From: Bifidobacteriaceae bacterium | Lineage (GTDB): Bacteria > Actinomycetota > Actinomycetes > Actinomycetales > WQXJ01 | Length of the DNA stretch: 64,000 bases | Reading direction: 5' to 3' | NCBI GenBank assembly: GCA_031281585.1 | Contig: JAITFE010000086.1 | Coordinates: forward strand, 1 to 64,000 | Shown here: positions 1 to 64,000 of the stretch, piece by piece | Numbering within the stretch: the stretch's first letter is position 1 | How the letters are laid out: the number at the start of each line of letters is the position of its first letter | Made by a program: the position numbers and the translations under genes | The notes under the pieces: generated by a model | What the model was told of the DNA's origin: nothing | Seen by the model: the letters and a program-made list of their open reading frames with translations, nothing else | The model's database searches: none

Positions 1-41
1 CCGATTCGCCGCCGCCTGGGGAAGTGAGGCAGACTAGCACC

Positions 42-92
42 GGAACTCCTGGTGGGAGGTGGTTTTGACGCTCCCTTGCTACCAGGAGTTCC
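42..92. repeat. Inverted repeat at the truncated end of a GH2 gene
   Basis: The arms GGAACTCCTGGT (42-53) and ACCAGGAGTTCC (81-92) are perfect 12-bp reverse complements. A nested GGGAG/CTCCC pair lies inside the loop, so the whole can fold as one bulged hairpin. It starts about 30 bp beyond the premature stop of the GH2 gene, which suggests a mobile-element end or other insertion that cut the gene. No T-run follows, so a simple terminator is less likely. No transposase is visible in the 41 bp to the left. Confidence 0.5.
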
Positions 93-124
93 CCCACGTC
101 ACAGCCCCAACACGCCGCACCCCG

Positions 125-1444
125 TCAAGTTCCCAAACAGCCACTTAGCGATGCGACCATGTTCATGAACCCGTTGATTGCGTTGGTCACGGGCCGGCTG
201 GGATCCAGTTCGCGCGCCCGCCGGGCTATCCGTCGGTTGAGGGCGATTCCGCGTGGCGTCGCGGTCTCCGCCACCTCGTTCCCGATCGAGTACATGATGA
301 CCGAGGGATGGTTGAAGTCCTTGGCGATCATCGAGGCGAGGTCCCTTTCCCATTCGGACTCGAAGTCCGCGGAGTAGTCGTGCTTCGACTTGCTGCGCCA
401 CCAGACGTCGGTCAACTCGTCCACCACGAGGACGCCGCGGCGGTCGCACGCCCGCAAAGCGGCGCGAGAAAGCGGGTTGTGGGCGCTGCGGATCGCGTTG
501 TAGCCGCTTTCCTTCAGTATCCTGATGCGGCGGTCTTCTGCGGCGTCGAGGGTGTGAGCGCCGATGACGCCGCTGTCGTGATGGACGCAGGCTCCCCTCA
601 GCTTCACGGCGCCGCCGTTGATCCGCAGCCCGTCGCGGGCGTTGACCGAGATCATCCGGATTCCGATCTCGTCTTCCGCCTCATCCATCTCGCCGCCCTC
701 CGCCCGGACACTTGCCCGAAGCCGGTACATGTCGGGGTTGGCGGGAGACCACGGTTGGACAGCGCGGATCTCGATAACGGCGTGGACCTCGGCAACCCCG
801 TCTGACTTGATCACCGCTGAGTGAGCGGCCGATTTGAACCGTTCGCCCGCCGGGCTGACCAACTCCGCCTCGACCACAGCCGCCCGCGTGCCCGGCGAGA
901 CGTTGCGCAAGGGTATGGTCACGGCCACTTCCGCACAGGTCCCGCAGATGCGCGTCGTGACTGCTCGCGGACCCTCGGGGGCGACGAAGACGGCCGGTCC
1001 GGTCAGCAAGTGGACCGGGCGGTAGATGCCGCTGCCGGTGTACCAGCGGCTGTTGGGCTCGCCGCTGTTGTCGGCGATCACTTCGACCGTGTTGGGGCAG
1101 CCGAAGTCAAGCAGGCCGCCGATGTCCACAGTGAACAGCGCGTACCCCGACGCGCGGCCTCCAGCCAAGTGCCCGTTGACGAGCACTTGTGAGCGCTGGT
1201 AGACGCCCTCGAACTCGAGAAACACCGCCCCGCCCCGCCACCCCTCCGGGGCGAGGAAAGTCTTGCGGTAGCGGTACTTCCCGCCGGGGAAATAGCCGGT
1301 TCGCGGGCCGTTGCGGGTTTCCGGGTCCCGCCCCTCGTGGAACATCGCGTCGTCGGGAAGGATCAGAGGCCCCCGCGCGGCATCGGGCCTGTCGGGCGTG
1401 GCGGTCTGGACGTACCAGTCGTCGGCGAAAGGCTCGCGTTTCAT
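125..1444 (-). pseudogene. Glycoside hydrolase family 2 protein, 3'-truncated
   Basis: 439 residues that read as the first part of a GH2 beta-galactosidase/beta-glucuronidase type enzyme: a jelly-roll sugar-binding domain (about 40-150), an immunoglobulin-like domain (about 160-265) and the start of the TIM barrel (from about 275, including RSAHNP). The proton donor is E390 in SIGNEV. The protein stops at 439, before the nucleophile glutamate expected further along the barrel. The last seven residues (LSGCLGT) look foreign, and an inverted repeat lies just downstream. GH2 proteins are usually 600-1000 residues, so this copy should be inactive. It starts 6 nt after the MFS transporter stop and was probably the last gene of the GH3-led operon. 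Confidence 0.8.
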
Positions 1445-1450
1445 GGGCGT

Positions 1451-2722
1451 TCAGCGAACCGACTTGATCGGGACGATGACGGCCGCCGCCGCCACCACGC
1501 AGACCAAACCGAAGACGAACAGCGCTGGATATCCCCCGAATGCGTTGATGAGGAAGGCGGCCAGTCCGGGAGAAGCGGCGCCGGGGATGTTGTTGGCGAT
1601 GTTCAGGATGCCGAGGTCTTTCGCCGCAGAAGCTCCGGCCTTTGGGAGAACTTCCGTCATCAGGGCCTGGTCGGCGGAGAGGTAGAGGCCGAAGCCCATC
1701 CCGACGAGGATCCCGAGGACGCACATTCCCGCGAGCGTGGGCGAGAACAGGGGGACAACCAGTCCGGCGCCCATGAGGACGGACGCGATGTAGAGGAAGA
1801 CCTTCCTTCGGCGTAGCCGGTCGCTCAGCCATCCGCCGAGCAGCACCGTCGCCAGGACGCCGCCGAGCAGAGCTACGCTGAGGAGGCCGATTTTCTGGTT
1901 CGCCTCCGCTTCGGTTAGTCCAATGTAATCGGTCAGCGTGTAGAGCTGGTAGACGGACACGATGGTGTAGCCGAAGAGGAAAAGCAGACGTCCGAAGAAC
2001 GCTAGGTGAAAGTCGGGGTACCTGCGGGGACTGACCCAAAAGCCCCGGACGAATCCACGCCAGTTGAACGGCTCGCGCTCAAGGGCGAGGCTGGAGCTGT
2101 CCCGGTTGAACGCGATGAACGCCCCAGTCACGGCGAGGATGGCCACGCCAAAGACGGTGTAGCCGGGCCCCAACCGCTCGGCAAGGGCCCCGGCGCCCAC
2201 GACCCCCGCGGTTGTGCCGATGATGGTTCCGATGCCCACCGCGGCGGAGGCGGTTCCGCGCTTGCTGCGGGGAAAACGGTCCGCCACAATCGCGGACAAT
2301 GGGCCCTGAAGCACGTTCAGCGCGAGTTGGATCACCACCCAGAACGCGGCGACCCAGAACAGGGACCGCAAGTGGCCCATGCCCAAGAGGAAGACGGCGG
2401 CGATCATAGATCCCGCCAGCATCCATGGCGTGCGCCGTCCCAGCCGCGACCGGGTGCGGTCGCTGAACGCTCCGATGATCGGCTGGACCACGAAAGTAAA
2501 CATGACTCCGATGGTGGTGACCAAGGCGAGGTTGGTGATCTTGTTTTCGGGGTCGAGGTCTCTCACTTGGTTTGGCAGAAGGACCTGCTGGAGCCCCTGG
2601 TAGTTGGCTAGCAGCGCGATCCACACGACGGGGAGGGAGAGCAGCAGACGGCGGTGGGGCGCCTCTTCAATTGGCGGCCCGGCCGCGGCGGCCGGATGGG
2701 CTGGAGGTGTGGCGTTCGACAT
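1451..2722 (-). CDS. MFS transporter, probably for a sugar or glycoside
   Basis: A 423-residue integral membrane protein with about 12 hydrophobic helices. The loop after helix 2 reads GAFSDRTRSRLGRR, the conserved MFS motif between helices 2 and 3, and WLSDRLRRRK is its counterpart in the second half. The start was placed at the ATG of MSNATPP, because the upstream part of the open frame is low-complexity and not membrane-like. The gene lies between a serine hydrolase and a truncated GH2, downstream of GH3 and TetR, so uptake of an oligosaccharide or glycoside cleaved by GH3/GH2 is the simplest role (inference). The substrate cannot be read from the sequence. Confidence 0.82.
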   Translation of the reverse strand: MSNATPPAHPAAAAGPPIEEAPHRRLLLSLPVVWIALLANYQGLQQVLLPNQVRDLDPENKITNLALVTTIGVMFTFVVQPIIGAFSDRTRSRLGRRTPWMLAGSMIAAVFLLGMGHLRSLFWVAAFWVVIQLALNVLQGPLSAIVADRFPRSKRGTASAAVGIGTIIGTTAGVVGAGALAERLGPGYTVFGVAILAVTGAFIAFNRDSSSLALEREPFNWRGFVRGFWVSPRRYPDFHLAFFGRLLFLFGYTIVSVYQLYTLTDYIGLTEAEANQKIGLLSVALLGGVLATVLLGGWLSDRLRRRKVFLYIASVLMGAGLVVPLFSPTLAGMCVLGILVGMGFGLYLSADQALMTEVLPKAGASAAKDLGILNIANNIPGAASPGLAAFLINAFGGYPALFVFGLVCVVAAAAVIVPIKSVR

Positions 2723-2789
2723 CGTTGTCCGTTCTGCGTTCAGATGGTTTGGCCTAGATCGGGGGCGTGCGAGCGTGACTTTTCGGCGG

Positions 2790-3995
2790 TCATGCCGCGC
2801 GCCCGGCGCTGACGGCGCGGCCCACTGCGTGAAGCCAACCGGGCCACCGGTTGTCTGGCCCCGCGGAGTAGTCCCAGAGCATGTTGTTGCAGACGTACCC
2901 CACGGCGACACCTGTCGCGGGGTCTGCGAATGCGAGGCGCCCGCCCGCCCCGGTGTGCCCAAACGAATGCGGTCCGAGCATTGGGTTGCCGGTGCGATAG
3001 ATCTCGAATCCCGACGAGAACCGCAAGGGGTGCTTGTCCGGCAGTCTCGCGAAACTGCCTGGTGAACGCAAACCGTCGGTCTGGGGCGCCGCGGCCCGCC
3101 TGATTGTCGCGGCCGAAAGGAGGCGCGGCGTCCCTTCAACATCGCCGATGGTCGCCGCGTACAGCTTCGCCAACGAGCGGGCGTCGCCGATCCCGTTGCC
3201 CGAGGGAAACTCGGCCGCGTGGGCTTTCCTCGTGTTCAGTAGGCGCATAGCACCGTCGCCATGGGGCGCGACCGCCAAGACCGCCTGGACCAAAGGGTCC
3301 TTCCGGTCGAGGGCAAGCCAGGCGCGCAGGGCGATGCCGACCTTCACTCGCTGGTGGACGACGAGTTGCGGCACAACACGGGGCTCCAACTCTTGAGGAA
3401 GGCCGATCCACAAGTCGAGGGCCAAGGGTTCGGCGATCTCGCGTCGAAACACAGTGCCGATGGTGTCGCCTGTTACCCGTCGGATGGCCTCGCCGACAAG
3501 CTGCCCGAATGTGAAGGTGTGGTACATGAATGCTGTGCGAGGTCGCCAAAATGGCGCCATGCGCTCGAGCGACGCGATGGTGCGACCCCAGTCCAGATAG
3601 TCGTGCGGTCGCAGCCCGTCGGCGGCCGGGAACTGAGCGAGGCCGGCTCGGTGCGAGAGGACATCGCGCAAGGTGATCTCGGCTTTGCCGTTCTGCGCGA
3701 ATTCCGGCCAGTAGCTGCCGATGGGGGCGTCGACGTCGAGTCTTCCCTGCTGCGCCAGCCGGTGCACCAGGATGCTGGCAATGCCTTTTGTCGCCGACGT
3801 GAGCACCTGGATGCCATCTCCGGGGTACGGCAGATCGCGGGCCAAGTCCCGGCCGGCCCAGATGTCGACCACCTTTACGCCGTGCTGGTAGACGGCCAAC
3901 TGCGCTCCGCCGGCGTCTTTGGCCTGCGCTTGAGCGAACGCCTGACGGACGCTTTCGAAGCCGGGGGCGACATCGCCGCGGGTTGCAGCGGTCAC
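2790..3995 (-). CDS. Serine hydrolase of the beta-lactamase/class C esterase family
   Basis: A 401-residue soluble protein with the class C beta-lactamase/DD-peptidase fold. The catalytic SxxK is visible as SATK, a YHT stands in the region of the second motif, and a GHTGAGG segment near the C-terminus fits the KTG/HTG position. HTG in place of KTG is more typical of EstB-like esterases than of true beta-lactamases. No signal peptide is seen, which also favours an esterase. The GTG start overlaps the tetR stop (GTGA), indicating translational coupling. In this glycosidase operon it could deacylate substituted glycosides (inference). Confidence 0.75.
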   Translation of the reverse strand: MTAATRGDVAPGFESVRQAFAQAQAKDAGGAQLAVYQHGVKVVDIWAGRDLARDLPYPGDGIQVLTSATKGIASILVHRLAQQGRLDVDAPIGSYWPEFAQNGKAEITLRDVLSHRAGLAQFPAADGLRPHDYLDWGRTIASLERMAPFWRPRTAFMYHTFTFGQLVGEAIRRVTGDTIGTVFRREIAEPLALDLWIGLPQELEPRVVPQLVVHQRVKVGIALRAWLALDRKDPLVQAVLAVAPHGDGAMRLLNTRKAHAAEFPSGNGIGDARSLAKLYAATIGDVEGTPRLLSAATIRRAAAPQTDGLRSPGSFARLPDKHPLRFSSGFEIYRTGNPMLGPHSFGHTGAGGRLAFADPATGVAVGYVCNNMLWDYSAGPDNRWPGWLHAVGRAVSAGRAA

Positions 3996-4594
3996 GGCCG
4001 GGCGCCGAACACGAGGTCCGCGAAGTCGCGCCAGGCCGCGCGCAGATCGATCGAGGGGTCGCGCAGCCATGCGAGTTGGATGCCCTCATGAAAACTGTCG
4101 ACCATTGTGACGAATCTCTCGGGATCGGGATGCCAATTGGCGGTCATGGCGACAGCCCGCTCCCGGATGCGCCGCGCGCGGTCGACTAGGTGCTGATGCG
4201 CGGGGTGAGAGGGGTCCAGGGATTCCGCCCCGAGGATGGTGTACAGGCGGACGATCTCAGGACATCCCGCATCGCGGTCGATGAGACGGTCCATGAAGGC
4301 CCGCGCGCCCTCGCGGGTGGACCCGTCCACGCCAATCTCGGCCAGGAAGCGCTCGTTCGACTCATCCTGGTGGTCGAGGACCGCGACAAGGAGATCCTGC
4401 TTCGAGGCGAAGTAATGCAGCATACCCGCGTTGGTCATCTCGCATTCTTCGGCGAGTCGCGCCAGCGTCAGGGCGTTGTAGCCGCGAGCGGAGATGAGCG
4501 CGGTCGCCGCTTCCAGAATCATGGCTCGGCGCTCGGGGCCGCTGAAGCGCACCCGCTTCCGGCCTTTCTCAACGGCAGTTTGCGATTTGGTCAT
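3992..4594 (-). CDS. TetR family transcriptional regulator
   Basis: A 200-residue TetR-type repressor. The N-terminal helix-turn-helix runs from about 20 to 70 (AATALISARGY, then LARLAEECEMTNAGMLHYF, ending in the typical YFASKQDLL). The C-terminal ligand domain is unassigned. A strong GAGGGAGGG ribosome site lies just before the ATG, inside the 12-nt gap after the GH3 stop. It overlaps the downstream serine hydrolase by 4 nt. Its place inside the GH3-GH2 operon suggests local autoregulation through the palindrome upstream of GH3. Confidence 0.88.
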   Translation of the reverse strand: MTKSQTAVEKGRKRVRFSGPERRAMILEAATALISARGYNALTLARLAEECEMTNAGMLHYFASKQDLLVAVLDHQDESNERFLAEIGVDGSTREGARAFMDRLIDRDAGCPEIVRLYTILGAESLDPSHPAHQHLVDRARRIRERAVAMTANWHPDPERFVTMVDSFHEGIQLAWLRDPSIDLRAAWRDFADLVFGARP

Positions 4595-4605
4595 GTCTCC
4601 CTCCC

Positions 4606-6795
4606 TCAGATTCTGACCGAAAGCGCGTTAGGGTCGCCGGAGAACGCCCCGATCTCAAGGCGCGTCCGCTCGGACGCGGGGCGGAATCCGGCCGCTGTCC
4701 ACCGCTGGAGGGGCCGTGTTGTCGCCCGCACGGCGACCTCTTCCGATTCGCCCGCGTCAAGGCGCACCGGGGCGAATCCGAGCAGAACCCGCGTCGGGAA
4801 GTCGTCGCCGGCGCCCTCTGGAACGCCGTACACCTGCACGACATGGCGTCCGGCCCGCTCGCCGGTGTTGGCCACCCGCACGCGGACATCGAACCCGTCC
4901 TTGTCGCGGCCGACGATCACAACATCCGAAAGCTTGAAGCGGGTGTATGACAGGCCCCATCCCAACGGGAATGCGGCTGCGTGCCCCTTGCGATCCAGCA
5001 GCCGTTGACCGAACCAAATGTCGTAGGTGACGCTGGTCGCGTCGCGGTCAAAGAACGGAAGATGCGCCTCGGACGTCGGAATCGAGAACGGGAGGCGCCC
5101 AGAAGCGTCCTCCTCGCCCAAGAGCACTTTGGCGAGAGCACTGCCACCCTCCGCCCCTGAGTACCAGCCGATCACCACGGCCGGGACGCTTTCGCGCCAC
5201 TCTTCGATGATGACGGCTCCGCCAGTGACGATCGACACGACCGTTCGCGGGTTCGCCGACCCCACGGCGCGGATGATCTCGGCGTCGATGGGACGCAGCC
5301 TGAGACTCGCGCGGTCGCCGCCGATCCCGCTGCCCCCGAGGATGTTGATGCTCCCGGGGCTCTCCGGATTGCTCATGCCCGCGATGACCGCCTGGCCGGC
5401 CGGGTCGTCGCCGACAGATGGCAGGATTGCCAGCAGGGCGGGGTCCGTGAAGGCGCTGGCGTCCACGTACTCCCCTTCGTCTTCCGAGGTGTATCCGGCG
5501 ATGACGATGGCCACGTCCGCTGCGGCGGAGGCTGCGGCTGCAGCTTGCGGGTCGTCATCTAAGACGAAGACGAATTCAGTGTCCGGCAGCGCGGCCACCA
5601 ACCCCTCTCGCACTGTGACCACCGATGGGGCATGCACGTCGGATGATCCGTGGTCGCCGGTGTTTGGTAGATCGGCGAGCCGGCCAATCAGCGCCACCTT
5701 GCGGAGAGCCGCCCGGTCCAAAGGAAGAACGGGGGCGCCGCCTACCTGGTCGTTCTTGAGCAAGACGATGCTCCGTTGCGCGGCCAAGCGGGCCAACGCC
5801 CGGTGCTCGTCGGAGAACACGACACCACGACTCGGTTCTTCCTTGTCGCGGGTTGCGTAAGACAGGATTTGCGTCCGCAGTATCCGGCGGCCCGCGCGGT
5901 CCACGTCCGCCCAAGACGCTCGGCCGGCGTCGAGGTCCGCGGGCAAGCGCGTCGCGCGGAGCTGGGCGAACGGCTCCTCGACGTCGAGGCCGGCCCGCAG
6001 CGATAAAGCCGCGTCTCGAATGCCCCAGATGAAGTCGCTGACTGTCACGCCCTCAAAGCCCCACATGCCGCGGAGCACGTCGGTCAGCAACCCCGCATTC
6101 TGACCAGCCCACTCGCCGTTGACTGAGTTGTAGGAGCTCATCACGCCGGCGACGCCCTCCTCGATGACGCGCCGGAAGTGCGGGAGATACACCTCGTGCA
6201 GCGCCCGGTCGTCTACCGTCACGTCCACCGCGAATCGCGCGTTCTCCATCGAATTGAGAGCGAAGTGCTTGACCACCGCCATGGCATTCCGCTGCGCGCC
6301 ACGGGTGAGCGCAGCCCCGAACTCGCCCAGCAGGACCGGATCCTCGCCATACGTCTCCTGAACTCGCCCCCAGGCCGGGTGTCGCGGCAGGTTGACGCAC
6401 ACCCCGCCGTAGAAGTTGCCGCCCTGAGCCCGCAGTTCGCGGCCAATTGCGAGGCCGATTTGCTCTTCGAGTGCCACATCCCAGGTCGCGCCACGGGCCA
6501 TCGAGACGGGGAAAGCGGTCGATTCGCCCAGCGTCACGCCGCGCGGACCGTCGGAGAAGCGCAACCCCGGGATGCCGAGACGCTCGACCGCGCCCATGAC
6601 GATGGGCGCCCGGTTATAACCGTTCCCCAACATGTCGGCCATGGCGCCCCAGAACGGCGCGTCCCCGTCCAGGAGACTCAGCCTCTCCTCGGGAGTGAGG
6701 AGTGTCAGCAGTTCCTCGGCGGCGGAGTCTGCGGCCCCTCCGGCGCGTACCGCCGCGACGGCGACCTGGAAAGGCGAGACGGTTGTTGAAGGCAT
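4606..6795 (-). CDS. Glycoside hydrolase family 3 beta-glycosidase
   Basis: 729 residues with the usual GH3 order: TIM-barrel domain, alpha/beta sandwich domain and C-terminal fibronectin-III-like domain. FSDGPRG (80-86), VVKHFALN (174-181) and the nucleophile motif VSDFIWG with D254 are visible, and PFSIPTSEAHLPFF and PLGWGLSYTRF mark the second half. No signal peptide, so it is intracellular and acts on imported oligosaccharides, probably as a beta-glucosidase or beta-xylosidase. The start was taken at MPSTTVS, where AGGAG stands 8 nt upstream; the longer open frame has no such site. First gene of the TetR/serine hydrolase/MFS/GH2 operon. Confidence 0.92.
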   Translation of the reverse strand: MPSTTVSPFQVAVAAVRAGGAADSAAEELLTLLTPEERLSLLDGDAPFWGAMADMLGNGYNRAPIVMGAVERLGIPGLRFSDGPRGVTLGESTAFPVSMARGATWDVALEEQIGLAIGRELRAQGGNFYGGVCVNLPRHPAWGRVQETYGEDPVLLGEFGAALTRGAQRNAMAVVKHFALNSMENARFAVDVTVDDRALHEVYLPHFRRVIEEGVAGVMSSYNSVNGEWAGQNAGLLTDVLRGMWGFEGVTVSDFIWGIRDAALSLRAGLDVEEPFAQLRATRLPADLDAGRASWADVDRAGRRILRTQILSYATRDKEEPSRGVVFSDEHRALARLAAQRSIVLLKNDQVGGAPVLPLDRAALRKVALIGRLADLPNTGDHGSSDVHAPSVVTVREGLVAALPDTEFVFVLDDDPQAAAAASAAADVAIVIAGYTSEDEGEYVDASAFTDPALLAILPSVGDDPAGQAVIAGMSNPESPGSINILGGSGIGGDRASLRLRPIDAEIIRAVGSANPRTVVSIVTGGAVIIEEWRESVPAVVIGWYSGAEGGSALAKVLLGEEDASGRLPFSIPTSEAHLPFFDRDATSVTYDIWFGQRLLDRKGHAAAFPLGWGLSYTRFKLSDVVIVGRDKDGFDVRVRVANTGERAGRHVVQVYGVPEGAGDDFPTRVLLGFAPVRLDAGESEEVAVRATTRPLQRWTAAGFRPASERTRLEIGAFSGDPNALSVRI

Positions 6796-6814
6796 CGAGG
6801 CTCCTCTGGAACTT

Positions 6815-6832
6815 ATCGACCAGTCGGTAGAT
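6815..6832. promoter_or_regulatory. Candidate TetR operator upstream of GH3
   Basis: The 18-bp imperfect palindrome ATCGACCAGTCGGTAGAT (7 of 9 pairs match) lies 20 bp upstream of the GH3 start. Dyads of this ACC-GGT type are common TetR-family operators. The tetR gene is in the same operon. No other palindrome of similar quality was seen between 6796 and 7013. Confidence 0.5.
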
Positions 6833-7013
6833 AGCACGACGATAGCACACTCTCCCAAGAGGCAAGTGCCGTTCCGGATACCGTTCCTCGTGGGCGCCGA
6901 AACGCAAACTGCGGTCCAACCCCAGAGCCGTGAAGCGCAAGTACGAGAAGTTCCCCGTCAAACGGGCAGCCGCCGCGCCGCCCACGCCACCGGACAAGAC
7001 CGTCAGACTGCGC

Positions 7014-7565
7014 TCACGCTAACCCAACGGTATTGATGTAAGGCGGCACTTGCGAGAGAAATGTCCAGCGCCCGCCCGGCAAGCCAAGGATCGATGTGGC
7101 CCCGGTAAGCATTCCGCCCAGGGCAGGTGCCAGGAGGCTGCCCAAGAAGCCGGCGGCGCTCGGGAACACGATGTAGCGGCCCCTGCGGGAAGGCGGGACA
7201 GACTGCTGAAGCAGAGCGTAGATGGTGGGCCAGACAAGGCCCCACCCTGTGCCGTCCACGCCGCGGCCCACGGCCAGCACGGCCATTGACGGCGCCAGTC
7301 CGGCTACCACTTTGCCCAGGGCCACCAGGCCGATCCCCAGCACCAAGAGGTGCTTTCGTCCCAGCAGATCGCCAATCCGGCCGAATATGGGCGTCCCGAG
7401 CATTGCCACCCACAGCCAAGCGACTTGCGTTAGCGCGTGCAGGCCCTCACTGATCGCCCGGACCGCCACCGCCGCCACCATAGCGTCCAGGCCGCCCGCG
7501 GCCATGCAGCCAGCGAGCAAGCCAGTGGTCAGAGCGGCCTGTCGCCCGGCGTCTGGCATTCCCAT
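7014..7565 (-). pseudogene. MFS drug-transporter fragment (EmrB/QacA-like), truncated
   Basis: 183 residues that match the first five or so transmembrane helices of a DHA2-type MFS transporter, including GRIGDLLGRK after helix 2 and the helix 4-5 segment ending in SRRGRY. Family members run to about 450-500 residues, and this one stops after PGGRWTFLSQVPPY, where helix 6 should begin. No continuation was recognised in the 200 bp downstream. It is probably a non-functional remnant, lying beside another transporter remnant (7607-7870). Confidence 0.7.
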
Positions 7566-7606
7566 GTTCTAGACGCGGACGTTCTTGACTTGCGTCAAAG
7601 AGGTGG

Positions 7607-7870
7607 TCATTGGTTGGCCTCTTCCGCCAGAGAATCGGCGATCAAACCGAACGCGGCGCCGATAATCAGAACCGCCAAGCCGGGCATGATCGCGACCCAC
7701 CAAGCCACGGGCAGAAGGGCGATCCCTCCTTGCATCATCTGGCCCAGCTCCGGGGTCGGTTCGGCCACGCCTATACCGAGGAACGCGAGCGACGCGACCA
7801 GACCCACAGTCCCAACGGCTTGGGCCGCCGCGTAGGACAGGTTGGTCGAGATGACCGCTGGCGCCACGTG
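7607..7870 (-). pseudogene. C-terminal remnant of a DppC/OppC-type ABC permease
   Basis: About 88 codons in one frame resemble only the last part of a dipeptide/oligopeptide ABC permease: APAVISTNLSYAAAQAVG, then SLAFLGIGVAEPTPELGQM and a final hydrophobic helix ending in GLIADSLAEE. The EAA loop and the first helices are absent, and the upstream sequence in this frame (to 7978) is unrelated to the family. No partner permease or ATPase is nearby, so this is a decayed fragment. Confidence 0.65.
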
Positions 7871-8022
7871 CCTGGCCCGCCCACCCTCCGCGCTTCTCCC
7901 ACTGGCGGGTGCAGATGGGCACCTCTTTGTCGCGACTGCACTCGGGTTTGAGCAAGCCGGCACCGCCACTCCCTGCACGTCCTACGGTGAGAGCCAGCTC
8001 TGGATTCGCGGAGTCCATATGG

Positions 8023-9630
8023 TCAGCATGGCCGGTAGTCGTACCAGTCCCAGAAAGCAGGTGCCGATGTCGCCAGGCCGGTTGCGTACATCCCTATGTA
8101 GACCCCGGTGAACCCGCCCGCCACCTCGGTCGACAAGTATCGGGTCTCGCCGCGCCCGATCTCGCGAGTCATTCCGCTGACATCCACGAAGCCGAAGCGG
8201 TAATGATCGGCATCCGCACCGACCACGAGGTCAATTGGCCCCGGAGGAAATGCGGACGTCGCCACTTCTGACACCAGGTCCCCGATGCGGCGCCTCAGAA
8301 CCAGCTGGCGAGCGCCGTCGAGCAGGCGAAGCCCGATGTCGTAGTGGTGCGTCTCGTTCATCCGAACGGTCAGTCCCGCTTCGTCGGCAGCCGTGGGAGC
8401 AAAGTCGAGCCGGGAGGCAATTGTGAACTCATGGTCTTCTTGGCGGCGGCCGACGAACACCAGGTGCGGCTCGTCGGTGCTGTCGCGGCCCGGCTTCAGT
8501 CCAAGCCAGCCGGGGCGCCAATCGAGTGACCAGCTGGCAGGGTCGGGGTTGCGGAGATGGTTCCATTGGAGACCCAGAATCCGGCTGTCGAAGTCGTCGC
8601 GCCCCCAGCGGACTGCCGGTCGGCTGAGGGGAAGGTCAGGCGCGGGTGCCTCGAGTTCGATCATGCCCGACCCGGCGACCTGGGGCCAACCGTCGGCCGC
8701 CCAGACCACTTGGGCGAGAAAGGTCTCGCGCCCGAGGACGTGGACCGGGGGATTGCCGTGGGGCCGAACGCCGAGGCACAGCATCCACCAAGATCCATCC
8801 GGCAGTTCCACCAAGTCGCCGTGGCCGGTGGACTGGATGGCGCTGGCGCGCGAGCGGTGCGACAACACCGGATTGCGCGGGGACGGCTCGAAGGGGCCCC
8901 ATGGCTCGGAGGAACGCGCGACGGTGACCATGTGTCCGTGGTCTGTGCCGCCCTCCGCCGCGAGGAGGTAGTAGAAGTCTCCGCGCCGGAACAGATGGGG
9001 GGCTTCGGGGAACCGGCCGCCGCTGCCGGCCCACAAGAAGCGGGACTCGCTCAAGCGATCGCCAGTGAAAGGGTCGACCAGACACTGCTGCAAGCCGCGC
9101 TGGAATCCCGGGGAAGCCTCCTCCACCTCATCCAGATTGGGCTCGATGGTGGAGGTGAAGTACGCCTTGCCGTCCTCGAAGAACAGGGATGGGTCGATTC
9201 CGTTTTGGTCTACCCACACTGGGTCGCTCCACGGGCCGGCGGGGTCGACCGCGTGGACAATGAGGTGGCCGCCTCCGGAAACGTTGGTCACGGTCATGAA
9301 GAAGATTCCGTCGTGCCAGCGGATGGTGGGGGCGAACAGTCCGCCAGACGGCCCGGCCGCGCTCAGGTCGAGTTGGCTGGGACGGTTCAAGCAGTGGCCG
9401 ATCTGCCTCCAGTTGACCAAGTCGGTGCTGGCGAAGATGGGGATGCCGGGGTAGTACTCGAATGAACTGGTGACGAGGTAAAACGTGTCCCCGACGCGGC
9501 ACACGCTGGGGTCCGGATGGAAGCCGGGAATCACCGGGTTGGCGAAGAGCCGCTGATGGGTCGGCCCCCGCCCGCCAGCGGCATCCGTGCCCCTCTGCAA
9601 CTCGACGCCGTCGGGAGGTTTAGCGGCCAT
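8023..9630 (-). CDS. Glycoside hydrolase family 43 protein
   Basis: 535 residues. The N-terminal five-bladed propeller carries the GH43 catalytic triad: base D40 in PGFHPDPS, pKa modulator D146 in GIDPSLFFEDG and acid E209 in GRFPEAPH. The C-terminal part (about 340-535) looks like the beta-sandwich of GH43 beta-xylosidase/arabinofuranosidase subfamilies. No signal peptide, so it probably cleaves xylo- or arabino-oligosaccharides in the cytoplasm. It starts 9 nt after the ABC permease stop and is the last gene of that importer operon, so the importer probably feeds it. Confidence 0.9.
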   Translation of the reverse strand: MAAKPPDGVELQRGTDAAGGRGPTHQRLFANPVIPGFHPDPSVCRVGDTFYLVTSSFEYYPGIPIFASTDLVNWRQIGHCLNRPSQLDLSAAGPSGGLFAPTIRWHDGIFFMTVTNVSGGGHLIVHAVDPAGPWSDPVWVDQNGIDPSLFFEDGKAYFTSTIEPNLDEVEEASPGFQRGLQQCLVDPFTGDRLSESRFLWAGSGGRFPEAPHLFRRGDFYYLLAAEGGTDHGHMVTVARSSEPWGPFEPSPRNPVLSHRSRASAIQSTGHGDLVELPDGSWWMLCLGVRPHGNPPVHVLGRETFLAQVVWAADGWPQVAGSGMIELEAPAPDLPLSRPAVRWGRDDFDSRILGLQWNHLRNPDPASWSLDWRPGWLGLKPGRDSTDEPHLVFVGRRQEDHEFTIASRLDFAPTAADEAGLTVRMNETHHYDIGLRLLDGARQLVLRRRIGDLVSEVATSAFPPGPIDLVVGADADHYRFGFVDVSGMTREIGRGETRYLSTEVAGGFTGVYIGMYATGLATSAPAFWDWYDYRPC

Positions 9631-9639
9631 TGGCGTGCC

Positions 9640-10464
9640 TCACTTCCCGAATCCCGCCGTGATGCCTTGCACCAATTGGCGCCGGCCCACGGCGTAGGCC
9701 GCCAGCAGCGGAATCGCAGAGAGCACGACCGCTGCCAGGACCGCCGGGATGTTGATCATGAACTGGCCCTGGAATGTCCACAGCGACAGAGGCAAGGTGC
9801 GCTTGTCGGCGCTCTGGGTCAGGATCAGCGGGAACAGGAACCCGTTCCACACGGTAAGCGCGTCGTACACGGCGACGGTCACCAGAGCGGGCCGGGTCAG
9901 CGGCAGCACCAGATTGAACAGGAGGCGCCGGTCGCCGGCGCCGTCGAGCCACATCGACTCGAACAGTTCCCCCGGAATGTCGCGCATGAAATTGACCAGG
10001 ATCAGCACCGTCAACGGAATGGCGAACGCGACCGACGGCAGGATCAGAGCGGCCAGCGTGTCGTAGAGGCGCAGCCTCATGACCATGTAGTAGACCGGGA
10101 TTATCGTCGCCTGGATGGGTATGGCGATCCCCAGGAGAAAGACCGAGAAGATCCTGCCCGCGGCGGCCGAGCGGCTCCGGACCACCACATACGCGGCGGT
10201 CACGGCGAGCGCCAAGACGGCGGCCACGCTCGCCAACGTGACGATGGCGGAGTTGGCCAGGTAGCGCAGGAACCCGGATTCCCACACCAGGCGGTAGTTG
10301 TCGAAGGTCGCGTGGGACGGGAACGAGAGCGGGTTCTCCGTGTAGAAGGCGGATTGCCGGCGTAGTGACGTGATGAGGACGTAGTAGACGGGTAGAACCA
10401 CGATGGCCAGCCAGATCGTGCTGGCCAGGCCGCCGATCACATTGGGGGTGGTTCGCCGGCTCAT
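9640..10464 (-). CDS. Carbohydrate ABC transporter permease (MalG type)
   Basis: 274 residues with six predicted helices. The EAA loop that contacts the ATPase reads ELFESMWLDGAGDRRL, as in CUT1-family sugar importers. The start is the ATG of MSRRTTP, which overlaps the stop of the upstream permease by one base (TGATG). It pairs with the next permease and the binding protein. No ATPase gene is in the operon, so a shared MsiK-like ATPase elsewhere is likely (known in Actinomycetota, inferred here). Confidence 0.92.
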   Translation of the reverse strand: MSRRTTPNVIGGLASTIWLAIVVLPVYYVLITSLRRQSAFYTENPLSFPSHATFDNYRLVWESGFLRYLANSAIVTLASVAAVLALAVTAAYVVVRSRSAAAGRIFSVFLLGIAIPIQATIIPVYYMVMRLRLYDTLAALILPSVAFAIPLTVLILVNFMRDIPGELFESMWLDGAGDRRLLFNLVLPLTRPALVTVAVYDALTVWNGFLFPLILTQSADKRTLPLSLWTFQGQFMINIPAVLAAVVLSAIPLLAAYAVGRRQLVQGITAGFGK

Positions 10465-11402
10465 CACACGCCCTCCATTTGGCTTTCCATTCTGGTCGCG
10501 CCGGAGGCTTTGTTGAGCAGCAGTGACACCGCCAACCCGAGGGACACGAGGATTACTCCTATCACGCTGGCGCCTCCCATGTCCCAGCCTTTGAAGCCCG
10601 TCAGGTACATGTCCAGGGGCAGGATTCGGGTGGCGTAGCCGGGGCCGCCTCCGGTCAGGACGAAGATCAGGTCGAAGTATGTCAGCGTGCCGACCACGAT
10701 CAGGGTGGACGAGGTGATGATTGTGTACCTCAGTTGCGGCAGGGTTATCGAGAAGAACTGGCGGATCCGCCCGGCGCCGTCCAGCATCGCGGCCTCGTAG
10801 AGAGATGCCGGGATTTGCCGCGCGCCTCCCTGATAGAGCAGCGAGTGGAACGGCACGAACTGCCACGCGATCACGAAAACGACCACGCCCAGCGCCAGGT
10901 TCGGGCTGCCGAGCCAGTCCTGGTTGAGGGCGGCGATGTCGAGGGCGTGGCCGAGCCCGAAGTTCGGGTCGAAAAACGCTTTGAAGGCGATGGCGATAGC
11001 CGCTGACGACAGCAGGATCGGGACGAAGAAGGCCACCGAGTAGATGGCCCGGTAGCGTTGGCGACCGGCCATGAACACTCCGAGCAGAAGGCTGACCGGC
11101 GTTTGGACCAGCCAGGTCACGACCACGAACCTGAGGGTCAGCCACAGGCTGTTCAGGACGCGGTCGTCGGACAGCATGCGCGTCCAGTTGGACGGGCCGG
11201 TCCACGTCGGCGAGCCGAGTCCGTCCCAAGTGGTGAAGCTGAGGGCCACCACCCCGATCAGGGGAAGCACGGCGAAGGCTCCGAAGACGGCCAACGCCGG
11301 AGCGGCCAGCCAGACCGACGGGCCTGGGATCGCATTGCGCTGGCCCGGCCGGCGGGCCCCGGCCCGGATGTCTGGCTTCCGGGCCGGGGCCTTGAGCTTC
11401 AT
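10464..11402 (-). CDS. Carbohydrate ABC transporter permease (MalF type)
   Basis: 312 residues with six predicted helices and the EAA loop ASLYEAAMLDGAGRIRQF. The start was placed at MKLKAP, whose ATG overlaps the binding-protein stop (ATGA). The longer open frame upstream is only the binding-protein gene in another frame. It forms the heterodimeric channel with the MalG-type neighbour. The N-terminal extension before helix 1 is basic, as is common in this family. Confidence 0.92.
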   Translation of the reverse strand: MKLKAPARKPDIRAGARRPGQRNAIPGPSVWLAAPALAVFGAFAVLPLIGVVALSFTTWDGLGSPTWTGPSNWTRMLSDDRVLNSLWLTLRFVVVTWLVQTPVSLLLGVFMAGRQRYRAIYSVAFFVPILLSSAAIAIAFKAFFDPNFGLGHALDIAALNQDWLGSPNLALGVVVFVIAWQFVPFHSLLYQGGARQIPASLYEAAMLDGAGRIRQFFSITLPQLRYTIITSSTLIVVGTLTYFDLIFVLTGGGPGYATRILPLDMYLTGFKGWDMGGASVIGVILVSLGLAVSLLLNKASGATRMESQMEGV

Positions 11403-12739
11403 TTCAGTGTGGCGTTCATGGCCGCGACGAAGTCGTCCGGGGTCGATTGGCCCAGGAAGACCAGGTCGAGGTTGGTGAGCAGTTCCTGCGCCTGGTCGGC
11501 TGGGAGCGCTTGATCCCACGACAGTTGGAAGTGGGGCGCGTTCACCGCCATCGAGTACGCGAAGGTCAGGTACTCGGCGTCCTCTTGGGCGGCTAATTGG
11601 CTTTCCAAACCGGTGACTGGCGGGATGCCGCCTCCCGCTATCACATCGGCGATGTAGGCGTCGTCGAACAGGGTCTCTGCCAGGTACGCGGTGGCCGTCG
11701 CCTGCGCCCCGGCGGTCGCGGAAGCGGCGACCGACCAGTAGTTCGCCGGATTGCCCGTGATGTTGGCCGGGTCGCCCTTGCCTCCCGTGACCTCTGGGAA
11801 CCCCAGGAAGCCGAGGTTGCCTGCAGCGACCCATTCCGGGTTGTCGGTCTTGAAGTTCTGCGCGCACCAGCTGCCTTGCAGGATCATCGCCGCTTTGTCG
11901 GTATGCACCAGGGCGATGTCGGCGTTGGCGTCGGTGGAGACGGAGCTGAAGCTCTTGCCGAAGCCGCCCGCGTCGATCAGTTGCCGGATCAGCGTGAGGG
12001 CCTCTTTGAAAGCGGGGTCCGACCATGCGTCGGCCTCGCCCGCGACCACCTTGTCGAACGCCTCGGGGCCGCCGATCCGGTCGGTCAGATAGGCGATCCA
12101 CATCAGTTCGGGCCACTTTGACTGGCCGCCGAGTGCGAACGGCGTGATGCCGGCGTCCACGAACTGTCCGACTACGGTCAGGAGCTCGTCCCAGGTGGCG
12201 GGCGGCTGCGCGCCGACCTTCTCGAACAACGCCTTATTGTAGTAGAGGATGACGGGCTGCATCGAGGACATCGGGACAGCGTAGACGCCGCTGTTGACTT
12301 CCCCGTTCGCCACCACCGACGGGATCAGCTTGCCGCGCAGCGCGGCGGTTTGCGCGCCGATCTCGACCACTTCGTTGTTGGCCACGTAGCTGTTGAGGGT
12401 GCCGCCGCTCCAATTCCAGATCAGGGTGGGCGCCTGGCCGGCGCCGACGGCGGTGCGGATTTTCTCCTTGTACGCCTCGTTCGCGAAGATCTCGGGCTTG
12501 ATCTGCGCGTCGGGGTGAGCGGCGTTCCACCGCTCGAACGACGCCTCGAAGGCCGTCTGGTCGCCTCCGTTGAGAGCCCAGACGGTGGCGGTCTCCATCG
12601 CGGCAGCGTCGCCGTCAGCGGGGGTCTTGCCTCCGCCGCTTCCGGACGAATCGGTGTTGTCGCCGCAGCCAGCGAGCGCCAGTGCTGCGGCTGCCAGGAT
12701 CGCGGCGCCGACTCTCGGACGCCGGTGTCGGAAGGACAT
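11399..12739 (-). CDS. Sugar ABC transporter substrate-binding lipoprotein
   Basis: About 446 residues. The signal peptide ends in a lipobox (ALALAGC) followed by a Ser/Gly-rich linker, so it is a membrane-anchored extracytoplasmic binding protein of the CUT1 family. Start choice: ATGATGAGCATG gives three possible starts, and only the last has normal spacing (9 nt) from the GGAG upstream. First gene of the importer-GH43 operon, divergent from lacI. The ligand is probably a xylo- or arabino-oligosaccharide, judged from GH43 (inference). Confidence 0.92.
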   Translation of the reverse strand: MSFRHRRPRVGAAILAAAALALAGCGDNTDSSGSGGGKTPADGDAAAMETATVWALNGGDQTAFEASFERWNAAHPDAQIKPEIFANEAYKEKIRTAVGAGQAPTLIWNWSGGTLNSYVANNEVVEIGAQTAALRGKLIPSVVANGEVNSGVYAVPMSSMQPVILYYNKALFEKVGAQPPATWDELLTVVGQFVDAGITPFALGGQSKWPELMWIAYLTDRIGGPEAFDKVVAGEADAWSDPAFKEALTLIRQLIDAGGFGKSFSSVSTDANADIALVHTDKAAMILQGSWCAQNFKTDNPEWVAAGNLGFLGFPEVTGGKGDPANITGNPANYWSVAASATAGAQATATAYLAETLFDDAYIADVIAGGGIPPVTGLESQLAAQEDAEYLTFAYSMAVNAPHFQLSWDQALPADQAQELLTNLDLVFLGQSTPDDFVAAMNATLK

Positions 12740-12765
12740 GCTCATCATCTCCAATCTGATGGGAA

Positions 12766-12833
12766 CGCAACATTGCGAAATCTTTGCGCTCGTATGTGGT
12801 TAGAAACGCTACACCAAGCGGTGTGAATGTCAA
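12766..12833 (-). promoter_or_regulatory. Promoter and candidate LacI operators of the importer operon
   Basis: A TTGACA -35 box sits at 12828-12833 on the minus strand. The perfect dyad ACACC-GCTT-GGTGT (12811-12824) begins just downstream of it, where a repressor would block polymerase. A second inverted repeat, CGCAA-N2-TTGCG, is at 12766-12777 nearer the gene. The divergent lacI gene begins at 12930. No -10 box is convincing. Which of the two dyads LacI binds is not known. Confidence 0.5.
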
Positions 12834-12929
12834 CTCGTTTTCGCACGCCGCGCTTTGCGGCGCCGAAGCGCGTAGTAGCGTTGCGATGGCGGCTCGCGCG
12901 GCGACCGCGCCCAGACGAGAGGAGGACCA

Positions 12930-13964
12930 ATGCCACCGGTTGGCCGGCGGCCCACCCTGGGCGACATCGCGCGCGCGACTGGAGTCTCCGCCGGAACGGT
13001 TTCCAAAGTTGTCAATGGGCGCCCCGACGTGTCGGCGGCCACCCGGCGGGCGGTCAATGACGCCATCAGCCGACTCGGGTACGTGGCTCCCGGGGCCAGG
13101 CGATCACGGGACACCAGCCAAATGCTGGAGTTCCTGTCCGGCGACTTGGTCAGCAACTACACCCTCGAAGTGCTCCGCGGAGCCTACCGGGCCGCCCACG
13201 ACGCAGAGACGGAGGTCGTGGTCGAATCGGCGCTCGTCGAATCACGAGAGCCCCTTCGGCCCGGCCGGCCCTGGCTCCAGTCGCTGGCGCGAGCCGGCCG
13301 GATCGGCCTGCTCGTGGTGGCGTCAGATCTCCCCCCGGACCTCATCATCGACGCCGCGGCGACCAGGCTGCCGGTCGTGATGATCGACCCGGTCAACCTG
13401 CGGGATCCCGGCGTGCCGTCGGTCGGAGCCACCAACTTCCAGGGCGGCTTCGCCGCAGGCGAGCACCTTCTAGGGCTGGGCCACCGCCGAGTCGGGGTCA
13501 TCCAAGGCCCGGAGGCGGTCATGGGCTCCACGGCCCGCATCCACGGCTTCCGCGCCGCTTTCGAGCAGGCAGGCAGCCCAATCGACCCGATGGCCATTCG
13601 CAGTGCGGACTTCACGTACGAGGACGGCTTGCGGGAAGGTCTGGCGCTCCTGGCGCAGCCGGAGCCCCCCACCGCGATCTTTGCCTCCTCCGACACGCAA
13701 GCCCTCGGGGTGTTGGAAGCCGCACGACAGGCCGGAGCCGCCGTGCCCGAGCGGTTGTCGGTGGTTGGTTACGACTCGACCATCTTGGCCGCCATGTCGA
13801 CTCCGCCTCTGACTGCGGTGCGGCAACCGCTTGAGGAAATGGGGGCGGTCGCGGTGCGAACGCTGCTACGCCTGGCTCGGGGAGAAGTGCTCGATTCCCA
13901 GCACGTTGAATTGGCTACGGAGCTGATCGTCCGGGCCTCGACCGCTCCCGCCGCGACGATGTAA
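12930..13964 (+). CDS. LacI family transcriptional regulator
   Basis: 344 residues. The N-terminal LacI helix-turn-helix (about 8-56) reads PTLGDIARATGVSAGTVSKV, with the hinge following LGYVAPGARR. The rest is the periplasmic-binding-like sugar domain (GHRRVGVIQG, then SVVGYDS near the end). GAGGAGG stands 8 nt before the ATG. It is divergent from the ABC importer-GH43 operon and directly upstream of the GH116-like gene, so it probably represses both in the absence of an oligosaccharide inducer. Confidence 0.92.
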   Translation: MPPVGRRPTLGDIARATGVSAGTVSKVVNGRPDVSAATRRAVNDAISRLGYVAPGARRSRDTSQMLEFLSGDLVSNYTLEVLRGAYRAAHDAETEVVVESALVESREPLRPGRPWLQSLARAGRIGLLVVASDLPPDLIIDAAATRLPVVMIDPVNLRDPGVPSVGATNFQGGFAAGEHLLGLGHRRVGVIQGPEAVMGSTARIHGFRAAFEQAGSPIDPMAIRSADFTYEDGLREGLALLAQPEPPTAIFASSDTQALGVLEAARQAGAAVPERLSVVGYDSTILAAMSTPPLTAVRQPLEEMGAVAVRTLLRLARGEVLDSQHVELATELIVRASTAPAATM

Positions 13965-13978
13965 TAGCCCAGGAACGG

Positions 13979-14008
13979 TTGACACCGCGCAAATTCGCGG
14001 TATATGTA
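13979..14008 (+). promoter_or_regulatory. Promoter with internal dyad for the GH116-like gene
   Basis: TTGACA at 13979-13984 and TATATG at 14001-14006 (16-bp spacer) or TATGTA at 14003-14008 (18 bp). The dyad ACCGCG-N6-CGCGGT (13984-14001) fills the spacer, a typical repressor position. The lacI gene ends 15 bp upstream. The transcript would have a leader of about 155 nt, which holds a small hairpin (GGCGGGC/GCCCGCC, 14125-14141). Confidence 0.55.
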
Positions 14009-14169
14009 GCGTTAGATCACGGCAGAATGCGCAACTCTTGCGGTCGCTGACGACGTGGACACGCCTGGACCGAAGCCGATCCGAACGGACTCTGCCGTCC
14101 CCACCGCAAGGGCTGCGAAACCCCGGCGGGCAGCGCCCGCCCAAACCAGCAAACAAGTGGAGGGTCCAC

Positions 14170-17100
14170 ATGAACAACCGAACGAACAAGCAACCTCCGC
14201 GCCGCACGCGCTCCGCGCGAGGGAGAACGCGGCGCGCCGGCGCCATGGCGGTGGCCGGCGCGCTCGTGGCGGCGCTCTCAGTCGGCGCCCTAGCTGGCGC
14301 AGAGGGCGCTTCGGCCGCGCCAACTACCGCTGGGGCATCGCCTGCGGCTTTCGATGTTCCGGATGCGGCGCTGACTCGCCCGCTGGGGGAGATAGCCCAG
14401 GGGGCGGCCGGCGGAGCAGGGTACGGGCCGCAATCTGTCGCAGGGCTGGGAATTCCACTCGGGGGCGTCGGCGCGGGGTCATTCATGATCAACCAGGCTG
14501 GGACATTCGGCCCCTGGGCCTTCGGGGGCCAGCAGAACGGGGACGGATGGCAGAACTGGATCCTGCCGCAGGCGGCCTTCCACTACCGCGAGGCGGTGGG
14601 CGGATCTGCCGCGCGGACCACCACTCTGGCAACCGAAGGACCAGACAACGCATCCGCGCGGCGAAGCTGGGGCGACCCGCTGGCCGCCTGGAACCTGCTG
14701 GGTGCCGGTGACGGCACCTATTCGGCGCTATACCCGTTCGGATGGATCGACTACGGGCCCTTCGAGACGGACGTCGCGCTGCGCTTCTACTCGCCCTTCG
14801 CCGCCGACCAAGACGAATTGACGTCACTTCCCGTGGCCTACTTCGACCTTTCGATCTCCAACAGCACAGACGAAGTGGCCGAGGTCTCGACGATGTTCAC
14901 CATGCCGAACGCCGCCCCCTACCAGGGAGGCACCCCCGCCACCGTGCGCGCCGGCCTGGTTAACACGCAGTTCGTGGATGGCGCCCGCGGCATAACCGGA
15001 ATCACAATGGCCGCCAACGACGCAGGCAACACTCCGGACGCCTACAAATCAGAATGGACCATCGCCGCCAAGCCTGCTCCTGGTCAAAACGTCACCTACG
15101 TCACGTCGTGGAACGCGAATGGCGACGGCGCCGACGTGTACGCTCCTTTCACCGCCGGCGGAGCGCTGCCCGGAGGCGCGCTGGATTCGAGCAACACGGC
15201 ATCGGCCATCGCGGTGTCCGCAACTCTGCAACCCGGTGAGGCCACCGTTATCCCATTCGTCTTGACGTGGGACTTCCCTCAAGTCACCTACGACAACAGC
15301 GCCACCGTGTGGATGCGGCGCTACACCGAGTTCTACGGGGCCAAGACCACGGACGAGTCGAACGCCGTCGCCGGCCGTTACAACGAATACGTCACGGGGA
15401 GCTACCCCTTCAACCAGTCGCGCAACATTGCGACGGACGCCCTAGCCTTCAAGGACGAGAACCTGCGGGCGGTGCTGGATTGGTGGGAGCCAGTCGCCAC
15501 CAACGACGCGTATCCCGCGCTCCTACGGAACGCTGCATTGAACCAGCTATACCAGCTGCCGTTCAAGAACACCCTTTGGGCGAACGGCTTGGTTCGGTCG
15601 TCCGACTCGGTGGGCAGGGCTGGCTCCCACCGCCCGAACACGCATGTCTTCTACCAGCCAGACGCCGCAGCGGGAAGCAACCCGACCATGGGCTCCGACG
15701 TGGGAGCATACGGCTACCTTGCCTACAACCTGTTCGTGCCGTCCATCGAACGCGACCGCCTCGTGGCGGTGGCAGACGCCGTCATGTTCACGGCGAGCCG
15801 GAATCCCGACGACCCGAAGATAGCCAACCCGTACATCACCCGGGAAGCCTTCGCGGACGCGGTCCCCGGCACCAACTGGTTCCTCGACGACCTCACCAAC
15901 CGGATATTCCGCATGTACGCCTACTCGCAAGTCCACCGCGACCAGGACTTCCTGCGATACGTGTACCCGGCGATGAAGCGCCAACTCGCTTACCTGCAGG
16001 ACACCATCGCTCCTGGAACCAACCTGCCGCTGGCCAAGGCCGGCAGCACCAGCTACGCCGACATGTCAATGCCCAACACCTACAACGCCATCGAAACCAG
16101 AGGGCGCGACGAATACAATTCCTCTCTCTACATCCTGGCGCTGGAATGTGCGATAGCCTCAGGCACCTCGCTCGGGGAGAGCGACGCCGTGCTCGCGGAA
16201 TGGCGCGAGGACGCGCGTCTGGCGCGTGACGAGTTCGAGCGGGTCTTCTGGGACTCGGAGAATGAATGGTATCGCTACACCGAGTACCCCGATGGCACTG
16301 GCAGCGCGGTGCTGCTGAGTTCGTTCTTCGCCCAGCACGTCGCCGAGCAGGTCGGCTTGCCGGACGTTGTCGACCCCGGCCACTACCGCGCTCACCTCGC
16401 CAGCGTCAAAGCCGTGTTCGGAAACAACACCAACAGCGCAGGCGACCCAATCGGCGCATCCAATTTGGAAGTCCCCATTGGCCAGCCCGGCTTCCCCATC
16501 ACCTCGGCGCTGTTCGGCGACTTTCAGGCCAACGGCGTCTGGGCGGGCGCCAACTACTTCGCCGCCAGCACGTACTACGGCGCGGGCTTGCGACTGGGTG
16601 ACGAGGAACTGAAATCCCGTGGTCTCGCCTACGCAGACGTCATCGCCGACAGGATTTGGGACACAGCCGAGAACGGGTACGAGTTCAACGGGCCAGAGCA
16701 ATGGAGCAAGAACAACGACCAGGGATACACGTATCCCGGATATGAGCGGCTGCTCGCCGTATGGGATGCCTTGAACGCGATTTCGCCAGTCACGCCACAG
16801 ACCCAGCTTCCCGTCGCCGCCGGTGTAACTGGCGCGCCACCAGCGGGCCAGGTCGGGCAGGCCTACTCCCACCAGTTCACTCTTACAGGTCACCCGGCAC
16901 CCACTGTCTCCGTCACCGCAGGCGAGCTACCCCCCGGCCTTCAGCTCTCGCCTGACGGCGCGCTTTCCGGAGTGCCCACGGTGTCTGGGGAATTCACTCT
17001 GACCATAACCGCGTCCAATGGGCGGGCGGCCGATGCTACGTTAAGCGTTACTGTCGCGATTCGGGCCGCGAACACGCCTCCGACCACGCCGCCTCCGACC

Positions 17101-17514
17101 ACGCCAGCTCCGACCACGCCGCCCCCCAGCGTTGCGGCATCAGTCGACAAGGGATCAATCGCTGCTGGGGAACGGCAAACGGTTTACGGCTCCGGTTTCT
17201 CCCCCGGCGAGGAGGTTGTTGTCTCCCTCGACGGCCAGACGCTGGGAACGGCGCGGGCCGATTCTGAAGGGAAGGTCGTCTATGCCTTCACCGTTCCAGT
17301 TAACGCTAGCGTCGGCAGGCACGTTGTGAGACTTGCCGGAGATTCGCGGGTCGCCGAAGTCTCATTCGAAGTCACTGCGCAGAAGGGCGAGGGATTGGCT
17401 GTGACTGGCTTCAACGCCGGTGCCGGGCTGGTCGGAGTCTTTCTGCTGATTGCGGTCGGCACTGCGCTGGTGGCAGCCGAGCACCGCCGAAAAGCGGCCG
17501 GGAGCGTCATCTGA
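14170..17514 (+). CDS. Cell-wall-anchored GH116-like glycosidase with Ig domains
   Basis: 1114 residues: signal peptide (1-50, cleavage near ASAA-P), GH116/DUF608-like N-terminal domain starting with GIPLGGVGAGSF (94-105), a helical catalytic region (about 400-865), a putative Ig (He_PIG-like) domain (about 880-965), a Thr/Pro linker of TTPPPTT repeats, a second Ig-like domain, then LAVTG, a hydrophobic helix and a basic tail. LAxTG is the class E sortase signal, so it is displayed on the wall. The family includes beta-glucosidases and glucosylceramidases. The segment NTYNAIETRG (636-645) has Asn where I expect Asp in a TYD motif. GGAGGG precedes the ATG. Confidence 0.82.
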   Translation: MNNRTNKQPPRRTRSARGRTRRAGAMAVAGALVAALSVGALAGAEGASAAPTTAGASPAAFDVPDAALTRPLGEIAQGAAGGAGYGPQSVAGLGIPLGGVGAGSFMINQAGTFGPWAFGGQQNGDGWQNWILPQAAFHYREAVGGSAARTTTLATEGPDNASARRSWGDPLAAWNLLGAGDGTYSALYPFGWIDYGPFETDVALRFYSPFAADQDELTSLPVAYFDLSISNSTDEVAEVSTMFTMPNAAPYQGGTPATVRAGLVNTQFVDGARGITGITMAANDAGNTPDAYKSEWTIAAKPAPGQNVTYVTSWNANGDGADVYAPFTAGGALPGGALDSSNTASAIAVSATLQPGEATVIPFVLTWDFPQVTYDNSATVWMRRYTEFYGAKTTDESNAVAGRYNEYVTGSYPFNQSRNIATDALAFKDENLRAVLDWWEPVATNDAYPALLRNAALNQLYQLPFKNTLWANGLVRSSDSVGRAGSHRPNTHVFYQPDAAAGSNPTMGSDVGAYGYLAYNLFVPSIERDRLVAVADAVMFTASRNPDDPKIANPYITREAFADAVPGTNWFLDDLTNRIFRMYAYSQVHRDQDFLRYVYPAMKRQLAYLQDTIAPGTNLPLAKAGSTSYADMSMPNTYNAIETRGRDEYNSSLYILALECAIASGTSLGESDAVLAEWREDARLARDEFERVFWDSENEWYRYTEYPDGTGSAVLLSSFFAQHVAEQVGLPDVVDPGHYRAHLASVKAVFGNNTNSAGDPIGASNLEVPIGQPGFPITSALFGDFQANGVWAGANYFAASTYYGAGLRLGDEELKSRGLAYADVIADRIWDTAENGYEFNGPEQWSKNNDQGYTYPGYERLLAVWDALNAISPVTPQTQLPVAAGVTGAPPAGQVGQAYSHQFTLTGHPAPTVSVTAGELPPGLQLSPDGALSGVPTVSGEFTLTITASNGRAADATLSVTVAIRAANTPPTTPPPTTPAPTTPPPSVAASVDKGSIAAGERQTVYGSGFSPGEEVVVSLDGQTLGTARADSEGKVVYAFTVPVNASVGRHVVRLAGDSRVAEVSFEVTAQKGEGLAVTGFNAGAGLVGVFLLIAVGTALVAAEHRRKAAGSVI

Positions 17515-17528
17515 TCGTGTCCGCTTGC

Positions 17529-17558
17529 GGCCGGGCGAAGCCTAGCCTTCGCCCGGCC
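17529..17558 (+). terminator. Hairpin terminator after the GH116-like gene
   Basis: A perfect 12-bp stem (GGCCGGGCGAAG / CTTCGCCCGGCC) with a 6-nt loop begins 15 nt after the stop codon. There is no T-run after it, which is common for terminators in very GC-rich actinobacteria. Confidence 0.7.
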
Positions 17559-17779
17559 GTCGGGATCCCGAAACAAGGGCTTGGCGACTGATGCCGTGGC
17601 TCGGTCTCGGGTCTGTTCCTCCGGCGCTGGTTCTTTCCTCCTGCGAGGGTCCGTGGCTATGGCAAGGGCGCCCCAGTCCGGCCAGCTATGGCGCCGGCGG
17701 TGCGGGGCCCGGATCCGACGCGCCAAGTGCCCCAAGTGAGGCAGAGCCGCAATTCTGGGTGAGTCGCTGTTCTGTCTGG

Positions 17780-18238
17780 TCAGGCGCCGCGAGCTTGACC
17801 GGGGTGAGCAATCCTGCGGCGGATGCGAGCAGCGAACTCCGGTGCTCCGGCGTTGGCGAACCGTTCAACAAGTTCCACGGGAGTAACGGGTGGGCGCTGG
17901 CGGAAGCTGGCGGCCGTTATGAAGGACTCCAGCACGCCCGCATTGGCGGCGGCGCAGAATGTCGCACCGGCGCCTTCGCAGCGGGCCTTGTTTGACGGGT
18001 ACATCCTGGACAGGCAGGACCCGTCCGGCAGCTCGGCCAGGACCGGCAGGATCGAGTTCTTCTTCACCCGCCAGCACAGGGCCACGCCGGCCGCAGCGGC
18101 GGCCGCCCACAGGCCGAACGAGAAGAACCCCCGGTCCGCGAGCACCAGCATCCCCCGGCGCAGCGCGCCCCCGCAGATCCGGCAGCATCGTCTGCTCCCC
18201 GACCCCATGCCCGTGTCGTGACAGGGCGGCAAGCTCAC
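17780..18238 (-). mobile_element. IS4-family transposase remnant
   Basis: 152 residues in one frame, of which about 24-100 resemble the central part of an IS4-type DDE transposase: GMLVLADRGFFSFGLW (catalytic Asp in LADRG), LCWRVKKNSILPVLAELPDG and SRMYPSNKAR. Full transposases of this type have about 400 residues. The N-terminal part with the first catalytic Asp and the C-terminal Glu region are missing, and no terminal inverted repeats were recognised. Dead fragment. The surrounding 17559-18304 holds no other gene that I can support. Confidence 0.7.
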
Positions 18239-18304
18239 CGCCCTGGTCGCATAGTGACTATTCGTACTCGGATTCGGTCAATCGCGCGCGGACCGAGCGC
18301 CGCG

Positions 18305-19354
18305 CTACTCTTGGGCGTCGAAGTCCATCGGGGCGTCGAAGGAACCGAAGCCCGCCCCGCCGTCCATGTTCCGGAAGTCGAAGGACAACTCGTCGGCGTC
18401 CAGCGCGTCCAGTTGGCCCATCTCCGCGTCCGTCAATTCGAGGCCGGATATCGTGATGTTCTCAACGATGTGGTCGGGATTGCTGGAGCCGGGCATCGTG
18501 ACACTGCCCGATTGGAGGTGCCATCTCAGGATGACCTGTGCGGGGCTGGCGCGGTGCGCCGCAGCGATCTCGGTGATTGTCCCGTCCGCGAACAGGCTCT
18601 GCTGTCTGGGGCTGCGCCCTCCGAGCGGGAACCAGTCCATCAACAGGGTGCCATAGGGTTCGATGTGCGCCCTCATGGCGGCTTGCTGGACGTAGGGGTT
18701 GCGTTCGTTCTGCAGGACCGCCGGGGTGATCGTGGCGATGCCCACCACCTCGTCGAACTTGTCCTCATAGAAATTGGACAAGCCGATCGCGCGCGCCTTG
18801 CCCGCTTCCACCGCAGCCTCCATAGCCCGGTAGGCAGCGATGTACTCACCGAAAGCCTGGTGCAAGAACAGCAGGTCGACGTACTCCAGATCCAGCCGGG
18901 CCAGCGTGGCGTCAATCCCGCGTCCAGCGTCCTCGTATTCGCTGGGCCACAGCTTGGTCGACACGAAAACTTCTTCTCGCGGAACGCCGGACCGCTTGAC
19001 GCCCCGGCCGACAGCTCGCTCGTTCATGTAGGCGTTGGCCGTGTCGACCAACCGGCACCCGCTGGTCAGCGCGGTATAGACCGATTCCTCGGCCTGCGCC
19101 GGCGAAAGCATGTAGGTGCCGATGCCCAACACTGGCATGTCGATGCCCGCGTTCAGCGCCACAGTCGCCTTCTCCAAACCGAACCTGCTTGTCGGAGCCG
19201 CGGCCCCCGATGGCGACTTGACCCCGCCTTCTGAACTCCCGGCTGCGTCACAACCCGCCAAGATTCCCAGCGCTCCAGACGCTCCGACTGCCATCACTCC
19301 CTGCAAGAACCCGCGTCGGCTTAGCTGCCTGGCTGGGAACACGGCCTGGTTCAT
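18305..19354 (-). CDS. Exported lipoprotein aldo-keto reductase
   Basis: 349 residues. The N-terminus carries a Tat motif (SRRGFLQG) and a lipobox (GILAGC), then a Ser/Gly linker, so the enzyme should be exported folded and anchored outside the membrane. The (alpha/beta)8 aldo-keto reductase domain follows: GIGTYMLS, DTANAYMNE (catalytic Asp and Tyr), STKLWPSEY (Lys), LLFLHQAF (His), and GSSNPDHIVENI for the cofactor phosphate. Tat export fits a protein that folds around NADP(H) before transport. Its promoter is one of three MerR-type promoters in the region. Confidence 0.85.
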   Translation of the reverse strand: MNQAVFPARQLSRRGFLQGVMAVGASGALGILAGCDAAGSSEGGVKSPSGAAAPTSRFGLEKATVALNAGIDMPVLGIGTYMLSPAQAEESVYTALTSGCRLVDTANAYMNERAVGRGVKRSGVPREEVFVSTKLWPSEYEDAGRGIDATLARLDLEYVDLLFLHQAFGEYIAAYRAMEAAVEAGKARAIGLSNFYEDKFDEVVGIATITPAVLQNERNPYVQQAAMRAHIEPYGTLLMDWFPLGGRSPRQQSLFADGTITEIAAAHRASPAQVILRWHLQSGSVTMPGSSNPDHIVENITISGLELTDAEMGQLDALDADELSFDFRNMDGGAGFGSFDAPMDFDAQE

Positions 19355-19377
19355 CGATTCCGCCTTTCCTCGCTGCC

Positions 19378-19408
19378 AGCCTAGGAAACCTCAACCGCTC
19401 GAAGTCAA
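19378..19408 (-). promoter_or_regulatory. MerR-type promoter of the aldo-keto reductase gene
   Basis: On the minus strand: -35 TTGACT (19403-19408), a 19-bp spacer, -10 TAGGCT (19378-19383). A 19-bp spacer is the mark of MerR-activated promoters. The spacer holds the dyad ACCTCAACCGCTCGAAGT (19388-19405), one of three related copies (also 24065-24095 and 27108-27138). Confidence 0.75.
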
Positions 19409-19564
19409 GCGCAGGTCAGTTAGTGCGGCGAACCGGCAAACCTGAACCGTCGAACGCATCCACAACGGCGAAGCATAGGCGCGTCCTGCTGGGGCCAGGC
19501 GCAACGTCGCCGCGATGGCGCGGCTGCCTGCCGCTTATGTGGCACAACGGCATCCGCGTACGGG

Positions 19565-20113
19565 CTACTTTCGGCGGCTTGTCTTGTCCCTGCCGAGGAC
19601 GGCGCGTGTGGCTGTGGTGGCGAGGTCGGCGGCCTGGTCACCGTCGATTCCTGGGTGGGTGTCGGGTGAGAACCAGGTGAGGAACACTTCGATCACACCG
19701 GCGGCGGCGTAGCGGGCGCGGAGGACGGCGGCTGGATCATCAGGGGCGATCCCGTAGTCCTCGACGAGCTTCTCGGTCAGCGAGTCCACGGCGGCACGCC
19801 GGGTCTCGACCCCGCCATGCATGATGGCCTGGCGCAAGATCTCGTCGTTCTGGAGGGTGTCGAGCAGGCGTCCGGCAGCGTCTCCGGCGCGCGCGTCGAG
19901 GCGAGTAAGAATCTGCTCGGCGGCACCGGCGGCCGTCAGAGCGTCGACCGAGTCGAAGTAGCGGTAGAACGTCGGGCGGGCGATGTCCGCCTCGCGGCAC
20001 ACGTCGCTGATCGTGACGGCGTGGAACTCGTCGCCGGGGTTGGCCTCGTGGAGCCGGGCGGCGGCCTCGGTGATGCGGGCTCTCGTCGAGCTGGCGCGGT
20101 CGGCGTGCTTCAT
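19565..20113 (-). CDS. TetR family transcriptional regulator
   Basis: 182 residues. The TetR helix-turn-helix covers about 10-55 (ARITEAAARLHE, then ISDVCREADIARPTFYRYF). The start is the ATG of MKHADRA, with AAGGA 8 nt upstream; a second ATG three codons earlier has no usable ribosome site. Divergent from a DHA2 exporter with 55 bp between the two starts, the usual arrangement of a TetR repressor and the efflux pump it controls. Confidence 0.9.
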   Translation of the reverse strand: MKHADRASSTRARITEAAARLHEANPGDEFHAVTISDVCREADIARPTFYRYFDSVDALTAAGAAEQILTRLDARAGDAAGRLLDTLQNDEILRQAIMHGGVETRRAAVDSLTEKLVEDYGIAPDDPAAVLRARYAAAGVIEVFLTWFSPDTHPGIDGDQAADLATTATRAVLGRDKTSRRK

Positions 20114-20153
20114 AGGCCCCATCCTTTCAGATTCACGTACACATGTCACATAT

Positions 20154-20167
20154 GTTACGGTTGTAAC
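20154..20167. promoter_or_regulatory. Candidate operator between tetR and the DHA2 exporter
   Basis: The perfect dyad GTTAC-GGTT-GTAAC ends one base before the exporter start codon. It lies in the 55-bp region that must hold both divergent promoters. No ribosome site precedes the exporter ATG, so that transcript may be leaderless and the dyad would then overlap its promoter. Confidence 0.5.
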
Positions 20168-20168
20168 T

Positions 20169-21668
20169 ATGTCGAACCGTTGGAGCGAGGCGCAGGCCGT
20201 CCCGTCGTCCTCCGCAGCGGTGAGGACCTCCCGACCGCCCCGGTACGGCCTGGTCGTGGCGTCGTTGGCGTCGTTGGCGGTCGTGGCGTCGGCGATGCAG
20301 GTCTTGGTCGTGCCGATCCTCGGCTCGCTCGGGCCGATCCTCCACACGTCCGCTGACAACGCCGCCTGGGCGGTCACAATCACGCCCGTCGTCTCGGCGG
20401 TGTTCATGGCGGTCACGGGACGATTGGGCGACGCCCTGGGCAAGCGCCGGGTCGTGATCACGATAACCGTGCCCATGATCGCGGGCCTGGTGATCAGCGG
20501 GCTGGCAACATCCCTCCCGTGGATGCTGGTCGGTCGCGGGCTCCAAGGGGTTTCGCTGGGGGTCGTGCCGTTGGGGATCTCGCTGATGCGCGATCTGCTC
20601 CCGCCCGAACGGCTCGGCATCTCGGTGGCCATCATGTCCGCCAGCGTCGGCGTTGGCGGCTCGCTGGGCCTTCCGGTCGCCGCCATCGTAGCTGAGGTTT
20701 GGGGCTGGAACGTCATGTTCTTGGGGGTCGGCGGCCTGGCTGTCGTCATGCTTGTGCTCGTGGTGACGGCGGTGCCGTCCGACGGCCCGCACCACTCCGA
20801 CGGCCCGCTTCGTTTCGACTGGATCGGGGCGATCCTGCTCGGGGCGGCGCTGGTCTGCCTGCTCCTTCCCGTGTCGAAGGGTGCGGCCTGGGGGTGGGCC
20901 AGCCCGGTCACTCTGGGCCTGTTCGCCGCCACTGTCGTGGCCGCCGTGTTCTGGGTCAGGGCCGAGTTGCGGCACCCGGCCCCGCTGGTTGATCTGCGGA
21001 CGTTGACACGGCCCACCGTCGCCTGGACGAACGTCGCCTCGCTGGTCATCACGTTCGCCATGTACGTGCAGTTCCTGGTCTTGCCCCAAGTGCTCCAGTT
21101 GCCGACGGGCACCGGCTACGGGCTGGGACATTCAATGCTCACAATGAGCCTGTGGTACGCGCCCGGAGGGCTGGCGATGCTCGCGGTGACGCCCCTGACC
21201 GGCCACCTCGAACGGCGCATCGGCGCGCGGCGCGTGCTCATGTTGGCCTGCGGGGTCATCGCCGTGTCGTACGTCGCGGCGCTGCCGCTGATCCGTACTG
21301 AGGTCGGCGTCCTGGCCGTGTCCCTCCTGGTCAACGTCGGCGTCGGCCTGGGCTTCGGCGTGGTGCCCGTGCTGTTGATGTCGGCCGTGCCCGTCGAGCA
21401 GACCGGAGCCGCAAATGGGTTCAACATGGTCGCCCGCAACATCGGGTCCTCCACGGCCGCCGCCGTGATCGGCGCGGTCGTGGCGACCATGACCACCGGC
21501 TACGCCGGTGAGGCCGTCCCGAGCCTGGCCGGTTTCCATGCCGCCCTTCTCGCCGGGGCCGCGACAGCGCTGGTCGCGTTGGTCTGCGCCGCGCGCCTGC
21601 CAGGCCGTCGGCGGCAGCGGCTCCACGAGGACGGCCTGTTGGGCGAAGAGCCACCCCCTGAACGCTGA
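20169..21668 (+). CDS. MFS drug-efflux transporter (DHA2, 14 helices)
   Basis: 499 residues with about 14 predicted helices. GRLGDALGKRR after helix 2 and GRGLQGVSLG in helix 4 are DHA2 signatures of the EmrB/QacA group. Drug or toxic-metabolite export is likely, the substrate unknown. The start is the ATG of MSNRWSE at 20169; upstream codons in this frame are antisense to tetR. It ends 15 bp from the end of the convergent SDR gene. Confidence 0.88.
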   Translation: MSNRWSEAQAVPSSSAAVRTSRPPRYGLVVASLASLAVVASAMQVLVVPILGSLGPILHTSADNAAWAVTITPVVSAVFMAVTGRLGDALGKRRVVITITVPMIAGLVISGLATSLPWMLVGRGLQGVSLGVVPLGISLMRDLLPPERLGISVAIMSASVGVGGSLGLPVAAIVAEVWGWNVMFLGVGGLAVVMLVLVVTAVPSDGPHHSDGPLRFDWIGAILLGAALVCLLLPVSKGAAWGWASPVTLGLFAATVVAAVFWVRAELRHPAPLVDLRTLTRPTVAWTNVASLVITFAMYVQFLVLPQVLQLPTGTGYGLGHSMLTMSLWYAPGGLAMLAVTPLTGHLERRIGARRVLMLACGVIAVSYVAALPLIRTEVGVLAVSLLVNVGVGLGFGVVPVLLMSAVPVEQTGAANGFNMVARNIGSSTAAAVIGAVVATMTTGYAGEAVPSLAGFHAALLAGAATALVALVCAARLPGRRRQRLHEDGLLGEEPPPER

Positions 21669-21683
21669 CTTCTTGCCGGGTGC

Positions 21684-22529
21684 TCAGCCGCCGATGCCGC
21701 CGTCGGGGAAGTCGGTGCTGGCGGCGAGGCCGCGCATGGCGTCGAGTTCGGCGCGTTGCCTGTCCAACTCAGCGCCGATCACCTGGATCGCGTCGGTCCC
21801 GAGGACGACCCGCAGGGGCAGGTCGTCGCGTTGGGCCAGCGCGAGGAGGGCTTGGGCGGCGCGGGCCGGGTCGCCCAGTTGCTTCCCGCTGGTGTGGTCG
21901 TTGTCGATGCGGCGCAACCCGGCGGTGACGGCGTAGTCGTCAATGGGGACGGCGGACTGTTTGAGGCTGCGTCCCGCGAAGTCGGTGCGGAACGCGCCGG
22001 GCTCGACCACGACCACACGGATACCGAGCGGTTCGACCTCTTGTTTCAGGGCGTACGAAGCACCCCCCAGGGCGAACTTGGTCGCCGAATAGTAGCCGGA
22101 GCCGGGGTTGGAGGTGCGTCCCGCGATGGAGGAGACGTTGACGATCGTCCCGGACCGGCGTTGCCGCATGCCGGGCAGGACCTGTTTGATCAGGTTGATC
22201 GGGCCGAAGAAGTTCGTGGCGAACAACTCGTCCACGTCCGCAGTGTCGGCTTCCTCGATCGCGGACCGGTACCCGTGTCCGGCGTTGTTGATCAGGACGT
22301 CAATGCCGCCGAAGCGTTCGGCCGCCTGGCGCACGGCATCGGCCATCTGGGCGTGGTCGGTCACGTCCAAGGCCAGCGGCAGCGCGGTGGCGGGATGGGC
22401 GGCGGCGATGTCGGCCAGCGCCTCGGGGTGGCGGGCGGTGACGGCGGCCTTGTGCCCGGCGTCCAGCACCGCCTGGGCGAGGGCGTGCCCCAGCCCTGTG
22501 GAGCATCCGGTGATGAACCAGGTTGACAT
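21684..22529 (-). CDS. Short-chain dehydrogenase/reductase
   Basis: 281 residues. TGCSTGLG near the N-terminus is the nucleotide-binding TGxxxGxG motif, NNAGHG follows, and the catalytic set is S (NVSSIAG) with YSATK. The start is the ATG of MSTWFIT, with AAAGGAAG upstream; the longer open frame is unrelated to SDRs. An NAD(P)-dependent oxidoreductase of unknown substrate, downstream of alcohol dehydrogenase and a broken aldo-keto reductase and probably in their transcript. Confidence 0.92.
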   Translation of the reverse strand: MSTWFITGCSTGLGHALAQAVLDAGHKAAVTARHPEALADIAAAHPATALPLALDVTDHAQMADAVRQAAERFGGIDVLINNAGHGYRSAIEEADTADVDELFATNFFGPINLIKQVLPGMRQRRSGTIVNVSSIAGRTSNPGSGYYSATKFALGGASYALKQEVEPLGIRVVVVEPGAFRTDFAGRSLKQSAVPIDDYAVTAGLRRIDNDHTSGKQLGDPARAAQALLALAQRDDLPLRVVLGTDAIQVIGAELDRQRAELDAMRGLAASTDFPDGGIGG

Positions 22530-22570
22530 GATGTGCTTCCTTTCGCGTGTGGGCCAGGGCTTGGGCAGGC

Positions 22571-22960
<390 letters not shown>

Positions 22961-22965
22961 CTATC

Positions 22966-24003
22966 TCAGGGGCGGACGAGCACCTTGAGGGCCTCGCGGT
23001 CGTTCATGGCTTGGTAGGCGCTGGCGATACCGGACAGCGCGACGGTGCGGTCGAAGACCTTGCCGGGGTGGATGCTGCCGTCGAGCACCTTCGGCATGAG
23101 CGTCTCGATGTACGCCCTGGCCGGGGCCACGCCGCCGGTCAGCGTGACGTTGCGGAAGAACATCGACGCGAACCCGACGTTCGCGTCCTGGTACTGCGGC
23201 ACCCCGACCCTGGAGACGACCCCACCGGCCCGGACCAGGCCGAACGCCTGGTCGTACGCGTCCAACAGGCCGACGGCCTCGATCACGACATGCGCGCCGT
23301 CACCGCCGGTCAACTCCCTGACCTCCGTGATCCCATCCGGCCCGCGCTCGGCCACCACGTCCGTCGCGCCGAACTTCACCCCGAGAACGGTCCGGGCCTG
23401 GTGGCGGCCCATGAGGATGATCCGCTCCGCGCCCAGCAGCCGCGACGACAACACCGCGCACAATTCGACCGCGCCGTCGCCGACGACCGCGACCGTCTTC
23501 CCCGGCCCGACCCCGCCCTTGACCGCCGCGTGATACCCGGTGCACATCACGTCCGACAGGGTTAACAGGTCCGGCAGCAACGCCGAGCCAGCGTCCACGG
23601 GGAGCTTGACCAGCGTGCCGTCCGCCTGCGGGACGCGCACCGCCTCGGCCTGCGCCCCGCCGACATCGCCCGTGCCCCAACTGCCGCCGTGGCGGCAGGA
23701 CGTCTGCAACCCCTCCCGGCAGAAATTACAGGTGTTGTCCGCCCACACGAACGGGGCCACCACCAAGTCGCCCTTCGCCACGCCCCGCACGTCCGCGCCG
23801 GTCTCCTCGACCACGCCGAGGAACTCGTGGCCCATCCGCGCCACGCCGGGACGCGTGCCCCGACCGTGATAGGCGTGCAGATCAGAGCCGCACACACACG
23901 CGAGCGTGATCCGCACGACCGCGTCGGTCGGCTCCAGAACGACCGGATCGTCGGTCTGCTCGACCCGGACGTCGCCAGGGCCGTACATGAATGTCGCCAG
24001 CAT
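22966..24003 (-). CDS. Zinc-dependent alcohol dehydrogenase
   Basis: 345 residues of the medium-chain dehydrogenase family. Catalytic zinc ligands are seen at CVCGSDLHAYHGR and GHEFLGVVEE, the structural zinc cysteines lie in DNTCNFCREGLQTSC, and VAVVGDGAVELCA is the nucleotide-binding turn (Gly-Asp-Gly in place of the usual Gly-x-Gly-x-x-Gly). AGGAAGG precedes the ATG. Its promoter has the perfect MerR-type dyad. It is probably transcribed with the deleted aldo-keto reductase and sdr. Formaldehyde, glutathione-independent aldehyde or quinone stress chemistry is possible, but the substrate cannot be read. Confidence 0.92.
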   Translation of the reverse strand: MLATFMYGPGDVRVEQTDDPVVLEPTDAVVRITLACVCGSDLHAYHGRGTRPGVARMGHEFLGVVEETGADVRGVAKGDLVVAPFVWADNTCNFCREGLQTSCRHGGSWGTGDVGGAQAEAVRVPQADGTLVKLPVDAGSALLPDLLTLSDVMCTGYHAAVKGGVGPGKTVAVVGDGAVELCAVLSSRLLGAERIILMGRHQARTVLGVKFGATDVVAERGPDGITEVRELTGGDGAHVVIEAVGLLDAYDQAFGLVRAGGVVSRVGVPQYQDANVGFASMFFRNVTLTGGVAPARAYIETLMPKVLDGSIHPGKVFDRTVALSGIASAYQAMNDREALKVLVRP

Positions 24004-24064
24004 GATTGCCTTCCTCGGGCCGGACCGGCGGCCACCTGGCTGCCCCGACCCGCCCTTTCACACG

Positions 24065-24095
24065 AGCCTAGAAAACTTCAAGCGCTTGAAGTCAA
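24065..24095 (-). promoter_or_regulatory. MerR-type promoter of the alcohol dehydrogenase gene
   Basis: On the minus strand: -35 TTGACT (24090-24095), 19-bp spacer, -10 TAGGCT (24065-24070). The spacer region holds the perfect 18-bp palindrome ACTTCAAGCGCTTGAAGT (24075-24092), the best of the three copies. The start codon is about 62 nt downstream. Confidence 0.8.
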
Positions 24096-24112
24096 ACGGC
24101 CGGAATCGCCGG

Positions 24113-24420
24113 TCACGGGACGATTACGATGCGTCCGCCGCCGCTCGCGGACCAAGCCGACTCCACCTCGCTCAGCCGAACACGGCGCACAGGGACGTCG
24201 AAGACGCCGCTCAGGATCGCGTCGGCGAGGGCTTGCAACTCGGCGCGGTAGGCGCGGGGCTCAACTGAGCCCTGGCCCGAGCCGATCAGCCGCAAGTTGA
24301 CCGCCCGCAACGCTGCGGCCGGGATGGACGATTCGAGACCGGCGACCGATGAGCGGTCGGGTCGGGCACGTCGGCGTAGCGGGGGTTCTGGCCGAACTTG
24401 GTGACGACAGCAGCTTTCAT
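24113..24420 (-). pseudogene. Quinone oxidoreductase (MDR family) pseudogene
   Basis: Two family fragments lie in different frames. The start MKAAVVTKFGQNPRYADVP (from 24420) is a typical quinone oxidoreductase N-terminus and loses homology after about 22 codons. The C-terminus (ALRAVNLRLIGSGQGS to GRIVIVP, ending at 24113) is in another frame. About 230 central residues, including the NADPH site, are gone. It begins 3 nt after the esterase stop. Confidence 0.8.
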
Positions 24421-24422
24421 GG

Positions 24423-25451
24423 TCACTCCTCGGCTGGGTGGCTCCAGAGGCGGAGCAGCCCATTGTAGGTGTATTCCATGGCGGCCCGTCCGTCGTGGGC
24501 GTAGCCGTCTTTGACCCGGTAGGCGAAGTTCCCGCCCGCCTCGGTGTCTGATTCGGTGAAGTGCGGCGAGGCGCGCATGAGTTCGACCCGGCGCTCGTCG
24601 TAGGGATACGCGAAGTCTTCGGTGCCGGTGATAACCCACACAAAGTAGTCGCCAGGCTGGCGGCCTTCGGCGGCGGCGAAGATGCCCCCGTCGTCCAGGG
24701 ACGTGCCGCAACTCATCGGCAGGAAGTACCGGAAGTAGCCGAGCGCGTGCTGGAAGGTCCGCCAGGTCGCCACCGAACCCATCGAGAACCCGCCGAATCC
24801 CCGGTGGTCGCGGGACGCGGCCAGGCCTTCCGGGGTCGTGGCCTCGGCGTGGGTCGAGTAGGTGCCCTCCACCGCTGGGAGCAGGTCGCCCAACAGTTCG
24901 CGGTGGTAGTTCTGGTTCAGCTGGAGGGCCAGGGAGAAGCTCGCGGAGTCTTCGGGGCTGGTGTTGTTGTAGGTCGGGCAGACGACGATCAGCGGCTGGA
25001 CGGCCCCGTCGGCGATCGCGTGGTCGATGACGTTCTTGAGGGGGCCGGGGCTGGCCGGGGTGCCGAGCGTGGTGGTCTCGTTGCCCCAGCCGCCGTGCAT
25101 CAGGTAGAACACGTTGTACTCGCGGTCCTCGCTGTAGCCGGGCGGCAGGTAGACGATGGCCCGTTTGCGCAGCGGCTGGGTCTTCTGCTCGTAGGTCATC
25201 GACTCGAACGTGTCGTAGGACAACTCCACCAGGCTGCCCTGCTCGGCGGCGGGCGTGAAGTAGGCGTCTGGGACCGTCTCCAACTCGGCTGGAATCCAAG
25301 GCTCTGTCGCCGCGCCAGCGCCGCTGACCGGAGCGGGCTGAGACGTGCCCGGTCCCGGCCTCGGCGCGGGAGTGCATCCGCCCAACACGCTCGCGGCCAG
25401 GACAGCTGCAAGACCCGCCCCGGCGATAATCCTCGCGCTGTCACTTCTCAT
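24423..25451 (-). CDS. Lipoprotein esterase of the CE1/feruloyl esterase type
   Basis: 342 residues: lipoprotein signal (LAASVLGGC), Pro/Gly-rich linker, then an alpha/beta hydrolase of the esterase D/CE1 group. YLPPGYSEDREYNVFYLMHG is the conserved start of the fold, GFSMGS carries the nucleophile Ser, and a Pro-Tyr-Asp-Glu segment follows. It may release ester-linked phenolic or acyl groups from plant polysaccharide outside the cell. The ATG overlaps the upstream esterase stop (ATGA), so the two are translationally coupled. Confidence 0.87.
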   Translation of the reverse strand: MRSDSARIIAGAGLAAVLAASVLGGCTPAPRPGPGTSQPAPVSGAGAATEPWIPAELETVPDAYFTPAAEQGSLVELSYDTFESMTYEQKTQPLRKRAIVYLPPGYSEDREYNVFYLMHGGWGNETTTLGTPASPGPLKNVIDHAIADGAVQPLIVVCPTYNNTSPEDSASFSLALQLNQNYHRELLGDLLPAVEGTYSTHAEATTPEGLAASRDHRGFGGFSMGSVATWRTFQHALGYFRYFLPMSCGTSLDDGGIFAAAEGRQPGDYFVWVITGTEDFAYPYDERRVELMRASPHFTESDTEAGGNFAYRVKDGYAHDGRAAMEYTYNGLLRLWSHPAEE

Positions 25452-26470
25452 GGTTGGTGCCCTTCCCAAAAAGCCACCGCGTCCTCGATCCAGCCTTCGG
25501 CGGTCGTGCCGGCGCCCAGGCCGAAGCCGTGGCCGAGGTTGGCGTAGTGGTGGAACTCGGTGTCGATACCAGCGGCGGTTAGATTGTCGATTCGCGACTG
25601 CATGGTCCGCCAGTCGGCGATGCCGTCGTCCTCGCCGACGACGGCGTAGGTTGCCGGATCTTGCCGGGTGTGGTCGGTGTGCCCGGTGTACTGCATGACC
25701 ACAGCGGCCGGGCGCGGCAGGCCGTCGCCGCCGTACGCGTCAGGCCCGTACGACCCGAGATAGGCCGCCATGCGCGCGCCCGCAGAACCGCCCCACAGCG
25801 AATAGCCGTCGGTGGCGACCCCCAACTCGTCGGCGTGGGCGAACACGAACGAGATCGCGGCGGCCAAGTCCTCGCAGGCGGCCTGCGCGCCGCCCGTCCG
25901 GTACTGCAACGCGAAGGCGTTGTAGCTGCGGCGGCTCAACTCCAACGCGTGGGGCAGGCTCTCGTGGATCGACCCCACATACGAGAACCCGCCGCCAGCG
26001 CTGACGATGGCGAACGGCGCTCCCGGCTCGCCGGCGAAGAAGAACAATCCCGTGTCCTGCTTGCTCGGGTCGGCGGCCTTCTGCTCGGGCGTGTAGATGT
26101 CGTAGAACACCGTCCGCCCTCGCTCGACCTCGCCGATCAGCGAGTTGACCACGTCCACGGTCGTGCCAACTTCGACGTGGGAGTGGTACGGCAGCAGGGT
26201 GTCGGTGTCCCGCAGCGTCAACGAGGGGTCCGGCAGGTCCCGCCCCGTCGGAAACAAGAACTGCCCGAACCCCGGGAAGGCGGGATGGTTGATCGTCGCC
26301 GCCATCGACCAGTCGGCGTCCACGCGCTCAAAGCCTCCCTCGCTCGGTCCTGGCGCAGCGCTCGCCGACACCGGCGGCTCCGAAACCACAGGGACGGACG
26401 GCGGCGACCCACACCCGGCGACCAGGACGGCGCCGACCAGCCACGCCGGCCCCCGACGCGACCGTTTCAC
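25448..26470 (-). CDS. Lipoprotein alpha/beta hydrolase (esterase)
   Basis: About 340 residues: short basic N-terminus, hydrophobic stretch and lipobox (LVAGC), then an alpha/beta hydrolase with VSAGGGFSYVGS (oxyanion region), WGGSAGARMAAY (nucleophile Ser in GxSxG) and a final HHYANLGHGFGLG (catalytic His). It resembles acetyl esterases of the BD-FAE/axeA type. The start is uncertain: a GTG before KRSRRGP gives a normal signal peptide and was chosen over a TTG ten codons upstream. Coupled to the second esterase downstream. Confidence 0.83.
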   Translation of the reverse strand: MKRSRRGPAWLVGAVLVAGCGSPPSVPVVSEPPVSASAAPGPSEGGFERVDADWSMAATINHPAFPGFGQFLFPTGRDLPDPSLTLRDTDTLLPYHSHVEVGTTVDVVNSLIGEVERGRTVFYDIYTPEQKAADPSKQDTGLFFFAGEPGAPFAIVSAGGGFSYVGSIHESLPHALELSRRSYNAFALQYRTGGAQAACEDLAAAISFVFAHADELGVATDGYSLWGGSAGARMAAYLGSYGPDAYGGDGLPRPAAVVMQYTGHTDHTRQDPATYAVVGEDDGIADWRTMQSRIDNLTAAGIDTEFHHYANLGHGFGLGAGTTAEGWIEDAVAFWEGHQP

Positions 26471-26484
26471 CGCCCCGCCGGTGG

Positions 26485-26613
26485 TCAGGCTCCCGGACAA
26501 CGCAACTCCAACGCACTCTCACACGCCTGGCCGAACAGCACGTCATCGTTCAACTCGGCGAACTTCGGCGCGAACCCGCCAAGAGCGTCTCGTCCCGCGG
26601 TCATCTTCTCCAT
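26485..26613 (-). pseudogene. Carboxymuconolactone decarboxylase family, N-terminal fragment
   Basis: 42 codons beginning MEKMTAGRDALGGFAPKFAE and continuing LNDDVLFGQ. This is the typical N-terminus of small carboxymuconolactone decarboxylase/AhpD-like proteins, which are usually 110-250 residues. The reading frame then ends in unrelated codons (ALELRCPGA), and the catalytic Cys-containing region is absent. The ATG overlaps the merR stop (TGATG), so the intact gene was once coupled to merR. Confidence 0.75.
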
Positions 26614-27101
26614 CACAGGCTCCCCGACTCCTTGACCCCACCGGCCAACGCCCTCGCCTCCGCGCCGAGCCGGGCGACCTCGGCGTCGTCCCCCGCCGCC
26701 ACCGCGCGCCAGTAGGCGATCTTCAACTCCACATACTCCCGCCGCACCGCCAACGCTCTCGCCTCGGCGTCCAGACGACCCCGCTGCGTTAGAAGCAACT
26801 CGATCTGCCGTTCCGCACCCTGGGCGCCTTGGCCTCGGTTGCCCAGATACGCGCGCATGTCCTCGATCGGCATACCGGTGCTGCTCAGGCACGCCACCGC
26901 GTCAGCCAGGTCCAGATCATCCTGGCTGTACACCCGGTGCCCGCTGGACTGATCCCGAGCCACGGCGGGCGTCAACCCAATCGACTCGTAATACCGCAAC
27001 GCGCTCTCCGACAACCGCGTCACCCGCGCCACATCCCGGATCGCGTACCCGTCCCCGCGACGCCGAGCAGGCACGGGACCGTCCACTGTGCTCAAGGCCA
27101 T
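26613..27101 (-). CDS. MerR family transcriptional regulator
   Basis: 162 residues. The MerR winged helix covers about 18-85 (YAIRDVARVTRLSESALRYYESIGL, then HRVYSQDDLDLADAV). A dimerisation coiled coil (about 90-150) rich in Gln, Arg and Leu follows. No cysteine cluster for metal or iron-sulfur sensing is evident, so the signal is probably organic. Its own promoter places transcription start exactly on the A of the ATG, i.e. a leaderless mRNA. Three matching promoters nearby define a local regulon: merR, alcohol dehydrogenase and the exported aldo-keto reductase. Confidence 0.92.
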   Translation of the reverse strand: MALSTVDGPVPARRRGDGYAIRDVARVTRLSESALRYYESIGLTPAVARDQSSGHRVYSQDDLDLADAVACLSSTGMPIEDMRAYLGNRGQGAQGAERQIELLLTQRGRLDAEARALAVRREYVELKIAYWRAVAAGDDAEVARLGAEARALAGGVKESGSL

Positions 27102-27107
27102 GTGCCA

Positions 27108-27138
27108 AGGCTAGAAAACCTCAAGCGCTCGAAGTCAA
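27108..27138 (-). promoter_or_regulatory. MerR-type promoter of merR, leaderless
   Basis: On the minus strand: -35 TTGACT (27133-27138), 19-bp spacer, -10 TAGCCT (27108-27113). The dyad ACCTCAAGCGCTCGAAGT is at 27118-27135. Counting the last -10 base as -7 puts +1 at 27101, the first base of the merR ATG. Confidence 0.78.
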
Positions 27139-27830
27139 GACGACACGGCCAGTCGCCCGCCAAAATGGTCCGGGGCGACGGCACCCGAGTTCTGAGTGCA
27201 ACGCCCGGATGGCGCCACGTCGTGCCTGAGCCCCTTGCCGCGAGACCCCGACAGCCTCCTGGCCGAGGACGTATCGTTCACCAGAGTCGACATCCAACTC
27301 AGCGAAACGCCTCAACGTCCGGCGGCGGGTCTTCACGAGTTCGAGACCGCTCTCATGAACGCGATCTTCCACATCAGCATGAACCTAGGGAAGCGTCACC
27401 GTGGAACCAGGCGGATGGTCTGTGCCACCGTCACACGAGACGGTCGTCGATGGTCACGACGTCAGGGGATCAGCGAAGACCAAAGTCCAGCGATCAGCCT
27501 GGGACGACCGCATCAGGCTCGAGGCCGACCGCGTGGACGATACGGGCGAGCGGTCTCCGTGGGCGAAGGCGACGGTCATTCCCACTGGGTGCCGCGCGTC
27601 GTCGTCCCGCTCCATCGTTCGGACTCTCCGACGCCGTGAAGCTAGTCATCAACGTAGCCTCCCACTGGGGCTGCGAACCATTCGAACTCGCGCTGACGTT
27701 CCGTGACAACTCATCCAGACTGAGATCGAACACCCCCTGACGCAGCTCACCGGTCTCTTATATCCCCTTGTCACCACCTGTTCGGACACACTTCTGGCTT
27801 CTCGAGGTTGATCCCGCTCACCTTGCCGAT
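27139..27830. other. Gap of about 690 bp without a supportable gene
   Basis: Between the merR promoter and the relaxase gene. Several open frames of 80-150 codons exist on both strands, but none has a recognisable domain, a convincing ribosome site or normal composition. It probably contains the left boundary of the mobile-element block. No direct repeat, tRNA end or integrase was found here. Confidence 0.5.
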
Positions 27831-27843
27831 GGAGGAGGCCAAG

Positions 27844-30800
27844 GTGACGGTTTCGATGCGGTTGATGACCGCCGGGGAAGGCTACAAGTATCTGCTCAAG
27901 AGCGTCGTCGCCGGGGATGGCGAGCGTCATCTTTCGACGCCTTTGACGCGGTACTACACCGAGCAGGGATGCCCGCCCGGCTCGTGGATCGGGTCGGGGC
28001 TTCGCTCGCTCGGCGAGCGGATGATCGAACCCGGCGACGAGGTCACCGAGGCTCAGCTTCAACTGCTCATCGGCCAGGGCATCCACCCGGTGACTGGTGA
28101 GACGCTCGGCCAGGCGTACTACAAGTTCCAGACCCGCGAGCGGCGCATCGCCAACCGCGTCGACCGGCTCCCCGAAACACTCACCGACGCTGAGCGCGCA
28201 GCCCAGGTCGAACTGATCGAGACCGAGGAACGCGAGCGGGGCGAGCGGCGCACGGTCGCCGGGTTCGACTACACGTTCAGCGTCCCGAAGAGCGTCAGCG
28301 TCTTGTGGGGCGTCAGCGACGCCGGGACGCAGGCACTCATCGCCCAGGCCCATCATGACAGCGTCGCCGACGTGATCGACTTCATGGAGCGCGAGGTCGT
28401 CTGCACCCGTTCGGGCATCTCAGGGCGTGGCGCCGGCGTCGTCCAAGTCGACGTGACCGGGGTGCTGGCGACCGCGTTCGACCACTACGACTCCCGCGCT
28501 GGCGATCCTCAACTCCACACGCACTGTGTGATCAGCAACAAGGTCGCCTCTGTCTTCGACGGCAGGTGGCGGTCGGTCGACTCCCGTCCGATGCACGCCG
28601 CCGTGGTCACGTTGAGCGAGCACTACAACGCGGTCTTGGCCGACCGGCTCGCCCGCGTCCTCGGCGTCGGCTGGGACCAGCGCGACCGGGGCCGGAACCA
28701 CAACCCGGCCTGGGAGATCGAGGGCGTCGGCGAAGACTTGATCAAGGAGTTTTCCTCCAGGTCCGGCGACATCGACGCGGAGGCCGCCCGCAGGGTGGCC
28801 GAGTACCGGGCCTCGCATGGCCGCCAGCCGTCGAGGCGGATGATCATCAAACTGCGGGAGCAGGCCGCGCTGGCCACCCGCCCCGACAAGCAGATCAGAT
28901 CGCTGGCCGACCTGACCGCCGAATGGCGGCAGAGGGCTGCCGCCCTGATCGGCGGGGACGCCACCGAATGGGCGCGGCAGGTCGTCGAGGACGGCGAGGC
29001 GGTGGTCCTGCGGGCCGACGACGTCCCGCTCGACGTGGTCGCACACCTCGGCGAGTCGGTCGTGCAGGTCGTCGGTGAGAAGCGGTCGACGTGGCGGCGG
29101 TGGAACCTCCACGCGGAGGCGTCTCGGCAGACGATGGGCTGGCGGTTCGCCACGGCCCAGGACCGGGAGGCGGTGGTAGCGCTGATCGTGGACGCCGCCG
29201 AAGACCGGTCGCTGCGGCTCACCCCAGCCGAACTGTCCGCGCCCGCCGAGTTCCAACGCCCGGACGGGTCGAGCCGGTTCCGGCCCAAGCACATGACCCT
29301 CTACTCCTCGCAGGCACTGCTCGACGCCGAGGACCGCCTGCTCGACCTGGGCCGCACGCTCACCGCGCCGACCGTGGCGCCGGACACGGTCGCCGGCCTG
29401 GTGGACACCCCGGACGGGCGGGGCCGTCTGCTCGGCCCGGACCAGGCGGCGGCGCTCACCTCGATAGCTACGTCGGGCCGGGTCGTGGATGTGCTGGTCG
29501 GCCCCGCCGGGGCGGGCAAGACGACAGCCCTGTCACGGCTGCGGGCCGCGTGGGAGGCCGAGCACGGCGGCGGCTCCGTGGTCGGCCTAGCCCCGTCGGC
29601 GACCGCCGCCGCCGTGCTGGCCGAAGACCTCGGCATCGCCTGCGAGAACACCGCCCGCTGGCTCGCCGAACACGACCACCTCGGACGCGACTTCCAACCG
29701 GGGCAACTGGTCATCTGCGACGAGGCCAGCCTGGCAGGCACGTTCACCCTCGACCGGATCACCGCCCTGGCCGCCCAGGCCGGAGCGAAAGTGCTGCTGG
29801 TCGGCGACTACGCGCAACTGCAGGCCGTGGACGCGGGCGGCGCGTTCACCATGCTCGTCGCCGACCGGCACGACGCCCCCGAGCTGACCGACATCCACCG
29901 GTTCCGCTCCGAGTGGGAGAAACCAGCCTCCCTCGGTCTGCGCCACGGACGCGCCAACGTCATCGACGCCTACCTCCAGCACGGGCGCGTCACAGAAGGC
30001 GACCATGATGACGTCACCGAGGCCGCCTACCTCGCCTGGCGCGACGACGCCCGAGAAGGGCTCGCCGCGCTTCTGGTGGCCGACTCCCACGAGACTGTTC
30101 GTGAGATGAACCAGCGCGCCCGCCACGAGCGCATTCTCGCCGGACTGGTCGACCCCGACGAGCACGTCACGCTCCACGACGGCTCCCTGACATCAGCGGG
30201 CGACGTCGTGATCACCCGCCGCAACGACCGCCATCTTGTCGCCGGGAAGACCGGGTGGGTGAGGAACGGGGACCGCTGGACGGTCGTGAAGACCCACAGC
30301 GACGGGGCGGTCACCCTGCGCCGCGCAGGCAGGCTCAACCAGGCCACCGTGATCCTGCCCGCCGCCTACGCCGCCGAGCACCTCGACCTGGGTTACGCGG
30401 TGACCGCGCACCGCGCCCAAGGCGTCACCGTCGACCGCTGCCACACTGTCGTCACACCGTCCACGACCAGGGAGAACTTGTACGTGGCGATGACCCGTGG
30501 CCGCTACGCCAATCTCGCCTACGTCGCCGTCGACAAGCCCGACCAGACCCACGATCTGCCGCACCCGTCCGACAACCCAGACGCCGACGCCCGCGCCGTC
30601 CTGTGCGGAGTGCTGCGGAACTCCGGCGCGGAACTCTCGGCCCACCAGGCCATCGCCGCCGAAGCCGAGGAATGGGGCAACGCTACCCAGATCTGCGCCG
30701 AATACGAGACACTGCTGGCCGCAGCCGAACGCGACCGGTGGGCGGCCCTCGTGGCCGACTGCGGCCTCGACCAGACGCAGGTCGAGCAGGTGCTCGCCTC

Positions 30801-31383
30801 CGAGGCGTTCGGCGCGCTGTGCGCCGAACTGGGCCGCGCCGAGGCAAACGGCCTCGACCCCGACACGGCCCTCCCGAAATTGGTCGCCGCCCGATCCATG
30901 GCCGGGGCCAGCGACATCGCCTCCGTCCTCCACGAGCGCTTCACCCGCCACAGCGAGCACGCGCAGGCCGACCGGCGCCTCCGACCGCGGCCTCAGCAGT
31001 GGGTCTTTGGCCTCATCCGCAAGCCGACCGCGAGCATCTCGCCTGTGTTCACCCAGGCACTTGTCGAACGTGAGGCCGCTCTTCGAAACCGGGCTTCCGA
31101 GGTGGTACGGCGGGCAATTCAGACAGGCGAGGCTTGGGCGATGGGTCTTGGTTCCCAACCGACCGATCCGCTCGGCGCGCGGCGATGGGCGGAAACCGCC
31201 TTGGCCGTTGCCGCTTATCGCGACCGTTACCAGGTTGAAGGATCTGACGCGCTAGGGTCGCCGTCTACCGCCAGGCAGGCCGAGGACGCCGCGCGGGTTC
31301 GGGCGACGGCAGGTCGACACACCCCGCCTCCACGAACACCTCATGGGAATCCGGTCTCGACGATGGAGCAGCTGAGCCTCTGA
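27844..31383 (+). CDS. MobF-family conjugative relaxase-helicase (TrwC/TraA type)
   Basis: 1179 residues. The relaxase domain has the tyrosine pair Y37-Y38 (TRYYTEQG) and the metal triad H214, H225 and H227 in FDHYDSRAGDPQLHTH. A RecD-like helicase follows with Walker A GPAGAGKTT (553-561), Walker B ICDEAS (624-629) and a C-terminal YAVTAHRAQG motif. It nicks DNA at oriT and unwinds it for transfer. The GTG of VTVSMRLMTAG was chosen: GGAGGAGG stands 5 nt upstream and family members begin this way. No coupling protein or mating-channel gene is in the window. Confidence 0.92.
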   Translation: MTVSMRLMTAGEGYKYLLKSVVAGDGERHLSTPLTRYYTEQGCPPGSWIGSGLRSLGERMIEPGDEVTEAQLQLLIGQGIHPVTGETLGQAYYKFQTRERRIANRVDRLPETLTDAERAAQVELIETEERERGERRTVAGFDYTFSVPKSVSVLWGVSDAGTQALIAQAHHDSVADVIDFMEREVVCTRSGISGRGAGVVQVDVTGVLATAFDHYDSRAGDPQLHTHCVISNKVASVFDGRWRSVDSRPMHAAVVTLSEHYNAVLADRLARVLGVGWDQRDRGRNHNPAWEIEGVGEDLIKEFSSRSGDIDAEAARRVAEYRASHGRQPSRRMIIKLREQAALATRPDKQIRSLADLTAEWRQRAAALIGGDATEWARQVVEDGEAVVLRADDVPLDVVAHLGESVVQVVGEKRSTWRRWNLHAEASRQTMGWRFATAQDREAVVALIVDAAEDRSLRLTPAELSAPAEFQRPDGSSRFRPKHMTLYSSQALLDAEDRLLDLGRTLTAPTVAPDTVAGLVDTPDGRGRLLGPDQAAALTSIATSGRVVDVLVGPAGAGKTTALSRLRAAWEAEHGGGSVVGLAPSATAAAVLAEDLGIACENTARWLAEHDHLGRDFQPGQLVICDEASLAGTFTLDRITALAAQAGAKVLLVGDYAQLQAVDAGGAFTMLVADRHDAPELTDIHRFRSEWEKPASLGLRHGRANVIDAYLQHGRVTEGDHDDVTEAAYLAWRDDAREGLAALLVADSHETVREMNQRARHERILAGLVDPDEHVTLHDGSLTSAGDVVITRRNDRHLVAGKTGWVRNGDRWTVVKTHSDGAVTLRRAGRLNQATVILPAAYAAEHLDLGYAVTAHRAQGVTVDRCHTVVTPSTTRENLYVAMTRGRYANLAYVAVDKPDQTHDLPHPSDNPDADARAVLCGVLRNSGAELSAHQAIAAEAEEWGNATQICAEYETLLAAAERDRWAALVADCGLDQTQVEQVLASEAFGALCAELGRAEANGLDPDTALPKLVAARSMAGASDIASVLHERFTRHSEHAQADRRLRPRPQQWVFGLIRKPTASISPVFTQALVEREAALRNRASEVVRRAIQTGEAWAMGLGSQPTDPLGARRWAETALAVAAYRDRYQVEGSDALGSPSTARQAEDAARVRATAGRHTPPPRTPHGNPVSTMEQLSL

Positions 31384-31420
31384 ACCGCTGTCCTCGCGAA
31401 GGGTTGCCCCCACCAACTGG

Positions 31421-31447
31421 TTAGCACTCTCGTTGCGCGAGTGCTAA
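31421..31447. promoter_or_regulatory. Perfect CIRCE element (HrcA operator) before the CBASS operon
   Basis: TTAGCACTC (31421-31429), nine bases, then GAGTGCTAA (31439-31447): an exact match to the CIRCE consensus TTAGCACTC-N9-GAGTGCTAA bound by the heat-shock repressor HrcA. It overlaps the candidate -35 box of the operon and lies 21 bp before the capV start codon. CIRCE normally precedes groES-groEL or hrcA-dnaK genes. Confidence 0.93.
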
Positions 31448-31462
31448 CGCGGGCTCTACACT
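31433..31462 (+). promoter_or_regulatory. CBASS operon promoter, leaderless
   Basis: -35 TTGCGC (31433-31438, inside the CIRCE element), 18-bp spacer, -10 TACACT (31457-31462). With the last -10 base as -7, +1 falls on 31469, the A of the capV ATG. No ribosome site precedes that ATG, in agreement with leaderless translation. Confidence 0.65.
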
Positions 31463-31468
31463 AATGAC

Positions 31469-32566
31469 ATGGATGTGGTTTCCGGAGCGAGGCCCGAAGA
31501 CGGGACCGAAGTGGACCTGGTCGACGCCCGCCGGGCCGCGGTCTCCGGAACTGCGTCGACTGATCCATTCGCCCCTTTCTTCATCGACCCGCCAAAGCGT
31601 TTCCAGGTGCTCGCGCTGGACGGCGGCGGGGCAAGAGGCCTCTTCGCGGCCCACATTCTCGCTCGCCTCGAGTCCGACCTGGGTGTGAGAATCACCGACT
31701 CATTCGACTTGATCGCCGGCACATCAACAGGCGGGATCATCGCGCTTGCCCTCGGCGCGGGATTGCGCCCAGCCGAGATCGTCGCCCACTATGACCGACT
31801 CGTCGACGCTGTGTTCCCGTCCCGGCGTCGCCGATTCAGGCCGCTGCAACTGGTCAGGCCTTTGTACAGCGCGGACGCGCTCCGTTCGGCGTTGACAGAC
31901 GTGGTCGGAGACAATCGACTGGGCGACAGCCTGAAGCCGCTGATCATTCCGACCTGGGACGTCGAACTCGGGCAGGTCCACATCTTCAAGACTCCGCACC
32001 ATCCCAGATTCACCAGGGACTGGCGGATCAGCATGACCGATGTGGCTGTAGCCACGTCGGCCGCGCCGACGTACTTCCCTGCCGCTCGGGTGGACGGCTG
32101 CCGACTCGTGGACGGTGGCGTCTGGGCGAACGACCCGTCCGTCGTCGCCGTCACCGAGGCGGTCAGCGTGTTCGGCGTCCCTCTGGGAGCGGTCAGGGTC
32201 CTCAGTGTTGGCACCATCGGCGAGGGCCAAGACCACCCGAAGGCGCTCGACAACGGTGGGCTCGCGCAATGGTCGACGCGACTGGTGCCGACCTTCATGG
32301 GCGCGACCAGTCGCGCTGGGCAAGGCATCATCCAGCATCTTGTCGGCAGGAGCAACTACCTGCGCATCAACGCGACCATCAAGAAATCAGCCAGGTTCTC
32401 CCTCGACGCCGTGAACCGGGACGACGTCGAAGGTCTCGCCTCAAGCGTCAGCCGCGTCCACGGCCCCGACTACACGACCATGTTCGACGGCCACCGCGCC
32501 TACGACTACGAGCCGCTGCACGCCACTGGCGAGCCAACCCGCGAGGGGGAACATGCAACTCTCTGA
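31469..32566 (+). CDS. capV: CBASS effector: patatin-like phospholipase CapV
   Basis: 365 residues with a patatin domain. The oxyanion motif DGGGARG is at 51-57, the nucleophile S86 lies in GTSTGG and D215 in LVDGG completes the Ser-Asp dyad. In CBASS, CapV is activated by the cyclic nucleotide made by the partner CD-NTase and degrades membrane phospholipid, killing the infected cell before phage is released. The first 40 residues are a variable extension. First gene of a three-gene operon with overlapping reading frames. There is no ribosome site; transcription should start at the ATG. Confidence 0.92.
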   Translation: MDVVSGARPEDGTEVDLVDARRAAVSGTASTDPFAPFFIDPPKRFQVLALDGGGARGLFAAHILARLESDLGVRITDSFDLIAGTSTGGIIALALGAGLRPAEIVAHYDRLVDAVFPSRRRRFRPLQLVRPLYSADALRSALTDVVGDNRLGDSLKPLIIPTWDVELGQVHIFKTPHHPRFTRDWRISMTDVAVATSAAPTYFPAARVDGCRLVDGGVWANDPSVVAVTEAVSVFGVPLGAVRVLSVGTIGEGQDHPKALDNGGLAQWSTRLVPTFMGATSRAGQGIIQHLVGRSNYLRINATIKKSARFSLDAVNRDDVEGLASSVSRVHGPDYTTMFDGHRAYDYEPLHATGEPTREGEHATL

Positions 32567-33539
32567 CCATTTCGATGTGCTGCTCAAGGACACCGTCAAC
32601 CTCAGCCGAGCAAAGCTCGACCTGTTGCAGATCAGGGCCGACGCGGTCTCAAGCGCGCTGATGGCCGACACTGAGATCGGCGATCTCATCTCTGGCTTCA
32701 CCCCGCAGGGTTCCTGGGCTCACCGCACGATCATCAACCCCCAGAACGGCAAGGAGTTCGACGCCGACATCCTCCTTGACATGGACGAGGTCGACGGGTG
32801 GGAAGCCAAGGATTACATCGAGCAGGTCTACCGCGCGCTGGGCCGCCACGGCACATACTCGGCCATGCCGCACACGAGGAAGTGCCGTTGCGTGCGGTTA
32901 ACGTACGCCAACTCCATGCACATCGACATCGTCCCTCACCTCCATCTCGCCGACGGGCGCGAAGTCATCGTCAACCGGGACCTCAACGAGTGGGAGACGA
33001 CCAACCCGACAGGTTTCACTGATTGGATGAGGGCGAAGGACTCTGTCACCGACGGCAACCTGCGCAAAGTCATCCGTCTCGTCAAATACTTGAGGGATCA
33101 CAAGAATTCTTTCACTGGCACTCCATCGATCATCATCACTACCTTGCTCGGCGACCGGGTCGACGAGATCAGCAAATTGGTCCGGCCTGACTACTACGGG
33201 AACGTGCCCAAGGCGCTGCTCCACCTCATATCCGACCTCGATGCTTGGCTCCAGCAGCAGTGGACTAAGCCATCGGTGGCTGACCCCTCCAGTCCAGGCA
33301 CCACATTCGACCACCGCTGGGAAGACGCAAGCTACGAGTACTTCCGCAACCGGGTTCACGCGCACGCCGCCGAGATCGCGGCGGCTTACAGCGAGCCAGA
33401 CAAGGCCAAGAGCGTCGAGCTGTGGCAAGGCATCTTCGGGTCGGGGTTCGCCGCACCGGCAACGACGGGTGATGCCGCCGCGTTCGGAACTTCTCAGGGG
33501 GCGGCCTCCACGATTCGGAGGCCAGGCCGGGCTGGATGA
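32553..33539 (+). CDS. CBASS cyclic-oligonucleotide synthase (CD-NTase)
   Basis: 328 residues. The polymerase-beta-like active site is complete: GS at 53-54 (QGSWAHRT), D70 and D72 in EFDADIL and D125 in HIDIVPHL. It makes a cyclic di- or trinucleotide that activates CapV; which nucleotide cannot be told. GAGGGGGAAC precedes the ATG, and the gene overlaps capV by 14 bp. The C-terminus is a low-complexity tail ending in RPGRAG. A free terminal glycine is what Cap2 enzymes join to a target, so this tail fits Cap2 priming. Confidence 0.92.
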   Translation: MQLSDHFDVLLKDTVNLSRAKLDLLQIRADAVSSALMADTEIGDLISGFTPQGSWAHRTIINPQNGKEFDADILLDMDEVDGWEAKDYIEQVYRALGRHGTYSAMPHTRKCRCVRLTYANSMHIDIVPHLHLADGREVIVNRDLNEWETTNPTGFTDWMRAKDSVTDGNLRKVIRLVKYLRDHKNSFTGTPSIIITTLLGDRVDEISKLVRPDYYGNVPKALLHLISDLDAWLQQQWTKPSVADPSSPGTTFDHRWEDASYEYFRNRVHAHAAEIAAAYSEPDKAKSVELWQGIFGSGFAAPATTGDAAAFGTSQGAASTIRRPGRAG

Positions 33540-35308
33540 CCAAGAAGCGCGTGCGTCCCCGGTACTCACTGTGGCAGACAGAACTGCTGGCGCAACTGCG
33601 CCGCCGCGCAGACGAGCAGCCCGACATGTTGACGCTCGCAACCAACCCCAGACGTGAAGACAATAAAGCTGTCACTGTCGGCATCGCCTTGAACACGGGA
33701 AGCATCGCCGTCGTGCCCGGTGGGCTCCCACTCCAGGAGCGGGAGGAGTTCTTACTCTGTCTACCCGAATCGCCCCGACTCCCTCCAGGGGTCTTCGTCC
33801 AGCACGACCGCTTCCTCGGCTTCCCGCACGTAATGCTCGGGCGTGTGCTGTGCGTCTACCTCGACCCATACCGGGAATGGGACCCAGCGGGCGGCGCGAC
33901 GGCGCTCCTCAACCGCCTCTACCAGTGGCTGGCAGACGCCGCCGGGGCACAGTTCGACGCCGCAACCGCGCTTTACCACGCGGTAGGAGGCGTTCTGCAC
34001 AGGACGGAGGGAACACCCACCCTAGTGGTGCGAGACATCCCATCGAGGCTCGCCACCGCCAGACTGGCCCACCGCTCTCCGACAAGACTGGACGTTGTCT
34101 TCGGCCCCGAGGCTGCAGGCGACCGCGCCCCGCTGTTTTTCACCAGCCACCACCTGCCTCTCGGCGCTACCAACACCCTTGACCTGCTGCTGGCCGTTCT
34201 CGGGCACGAAGCCCAGGGCTTCCTGACGACGCTGAGTGCCAGCGCCGTTCGCAACCCCGAGGGAACGCCCCAGTACTACCTCCTGGCCATCCCCCACCCC
34301 GCCGGAGGACCACACCATCTCCTGGGCGGCAGACTGCCCCCGGCCACAGCAGACGCCCTCAGATCGTTCGGCAGGCGCCACGGGCCAGCCGCCATCCAAC
34401 CGTCGATGATCCGCCAAGACACCAAGATCGAGTGGTGCAACATGTCAGACGAACGAGCAGAGAACACGACCCGGCGGGACGCCACCCGACCCGTCAACGG
34501 ACTACTCGACAAGACCGCCTACATCTGGGGATGTGGCGGTCTCGGCTCATGGATGGCAGAGTTCATGGTCCGAGCAGGCATCTCGAAGATCACACTGTGC
34601 GACCCCGGCACCATCATCGGCGGTCTGCTAGTCCGCCAGAACTACACTGAGGCCGACATCGGCAAAGACAAGGCAACGGCCCTCGCTGACAGGCTGCGCG
34701 CTCTGAGCGACGCCGTCGACGTGACGGTCGACAGCGGCATGGGGCCGGCCAACGTTGCCGACATGCTGGCCGCAGACATCATCGTGGACGCCACCGTAAG
34801 CCTGTCCGTGCAGCGCGATCTTGACGCGCTCGCTTCCAGCCCGGACAGGAGGGCCGTCATCGCCCAAGTGGCCACAGACGCACGGTCAGCCACTCTGGGC
34901 ATCCTTCACGTCAGCGCTCCGGGAAACGGCGGCACGCTGACGAGTCTGGATGAGAGCGCTGGCGCCGCCGTCATGGCCGACGGATCGCTGGAGTTGTACC
35001 ACTGCCTCTGGAACTCGGACCATGCCGACGAACTGACCCCAACACGAGGATGCTCGGCCCCGACCTTCCACGGCTCGGCGGCAGACGTGGCAGTCGTGGC
35101 CGGAACACTGACATCGCTGATCGGCTCGCATCTTCGAGGCACGGCAGTGTCCGGAACTCACCTGGTGGCCTCACCCACAGCGGCCGCAGGCCCACGACAC
35201 CACTTCTTGCCTCACGACAGCAGCGACCAACGACAAAGTGGCCTGCCGCGAAGCGGCAGGCCACTCGCCGGGGAGCGAGCTACTGCCGGTCAGCCCTCCG
35301 GCTCTTGA
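33536..35308 (+). CDS. cap2: CBASS E2-E1 ubiquitin-like transferase Cap2
   Basis: 590 residues. The N-terminal E2-like domain has its active cysteine at C106 (GRVLCVYLDP). The C-terminal E1-like domain has the adenylation loop WGCGGLGSW (331-339), the Asp-containing LCDPGTI, and catalytic C506 in TRGCSAPTFHGSAAD. Cap2 conjugates the C-terminus of the CD-NTase to a cellular target and so primes it. The ATG overlaps the CD-NTase stop (ATGA). Residues from about 565 on are read through the terminator of the convergent gene, so the true or ancestral end may differ. No Cap3 peptidase gene follows. Confidence 0.9.
   Translation: MTKKRVRPRYSLWQTELLAQLRRRADEQPDMLTLATNPRREDNKAVTVGIALNTGSIAVVPGGLPLQEREEFLLCLPESPRLPPGVFVQHDRFLGFPHVMLGRVLCVYLDPYREWDPAGGATALLNRLYQWLADAAGAQFDAATALYHAVGGVLHRTEGTPTLVVRDIPSRLATARLAHRSPTRLDVVFGPEAAGDRAPLFFTSHHLPLGATNTLDLLLAVLGHEAQGFLTTLSASAVRNPEGTPQYYLLAIPHPAGGPHHLLGGRLPPATADALRSFGRRHGPAAIQPSMIRQDTKIEWCNMSDERAENTTRRDATRPVNGLLDKTAYIWGCGGLGSWMAEFMVRAGISKITLCDPGTIIGGLLVRQNYTEADIGKDKATALADRLRALSDAVDVTVDSGMGPANVADMLAADIIVDATVSLSVQRDLDALASSPDRRAVIAQVATDARSATLGILHVSAPGNGGTLTSLDESAGAAVMADGSLELYHCLWNSDHADELTPTRGCSAPTFHGSAADVAVVAGTLTSLIGSHLRGTAVSGTHLVASPTAAAGPRHHFLPHDSSDQRQSGLPRSGRPLAGERATAGQPSGS
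35238..35264 (-). terminator. Rho-independent terminator of the LPMTG protein gene, inside cap2
   Basis: On the minus strand GTGGCCTGCCGC pairs perfectly with GCGGCAGGCCAC over a 3-nt loop and is followed by TTTGT. It begins 16 nt after the stop of the convergent surface-protein gene and lies inside the last codons of cap2. Confidence 0.85.
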
Positions 35309-38300
35309 GCTTCGCGCCTACCAACAGAGCCGCGCCGAGCACCAAGGCGACGCTTCCGATTGCGATCCAGGGGCCGGTGTTCGCGCCGGTCATAGGGAGC
35401 GCCTTCCCGCCGGTCTCGGCAGACGGGCCGGGTTTGGGCGGCTGGTGCCACATGGTCCGCTCGCTGACCGTCCCGAAACGGCCCTGGGCGAGGACTGCCC
35501 GGTCGGGACTGTCACTGTCGGGCGACCAGGCGATCTCCTTGATCCAGGTGCAACCTTCCTGGTCGGAGGTGAACTCCGGCGACAGGAACTTGGCCGTCTC
35601 CCCGGCGCCCAGCTCTTTGTCGAGTTCGGTGGCGCCGATCTTGACCGTGCCGTCCATTTCGTCTGGGTCCGGCGCCTCGCATCTCAACTCGTCTTGGGCC
35701 GCGCCGGGGTTGATGTAATCGGTGCGCTGGTACCAGAACTCGACCTGGGTTCCCTTCGGGAACGGGCCGGTGAGTAGGGCTTCATCGGTGATCGTGTCCC
35801 CGACCTGGGCGTGCTCGGGGGCCGTGGTCGTGATCTGCGGCTCGGCTTCCTCCGGTGGTGGCGGCAGCAGGATGGCGGTCTCGTTGACGAGGCCGCATGC
35901 CCCACGCCGGATCACCTTTCCGTCGGCGTCGGCGACGGTCTCGACCAGGGACAGCAGGCCGGGCTTGTCGGGCATGGTGAACTCGGGCGAGGCGTAGACG
36001 CCCTCCCCGCTGATCGGCGCGAGCCGGCCGCTGCTGGCGAGCAGTGTTTCCGGGGTGCATCGCGCGCCTTGGTAGGCCGCCTCTCCGGACGGTTGGGCCA
36101 CGATGCCGGGCGCCTGCCCGTCGTCGAACGGCTGCCAGTAGACGTCCCAGACGACTGTCCACCCGGTGGTGTCGGCGGGTCGCCCGTCGGTGGGGTACCA
36201 GGCGTGGAGCAGGTCAGTGATCTTGGTCCCGGCTTCGACCTGGAGGGCTTCGGTGCGCGCCTGGGCAGTGGCGACGCTGGCTCCCTTGCGTGTGGCTTCG
36301 GTGACGGTCTGGGTGATGAACTGGGGCTGTTCGTGGACCAGGGTGATGGTCTCCGATTTCTCTCCGCAGACCGACCGGTACGGTTCGGTGCGGGCGTCGC
36401 CGGGGTAGGACACGACGAACGTGTATGTGGCGTCGCCGCCCTCGGCTTTGAACTTGGAGCCGGACACCATCTGGCGGGCGGCCCAGGTGTTCCACGCCGG
36501 GGTCTTTTCGTTGACCGCGATCAGCCTGGCCGCTGGGTTGTCGACGGTGCAGGACTCCGGTGTGACGTCGCCTTCGATCCGCCACAGTTCGACGGTGACG
36601 GTCTTCGCGTCGGCCTCCCAGGGGCCGTAGCCGCCCCAGGCGGTGTGGCCGACCGCGCCGTGCAGATCAGAGTCTTCGGGGCCGTCGGGCCAGTCGGTCT
36701 GCCAGACCTCGTCGGTGAAAAACACCTCCTCGGTGCCGTCGTTGGTGGCCGACCATTGGCTGGCCGACGTGTGGACGACCGGGGTGCGGCGGATGATGAC
36801 AGTCTCCTCGGGCAGCCACAGCGGCGTCGTGGCGTCCTTGGCCAGGTAGTCCTTGGTCGCCTCGGGCTGCCGGTCTCGTTTGATGTCGTAGACGAACCCG
36901 TAGGCCCCATACTCGCCGTAGTCGACGGTGTGGCAGACGGTCTGGGCGTGGTCTTGGCCGGCGGCGGTGAAGGTGAGCTGGTACTCGTCGACGACTGGGA
37001 TGCCGGGGTCGATGCTGGTGGTCTGGGCGGCGGGCACCGCCGAGTGGTACAGCTTCCCGTCCGCGAGCACTTCGACCGGCCTGTCGGTGCCCCACTGGTT
37101 GAGCCACAAGTCGCCGGGGCTGGTGTGCTCGACCCACACGCTGTCGCAGACCTCGACGGCGCCGTCGCCCTTCGGCTCGGCCACGGTCTCGTGTTCGGTC
37201 TGGGACTTGATGACCAGGTCCATCTGGGTGACGTGGGTTTCGCCTGGTTGGCCGAACTTGTCGGACGGGTCGTTGTCGAACAGGACTTTCACGTCGTCGG
37301 CCTGTTGGCTGCGGTCGATCCGCCACACCCAGGTGCCGTACTGCGAGGTGGGGACGGTGAACCCGGCTGGGGCGTCCACGGTGACCGGGTCGCGTCCCGT
37401 GGTGGGCAGGGTCACGTCGACCGTGGCGGTGCCGAGCGGTTTCGCGTCTGCCGGTGGCTGGTCGGCGATGACGAACGAGGACGCCGATCCGGCGTAGTAC
37501 GTGCCGGCCGCTTTGACGACGGCGGGGTTCCCGTCAGTCTTGCTGATCCACTGGTCTGTCGGGTTGGGCAGAGACACTGTGATCGTGTCGTCGGGGGCTT
37601 GGCCTTTGGCCCGGTATTGGTCGGGCAGAGCGGAGGAGACGGCGAGGGTCATGGGGATGGTGTACCGCTCGGTCGCTGCGAAGTAGTCGTCGCAGGTGGC
37701 CGCGCCCTTGGGCAGGTATTTCGCGTTGCCGCCCTGGTAGGCCGGGTCGAGGCACCAGCGCATCGCGTAGTGCCCGGAACCCGTGTCGGGCAGGGTCGTG
37801 GTCACGGTGGCCCACACGTCCGGGCCGGTCAGCGTGACCAGGGTCGGCTCAGCAGACACCACCACAGCCCCGGCGGGCAGCGTCTTCGACGCCGCGGGCG
37901 GCGTGGACGCCTTGACGACCTGGCCGGAGGCGACCTGCGGATGGTAGGTCTTCGGTTTGGTCTGGATCGCGTCGGCCCATTCCTTGACCGGCCACTGGGT
38001 GCCGTCGACAGCGGTGGCCTTGACCTTGTCCTGCACCGTCGTGGCGTTCCGGTCGAGGACCTTGGTCGGGGTCTCGGTGGTGATCTTGGGCTGCCATTTC
38101 GTCTGGGTGGCTTTCCCTGTGACCTTCGCCTCCAGGGACTGTGTCAGGCCGGTGACGATCCGTTGGGTCGACCCCTGCTGGTAGAACAGGTAGCACGGCT
38201 GCGGCACCCCGGCCACGGTCATGGTCACAGTGACCGCCTCGTCGGCGATCAGCGTGTGCCGGGGGACGATCCGGGCGGACTGGACGCCGGCGCCGGTGGT

Positions 38301-38951
38301 CGCGGTCATGGTGGTTCCGCCGCCGTCGAACGTCGCGTTCGGCGTCGTGATCGTCAGCGTGGTCTTGAACCCGTCGGCGTAGTGGGCGGCGGCCCGGTCT
38401 GTCTCTCCCTGCCGGACCAGGCCGTACCAGACGGTCAGGTTGTCCGCGTCGACTTGGAGCAGGGCTTGGCGTTGCCCGCCGTTTCGTTTCGCCTCGGCCG
38501 CCAACCGGTCGTGGACGCCCCGGTAGGTGACGGGGATGGAGTCGTGGTACTCGGCGCGGATGAACTGCGACACCGACACGGAGACGGCGTCGTCTGTGGA
38601 CTTGTCGTACATGGCGGCCAGGTAGGCGATCTGGGCGGTCTTGTCGGGCGCGCCGCCCGCGGTCTGGCCGCAGATTTTGGTGGCGTGGGCGGGGTCGAGG
38701 GTGTCCGGCGGGGTCGTGCCGGGGTCGGCGCACCAGCCATACTGGCCCTGGATCAGGATGTTGCCCCAGTGCGTCGACGCGCCCTTGTAGGTGCCCCACT
38801 CGCCGCTCGGATACTCAGCCGCCAGAGCGGGCGTGGCACCGCCCACCGCCGACAGCGCGCTCACGCCCAGGGCGATGGCGGCCAGGACGGCCTTCTTGAA
38901 TCTGGATGCCCTGCCCCCGTGACGGGCGCGGGCGGTCTGCTTGCGAACCAC
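35280..38951 (-). CDS. Large LPXTG-anchored surface protein
   Basis: 1223 residues: signal peptide (1-44, ending ALA-A), a long extracellular part rich in beta-strand, Thr and Val, then LPMTG at 1185-1189, a hydrophobic helix and a basic tail, the standard sortase signal. The ectodomain has several repeated Ig-like stretches with Trp and Cys pairs (e.g. GWCADPG, VCDSVWVEH, SVCGEKS), suggesting stacked adhesin domains. I recognise no enzyme domain. GTG start with AAAGGA 9 nt before. Surface proteins of this kind on conjugative elements of Gram-positive bacteria often promote mating contact (inference). Confidence 0.85.
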   Translation of the reverse strand: MVRKQTARARHGGRASRFKKAVLAAIALGVSALSAVGGATPALAAEYPSGEWGTYKGASTHWGNILIQGQYGWCADPGTTPPDTLDPAHATKICGQTAGGAPDKTAQIAYLAAMYDKSTDDAVSVSVSQFIRAEYHDSIPVTYRGVHDRLAAEAKRNGGQRQALLQVDADNLTVWYGLVRQGETDRAAAHYADGFKTTLTITTPNATFDGGGTTMTATTGAGVQSARIVPRHTLIADEAVTVTMTVAGVPQPCYLFYQQGSTQRIVTGLTQSLEAKVTGKATQTKWQPKITTETPTKVLDRNATTVQDKVKATAVDGTQWPVKEWADAIQTKPKTYHPQVASGQVVKASTPPAASKTLPAGAVVVSAEPTLVTLTGPDVWATVTTTLPDTGSGHYAMRWCLDPAYQGGNAKYLPKGAATCDDYFAATERYTIPMTLAVSSALPDQYRAKGQAPDDTITVSLPNPTDQWISKTDGNPAVVKAAGTYYAGSASSFVIADQPPADAKPLGTATVDVTLPTTGRDPVTVDAPAGFTVPTSQYGTWVWRIDRSQQADDVKVLFDNDPSDKFGQPGETHVTQMDLVIKSQTEHETVAEPKGDGAVEVCDSVWVEHTSPGDLWLNQWGTDRPVEVLADGKLYHSAVPAAQTTSIDPGIPVVDEYQLTFTAAGQDHAQTVCHTVDYGEYGAYGFVYDIKRDRQPEATKDYLAKDATTPLWLPEETVIIRRTPVVHTSASQWSATNDGTEEVFFTDEVWQTDWPDGPEDSDLHGAVGHTAWGGYGPWEADAKTVTVELWRIEGDVTPESCTVDNPAARLIAVNEKTPAWNTWAARQMVSGSKFKAEGGDATYTFVVSYPGDARTEPYRSVCGEKSETITLVHEQPQFITQTVTEATRKGASVATAQARTEALQVEAGTKITDLLHAWYPTDGRPADTTGWTVVWDVYWQPFDDGQAPGIVAQPSGEAAYQGARCTPETLLASSGRLAPISGEGVYASPEFTMPDKPGLLSLVETVADADGKVIRRGACGLVNETAILLPPPPEEAEPQITTTAPEHAQVGDTITDEALLTGPFPKGTQVEFWYQRTDYINPGAAQDELRCEAPDPDEMDGTVKIGATELDKELGAGETAKFLSPEFTSDQEGCTWIKEIAWSPDSDSPDRAVLAQGRFGTVSERTMWHQPPKPGPSAETGGKALPMTGANTGPWIAIGSVALVLGAALLVGAKLKSRRADRQ

Positions 38952-38973
38952 TCAGGATTCCTTTCCCACATGC

Positions 38974-39040
38974 GGCCCCGGTGGGGCCTGGTTGCCGGAG
39001 ACCCGAGATCTCGGGTCGCTTACGGCCCCCAGGTACACGC
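38974..39040 (-). other. Structured leader of the surface-protein gene
   Basis: It holds a GGCCCC-GGT-GGGGCC hairpin (38974-38988), the perfect 18-nt palindrome GACCCGAGATCTCGGGTC (39000-39017) and, at 39029-39040, CCAGGTACACGC, a relative of the AGGTACGCG box found before other genes of the element. Function unknown. Confidence 0.5.
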
Positions 39041-39081
39041 CGCATCCCATACGCGCGCACGGGCTCCGTCGCCCAGCGCGC

Positions 39082-40122
39082 CTACAGTCGTTCCTGTTCG
39101 GCGGTCTCCATGAACCGGGTGGCCTGGTCGATGTAGTCGACGAGGAACCGCCACTGCTCGTTGTCGGCGTGCTGGCCGAACACCTTCGGGTCGTGGCGGT
39201 TCCACCAGCCGTTTTCCCGGCGCAGCGCCACGACGAGCGCGCGGGCGGACTGCTTCTCCCTGGCGTGCGGGTCACGCGGCGGGGGAGGCGGTTTCGGCTG
39301 GCTTCCCCTGGTTTCGCCGACGGTCTTGAGCGCCCGCTTGGCGGCCTTCAACCTCGCCTTCGGGGATTCCTCGGCCTCGACCGCATCTAACTGCTGGACG
39401 GCGGCGTCACGGACATCTTGCGGTTCTGTCGGGCTGTCGGCGGTGGTGGCGAGTTCGGTGAGGGCCTGGTGGAGTTTGACGCGTTCCCAGCGGGCGGCGA
39501 CGTGGCCGTCCTCGTTCAGTTCGACCAGCGCGTCGATGGCGTCCTGTTGCACGAACGGGTCGGCTGTGTCGTCGCGGGCGATGGCCTGGAGTTCGCGGAT
39601 GCGTTCCAGGCGCTGATGTGAGTCGGTGCCGGTCACTTTGACGGCGGCTTTCGTGCGGGACTTCGACGCCGACGGGGTCTTCCCTGCCGGGGGTGGTGAA
39701 TCACCACCCCCGTCCGCCCCGGCCGGGGCGGCAGTGTTGCCGAACTGGGTGGCCTGGTGGCGGGCTTGCGCTTGTGCCGCGTAGACCGCCTCCCACGCCG
39801 CGTAGGCTTCGGCCTGCTCGATGGGCGTCCAGGATTTCCGCAGCGTCTCGTCGTCCCACATGGCCAGGGTGCGGGCCTGATCGTCGGTGATGTTGGTCGC
39901 GACCCAGCACGGCACGGTCTCCCAGCCGAGCTGCGTGACGGCCTGGACGCGGCGGCGACCGCACAGCAGTTGCCCGGCCTTAGTGACGACGACCGGGGAT
40001 AGCAGTCCGAGGCGTTGGATCGAGTCAGCGAGGGCGTCGATGTCGCCCAACTCCTGCCGGAAGACGCCCTTGACGCTGATGTCGTTGAGTGGTTTGGCGT
40101 CCACCAGGTGGCCGTCGTCCAT
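39082..40122 (-). CDS. ParB/Srx-domain protein of the mobile element
   Basis: 346 residues. The N-terminal ParB-like domain (about 10-110) shows ALADSIQRLGLLSPVVV and LLCGRRRVQAVTQLGW, the nucleotide/DNA-binding box of ParB-Srx proteins. The middle and C-terminus are charged and Ala-rich and probably helical, without a clear second helix-turn-helix. No parA neighbour exists, so a partition role is not certain; regulation or transfer is also possible. AAAGGC stands just before the ATG. It lies between the repeat protein and the surface protein on the same strand. Confidence 0.75.
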   Translation of the reverse strand: MDDGHLVDAKPLNDISVKGVFRQELGDIDALADSIQRLGLLSPVVVTKAGQLLCGRRRVQAVTQLGWETVPCWVATNITDDQARTLAMWDDETLRKSWTPIEQAEAYAAWEAVYAAQAQARHQATQFGNTAAPAGADGGGDSPPPAGKTPSASKSRTKAAVKVTGTDSHQRLERIRELQAIARDDTADPFVQQDAIDALVELNEDGHVAARWERVKLHQALTELATTADSPTEPQDVRDAAVQQLDAVEAEESPKARLKAAKRALKTVGETRGSQPKPPPPPRDPHAREKQSARALVVALRRENGWWNRHDPKVFGQHADNEQWRFLVDYIDQATRFMETAEQERL

Positions 40123-40186
40123 GCCTTTCGCCTTTCTTCCCGTCGATGTGTTGACGGCGGCCAGGTAGGGGTGGCCGACCCAAAGG

Positions 40187-40227
40187 CGGAGGGAGGGCAG
40201 GCCCGCTCGGGGTCTGCCCTCCCTCCG
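40187..40227 (-). terminator. Terminator hairpin after the seven-repeat protein gene
   Basis: A perfect 14-bp stem (CGGAGGGAGGGCAG / CTGCCCTCCCTCCG) begins 9 nt after the stop codon on the minus strand and is followed by CCTTTGGG. Its loop holds GCTCGGGGTCTGCC on the plus strand (40205-40218), an exact copy of 43805-43818 in the leader of the same gene. Confidence 0.75.
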
Positions 40228-40236
40228 TTGGTCAGG

Positions 40237-43200
40237 TCACAGACTCATACCTCGCGCGGGACGGTTGGGCGGCTGGCCCAACCAGTCCGGTCTGGACGGC
40301 CCGACGGGTGGTGTGCCGAGGCTGAACCGGGTGGCGGGTTGGACGCTGGTCGGGGCGGGGCGTCGGCCGGCGGCCTTGTTTCCGACGGCTTTGGCTCTCA
40401 GCTTGGCCAGGTCGTCCAGTGTTGCCTGGTCAGCCCGGTCTTTGGGGTCGACGGCTGCGGCCCAGCCTGGCCCACCGGCTTGGGCGGCGGTGCCGACGAC
40501 GAGCCGGTAGCGGCGTTCGCCTGCCGTGTCGGTCGCGTCGTACACGCCCGGCGGCAGGCACCGGTGCGCATCGCGTGACAGGCCCGAGTACTGGTGGCCA
40601 GCAGGGCCGGGCACGATCACAGCCCGGTCGCCCAGCCTGCGCACGATCCGGGAGACCTGGTGGCGGGCGTCCCGGTCGAGCCATGTCTCGCCCAACGTCT
40701 GCCCGGTCTGGCCGGGCACGATCAGTTGCCGCAGCGCGTCGACGCAGGCTTTCTCCAATCCGCCCGGCGGCTGGGGCGGGTAGGACGGCGCCGCGGCCAG
40801 CGACTCGCGGAGCAGGCGGGCCAGTTGCGCGTCGCGGCGTCGGGCGGCTTTGGGCAGGTCGGCCCGCCATTGGTCCCGGTCCCACCGGTAGGCCATGTCG
40901 TCGAACTCGCCGTCGTAGGACGGGCGGGTCGCCCGGTAGTCGGCGATGTCGGGCTCTTTCGGCAGCGGCTCCCCGGCCAGCATGACCGCGACCTTGCGTT
41001 GGAACGTCTCCAACGCCTCGTGCCGTTCCAGCAGATCGGCCACGTTCGCGGCGTTCATGGCCAGGTCGAGGCAGTGTTCCATCCAGTCCTCGACCGCTGC
41101 GTCCCACAGATGCCCATGAAGGGCGCCGTCCAGGTCCGGCCAGTCCTCCGGCTGGGGCATCTTGGGGAACGCCTCGGCCAGCATCTCCGGGATGCCCGAG
41201 TCCAACAAAGGCCCCCACACCCGCTCGGCGTCCCGCCCGTGCTCGGCCATCAGCTTGTCCCGGCCGGCCTGGCCGCCCACAGTCGGCTGGGCCGTGGGCG
41301 TGGGAGATGGCGGCTCGGCTGGGTTGAGTGGCGAGCCGGTCTGGGATTCGACGATGTGAACGGCGGGGACCGCCAGGTTCTTGCCGAGCAGCCGCAGCCA
41401 TTCGCGGGCCTCGTCGGGGGTCTTCGGCTCCGGGTAGGCGTCGAGGAACTGTTGTACTCCCTCGCAGCTGTGGGGGTCGTCCTCCAGTTCGGCGTGGATG
41501 CGGGAGGCGATCAGCAAGTCCAACTGGTCGCGCGTGTCGGCCAGGAACACCTGCGGAGCCGCCCGTGTGCCCCCGTTCCAGGCCACTGCCGCCACCAGCG
41601 GACGCTTGCCCTCGGCTGGCGCGGCAGGGTCCTGGTTCGGCGCGGGCGATGGGTCGGACTGGACGGCCTGGCCGGTCGGGACGGGCGGCGCGGCGGCGGG
41701 TGTTGGTTGTCCGGTGGCGGTCTTGAGGATGGGGTGGCAGTCGAACTGTGGGCTGGGCATGACCTCGCGCAGGCCGTCGAGCCATTTCTCGACGCCGTCC
41801 GGGTGCAGGCCGGCCGGGTCGCCGTGTTGTTCCAGGTAGCGGGCAGCCTGGTCGGAGGCCGGGTCGTCCAATTCCTTCTCGTACAGGCGGGCCGCGATCC
41901 GGCGGGCGACCGCGTCGTGCTCGCGGTCGATGAAGACCTCCATCTCGGTCGGGGTGAGGCTGTTCTCGTCGTCCCAGACGATCACCCCCGCTGACAGCGC
42001 GTTCGCGTCAACTGTCGGACTGGGCGCGGGTTCGGCGCGGCGCAGGCCGAGGGAGGCCTCGAAGTCAGGCGGGCCGACCTGGTCGAGGACGGCCTGGTTG
42101 ACGGCCTGCCGGGTCAGCGAGGTGAACACTCCCATGTCGATGTCGGCCACCCGGATCTCGGGCAGCGCCGTGGCCTGCTGGTAGCCGTCCAGCCACCTCG
42201 TGACACCCTGGGCGTCCATGCCGGTCGGGTCGCCCAAGGCGTCGAACAGGTCGCCGACGTCGAACGCCGGGCTGTCGTGCATCTCCTCCCACAGCCGTGT
42301 GGCCACGCTGCTCTCGACTGCCGCGCGATCCACCCCGACGATGATCTCTGGCGGCACGCCGCCGTCCAAGTCCCACCAGATCACACCGACCGTGACCGTT
42401 CCATCCGTCTCGGGTGCGGTGGCCGCGGCCTCCGGGCCGCTGTCGACCGTCGTCCGGGCGGTCATGGTCTCGGTGGCTGAGGCGGGCGGCAGCGGCGGCA
42501 GCCACTCCTGGCCGATGTCGAACCCTTGGTCACGCAGGACCCATCGGTGGGCCCGCAGCCAGGCTGTGACGGCGGCCGGACCGGGCAGCTTCTCCGGGTT
42601 GCCGTGCTCCTCGGCGAACTGTCGCTGCTCGGGCGTCTGGAACGGCCCGTCGAGCCGCTCGTGAAGGAGCACGGCGATCCGCCGCTCCAGGGCTTCGCGG
42701 TTGGCTTCGGCGAGCAGGCGCGCGTTCCACACCGACCCGGTCTGCGCGACAGCCGCCAGGAACAGCCTTTCCGGGTTTGCCGGATCGGCCTGCTCGACCG
42801 TGACCTCCTCCAGGGCGAACGCGGGGCCGGGACGCTCGGTTTCGACGGCCAGGAGCCAGTCCGACACGTCGCAATCGCCCGACCATTCGGCGGGGCGGGT
42901 GTGACGCTCGGTGAACGTGGACGTGCGCTCGAACCCAGAGTCGGACACCATCGCCTCGTGCAGTCGGGCGGCCACCTTCCGGGCCACTTCCGGTTCGCTG
43001 CGCCCGACGACGAACTCCGCGGCGAAGTCGTCGTCGGGGTCCCGAAAAATCGCCCCGACCCACGCCGTGGTCGCCACCGTCTCCTGAACGGCGGGCCGTT
43101 CGCTGGAAGCCTCGGTCCCTGCGGACTCGCTGGCCAGAGTGGGCGCGGGCGACCTCTGGGCGAACGCCGAGTCGGGATCGACGGTGGCGTGGTGGGTGGT

Positions 43201-43791
43201 GAACACCGGGAACGGCAGTTCCCGGCTCGCGGCGATCAGCCATCGCGACACCGCGTTGGGGTCGCCCAAGTCGGGCTGGCCGTGGACGTCGAGGAACGCG
43301 TCGTAGCCCGCGTTCGTGTCAGCCCCGATGATGCGCTGTTGGATCGTCTCGGCGAGTTCGCGTTCGACCAGGTTCGGGTCGAGACCGCCGATCACCTGGG
43401 TCTCGTCCCACACGTCCTCGCCCCACCGGATCACCGCCACCGTCACATCGTGGGCCGTCTCGGCGTCGGCCTGGACCAACACCGTGTCTCGGTGGAACGC
43501 CGGTCCAGGGACATCCATCGCCAGTGCCTCCAGCCAATGCTCCACGTCAGCCGGTTCGTGCCACTGGTGCGGCTTGGGGCTACGGTCGATGAACGCCCGC
43601 GCCTCGTCGTAGCCGGGGCTGTCCGCGATGGTGTTGAACAAGACCGTGGCCACCTCCTTGTCCAGGCGGTCTCCGTCCCAGTCGGCCATGACCTGCGGGT
43701 ACTCGCTCGTGTGGTCGGGACGCCAGAACACCGCCCCCACCGCCAGGTCACGCCAGCCAGGCGTCGTGGCCGGGGTTGTTGGTTCGCTCAT
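40237..43791 (-). CDS. 1184-residue protein with seven tandem copies of an unnamed domain
   Basis: No family recognised. Seven copies of a domain of about 85-90 residues lie at roughly 17-106, 116-204, 244-333, 345-430, 466-553, 599-687 and 731-815, joined by Pro/Ala/Thr-rich linkers. Each copy opens with a strand such as GAVFWR, AVIRW or GVIVWDD, continues with a helix of the type VARRIAARLYE, then a short xxHGxP turn and a VxxWL helix, and ends with P-x-F and a beta-strand. Residues from about 830 to 1184 are a different, Arg/Trp-rich region with no match I know. No signal peptide or membrane segment. Acidic, probably cytoplasmic and element-specific. Confidence 0.85.
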   Translation of the reverse strand: MSEPTTPATTPGWRDLAVGAVFWRPDHTSEYPQVMADWDGDRLDKEVATVLFNTIADSPGYDEARAFIDRSPKPHQWHEPADVEHWLEALAMDVPGPAFHRDTVLVQADAETAHDVTVAVIRWGEDVWDETQVIGGLDPNLVERELAETIQQRIIGADTNAGYDAFLDVHGQPDLGDPNAVSRWLIAASRELPFPVFTTHHATVDPDSAFAQRSPAPTLASESAGTEASSERPAVQETVATTAWVGAIFRDPDDDFAAEFVVGRSEPEVARKVAARLHEAMVSDSGFERTSTFTERHTRPAEWSGDCDVSDWLLAVETERPGPAFALEEVTVEQADPANPERLFLAAVAQTGSVWNARLLAEANREALERRIAVLLHERLDGPFQTPEQRQFAEEHGNPEKLPGPAAVTAWLRAHRWVLRDQGFDIGQEWLPPLPPASATETMTARTTVDSGPEAAATAPETDGTVTVGVIWWDLDGGVPPEIIVGVDRAAVESSVATRLWEEMHDSPAFDVGDLFDALGDPTGMDAQGVTRWLDGYQQATALPEIRVADIDMGVFTSLTRQAVNQAVLDQVGPPDFEASLGLRRAEPAPSPTVDANALSAGVIVWDDENSLTPTEMEVFIDREHDAVARRIAARLYEKELDDPASDQAARYLEQHGDPAGLHPDGVEKWLDGLREVMPSPQFDCHPILKTATGQPTPAAAPPVPTGQAVQSDPSPAPNQDPAAPAEGKRPLVAAVAWNGGTRAAPQVFLADTRDQLDLLIASRIHAELEDDPHSCEGVQQFLDAYPEPKTPDEAREWLRLLGKNLAVPAVHIVESQTGSPLNPAEPPSPTPTAQPTVGGQAGRDKLMAEHGRDAERVWGPLLDSGIPEMLAEAFPKMPQPEDWPDLDGALHGHLWDAAVEDWMEHCLDLAMNAANVADLLERHEALETFQRKVAVMLAGEPLPKEPDIADYRATRPSYDGEFDDMAYRWDRDQWRADLPKAARRRDAQLARLLRESLAAAPSYPPQPPGGLEKACVDALRQLIVPGQTGQTLGETWLDRDARHQVSRIVRRLGDRAVIVPGPAGHQYSGLSRDAHRCLPPGVYDATDTAGERRYRLVVGTAAQAGGPGWAAAVDPKDRADQATLDDLAKLRAKAVGNKAAGRRPAPTSVQPATRFSLGTPPVGPSRPDWLGQPPNRPARGMSL

Positions 43792-43836
43792 GAGTTGCCT
43801 CTCTGCTCGGGGTCTGCCGCCCGGCCGGGCGGTCGC

Positions 43837-43858
43837 CCGGGCAGGTACGCGAGGCCGG
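43837..43858 (-). other. Conserved leader box before the seven-repeat gene
   Basis: A 22-nt box with core AGGTACGCGAG flanked by CCGGG and CCGG. It matches 20 of 22 positions with 44994-45015 before the methyltransferase gene. It stands 46 nt before the start codon; next to it CCGCCCGGCCGGGCGG can form a hairpin. Similar, weaker sites lie before parB (40161-40171) and the surface-protein gene (39029-39040). Confidence 0.55.
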
Positions 43859-43906
43859 CCACACGCCCGAGAGGGTGTCGTATGGTCCCTTGCTTCTCAA
43901 GGGTTC

Positions 43907-44962
43907 TCAAGTCGCCGCCGCCAGCCGGTCCACGCGCGCCCGGATCAGCGGCACGAACGACGCGTCCTTCTCCACCGCCACGACCCGCCGCCCCAGCGAC
44001 AACGCCGCCTCGACCGTCGAGCCCGATCCCGCGAACGGCTCCAGCACCACGCCGCCCGGCTTCGTGAGCAAGCCGACCAGCCACCGCATCAAGCTCAACG
44101 GCTTCACCGTCAAATGGGACACCCCGTCCACCTTTGGCCGTTCCGACTGGCCCGGCTTGCCCTCATACCGGAACACCGGGAACCCGACCGCCGCACCCTC
44201 GCAGCGGGCCTCCAGCGCCCGGCCCTGCCGCTCGTCCATCGCCACGTTGACCGGCCACCTGCCGCCGCCGAACCTCCCGGCATCGACGTTGATGCCGCCC
44301 GTGCCGTGGTCCAGCACGTTCGCCACCACGGTCCCGGCCAGGGGTTTGCGGGCGATCAGGATCGGCTCGAAACCCGGTTTCAGCCCCGTGCCCCACCCGG
44401 CCATCCGCCTGGCCTCATCTGTGACGGGGTCGCCTTTTGACAGCACCCGCCGGGTCATGCCCAGCACGCCGTCGGAGTTCGACACCTCCACCTCGCGATC
44501 CTCGCGCACCGCGCCGAGGTGGGTGTCGATGGCGTTGGAGATGTCCATCGACTTCGGCATCCCGGTCGCATACAGCCAGGCGATCTGGTCGCGCACCTCG
44601 AACCCGGCGGCCTCGACACCAGCAGCCAGCCGGTGCCACGTCCGCGCCCCGCCGAACGCCGCCATGTGCCCACCCGGCCTCAACGCCGACAAGGCACCAA
44701 TGGCCCACGCCCGGCACCACGCCTCGAACACCTCCCCGTCGGGCATCCCCGCCGTGTCGAAGTCCAAGGATTCCCGGAACCCCCTTGCCCCGTCCCAGTC
44801 CTGGTCGCTGAACTGCAGCCCGTACGGAGGATCGGTCACCACCGCGTCCACGCTGTCCCGCGCCAGAAGCGGCAGGACGCGGACAGCGTCGCCGACGACC
44901 AGCATCAGCCGGTCAGTGTCGACGGCAGTCGGTACGGAAGCGGCGATGGGAACGACAGACAC
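43907..44962 (-). CDS. Orphan DNA methyltransferase (DPPY, N4/N6 type)
   Basis: 351 residues. The catalytic motif DPPYGLQF comes near the N-terminus and the S-adenosylmethionine motif FAGSGST near the C-terminus, the beta-class order. It methylates adenine N6 or cytosine N4. The target-recognition part is the middle region (about 100-270). No restriction gene is adjacent; the HNH protein 1 kb away is of another type, so this looks like an orphan enzyme guarding the element against host restriction. The GTG before SVVPIAA was chosen because GGGAGG stands 6 nt upstream. Confidence 0.9.
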   Translation of the reverse strand: MSVVPIAASVPTAVDTDRLMLVVGDAVRVLPLLARDSVDAVVTDPPYGLQFSDQDWDGARGFRESLDFDTAGMPDGEVFEAWCRAWAIGALSALRPGGHMAAFGGARTWHRLAAGVEAAGFEVRDQIAWLYATGMPKSMDISNAIDTHLGAVREDREVEVSNSDGVLGMTRRVLSKGDPVTDEARRMAGWGTGLKPGFEPILIARKPLAGTVVANVLDHGTGGINVDAGRFGGGRWPVNVAMDERQGRALEARCEGAAVGFPVFRYEGKPGQSERPKVDGVSHLTVKPLSLMRWLVGLLTKPGGVVLEPFAGSGSTVEAALSLGRRVVAVEKDASFVPLIRARVDRLAAAT

Positions 44963-44993
44963 AGGCGGCCTCCCGGTGGCGGTGAACAAAGCA

Positions 44994-45015
44994 CCGGGGA
45001 GGTACGCGAGACCGG
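44994..45015 (-). other. Conserved leader box before the methyltransferase gene
   Basis: The second strong copy of the 22-nt box with core AGGTACGCGAG (20 of 22 identical to 43837-43858). Downstream in the leader, CCCGGTG and CACCGGG can pair, and the second arm merges into the GGGAGG ribosome site, so translation could be controlled by folding. Confidence 0.5.
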
Positions 45016-45138
45016 TCGATGGCCTGCGTGGCTCGTCAGTTCATGGGATAATCACTGTTGGACTTGTCGCCGTCGAAGTGCCGCTCAACGCCGGGCCGGT
45101 CGGGGCCAGCCCCCTCGGATCGACTCGAAAGGACGGTT

Positions 45139-45924
45139 GTGGAAGACGCGCTAGCCGGCGGCCAGGCCGCACAGGATTCCGTCGCCGAGGCCGAGCAAGT
45201 CGAGGCCAAGCCCCTGACCGGCTGGTCGGATGAGAGCTACACCCAGCGCGACTTCTGGGTGGCGGTGGTCGTCGCCGACGACGCGCAGAAGACCGCCCTC
45301 GAGACCAGCTTCTCCGAGATGCGCGCCGAAGTCGCGGAGAAGTGGGGCCTGCCGGCCGACGTGGAGTTCCACGCCCACGACATCATGCAGGGCTGGCGCG
45401 ACTGGGAGGTCTTCCAAGGCCGGTTCGGCGACGCGGCGTCACTGTACCGGAGACTGCTGAACGCTGTCGCCGACTCCGGGGTGAGGATCGCGCTCCAAGG
45501 CGTCGACGTGGTCCGGCTGAACCTCCGGTTCCAATACCCGGCCCTTCCCCACGAGGTGGCGGCCCGCCGGGCCCTGGAACAAGTCGACCAGTGGTGCGCT
45601 CAAGACGGCAGCGGCCCGGTCACGCTGATCGCGGACGAGACCGGCGACAACCCGTCCATGACGAGCCTGTTCGACCGGATCATCGACGGCACCTCACTGG
45701 CCGTGTCGTCCGGGTATCCGCGCCCGCTGACACGCGTGGCCCGGCCCGTCGCGCTTGTCTCGTCCGCCCGCCACGACGGCGTGCAGGCGGCCGACCTGGC
45801 CGTGCACATCGCCCGCCGCCACATTGAGGAGACCACCGCCGCCCCGAGGGCGAGGAAGCTCGCTCGCAGCCTGTACCACACGCTAAGCCCGGCCATCGCC
45901 TACGAGTCGAAGTGGAGGCCCTGA
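45139..45924 (+). CDS. DUF3800 domain protein
   Basis: 261 residues. SDESYTQRDFWVAVVV (near 30-45) is the conserved N-terminal Asp-Glu motif, VEFHAHDIMQ follows, and LIADETGDN and SARHDGVQAADLAVHI complete the family pattern. DUF3800 proteins have an RNase H-like fold with conserved acidic residues and often sit in defence or mobile loci; the biochemical role is not established. The GTG of VEDALAGG was chosen since AAAGGA stands just upstream. A -10-like GATAAT is at 45047-45052. Convergent with the HNH gene. Confidence 0.8.
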   Translation: MEDALAGGQAAQDSVAEAEQVEAKPLTGWSDESYTQRDFWVAVVVADDAQKTALETSFSEMRAEVAEKWGLPADVEFHAHDIMQGWRDWEVFQGRFGDAASLYRRLLNAVADSGVRIALQGVDVVRLNLRFQYPALPHEVAARRALEQVDQWCAQDGSGPVTLIADETGDNPSMTSLFDRIIDGTSLAVSSGYPRPLTRVARPVALVSSARHDGVQAADLAVHIARRHIEETTAAPRARKLARSLYHTLSPAIAYESKWRP

Positions 45925-45947
45925 GCGAAGGTGCCGCAGAAAAAGCT

Positions 45948-45967
45948 CGGGACCCCGAAGGGTCCCG
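45948..45967 (+). terminator. Terminator hairpin after the DUF3800 gene
   Basis: CGGGACCC and GGGTCCCG form an 8-bp stem around a CGAA loop, 24 nt after the stop. A weaker inverted pair (ACGACG/CGTCGT) follows. It lies between convergent genes and may serve both. Confidence 0.6.
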
Positions 45968-46049
45968 GCTGACGACGCTCCGGAACTCCGGCTCGTCGTG
46001 CTTCCATAGTACACCAGGCCAGCCCAACGCGACAGTGCAAATTGGGGTC

Positions 46050-46685
46050 CTACCCTGACTCCAGCACCGCCCGCATCGTGGCCCGCTCCGAGTCGGTCAC
46101 CGCCAGCCGGTACCGAGCCTTCACGCCGACCTGAAGCAGCACGAACCGCACCCGGTAATCGTGCAGCGTGTTGCTCGGCAGCCACTTGTCGGCAGCGCGG
46201 TCGCCCTTCGACGTGTTGGCGCTGACCGACACCGCCAACAGGTTGGCCGGGTCGTTGCAGAACCGCTGCCAGTTCCTGCCCTTCGGGCTCCACCGGTACC
46301 CGCCAGCGTTCCACGCGTCGGCCACGGCGACGACGTGGTCTATGTGGACCCGGTAATCCTTCTTGTCCTCGACCTGGACGAACTCCACCTCGACACCAGA
46401 GTACGGGCACTCCCGCAGCCTGGCGTGCCGCAGGGTGAACCCGTCGGCGTCGTAGACCTTGTCAACCAGGTCACGGGCCAAAATGTAGTCCTTCATGTCG
46501 AGCCCGACTTGGGCGAACTTCGGCATGGACACGACCAACTGCCGCCGGTACGGGACCGAAGGCTTCCAACCGTCCGGGTAACTCTTCAACCCCTCCAGGC
46601 GGGCGAGTCCTTCGGTTCGCTCGGCCTTGTCGGATCGGGGCGAGAACGTGGTCGTCATCGCGGCCAGCCAATCGGAAGACTCCAT
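46050..46685 (-). CDS. HNH endonuclease family protein (DUF1524/GmrSD-like)
   Basis: 211 residues. HIDHVVAVADAW carries the catalytic His, and FCNDPANLLAVSVSANTSKGDRAADKWLP is the conserved Asn-Ser-Lys segment of DUF1524 HNH proteins, broken here only by its length. The N-terminal 90 residues contain a region with CPYSGVEVEF. No signal peptide, in contrast to many secreted actinobacterial DUF1524 nucleases. It may be a standalone nuclease or a defence-related enzyme of the element. The ribosome site is weak; an ATG ten codons downstream is possible. Confidence 0.82.
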   Translation of the reverse strand: MESSDWLAAMTTTFSPRSDKAERTEGLARLEGLKSYPDGWKPSVPYRRQLVVSMPKFAQVGLDMKDYILARDLVDKVYDADGFTLRHARLRECPYSGVEVEFVQVEDKKDYRVHIDHVVAVADAWNAGGYRWSPKGRNWQRFCNDPANLLAVSVSANTSKGDRAADKWLPSNTLHDYRVRFVLLQVGVKARYRLAVTDSERATMRAVLESG

Positions 46686-46890
46686 GAACGAAGCCTACCG
46701 GCGAGGACTCGCCGACCCCGGTCGCCGCGGCAGAGGCGCTTCAACCCGCCTTCCCGGTCAGCGGGCCACGAACGGCGCAGTCGCCACGGCCACCGGGCAC
46801 TGATCGCGGCTCATCCCAGAACACGTCGCCCCTCCCCGCCGCCATCCCGGCAACGGGCTGGCTCCCGTCGCCAGCCAACGCCCCAGAACC

Positions 46891-47478
46891 TCACGGCTGA
46901 CAGTGCCCCAGGTGGAAGCCGCGCACCGTGGACGCGGCGACTCCCAACCGCTCGCCGATGCGCCGGTACGACATGCCCTCCGCCCGGAGGCGGATGATCT
47001 CGTCCCTGCGCTCGGCCAGAGACGGCCTGTGGCCCCTCGGGCGGATCGACACGCCAGCGTCCACCAGCAGCCGTCGAGCCGCCCGGTGGCCCATCTTGAA
47101 CCGCTTCCCGATCTCCACGATCCGGACTCCTTGTGAATACAAGGCCACGATCTGCTCCACCAGACCCGGCGTCGCCTCGTGGGACGGCGCGGCGACACCG
47201 TTCAGCCTCGCGTGCCGACGGATAGTCGCCGGAGTGACTCCGCACCGCTGTGCCAGGGTCGCCGCTGGCGCCCCGGCGGCATACTCGGCCAACACCGCAG
47301 GAGACACCGTGGGTGACGGCACGACGCCCTGCCTCTTGGCATGCGCCCGCACCGTGGACTCGTGGACGCCGACCTGCCCGGCCACCTCCAGCGCCGTCAT
47401 CCCTGCCCCATACAAGGCGAGCATCCGATCCACCTCGCCGGGGGTCAAGAAGGTTTGAGCGGTCTCAATTCGCGCCAC
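46891..47478 (-). CDS. Protein made of four helix-turn-helix units
   Basis: 195 residues from a GTG with AGAGGG 6 nt upstream. Four helix-turn-helix units follow one another: about 12-50 (EVAGQVGVHESTVRAHAK), 56-95 (LAQRCGVTPATIRRHAR), 103-140 (EIGKRFKMGHRAARRLL) and 153-190 (RIGERLGVAASTVRGFH). They resemble resolvase/Hin-type DNA-binding domains, but no recombinase catalytic domain is present. It probably binds extended DNA, as a regulator or transfer/partition accessory factor. Last gene of the mobile block on the right side. Confidence 0.75.
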   Translation of the reverse strand: MARIETAQTFLTPGEVDRMLALYGAGMTALEVAGQVGVHESTVRAHAKRQGVVPSPTVSPAVLAEYAAGAPAATLAQRCGVTPATIRRHARLNGVAAPSHEATPGLVEQIVALYSQGVRIVEIGKRFKMGHRAARRLLVDAGVSIRPRGHRPSLAERRDEIIRLRAEGMSYRRIGERLGVAASTVRGFHLGHCQP

Positions 47479-47818
47479 ACAGGACCCTCTCGTGTCCGAG
47501 AACCCGGTCTCAGAGCCGTCCCTGAGCCACTCTGAACCACCATCTGACCAGCGCTTATACAAGGCCAAGGCATGGGGGGAAAGGTTTGAAGAGGCTACCC
47601 TTGGGCGCACCGTCTGGCGCAACCGGCGCGTTGCGCGCAAGCCTTGCCCGGAGCGACCGGCGATGCCGTCCGGCCGCCCCCAGCCAGCCGTTGCGCCGAT
47701 TCGTCGCCCTGTCCTCGCGAAAGCAGTTCCCCAGGGCTGGCTCCAGCGCGCTGGTAGCCGGGTCCGTGAGGAGAACCGCCGCGGCGCTTCGGCCTAGCGC
47801 CGGGTCCGGCCTGTGGAA
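47479..47818. other. Gap of 340 bp without a supportable gene
   Basis: Between the four-HTH gene and the lipoprotein gene. Open frames here lack homology and ribosome sites. It probably includes the promoter of the HTH gene and the right edge of the mobile block. I looked for a tRNA 3' end or a repeat of sequence near 27.2-27.8 kb and found none. Confidence 0.45.
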
Positions 47819-48676
47819 TCAGTCGGCCGCGAGCGCGTTCCCTTGGGCTTCGTTGATCCGGTCGAGCAGCGCGGCGCGAGCCGATTCGCCCGCCTCAGTG
47901 CCGTCTCCGGGGCTGACGGTGATGTTCGGGAACGCCGGGGCGGGGTGCGCCGTGTCGCCTGCCGCCCAAGCGGCTTTGGCTTCCGCGAACGCGGCCTGGT
48001 CAAATGGGGGGCACACGTTCAGCAGCGCGTTCAACTGGTCCATGGTCAGCGTGACGGGGATGACCGCCTCGGCCAGCGGATGGTCCGTCCCGGCGGGAAC
48101 CACCTCAACCGCGATCTCGCCCTTGTCGCGGGCGCAGGCCGCCCATTCGTCGGTCGCCTCCCCGACCTGGGCCACCTGGCCCGCGTCGGCGCTGGCCGAA
48201 CCCGCGGGCGCGGGGGTGTCGTCTGTGTAGCCGGCCTGGCCCAGGCACGCTGCATACGCCTCCGTGAAGTCTTCTCCGTCCAGTACCAGCACCGGCCCGT
48301 CCCCCTCCAGGTAGGCGGACTCTTCGGCCGGGGCGAGCGCCTCAACCCCCTGGACGTAGGAGATGGTCACCTGGCCGCCTTGGTCGCGGTTGACCACCCA
48401 TTTGGTTGGCTCGAACACCAGCGCCCTCGCGCCGTCGGCGAGTTCGCGCACGGATGCCGGTATCCCCTCCCCCGCCAAGCAGGCCAGCAACGCGTCCGGC
48501 GACCCTTCGGCGGTCCCCGGCGCCGTCGGCGCGGCGGTCGGGCCAGCCAAGCCAGACGAGTTCGACGGCCTTCCGGTTGGTTCCGCCGCCTTGCCGTCCG
48601 CGCAACCCGCCAAGGCGGCCACCGCCACAAGGCAAGCGCCCGCGAAGCCCAGCGCTTTGGATAATGACGCTCTCAT
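47819..48676 (-). CDS. Lipoprotein of unknown function
   Basis: 285 residues: signal peptide with lipobox (VAALAGC), a Ser/Pro/Thr/Gly linker to about 65, then a mixed domain with four cysteines (LLACLAGEG, YAACLGQAGY, WAACARDKG, LLNVCPPF) that could form two disulfides outside the cell. No enzyme motif seen. AGGAAGG stands 6 nt before the ATG of MRASLSKAL; the longer frame upstream is not protein-like. Located just downstream of the glycosyltransferase, 110 nt away, on the same strand. Confidence 0.82.
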   Translation of the reverse strand: MRASLSKALGFAGACLVAVAALAGCADGKAAEPTGRPSNSSGLAGPTAAPTAPGTAEGSPDALLACLAGEGIPASVRELADGARALVFEPTKWVVNRDQGGQVTISYVQGVEALAPAEESAYLEGDGPVLVLDGEDFTEAYAACLGQAGYTDDTPAPAGSASADAGQVAQVGEATDEWAACARDKGEIAVEVVPAGTDHPLAEAVIPVTLTMDQLNALLNVCPPFDQAAFAEAKAAWAAGDTAHPAPAFPNITVSPGDGTEAGESARAALLDRINEAQGNALAAD

Positions 48677-48786
48677 CGACAACCTTCCTAACAGCGGAAA
48701 CGGACCCCCACAGGGGTTCGGGCGACCAGGCGCATCCGCGCAACCGGCCCCAACGGGGGCCGGCGGCCGCTCTATGAGCCAGTCTC

Positions 48787-50130
48787 TCACGCCCCGGCCG
48801 AGGCCGACACGGCCTGGGCGGTCGGCGCCAGTTTGACTTCGACGCGGGATCTGGTGCCCCAGGTGCCAGACCGGAGGGTGGCCAGGGAATAGAACCTCAG
48901 CCACACCAGCAGGCCGATGTGCAGCAAACCGTACACGGGCGCCACCAGGAACCCGTACAGGCGGTCTTTGCGGGAGCACCGGACTCCCGCCAGATCCGGG
49001 TACCGGTAGGCGCGGGCCCAGGCCAGCAACGCCAGGTAGACCAGGTACGGACCCAGCAACAACTTGGACGTCAACACGGGCGCCACAACGAAGGCGAACA
49101 GCAGCGACCCGGTGAACACCACCCAGGAGGCAAGCTCAAGGAACGTGAACCAAAAAGCGGGTTTCGCCACGGGCATGGCCCGCAACACCCACAGCGATTC
49201 GCGGAAGAACGACTTGTTCCACCTCACCTGCTGGCGCAGGAAATGACCCATCCGCTCCGGCACGGCGGTGTAGGCGACCGCTTTCTCCGTGAACACGGCT
49301 TTGCCTTCCAGCAGGCAGTAGTTCGTCAAACGGCGGTCGTCGCCGAACACCGCCGGGCGGCCCAAGAACCGTTGGCCCAGGAAGTCCCGCCGGTATTTCC
49401 GCAAGACGCTGGCCGAATACAGGGCCAAAGACCCGCACGCGCACAGCAGCGAGCCCAGCCGCGACTGGGCGCTACGGTCCACCAAGAACGATTGCGAGTA
49501 CCGGAGGTCGATCAGCCGGGTCAGGAGGTTGCGGTCGTAGTTCAACGCCAGGACCAGGCCCGTGACAGCTGTCACACCCGGCCGCGCGTAGGCTGCCACC
49601 AACGCTCTGACCGCGCCCTTTTCCAGCACCGTGTCAGAGTCGATCCCCAACAGCGCGTCAACGTCCGGCTGCAATTCCAACGCGCGCATCAGCCCGTGGC
49701 GCTTGCCCAGGTTCTGGCTGAACGTGTCGACCGTGAACTTGATGCCGGCTGCGGTGAACCGTTCGGCCCACCGCTCCGCTTCCAGCCGGGCCGCCGGATC
49801 CGCCGAACAGTCATCAACCAGGACAACAGACTGCACCGGCCTGGATTGCCCCAGAATCGACTCCAGGCAGGCCGCCAACATGGCCGGATCTTCGTTGTAG
49901 AACGGGACCGCCACGCCCACGCGCACCAGACCGGCTTTGCGGACCGCCCGGTTGCCGCCCCCCACAAGCAAGCGCTTCGCCGGGCGCCACGACAGTGCGA
50001 TCTTCGCCCCGAACAAACTGAGCACGGCCACCCCGCACCAAGACGGGCCGCCTGTGGCCTTCCAGAGGCCCGCCAAGGCCAGGCACACCACCAGGAGGAC
50101 TAGGGTGCCCGCGTGTTTGCTCCCTTTCAC
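48787..50130 (-). CDS. Membrane glycosyltransferase family 2, hyaluronan-synthase-like
   Basis: 447 residues. Two N-terminal helices lead into a GT2 domain: VAVPFYNEDP, VLVDDCSAD, the GIDSDT acidic motif, FGDDRRLTNY and QQVRWNKSFF, the last two being the pattern of processive synthases such as hyaluronan and chitin-oligosaccharide synthases. Several C-terminal helices form the export channel. It probably makes and secretes a beta-linked polymer, but the sugar cannot be read. The ATG overlaps the stop of the small LATTG protein, so both are coupled. Confidence 0.85.
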   Translation of the reverse strand: MKGSKHAGTLVLLVVCLALAGLWKATGGPSWCGVAVLSLFGAKIALSWRPAKRLLVGGGNRAVRKAGLVRVGVAVPFYNEDPAMLAACLESILGQSRPVQSVVLVDDCSADPAARLEAERWAERFTAAGIKFTVDTFSQNLGKRHGLMRALELQPDVDALLGIDSDTVLEKGAVRALVAAYARPGVTAVTGLVLALNYDRNLLTRLIDLRYSQSFLVDRSAQSRLGSLLCACGSLALYSASVLRKYRRDFLGQRFLGRPAVFGDDRRLTNYCLLEGKAVFTEKAVAYTAVPERMGHFLRQQVRWNKSFFRESLWVLRAMPVAKPAFWFTFLELASWVVFTGSLLFAFVVAPVLTSKLLLGPYLVYLALLAWARAYRYPDLAGVRCSRKDRLYGFLVAPVYGLLHIGLLVWLRFYSLATLRSGTWGTRSRVEVKLAPTAQAVSASAGA

Positions 50131-50336
50131 GCCTCAAGATCGATTCGCGGTCTTGACGCGAGCCGGGACAACGCCACCAGTCCCAACCCGATCAACACGG
50201 CCGCCACGCTCCACATCCACCACTCGAACACCAAAGAACCAGTCGTGGCCAGGGCCTCGTCAACGCAGCCGGCGCCGCCTGCGATGGCGCAAGGTGGAAC
50301 AACATTCATAGGGTCAGTTAAGCCGTCTTCGTACAT
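50127..50336 (-). CDS. Small membrane protein with a LATTG sorting signal
   Basis: 69 residues. After about 29 residues comes LATTG, then a 25-residue hydrophobic helix and a basic tail (LSRLASRPR), i.e. a class E sortase signal with almost no ectodomain. There is no signal peptide. It may be the C-terminal remnant of a longer surface protein or a mini-anchor for the synthase translated right after it (ATGA overlap at 50127-50130). GGAGGG lies 13 nt before the ATG; GGCTTAAC occurs twice around the start. Confidence 0.55.
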   Translation of the reverse strand: MYEDGLTDPMNVVPPCAIAGGAGCVDEALATTGSLVFEWWMWSVAAVLIGLGLVALSRLASRPRIDLEA

Positions 50337-50515
50337 TTCTGTTAAGCCCTCCTACTAATAGGCTCGCCAGCGCCGATGACGTCTTCGGGCGGGACGTCGA
50401 CGCCAGGCGAGCGCCAGCTACTACCTGACCTGCCGGGACCGGGCCTGGGCCCAGGCCCCGGCAGAGCCAGCCGCCGATCCGGTGGCCGGCGCTTGGCGGG
50501 ATGAACTTGTGAGTG

Positions 50516-50572
50516 GCGCCGTTGGCGTCCGCCCGGCGGGTACGTCCCGCGCCAGGCAGGCGCCAACGGCGC
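50516..50572 (-). terminator. Long-stem hairpin after the GH59-like gene
   Basis: GCGCCGTTGGCG (50516-50527) and CGCCAACGGCGC (50561-50572) are perfect 12-bp complements, 20 nt after the stop on the minus strand. The 33-nt loop can fold further (CCCGGCGGG). It probably limits readthrough into the synthase genes. Nothing else was seen in 50337-50591. Confidence 0.6.
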
Positions 50573-50591
50573 TCGAACAGCCAGCGGGCGA

Positions 50592-53500
50592 CTAGACCGC
50601 GGGCCCGACAATCACATGGTTGGAGTACCTCACCACCGGGGCGAAGCCGTCAGCGGTGACGGTGACCTTGACCACCAGGTCCTTCAGCGCGTCAGCGTTG
50701 GTCGGCGTGTAGGACAACCCGGTCACGAGCAGCCCGGCCGAGTCCCTCAGCAGCGACGAGCCCTTGAACCACTCGATCTTCACCGTCGCGTTCGAAGGCG
50801 CCACCTGGAGATCCAGGGTCATGGTCTCGCCAACCGCCACCTGGCTGGCCGGGCTGAGCGCCGCGACCTTCACCGATGGGGCCGGCGGCCCGGAGACGGC
50901 CGTGCCGTTCGAGTACACGACAACCGTGTCCATGCCGGTCTTGGTCAACGTGACCTTCGCCTTGACCTCGGAGCCGGAGTCGGCCGCGGTCAGGGTGTAG
51001 GTAAGGCCCGAGGCCGTCGCGATCCACGAAGTGCCCCTGTACCACTGCACCTGGGGCACAGCGTCCGTCGGCGTGTAGACCAGGTCAAGGGTCAACGTGT
51101 CCCCGACCACGCCAGCCGCCGGCAACGCCTTCTTGGTGACCTTGATCTGCTCCGCGACCTGGATGCCGTTGGAGTACTTGACCACCGAGACGGCGCCGGT
51201 GCGGCTGGCCGTGACCTTCACCTTGATCAGAAGGCCCGCGTCCGCCGGTTGCACCACATAGGAGGTGCCCGACACGCCCGAGATATACGACGTGCCCCTG
51301 TACCACTGGTACAACAGCCCCGCATCGCTCGGAGACGCCGACACCGCCAAGGTCAGGGTCGAACCAACGGCCCCAGTTCCGGACAACACCGGCTCCGAGA
51401 GCGTGGCTGGCCTGACCACCAACGCGTCAAGCGCGGACTGAAGCGTCGCGGCGGCGTCGTCGACGTCCGCCTGAGGCACGTCATCGTCCGCCAACACGTC
51501 TTCCCCGGCGTCCCAAGCGACCTTCACGGGAGCCCAGGAGGCAGTCGTGAAGTTCTCTGGGTCGAGGGCAGCGGCCTCAGCCACGAGCCTCGCCAGTTCC
51601 GACTTGTCTTTGACCGTAACGGTCGCCGATGCCGACTTGGTCGCATCGCCGGTCGACGTCGCCGTGACGGTGAGCACCGTGCCGACCGCCTCGTCCGCGC
51701 CGACGCTCAACACGCCGTTCGCGATTGACGTGTCAGCCGACGTGGCACCCGTTACCGCCCAGTTCAGGTCGGTGCTGGTGCCGCCGGTCGAAAGGACTAC
51801 CCTGCCGTCGAACGCAACCGTCTTGCCCGGCCGCGTGACAGCGGTGGCCGGCGTGAGGGTCACGTCAGTCGGGATCACCTTGTAGACGCCGGCCCAAGAG
51901 AACATTGGCGATTGCGCTTGGCTGATGGCCTGGAGCCTCAAAGTGACGGTTCCGGCCTCGGCCAATTCCACCTCGTGCGTTCCCACATAGGACGGCGTCG
52001 CGGTGTTGAGCGCGAACTGCACCAGATAGTTGGCGCTGCTGGCCGTGCCGTAGTCAATGTAGGTGCGGGTTGTCCTGGCGCTGGAGGCCCACCAGGTGTA
52101 GCTGCCGTAGGCCAGAGCGTACTTGCCGGCCGGCAGGGTGAACGTGTAGCGCACGCTCGCTCCCACCTGGTTCGACGTGTACATGCCCGTGGTTGTCAGC
52201 TTGTTGTACGTCCCGGCCTCGATCCCCTTGTAGCTCATCGTTGCGGATCCGCCGCCGTTGGCGTGGCCGTGGTGGCCCCAAGTGGAGCTGCCTTGAGCCT
52301 GGTCGGGTTTGTCGTTCAACAGAGTCCCGCCATTCGACTCAACCAAAGCCTTGATGGCCGTCCACGCCGGCGAAACATAACCCAAGGCGGATGTACCGGT
52401 GCCAAGCCCAGAGGCAACGCCGTTGCCGTCAACGAAGTAGACCAGGCCTTCCGGCACGATCTCCACCGTGGCGGTGGTCTCCAGATGCTGGTAGCGGCCG
52501 GTGATGGTCACGGACTGCCAGGCCTGGTTGAAGTTGGCCGCTGCCAGATCCCAAGTGATCGGGAACGACTTGGTGCTGCCGTCGTCCGCGTTGGTGGCGA
52601 CAACGGTGGCCGGCAACGCGGGGGCCTGACCCTTCCACGTGGCCAGGTTGAAGGTGGGCAGCACCCAGGCGCCTGGCAGCGAGGTCGCTTGGAGGCGGGC
52701 GGCGATAGCCGCCGGCCCCTCGGCGTCCAGGCCGTAGGCCTCGGGATTAGCCACCGCCGACTCCGCGTGCGCCCGCGCCAAGCTGAAGCTGGCCCAGTCC
52801 GCGTCGGAGAACTCCGGCGTCTTGACGATGTCCGCCGTCGCCTCGAGAGCCGCCTCGATCGCCGAGACGTCGATAGCCTCGGGCGTGGCAACCGGCCTGC
52901 CGATGGTGTCGAACGAGTCGACGGTCACCGAGCCGGATAGAACCGTCAGCGTCACGGTGTGCGGACCGTAGGGCAGCCCGCGCAACGTGTAGTTGGTGCG
53001 CCAGTAAGCAGACCTGGACCAGGTCTTATCTGTTGAGGACAAGGTCACGCCGTCGACCGTCAACTTCAAGGTGGCCGCTGCGCCGTTGAGACCCATGATG
53101 TCAAGGCCAGTGCCGGTGAACGTGTAGCTCACGGTGGACCCGGCGGTAGACGTCGAGGACAGCGAACGCTGATAGTTGTACATGCCCTCGCCGTTGCGGT
53201 GGCTCCACGTGCCCGTGTACACCAGCTTGGTGTTGGGCGGCGAAGCCAGATCGTTCATCTCCATGTTGTCGAGACGCTCGGTGTAGTACGCCACATAGGT
53301 GGGCAGCTTCTCGATCTTCAGGTTGTCGAAGCTGGTCCAGTAGAAGCCGCTAGCCAGGTCCACACGCCCGGACAGAACCGGGGTGGGATCGGTGTAGGAG
53401 GCGACTTGCACGCCGTCAATGTAGGCGGTGACCGTGTTGCCGGCCGCCTGCAGGGCCAGCTTGTGCCATTCGCCGACCTCCACGGGGACGCTGCCGGTGG

Positions 53501-55667
53501 CTCGGTTGGCGCCGAAGTTCTGCAGGTACCAGTTGCCGGTGCGGTCGAGGCGCAAGACATACGGCGCGGAGCTCAGGTTTTGCGAGTTGTCCCCGCCAGT
53601 GGAACGCACGCCGACTGCGGCGTAGTTGCTGGAGGTAACGTCCTTGTCGAAGCGGACGTCCACGCTGGCCTTGTAGTTGACCCAGCGGAAGTCGCCGATC
53701 CCGGTGATGGGATCGCCGGCGTTCCAAGCCGAGCCAAGGCCGTATTCAGCCTGGTCAAGCTGCTGGCGCAGCACGTAACCGTCGCCCTCCTTGTAGGCCT
53801 CGAAGGCGCCGTTGCGGTCCCAGGTGTAGAGCGGGTCCGCGCCGGTGTCGCCGCCGCGTGAGTCGATAAAGCTCTCGGTCGCGGTGGTGGGGTTGCCGTT
53901 CGAGTCGAAGACCGGGACGGTCTTGTCGCCATACTCGAAATCGTCCTGCCACAGGACACCGTCACCGTTTTCTTCGATGTCCAGCACGGTGCGGTCGCCT
54001 TCAACCGGCAGCGGTGCGGTCACTTCGGGATCGCTGGCAACGTCGAGCGTGGTCACCGTGACGATTGAGAACGGCTTGATGGTGACGACATACTTGCCAT
54101 CGTCCCCAGGAGCCACTGTGGCTACGTGCTTCTTGTAGTTCGAGTTGAACTGCTGGCCCGGATCGGCGGCCCTGGTCTCCCAGACCTCCAAGTCCGCGTC
54201 AGCGGGGATGGCCATGTCCTGCACCGTGAAGGTGTAAGTGTTGGTGTATTGCGAGTCGTTGACAATGACGGTCGAGAAGTCTGACTTATCCGGCGCGGCC
54301 AGAGTCACGTGGTTGGCCCCGCCGGCGCGACCGTTGACCGGATTTGTGCCGGTGGCGGTGGTTTGGCTCGCCGCCGTGACGCCCCGCCAAATGCCGGCCG
54401 TGTTGGTGTCGTTCTCCCAGCCGGTGACGGCGAAATCGCTGAAGTGCTCCAGCATGACCAAGCCTGCGTCATAGTGGATCCAGCCGGACCACGGATCGCG
54501 GGCCGAGACCAGTTCCTTGTGCGAATACTGGCCGCCCTCGTAGAACGAGCCGATGGCGGGCTGGTAGATGAAGTGGGTCCGGCGCGAGTTCACATAGCCC
54601 TTGACAATGGTGTTCGCCATCTCCAGAGGACCGTTCACTCCACCAAGTTGGGTGCCTTCAACGCGGGGCGCCTGAGCGGCGGTGTCCACCATGTTGTTGT
54701 TGGGCCTGAAGGCCGAGTTGGAGAAAGTGGCCTGCGCCTCGGAGTTCCAGATTTCCAAGTCGGCCGTGTCGGCCGCCCACTTGAAGTTGCCGGAGCTGTC
54801 GTCATCGGTGGTGTAGTGGTAGCCCACAACGTCGATCGCGTCGCGGAAGCCGTTCGTGTTGCTACGCAGGTAGGAGCCGAACCCGGCCAGACCGGACGAG
54901 TCGTCGACAATGATCTTGATCTGGCGGTAGAGCGCCTCTTCCTCGGGGCTGGACCAGCCGGCCAGAGCCGGATCGTCGCTGACGTAGCCGACGGTGTCTG
55001 ACTGGATGCGGCCCGCGTAGGTGATGGTCCACGCCCTGTCGACAGAGGTCTCATTGGCTCCGGGGTTGACGTAGTCGACCATGTAGCCGTACTGGCGGTA
55101 GGCCGCGAGGGCGACGTTCTTCTGCCAGTTGTAGATCTTGTCGTTGGTGTTGGCCCAAGCTGGTGTGCGCCACCGCAGAATGGAGACCTTGAGGTCCGGG
55201 TTGATCTTCTTGGCGTCTGCGGCAAGCTGGAAGCCGGGGTCGCGGGCCACGTTGGCCGGCTCGGCCTCATAGCGCATGGTGGCCGGGTTCGGTCCGGTTG
55301 AGGTGTTCCGGTCGTTGCCAAGCTCGATCTTGACCTGGCGCATGATGGGGTTCTCGCCCCCGAACAGCTCCTTGAGGAGCTGGGAATAGGCTGCGGGGTT
55401 CTGGGCCTTGTAGTCCATCAGCACCGCACTGGTGGAGTTGGCGCTGAGAACGCCGAACCCCTTGAAAGTCAATCCGTTTACGTTGTCCGCGCGGATGTCG
55501 TCTCCGTCAATTGTGACGGCGACGGCGGTGTCCGCGGCTTCTGCCTCGTCTTGCGAAGCCAACGGGGTCAGGGTGACAGCTAGCGCAAGGGCCGCGGCCA
55601 CCGTCACCGCCCTTCGGCTGAGGGTCCGCCAACGCGGGGGGGTGGACAGGTGTGTCCTGGTGTTCAT
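50592..55667 (-). CDS. Secreted multidomain GH59-like glycosidase
   Basis: 1691 residues. Signal peptide (1-45, ending AEA-A). A galactocerebrosidase-like GH59 barrel (about 60-420) starts at GFGVLSANSTS; VNPGANET offers acid/base E206 and EIWNSEAQAT the nucleophile E310. A beta-sandwich and lectin-like LamG domain (about 540-800) follow, then a carbohydrate-binding-like domain, two FIVAR helical bundles, an Ig-like domain and three C-terminal repeats of about 85 residues carrying QWYRGTS, QWYRGTS and EWFKGSS. No sorting signal, so it is secreted or held by its repeats. Likely beta-galactosidase activity on glycolipid or mucin-like glycans. AGGAG precedes the ATG. Confidence 0.82.
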   Translation of the reverse strand: MNTRTHLSTPPRWRTLSRRAVTVAAALALAVTLTPLASQDEAEAADTAVAVTIDGDDIRADNVNGLTFKGFGVLSANSTSAVLMDYKAQNPAAYSQLLKELFGGENPIMRQVKIELGNDRNTSTGPNPATMRYEAEPANVARDPGFQLAADAKKINPDLKVSILRWRTPAWANTNDKIYNWQKNVALAAYRQYGYMVDYVNPGANETSVDRAWTITYAGRIQSDTVGYVSDDPALAGWSSPEEEALYRQIKIIVDDSSGLAGFGSYLRSNTNGFRDAIDVVGYHYTTDDDSSGNFKWAADTADLEIWNSEAQATFSNSAFRPNNNMVDTAAQAPRVEGTQLGGVNGPLEMANTIVKGYVNSRRTHFIYQPAIGSFYEGGQYSHKELVSARDPWSGWIHYDAGLVMLEHFSDFAVTGWENDTNTAGIWRGVTAASQTTATGTNPVNGRAGGANHVTLAAPDKSDFSTVIVNDSQYTNTYTFTVQDMAIPADADLEVWETRAADPGQQFNSNYKKHVATVAPGDDGKYVVTIKPFSIVTVTTLDVASDPEVTAPLPVEGDRTVLDIEENGDGVLWQDDFEYGDKTVPVFDSNGNPTTATESFIDSRGGDTGADPLYTWDRNGAFEAYKEGDGYVLRQQLDQAEYGLGSAWNAGDPITGIGDFRWVNYKASVDVRFDKDVTSSNYAAVGVRSTGGDNSQNLSSAPYVLRLDRTGNWYLQNFGANRATGSVPVEVGEWHKLALQAAGNTVTAYIDGVQVASYTDPTPVLSGRVDLASGFYWTSFDNLKIEKLPTYVAYYTERLDNMEMNDLASPPNTKLVYTGTWSHRNGEGMYNYQRSLSSTSTAGSTVSYTFTGTGLDIMGLNGAAATLKLTVDGVTLSSTDKTWSRSAYWRTNYTLRGLPYGPHTVTLTVLSGSVTVDSFDTIGRPVATPEAIDVSAIEAALEATADIVKTPEFSDADWASFSLARAHAESAVANPEAYGLDAEGPAAIAARLQATSLPGAWVLPTFNLATWKGQAPALPATVVATNADDGSTKSFPITWDLAAANFNQAWQSVTITGRYQHLETTATVEIVPEGLVYFVDGNGVASGLGTGTSALGYVSPAWTAIKALVESNGGTLLNDKPDQAQGSSTWGHHGHANGGGSATMSYKGIEAGTYNKLTTTGMYTSNQVGASVRYTFTLPAGKYALAYGSYTWWASSARTTRTYIDYGTASSANYLVQFALNTATPSYVGTHEVELAEAGTVTLRLQAISQAQSPMFSWAGVYKVIPTDVTLTPATAVTRPGKTVAFDGRVVLSTGGTSTDLNWAVTGATSADTSIANGVLSVGADEAVGTVLTVTATSTGDATKSASATVTVKDKSELARLVAEAAALDPENFTTASWAPVKVAWDAGEDVLADDDVPQADVDDAAATLQSALDALVVRPATLSEPVLSGTGAVGSTLTLAVSASPSDAGLLYQWYRGTSYISGVSGTSYVVQPADAGLLIKVKVTASRTGAVSVVKYSNGIQVAEQIKVTKKALPAAGVVGDTLTLDLVYTPTDAVPQVQWYRGTSWIATASGLTYTLTAADSGSEVKAKVTLTKTGMDTVVVYSNGTAVSGPPAPSVKVAALSPASQVAVGETMTLDLQVAPSNATVKIEWFKGSSLLRDSAGLLVTGLSYTPTNADALKDLVVKVTVTADGFAPVVRYSNHVIVGPAV

Positions 55668-55683
55668 CGTTGAAACTCCTAGC

Positions 55684-55697
55684 GATCATTAGTGATC
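55684..55697. promoter_or_regulatory. Operator copy 1 in the GH59-like gene leader
   Basis: GATCATTAGTGATC, 17 bp before the start codon and downstream of the promoter, in the transcribed leader. It differs by one base from the site at 55758-55771 read on the opposite strand. Confidence 0.6.
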
Positions 55698-55715
55698 AGA
55701 AATTAGGGCACAATT

Positions 55716-55745
55716 ATCGTAATCCGCCCATTTATGCCCTGTCAA
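55716..55745 (-). promoter_or_regulatory. Promoter of the GH59-like gene
   Basis: -35 TTGACA (55740-55745, consensus), 18-bp spacer, -10 TACGAT (55716-55721), on the minus strand. It lies between the two GATCAT(T/A)AGTGATC sites, as if repressed by a looped or bracketing regulator. Confidence 0.7.
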
Positions 55746-55757
55746 GACCTCATTTGT

Positions 55758-55771
55758 GATCACTTATGATC
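55758..55771. promoter_or_regulatory. Operator copy 2 upstream of the GH59-like promoter
   Basis: GATCACTTATGATC (GATCATAAGTGATC on the minus strand), 12 bp upstream of the -35 box and 24 bp from the end of the DeoR-LacI hybrid regulator gene. Centre-to-centre distance to copy 1 is 74 bp, near seven helical turns. Confidence 0.6.
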
Positions 55772-55794
55772 TAATCGGCCGACATTCGGGCCGC

Positions 55795-56919
55795 CTAATC
55801 GGAAGGAGGGGGCCCCGAAGACTCTCTGACTCGCAGCACGGGCGAGATCGTCATCCGGTGGACCGGGCGTCCCGGATCAAGCAGCCGCCTGACCAACAGG
55901 TCCACCGCCGCCCTGCCCAGGGCCTCGCGAGCCGGTCGAACGGCGGTTAACGCGGGGGTGAACATCTCGGCGATCTCGTCGTCATAAGCGATCACGGAAA
56001 TGTCGTCCGGGACGCGCAGACTGTGCGCCTCCAGGTGCTGGACCAACGCCATGGCCTCGCGGTCCGAGTGGACCAGCAGCCCCGTCACCTTCTTTTCCAG
56101 CACTTGGTCGATCACCGAGTCCACGGCGGCGTTGAAGCCGATGGTCCGGGAGCTTGGGATCAGCCAAGAGACGCTGTGGGCGGGTTCGGCGCCAAGCTCC
56201 TGGCTGACGCGCTCAAAGCCGAGGCGGACCTTCCGTGTGGTGGGGCTGGTGCGGCTGACCATCAGCCCTATCCGGCGGTGCCCAAGGCCCCAGAGGTAGC
56301 GCACCGCCAATTCGGCGCCGTGCGCGTGGTCGGAAACAACCGACTCGACGGGCTCGCGGTCCGCCCCGGCGGCCGCCTCGCGTTCCATCAACACGCAGGG
56401 CAGCGATTGGCCTGCTATCCAGTCGATGACCTCGGCGGCGTTGGCGCCCTCCACGTTGGGCACGGCCAGCACCCCGCAGACGCTTTCGCTCGCGAACAGC
56501 GGCGCCAGCGCGGGACGTTCATCCTCGTTCTCATAGGAATCGCCCCGCAGCATCAGCCGGAGGCCGAAGCGGCGCGCCTCGGCCTCGGCGGCGCGGGAAA
56601 CGTCTGGCCAATAGAAGTCCAAGGCCGGCGCGAGCATGGCGATTTGGCCCCGCAATTGCGGAGCGAGGGCGGAGTCCGGCGGCTCGGCGACCGCGGCGGG
56701 CGGGAACTCAGCCCGGGCCGACGGCTCGACCAAGCGGGCGCCCCCGTGGACCCGCTCAATCAGGCCCCGCTCCTCCATCAGTTTCAGGTCTCTACGAATG
56801 GTCAATGCCGTTACGTCGGTGGCGGCCGCCAACTCGGCCACCCGCGCCGTGCCCAACTCGCGCAACAGCGCCGCAAGACGCTCACGGCGCAGGTCCGGCA
56901 AAAGGCGAGTCTGCGCCAT
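55795..56919 (-). CDS. Hybrid regulator: DeoR-type HTH with LacI-type sugar domain
   Basis: 374 residues. The N-terminal part (about 10-65) is a DeoR winged helix (RRERLAALLRELG, then TALTIRRDLKLMEERGLIERVHGGA). The rest is a periplasmic-binding-protein-like ligand domain as in LacI/GalR (GVLAVPNVEG, GHRRIGLMVSR, VIAYDD). Normal DeoR proteins carry a sugar-phosphate isomerase-like domain instead, so this is a fusion architecture. GGGAGGAGG stands 10 nt before the ATG of MAQTRLL. Likely target: the two dyads around the GH59-like promoter and perhaps the divergent promoter at 58.95 kb. Confidence 0.88.
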   Translation of the reverse strand: MAQTRLLPDLRRERLAALLRELGTARVAELAAATDVTALTIRRDLKLMEERGLIERVHGGARLVEPSARAEFPPAAVAEPPDSALAPQLRGQIAMLAPALDFYWPDVSRAAEAEARRFGLRLMLRGDSYENEDERPALAPLFASESVCGVLAVPNVEGANAAEVIDWIAGQSLPCVLMEREAAAGADREPVESVVSDHAHGAELAVRYLWGLGHRRIGLMVSRTSPTTRKVRLGFERVSQELGAEPAHSVSWLIPSSRTIGFNAAVDSVIDQVLEKKVTGLLVHSDREAMALVQHLEAHSLRVPDDISVIAYDDEIAEMFTPALTAVRPAREALGRAAVDLLVRRLLDPGRPVHRMTISPVLRVRESSGPPPSD

Positions 56920-56971
56920 CGCGCCTGCGCCTCCTCCCGTCACTCTTGAACTCTCGACTCGGGACATAACA

Positions 56972-58906
56972 TTACCCGCGCCCCACCGGGACGTTGTTCG
57001 GTTGTGATCGTTTTGTCTCGTCGAAGCCGCAGCAAACGACCTTGCTTTCACTGGCCGCGCCCGGATCCAACCGCAATTGGCTCAGGCGGGCCCCCCACAC
57101 CCGCCAATGGCTGGGGTCATCCAGTTCCCGCCCGGCCAGCTTGAACTCGAAGGCTTTGGGCCAGGTCAGCTCCATGGTTCCCCCAGCCAAAGTCTCAATC
57201 AGGGCAAGGCCGCGCGAAGCGCGAACGACCTGCCCGGCGATCAGGAAGCGCAGTTCGACGGGCTGGCCCGCCTCCGCCTCCCAGCGCCACGCGTCGGCGA
57301 TCTCGACGGCCTGCGCGGCCAAGTCAAGCCGCACCCGCCGGCGCCAGGCGGCCAGGCCCGGGACCTGGTAGGCCCCGGCCAGCTCGGCTTCAAAAACGGC
57401 GCCTTGCCGGTCGAAGGTCGCCCGTGCGCCCCTGGCCCCGTGGCGCCGGCCCACGCTTTGGCCCCGGCCGCCAATGCGTGGGACGTTGTGCCACTCGCTC
57501 TGCATGGCCCAGATCGCATAGCGGTCCGGCCCAAACGTTTGCGCGGTGTAGGTCGGGCGGCCGGCGTCCACCAGGACGGGCGTGCCGTCCAGGGCCACAA
57601 TGACGGAGCCCACGTCATTGTGGTTGTGCGGTTCGCCGTTGTGCCCGCCTTTGGCGGCCACCGCCAACCCGTCAGTCTTGCCCGCGTGTTCCCGTGCGAC
57701 CATGACCTCCACGGAAGGGTGCCACACCGCCTGCGGCAGCGGCGAGCGGCCAGACCGCAGCTCCCACCAAGTCCCGTCCGCCATGGCGAAGACCGCCCGG
57801 CCCAAGGAATCGGCTGGCGGGGCCGGCCATCCGACTCCGTCCGGGGTGCCGTGCCGACGCAGGTCCAGCGCGTGGTCCATGGCCGCCTGGTCGCCCATCA
57901 GGCCGCCCAGCCGCCAGAGCGAATGCCAAGGCTGTTCCCGGCCGGGACGGGCCGACGCGTCTGCGTGGTTGACAAACCACGGGCCGCCAAGGTGACTCGA
58001 GTGGGGAAAGGCAACCGTCCGCCGGAAGCGCGCAATGCCCAGGGCGTCTAGCCTCCCGTTCGTCGCGTGGCGCAACGCCGCCAGCGCCTCCAGCAACCGG
58101 CAGGGACCGTTCCACCAATAACCCTGCCCCTCCTCGCACGCGCCGTCCGGAGGCAGGGCGGCCGCGTAGCGGTCGAGCACGGCAATGAGGCTTTCAAGGA
58201 GGAGGCGGCGACGAACCGGGTCTTCCTCCAGGCGCAACGCGGCCACGAGCAGGTTTCCCGCGATCCACGGCGCCCAGTTGTGGATCGGCTCGCCTATGCC
58301 CAGCCAATGCCAGTCCGTCCGGCCCTCGAACGGCTCGAACACCCGCTTGGACACCTCTTGGCGCAGACGCGCGCGCAATCCGGGAAGACGCCGCTCAAGG
58401 GCCGCGCCCGCCAAATGATCGATCCACGCCAACTGGGAGGCGACCTCGCTGGCGCCCAGATCCAGGAACGGCCGCTCCGGGTCCGGCAGGACGTGGCCGG
58501 ACCGGCTCCATGAGTCGTCATGCGCGGGCCAGCACCAAGAAGACTGCTCGCACACGGCCACTACTCCGTCCGCAGTGTCGTCAAGCCATTGCTGGTCCTC
58601 GGTGGCCGCCGCCATGAGAACGGACTGGCTGAGACGGGTGGTCCTGGCGAACAGCCTGGATTGGTAGTCCTCCCTGTCGCCGTCCCTGAGGAATCTGGCC
58701 CAAGCGGAGGCCGGCAAGGATGGCCAAGGCAGTCCTTTGCGGGGTTCGGCCTGGGCCTTGAGGGCGGCCAGGGCGGTTCGGTCCAGGCTGAGGGCGGGCA
58801 GCGAGTCCACTGGCGGAACGAGCCATTCTTCGAGGTCGGAAGCAAGGCTCGGCCACAGTTCCAGCAGCGGGCCGGGTTCCTGCTTCACCATGGCGTAAGC
58901 GTACAT
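56972..58906 (-). CDS. Heparinase II/III-like polysaccharide lyase
   Basis: 644 residues. An N-terminal alpha-helical toroid (about 60-340; WLGIGEPIHNWAPWIAGN carries the conserved Asn/His region) is followed by a C-terminal beta-sandwich with GGHNGEPHNHNDVGSV, the His/Asn-rich motif of heparinase II/III proteins. No signal peptide, so a cytoplasmic lyase on imported acidic oligosaccharide is likely. Start: an ATG at 58906 with no ribosome site; a -10-like TATGTG at 58913-58918 would put +1 exactly on that ATG. The alternative MVKQEPG lies five codons downstream. Confidence 0.82.
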   Translation of the reverse strand: MYAYAMVKQEPGPLLELWPSLASDLEEWLVPPVDSLPALSLDRTALAALKAQAEPRKGLPWPSLPASAWARFLRDGDREDYQSRLFARTTRLSQSVLMAAATEDQQWLDDTADGVVAVCEQSSWCWPAHDDSWSRSGHVLPDPERPFLDLGASEVASQLAWIDHLAGAALERRLPGLRARLRQEVSKRVFEPFEGRTDWHWLGIGEPIHNWAPWIAGNLLVAALRLEEDPVRRRLLLESLIAVLDRYAAALPPDGACEEGQGYWWNGPCRLLEALAALRHATNGRLDALGIARFRRTVAFPHSSHLGGPWFVNHADASARPGREQPWHSLWRLGGLMGDQAAMDHALDLRRHGTPDGVGWPAPPADSLGRAVFAMADGTWWELRSGRSPLPQAVWHPSVEVMVAREHAGKTDGLAVAAKGGHNGEPHNHNDVGSVIVALDGTPVLVDAGRPTYTAQTFGPDRYAIWAMQSEWHNVPRIGGRGQSVGRRHGARGARATFDRQGAVFEAELAGAYQVPGLAAWRRRVRLDLAAQAVEIADAWRWEAEAGQPVELRFLIAGQVVRASRGLALIETLAGGTMELTWPKAFEFKLAGRELDDPSHWRVWGARLSQLRLDPGAASESKVVCCGFDETKRSQPNNVPVGRG

Positions 58907-58914
58907 GAACCACA

Positions 58915-58984
58915 CATAACAATTCGACAACGATCAGAAATCTCCGTCGACAGGCCTTGAACTGATCGCGTATGTATCGTTATG
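58915..58984. promoter_or_regulatory. Symmetric divergent control region of heparinase and DUF2264 genes
   Basis: Arms of 23 bp at 58915-58937 and 58962-58984 form an inverted repeat whose outer ends (CATAAC) and inner ends (CGATCAG) match exactly, with a 24-bp centre. The outer ends hold the two -10-like boxes (TATGTG minus, TATGTA plus at 58971-58976); the inner ends sit near the -35 regions. A TCGACA -35 lies 18 bp before TATGTA. Both start codons lie within about 6 nt of their -10 boxes, so both mRNAs appear leaderless. Confidence 0.6.
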
Positions 58985-61135
58985 CTCGCTTTCGACGCCC
59001 AACAGTTCACACTCGGTCGCCGGCACGCGGCCCGACATGAAAGGCTCAAGGTGGAGCACCGTCTAACTGACTGGCCTACGTGGTTGCCAGAACCAGACGC
59101 GGAGCTGTCGCCTCTGACCGGGTGGTCCCGGCCCCATTGGACCGCCCTTGCCGACCGCCTGTTGACCGCCTCCCGGAAGTGGGCCTCCCCCGCCCACGCG
59201 CAAATCGTTCCACCCGGAGCCGAAGGCGGCTACGGCAGAGCCGTGGACGGGCTCGAGGGATTCGCCCGCACGTTCCTGTTGGCCGGCTTCCGGCTGGCGG
59301 GCGACCAAACCGACCCGCTGGGCCTGGCCGAATGGTATTCGGCCGGGCTCGCCGCCGGCTGCGACCCCGCAGGCGCCGAACGCTGGATCACTCCCGTCGA
59401 ACACCCCCAAGCCAAAGTCGAAGCGGCGTCCCTGGCACTGATCCTCGACCTGACCCGCGAGCAGATCTGGGCGAACCTCCCAGACCGCACCCGCGGGCAA
59501 CTGATCGACTACCTCTCCCAGGTGGTCGGGGACACGACCTATCCGCGCAACAACTGGCTGTGGTTCCGGATCGTGGTCGAAACCTTCCTGCGGTCGGTTG
59601 GGGGCCCGTGGTCAGCCGAGGACATCGAAGAGGACCTCGCCCTCCACGACTCGTTTGTGCGCCAGGACGGCTGGCTGGCCGACGGCTCCGGCAGAGACTT
59701 CGACCACTACGTCGGCTGGGCGCTGCACCTGTATCCGGAGCTTTGGCAGCGTATGCGGGGCGGGGCCGAGCTGGCGACAGACGAACGGCGCCGCCGCGAC
59801 CGCGCCATGCTCGACCGCTACCTCCTGGACGCCGCACACCTTGTTGGCGCCGACGGCGGCCCCCTGATCCAGGGACGCAGCCTGATCTACCGTTTTGCCC
59901 CAGCGGCGCCTTTCTGGGTCGGAGCGCTCGCCGAAGTCCCCTCGACGCCGCCCGGCCTGCTCAGACGCGCGGCGTCCGGGATGGTCAGCCACTTCGCCGC
60001 GCGCGGGGTGCCGGACGAACACGGCCTCCTGTCTCTCGGCTGGCACCATCCGTGGCGGCCCCTGGCCCAGTCCTATTCGGGCCCCGGCTCGCCCTACTGG
60101 GCAGCCAAGGCGTTCTTGGGGCTGGCGCTGGAACCCGCTCACCCCGTTTGGACGGCCGTCGAAGAGCCCCTGCCCGTGGAGCGGGGCGACTTCACCAGAG
60201 CGATCGCCGCCCCCGGCTGGCTGGTCCACGCGCGCGCCGCGGACGGCATTGCCCAGGTCGCCAATCACGGCACCGACCACGCGCGGCCCGCCGACCAGGT
60301 GGGCGATTCCCCCCTCTACGCCAGGCTGGGTTACTCGACCGCCACGGCTCCCCTCCTGAACGAGTCGGCCTGGGTCCGTCCGCTGGACCAGGCCGCCTGC
60401 CTGATCGACGCCGACGGCCGCGCCAGCCACCGCGCCGGCATGGAAGTCCTGGCGCTCTCCACAGGCGGCGACCCGGCCGTCGGGCTGGCAGTCTCCTCCG
60501 GGACGGCCCACTGGCTCGTTCCGGACCCCACCCAGCAACGCCACGGGTCCGGATTCGAGGGCGAAGCCGAAGACGCCGGCAGCATCACCGTGGTCAGCCT
60601 GGTCCGCTCGGCTTGGGAGGTCCGGGGAGTGCGCTGGGAGGCGCCCAAGGTCGACCAGCCCCATCCGCAGGCCGTCGCGATCCGCGTTGGCGGCTGGGCT
60701 GTGGCCGGGGAAGGAACCGGCGGGACCGAACTGCTGGCCGGCGGCACGGCATCGGCCAACGCGACTGGCGGCGGCCTGACGTCATGGGTGGCGGAACTGG
60801 CGCCAACCGGCCAACAGCCGGGCGCGAACCCGGCCGTGGCCGTGGAGGCCAACGCCAGCCCGCTCGGCGAGCCGAGCCGGGTGCCCTATCTGGACTTCCC
60901 CGCCACACCCGGACTTTGGCGCTGGGCCCTGATCGGGCTGACGCGCGGACTGGAGGTGGGCGGCGCGGCCAACCTCATGGTCGACGACGCGGTGACGGTG
61001 ACCTGGCCGGACGGCACGGTCACCACGACCCCTTTGGACACGACGTGCGATTCGCCCGGCAAGGCGTGCGTCGTAGCAGGTCCGCCGGGCGTTGCAACCG
61101 ATTACCCATACGAAAGGATCAATCGCAACTCATGA
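58982..61135 (+). CDS. DUF2264 family protein, probable polysaccharide-degrading enzyme
   Basis: 717 residues. The N-terminal two-thirds is an alpha-helical toroid with the DUF2264 signature: EAASLALIL, NNWLWFRIVVETFLRSVG, DIEEDLALHDSFV, DGWLADG and DHYVGWALHLYP. The C-terminal part is a beta-rich domain. DUF2264 proteins occur in gene clusters for acidic or complex glycan breakdown; the exact reaction is not assigned here. No signal peptide. Divergent from the heparinase-like gene; its stop overlaps the binding-protein start (ATGA), so it belongs to the importer operon. Confidence 0.85.
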   Translation: MLAFDAQQFTLGRRHAARHERLKVEHRLTDWPTWLPEPDAELSPLTGWSRPHWTALADRLLTASRKWASPAHAQIVPPGAEGGYGRAVDGLEGFARTFLLAGFRLAGDQTDPLGLAEWYSAGLAAGCDPAGAERWITPVEHPQAKVEAASLALILDLTREQIWANLPDRTRGQLIDYLSQVVGDTTYPRNNWLWFRIVVETFLRSVGGPWSAEDIEEDLALHDSFVRQDGWLADGSGRDFDHYVGWALHLYPELWQRMRGGAELATDERRRRDRAMLDRYLLDAAHLVGADGGPLIQGRSLIYRFAPAAPFWVGALAEVPSTPPGLLRRAASGMVSHFAARGVPDEHGLLSLGWHHPWRPLAQSYSGPGSPYWAAKAFLGLALEPAHPVWTAVEEPLPVERGDFTRAIAAPGWLVHARAADGIAQVANHGTDHARPADQVGDSPLYARLGYSTATAPLLNESAWVRPLDQAACLIDADGRASHRAGMEVLALSTGGDPAVGLAVSSGTAHWLVPDPTQQRHGSGFEGEAEDAGSITVVSLVRSAWEVRGVRWEAPKVDQPHPQAVAIRVGGWAVAGEGTGGTELLAGGTASANATGGGLTSWVAELAPTGQQPGANPAVAVEANASPLGEPSRVPYLDFPATPGLWRWALIGLTRGLEVGGAANLMVDDAVTVTWPDGTVTTTPLDTTCDSPGKACVVAGPPGVATDYPYERINRNS

Positions 61136-62460
61136 AGAAAACAACTATTGCCCTAATGGCGGCCCTGACGGCCGGCGCTTTGGCGCTGGCGGGCTGCGGC
61201 GAAGACAAACCCACCACCGGCGGTTCCAGCACCAGCCCAAAGGCGGGCGAAAGTCCGGTGGCGGCCGAGCCGGTGACCCTGACGGTGTCGGGTTGGTCTT
61301 TGGAGACAACCCCGGAATTCCAGGTGCTGGCCGACGCGTTCCACGCGGCCAACCCCAACGTAACAGTGGAAATCAAGGAATACGACGCTAACGACTACGG
61401 CACCCTCATGCTGGCCGACATGTCGGCCGGAGCCGCGCCAGACATCATCACCATCAAGGAAGCCAAAGCGCTCAGCCAGTGGGTCGACGGCGGCCAGTTG
61501 ATGGACGTCAGCGACGTTGTCTCATCGCTGCCATCGAACGTTTCCGGCGCGGGTTCCTACACGATTGACGGCGTCAACTACGCGGCGCCCTATCGCCAAG
61601 ACTCTTGGGTCCTCTACTACAACATCGACCTGTTCACCCAGGCGGGCGTCGCGGTCCCGGACGGCTCGTGGACGTGGGACGACTACGCCGCCAAGGCCAA
61701 GGAGATCGCCAGCAAGCTGGTCGGCCCCAAGGGCGCCTATGAGCACTCGTGGCAGTCCACCCTCCAAGGGTTCGCCCAGGCCCAGACGCCTGGCGCCGAC
61801 CTGGCCGGTGGCAAGGACTACTCCTATCTCAAGCCGTATTACGAGCGGGTGCTCGACCTCCAGAGCGTGGGCGCCCAGGAGACCTACGGCAACATCCAAA
61901 CCAACAAACTGACCTACCAGTCGCAGTTCGGCAAGCAGCAGGCCGCCATGATGGCCATGGGTTCGTGGTACGTGGCGACCCTGATCAGCCAGCAGGCGTC
62001 CGGCGAGGCCGACACCTTCGCGTGGGGGATCGCCCCCATTCCGCAGTACGACTCCTCGACCACCGGCACCGACAAGGTGCCCGTGACGTTCGGCGATCCG
62101 ACCGGCATGGGCATCAACGCGGGCATTGACGAGGCCAAGGTTGACGCCGCCAAGGCGTTCCTGTCCTTCGTCGCCTCCGAAGCCGCCGGCGTGGCCTTGG
62201 CCGAGATCGGGATTGTGTCCTCGGTCTCCTCCGATGCCGTGACCACCGCTTACTTCGCCCAGGCTGGCATCCCGACCGACGACCTGTCCAAGTTCGCCAT
62301 GTCGACGCATGACACCCGGCCGGAGAACCCGCAGTCCCCGACCATCGCCACCATCCAGACGGCGCTGGGCGAGGCCCACACCGCCATCATGTCCGGCTCC
62401 ACTGGGATCGACGCGGCCATCACGCAGGCCACGGAGACCATCAAGGCCGAACTCGGCTGA
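61132..62460 (+). CDS. Sugar ABC transporter substrate-binding lipoprotein
   Basis: 442 residues. Signal peptide with lipobox (ALALAGC), a Thr/Ser/Gly linker, then a CUT1 extracellular solute-binding domain (VSGWSLETTPEFQVLADAFH near the start, SWTWDDYAAKAKEI, and GWG-like substrate-pocket Trp/Tyr residues). The ATG overlaps the DUF2264 stop; AAAGGA is 14 nt upstream. A 19-bp hairpin follows, so more binding protein than permease should be made. Ligand probably an oligosaccharide of the heparinase/DUF2264 pathway. Confidence 0.93.
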   Translation: MKKTTIALMAALTAGALALAGCGEDKPTTGGSSTSPKAGESPVAAEPVTLTVSGWSLETTPEFQVLADAFHAANPNVTVEIKEYDANDYGTLMLADMSAGAAPDIITIKEAKALSQWVDGGQLMDVSDVVSSLPSNVSGAGSYTIDGVNYAAPYRQDSWVLYYNIDLFTQAGVAVPDGSWTWDDYAAKAKEIASKLVGPKGAYEHSWQSTLQGFAQAQTPGADLAGGKDYSYLKPYYERVLDLQSVGAQETYGNIQTNKLTYQSQFGKQQAAMMAMGSWYVATLISQQASGEADTFAWGIAPIPQYDSSTTGTDKVPVTFGDPTGMGINAGIDEAKVDAAKAFLSFVASEAAGVALAEIGIVSSVSSDAVTTAYFAQAGIPTDDLSKFAMSTHDTRPENPQSPTIATIQTALGEAHTAIMSGSTGIDAAITQATETIKAELG

Positions 62461-62470
62461 CAACCAACCG

Positions 62471-62519
62471 CTACGCTGCCGGGTCCCGGTCGCATCTGCG
62501 CCGGGACCCGGCAGCGTAG
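62471..62519 (+). terminator. 19-bp hairpin after the binding-protein gene, probably an attenuator
   Basis: CTACGCTGCCGGGTCCCGG (62471-62489) pairs perfectly with 62501-62519 over an 11-nt loop, followed by TTT. It lies between the binding protein and its permeases. In such operons this arrangement gives partial termination and protects the upstream mRNA. Confidence 0.8.
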
Positions 62520-62568
62520 TTTCCCCCACTAAGCCGCCGTTGGCGGCCCCTCAGATCCGAAAGAAGCC

Positions 62569-63510
62569 ATGTCGACCACAACCGAGCCGAGCAGTTCGGC
62601 GCCGACAAGCGTCAGAAACAAACGTGCTCGCCGATCAGCATTGCGTTGGCACAACACCCTGATGGGCTGGAGTTTCATAGCACCCAACTTCATCGGTTTC
62701 GCCATCTTGACCCTTGTCCCCATTGTGGTGCTGTTCTATGTGGCGCTGACAAAATGGGGAGCCCTGGGAGACCCGCAGTGGATAGGGTTTGACAACTTCG
62801 TCAAGCTCTTCACCCGCGACCCGCGATTCAACACGGCGCTTTGGAACACGTTCTACTACACGCTTTTGCACATGCCGCTGACGCTGGCGGCGTCCCTGGG
62901 CCTGGCCGTCTTGCTCAACGCCAAGATCCGCGGCGCAGCCTTCTTCCGCACAGCGGCCTTCTTCCCGTACATCACCTCGATTGTCGCGATCGCCATGGTG
63001 TGGAACCTCATGTTCAGCCCCGATTACGGCCCCATCAACCAACTCCTCCGCCTCTTCGGCGTGGACAACCCGCCCGGCTGGACGGTCTCCTCCACCTGGG
63101 CGATGCCCGCCGTCATCATTGTGGGCACATGGCGTGAGATGGGGTATTTCATGCTGCTGTTCTTGGCCGGCCTGCAGACCATCCCGGGCGAACTGTATGA
63201 GGCGGCCAAGTTGGACGGGGCCGGCGCCTGGTCGCGCTTCTTGCATGTGACCCTCCCGTGCCTTCGGCCCACGACTTTCTTTGTCACCGTCATGCTCACC
63301 ATCCAATCGATGAAAGTGTTCGACTTGGTGTTCGTCATGACGGAGGGCGGCCCCGGCCGCTCCACCCTGGTCATTTCCCAATTGATTTGGCAGCAGGCCT
63401 TTGTCGAAGGGGACTTCGGCTACGCCTCCGCGATCGCCGTAGTCCTGTTCGTGATCTGCCTGATCCTCACGCTCTTCCAATTCTGGATCAACCGGAGGGC
63501 GGAACGATGA
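62569..63510 (+). CDS. Carbohydrate ABC transporter permease (MalF type)
   Basis: 313 residues, six predicted helices after a basic N-terminus. The EAA loop reads ELYEAAKLDGAGAWSRFLHV. Pairs with the MalG-type permease that starts in an ATGA overlap at its stop. AAAGAAG precedes the ATG. No ATPase is encoded up to the window edge. Confidence 0.93.
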   Translation: MSTTTEPSSSAPTSVRNKRARRSALRWHNTLMGWSFIAPNFIGFAILTLVPIVVLFYVALTKWGALGDPQWIGFDNFVKLFTRDPRFNTALWNTFYYTLLHMPLTLAASLGLAVLLNAKIRGAAFFRTAAFFPYITSIVAIAMVWNLMFSPDYGPINQLLRLFGVDNPPGWTVSSTWAMPAVIIVGTWREMGYFMLLFLAGLQTIPGELYEAAKLDGAGAWSRFLHVTLPCLRPTTFFVTVMLTIQSMKVFDLVFVMTEGGPGRSTLVISQLIWQQAFVEGDFGYASAIAVVLFVICLILTLFQFWINRRAER

Positions 63511-64000
63511 GCACCACGCCAAAGGCCAAGCGCAAGCTGAAGGCGAAAATCGGCAAAGTTGTCCTCTACGTCTGTTTGGCCGTGGCGGCGGCCTTCTTGC
63601 TGCTGCCATTCTTCTGGATGATCTCCTCCTCCCTCAAAGCGGACAACCAGGTGTTCACCGTGCCGATCCGGTGGATACCTGAGACCTTCAAGTGGAGCAA
63701 CTACGTGGACATCTGGACCAAGTCCGGCATGTCCGACTGGTTGAAGAACACCATGATCCTGTCCGTTGTGGTCACGGCTTTGCAGGTCTTCACCGGCTCC
63801 TTCGCCGCATACGGATTCTCCCGGATCCGTTTCCCGGGACGCGACTTCCTCTTCCTCGGGTACATCGCGACCATCGCCATCCCGTGGCAGGCCTACATGA
63901 TCCCGCAGTACAAGATGATGGCCAAAATCGGCCTGGTCGACACGTTGTGGTCAATCATCCTGCTGCAGGCCTTCGGCGCCTTTGGCGTGTTCCTGATGAA
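63507..64000 (+). CDS. Carbohydrate ABC transporter permease (MalG type), cut by the window edge
   Basis: The first 164 or so codons of a MalG-type permease: a basic cytoplasmic start (TPKAKRKLKAK), a first helix ending in PFFWMISSSLK, then PIRWIPETFKWSNYV, and AAYGFSRIRFPGRD. The EAA loop lies beyond the window. It starts in a 4-nt overlap with the MalF-type gene, GGAGGG upstream. Confidence 0.92.
   Translation, partial: MSTTPKAKRKLKAKIGKVVLYVCLAVAAAFLLLPFFWMISSSLKADNQVFTVPIRWIPETFKWSNYVDIWTKSGMSDWLKNTMILSVVVTALQVFTGSFAAYGFSRIRFPGRDFLFLGYIATIAIPWQAYMIPQYKMMAKIGLVDTLWSIILLQAFGAFGVFLM

Follow-up and report, generated by a model that had tools for sequence, protein, structure and literature searches.

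A Seven-Repeat Protein of an Actinobacterial Conjugation Module and a C-Terminal Tail Common to Unrelated Proteins of Related Elements

Related conjugative elements of actinobacteria were found to encode unrelated proteins that, as judged from their sequences, end in a common C-terminal tail, and this is the new observation reported here. The analysis concerned P0001, which is encoded in a stretch of 64,000 nucleotides of a Bifidobacteriaceae contig (JAITFE010000086.1, positions 1 to 64,000; hereafter, the window) and which consists of seven copies of one domain, the bead, and a C-terminal region (CTD). The architecture, relatives and neighbourhood of P0001 and the tail shared by its relatives were established, and we infer that this tail may serve docking at, or delivery by, the T4SS coupling protein (T4CP). 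The co-transfer of proteins during conjugation has so far been shown mostly for Gram-negative plasmids. A tail carried by unrelated proteins, SSB among them, provides a sequence-based, testable list of candidate transferred proteins for Gram-positive conjugative elements, and this list takes in two unnamed protein families, including the seven-bead P0001.

Repeat Architecture of P0001

The P0001 gene starts with ATG, and its GC contents of 0.74/0.51/0.88 at the three codon positions are typical of a coding gene (Table 1). As the original prediction had claimed, it encodes seven tandem copies of one domain. Each copy was recovered by a profile built from the remaining six with E-values of 1.8e-20 to 2.8e-11 (leave-one-out; best E-value among 199 shuffles per copy, 0.0019), and all seven matched the bead-family profile A7 at E 3.5e-22 or better. 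The copies, each of about 90 amino acids, shared 14–31% pairwise identity (mean 23%), and a search for a DNA-level tandem repeat in the gene found none remaining. Thus, recent slippage was excluded and the prediction of an old, diverged repeat was confirmed. Copies 1 and 2 as well as copies 3 and 4 are separated by 8 residues, and the other units by linkers of 32–44 residues that are mostly Pro/Ala/Thr-rich.

Table 1. Positions in the window of P0001, its parts and neighbouring genes of the element.
Feature	Position	Strand	Remarks
MobF (TrwC) relaxase-helicase	27808..31383	+	relaxase of the element; ends in ...STMEQLSL
ParB-family gene	39082..40122	-	directly downstream of P0001; conserved neighbour, anchor for relatives
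P0001, seven-repeat protein, 1184 aa	40237..43791	-	whole gene including stop
Disordered tail (aa 1139-1184), ...RFSLGTPPVG...ARGMSL	40240..40377	-	pLDDT <50; candidate docking/translocation signal
Small beta domain (about aa 1043-1138), PGVYDATD...RYRLVVG	40378..40665	-	predicted with moderate model confidence
Helical part of the C-terminal region (aa 839-1000)	40792..41277	-	model; long helices, pLDDT mostly 75-95
Repeat 7 (aa 731-817)	41341..41601	-	profile leave-one-out
Repeat 6 (aa 599-688)	41728..41997	-	profile leave-one-out; modelled, pLDDT 91
Repeat 5 (aa 466-554)	42130..42396	-	profile leave-one-out
Repeat 4 (aa 343-433)	42493..42765	-	8 aa from repeat 3
Repeat 3 (aa 243-334)	42790..43065	-	preceded by 35-aa linker
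Repeat 2 (aa 116-207)	43171..43446	-	8 aa from repeat 1
Repeat 1 (aa 17-107)	43471..43743	-	profile leave-one-out
N6/N4-type DNA methyltransferase	43907..44989	-	directly upstream of P0001; conserved neighbour

The common plan described earlier for the copies held in part. A WL and VxxWL-like motif was present in all seven copies and a Trp within the first 12 residues in six of them; the literal HGxP occurred in three copies and P-x-F in four. In an alignment of 24 domains, Ala39 alone was invariant and Pro66 and Trp78 were nearly so (alignment columns), with no polar residue conserved throughout. This lack of a conserved polar residue suggests that the beads are binding modules rather than enzymes.

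Structure prediction of a single copy was run for repeat 6, which was folded from the alignment of 24 sequences from the window and its relatives. A confident model (pLDDT 91, pTM 0.83) with the order beta-beta-alpha-alpha-alpha-beta was obtained. This model represents copy 6 alone, and the homology of the seven segments is based on the sequence profiles. Searches of Pfam, NCBIfam, PHROGs and PADLOC yielded no family above the curated cut-off for P0001 or its relatives, a PDB sequence search with the bead and CTD profiles gave nothing below E 0.2, and Foldseek found no clear PDB match for the bead model (best E 0.18). Structural comparison of the bead reached a best Z of 4.5 with unrelated folds tied, and the best match in a viral structure library was an uncharacterised Stenotrophomonas phage protein (E 0.038, TM 0.57). 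This lack of a structural match is no proof of a new fold. A possible resemblance to small actinobacterial 'HRHG' proteins entered none of the conclusions.

The model of the CTD (aa 839-1184) was weak, with a mean pLDDT of 63. It predicted long helices, a small beta domain and disorder of the last ~65 residues, and a fold search returned generic helix matches only.

Relatives and Genetic Neighbourhood

The P0001 gene adjoins the methyltransferase and ParB genes of a conjugation module, the neighbourhood that marks the bead family. With ParB as an anchor, 17 loci were obtained from the GTDB collection. Two of them were the same contigs as G004:C62 and G005:C60, from Bifidobacteriaceae MAGs of the window's genus, and the others belonged to Microbacterium, Leucobacter, Brachybacterium, Cellulomonas, Flaviflexus, Nesterenkonia and Aeromicrobium. 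Plasmid and phage records contained no relatives of P0001 or the single-domain protein, plasmid records none of the CTD protein, and no viral contigs were found for the ParB anchor. The bead domain was rare within the window's order (4 of 396 sampled genomes).

In most ParB-anchored loci, a one-bead gene directly precedes a CTD-homologous gene. This arrangement, with the single-bead gene directly 5' of the CTD gene, was seen in at least 12 elements of Microbacteriaceae, Cellulomonadaceae, Micrococcaceae, Nocardioidaceae and Actinomycetaceae. Gene order is conserved: methyltransferase, bead gene, CTD gene, prim-pol (PF09250), DUF2637, p144, preParB, ParB and T4SS genes. Among the T4SS genes are those of an M23 peptidase and a VirB4-like ATPase, and the genes for T4CP and SSB follow further downstream. 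These loci bear on several points of the original prediction. Single-domain relatives exist, and the conjugative elements that carry them belong to Microbacterium, Leucobacter, Cellulomonas, Nesterenkonia, Aeromicrobium and Flaviflexus. The C-terminal third is distinct, since its homologue, helical part included, stands as a gene of its own in other elements (E 8e-44 by profile). The proposed link with transfer or maintenance genes of the element was supported by the recurrence of methyltransferase, repeat, CTD and ParB genes in several actinobacterial families.

Because one bead and a separate CTD gene are the common state, P0001 is most simply read, from these gene arrangements, as an apparent fusion of the bead and CTD genes in which the bead was amplified to seven. 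Intermediate states were present in elements of the same genus: in G004, a CTD homologue with one clear and one weak repeat is followed by a two-repeat protein and then ParB, and in G005 a two-repeat protein is followed by ParB. The repeat tree was poorly supported and left most window copies unresolved, so the order of fusion and amplification is not proven.

Other bead genes varied as well. Three bead proteins (L029:3547-5169, L032:3718-5154 and L030:2449-3609) also contain the CTD beta domain, which by their sequences is domain shuffling between neighbouring element genes. Decayed copies were seen at L023:4598-4872, where the bead gene is split over two frames, and in the CTD gene of L021 (about 5238-6584), which is interrupted by a TAG stop.

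Further genes accompany P0001 in the window. Directly after the MobF relaxase gene, a CBASS operon (31469-35308, plus strand) encodes a patatin-like effector, a SMODS CD-NTase and an E1-E2 fusion. This operon, which is apparently cargo of the element, accounts for the defence genes near P0001 and is separate from P0001. It is followed by the gene of a 1223-aa surface protein with an LPxTG/LAXTG-like C-terminus (35280-38951, minus strand), whose N-terminal Cys and Gln pattern we take to be reminiscent of thioester adhesins. A homologous-looking large surface protein is encoded downstream of ParB in G004 (L015/L016) and G005 (L017). A GmrSD_C/HNH-like gene (PF07510) lies at 46050-46685 (minus strand), and a similar gene in G005 (L017:2460-3098) lies between ParB and the surface protein.

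A C-Terminal Tail Common to Unrelated Element Proteins

The tail in the related elements follows one plan: a short helix-like piece, L..REqaLdPd, a disordered Pro/Gly/Ser-rich stretch and then GR...SR, GRSL or AVAR. Examples are ...RAREQALTGEPAEAPAPPPAAGRELGR (bead protein) and ...LADREGQLDPEPPTATSAASAQRDAVAR (SSB). The tail is common to the bead protein, the CTD homologue, SSB and the small proteins p144 and postParB, and is found less consistently in p170 and prim-pol. A first tail motif made of regular expressions was too loose, since it also matched DUF2637 proteins in 57%, and was replaced by tests with profiles from which one family at a time was left out. A score above the host 99th percentile was counted as a match.

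The tails of the left-out family were recognised in 12/12 bead proteins, 11/13 CTD homologues, 12/13 p144, 9/9 postParB and 7/7 SSB proteins. Together, 51 of the 54 tails of these five strong families were recognised, compared with 1% of host proteins. The less consistent families reached 6/8 (p170) and 5/14 (prim-pol). In the controls, other element proteins matched in 0–4 of 138 cases and shuffles in 1–3%. A profile of four families, with SSB absent from training, picked SSB in all seven elements checked, with scores of 12.8–32.1 versus a maximum of 7.8 among 362 host proteins. Without their tails, representatives of the seven families showed no strong mutual similarity (best E 0.018), compared with E-values down to 3e-5 for the tails alone. 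When three SSB-like proteins were scanned with Pfam, two were confirmed as SSB; the identity of the T4CP was likewise confirmed.

The usual C-terminus of SSB is acidic, and the element SSBs do not end in this way. Those of Microbacteriaceae and related ICE loci (e.g., L134:938-1453 and L132:5548-6066) end in the shared tail. Near the relaxase of a Leucobacter zeae element, a 185-aa protein (L133:14691-15248) had a tail score of 19.9.

The Tail of P0001 and Its Element

The tail of P0001 did not match the Microbacteriaceae tail profile; its score of -3.8 lay below the host 99th percentile. P0001 ends in ...RFSLGTPPVG...ARGMSL, and the bead/CTD proteins of G004 and G005 end in ...PLDVFGRAP...GLGL, ...PLDAFGNRP...APSL and ...PLGVFGNQA...APGL. 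The p144 homologues of two T4SS-bearing elements of the same genome as P0001 end in ...PPVTAFGSTPPQSSAQAVGR and ...PPASAFGATPPPERARSGGAVAR. An [GSA]L ending was present in 9/14 candidates of the window's genus versus 7/248 host proteins and 0/17 other element proteins (Fisher p 1.4e-9, for a pattern chosen after inspection and with four mutually related relaxases among the candidates). Proteins with this ending include P0001, other repeat/CTD proteins, one of two SSBs and 4/4 MobF relaxases. Since the endings of the genus differ from the Microbacteriaceae tail and share [GSA]L, the sequences suggest that the tail tag differs by element lineage.

Neither VirB4 nor T4CP was found on the 92.8-kb contig of the window (C86), and two related T4SS are encoded on contigs C75 and C104 of the same genome. 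Because VirB4 and T4CP are missing from the contig, the element of P0001 may be mobilised by a helper T4SS, or its T4SS may be missing through assembly gaps.

Proposed Role and Alternative Explanations

P0001 would be soluble and serve a MobF-relaxase conjugation module as an accessory protein, formed when two neighbouring genes for a single bead and the CTD fused and the bead was multiplied to seven on flexible linkers. Since unrelated soluble proteins of the transfer module, SSB foremost, share the tail, it could be bound by one common receptor. The T4CP is the likeliest candidate because SSB, ParB1 and PsiB are known to reach recipients through the F-plasmid T4SS (PMC8406263) and because the signal for translocation by a T4SS can lie at the C-terminus and be positively charged or hydrophobic (PMC11288057). 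The shared tail would then be a docking or translocation signal, by which tail-bearing proteins either dock at the transfer apparatus or accompany the DNA into the recipient, and the seven beads would allow multivalent binding of a partner. That P0001 is such a fused, amplified accessory with a tail read by the T4CP for docking or delivery has, in our view, an even chance of being right.

A more far-reaching version is that a portable tag, varying by lineage and read by the T4CP, sends an establishment kit of SSB, less certainly prim-pol, and several uncharacterised proteins to the recipient, with P0001 as its seven-bead cargo. We put it forward tentatively, as possible rather than probable. 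Several observations speak against the main reading of P0001 and the tail. First, the tail of P0001 was unmatched, and its own link to the tagged set is a short, lineage-specific ending picked post hoc. Second, MobF relaxases, which are certain T4SS substrates, seldom matched the tail profiles (0–2 of 18); the last residue is L, R or F in 94% of them and in 22% of host proteins. Third, ParB, which is translocated in the F system, is without the shared tail in these elements. Fourth, with neither T4CP nor VirB4 on its contig, the element would depend on a helper T4SS.

The tail could instead act in the donor only, by recruiting proteins to the coupling protein, the relaxosome or another hub, with P0001 as a multivalent donor scaffold that is not translocated. 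The evidence from the left-out-family profiles fits such docking equally, in several elements SSB directly follows the T4CP gene, and seven modules on flexible linkers would suit a scaffold. However, primases typically act on the recipient side in the conjugation systems that have been studied. SSB likewise is a recipient-side protein there (PMC8406263), and we consider action in the donor alone unlikely.

With still lower probability, P0001 could be a partition or maintenance factor that acts with the adjacent ParB on element DNA independently of transfer. In the window's genus, conservation extends to the downstream neighbour, ParB, and in other families the repeat and CTD genes precede ParB by a few genes. 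However, no ParA-like or DNA-binding family was found in P0001, and the tail groups its relatives with SSB rather than with ParB.

An anti-defence protein that shields incoming DNA, e.g., a mimic of DNA charge whose seven copies titrate a host enzyme, appears highly improbable. Most domains are indeed acidic (net charge about -0.10 per residue, mostly the 2nd–10th percentile of host 90-aa windows), and a methyltransferase is a conserved neighbour. However, this acidity is moderate, some copies and relatives lack it, and the structural matches of the bead to AcrIIC5 (Z 4.5, 4.7 Å over 75 residues) and AcrIIA15 (Z 4.0) were at noise level, tied with unrelated folds. Since PADLOC gave no match and the acidity is only moderate, a defence role has no direct support. 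Thus, among the roles in maintenance, transfer or defence that had been suggested from the position of the gene, transfer is best supported and maintenance is possible. Least probable of all, and barely credible, is that the tail is a degron or a site for a protease adaptor, which would limit the amounts of element proteins, and not a transfer signal: C-terminal tags are read by Clp-type proteases in bacteria and the tail is predicted to be disordered in the CTD model of P0001, but the tail is confined to soluble proteins of the transfer module, and an ending that seems to depend on lineage, relaxases included, is more readily explained by a receptor that the element encodes than by a protease of the host.

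Comparison with Known Systems

The closest counterparts of P0001 are found in actinobacterial ICEs of the T4SS type, e.g., in Leucobacter zeae (L026:4445-4975 and 5127-6509) and Microbacterium esteraromaticum (L022:4231-4929). They encode a homologous bead (E about 1e-20) and a homologous C-terminal region (E 8e-44 by profile) in the same order, after the methyltransferase and before ParB. In contrast to the single seven-bead protein of P0001, whose contig is without T4SS genes, the ICEs have two genes, usually one bead and another C-terminal tail motif.

The establishment proteins of F plasmids (PMC8406263, PMC11288057) are likewise element-encoded, soluble and encoded near transfer genes, and SSB belongs to the tagged set described here. 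For F plasmids translocation was measured, whereas in the actinobacterial elements the shared tail was seen in sequence alone. Moreover, F plasmids translocate ParB, which is untagged in the actinobacterial elements, and the bead domain is without an F counterpart.

The signals of Agrobacterium VirB/D4, Legionella RalF and Bartonella BID (PMC11288057, PMC8714903) differ from the actinobacterial tail in sequence, length and host group, and the likeness implies no homology. As in the actinobacterial elements, these signals are portable C-terminal segments common to unrelated proteins, and they are likewise partly positively charged or end in a hydrophobic residue.
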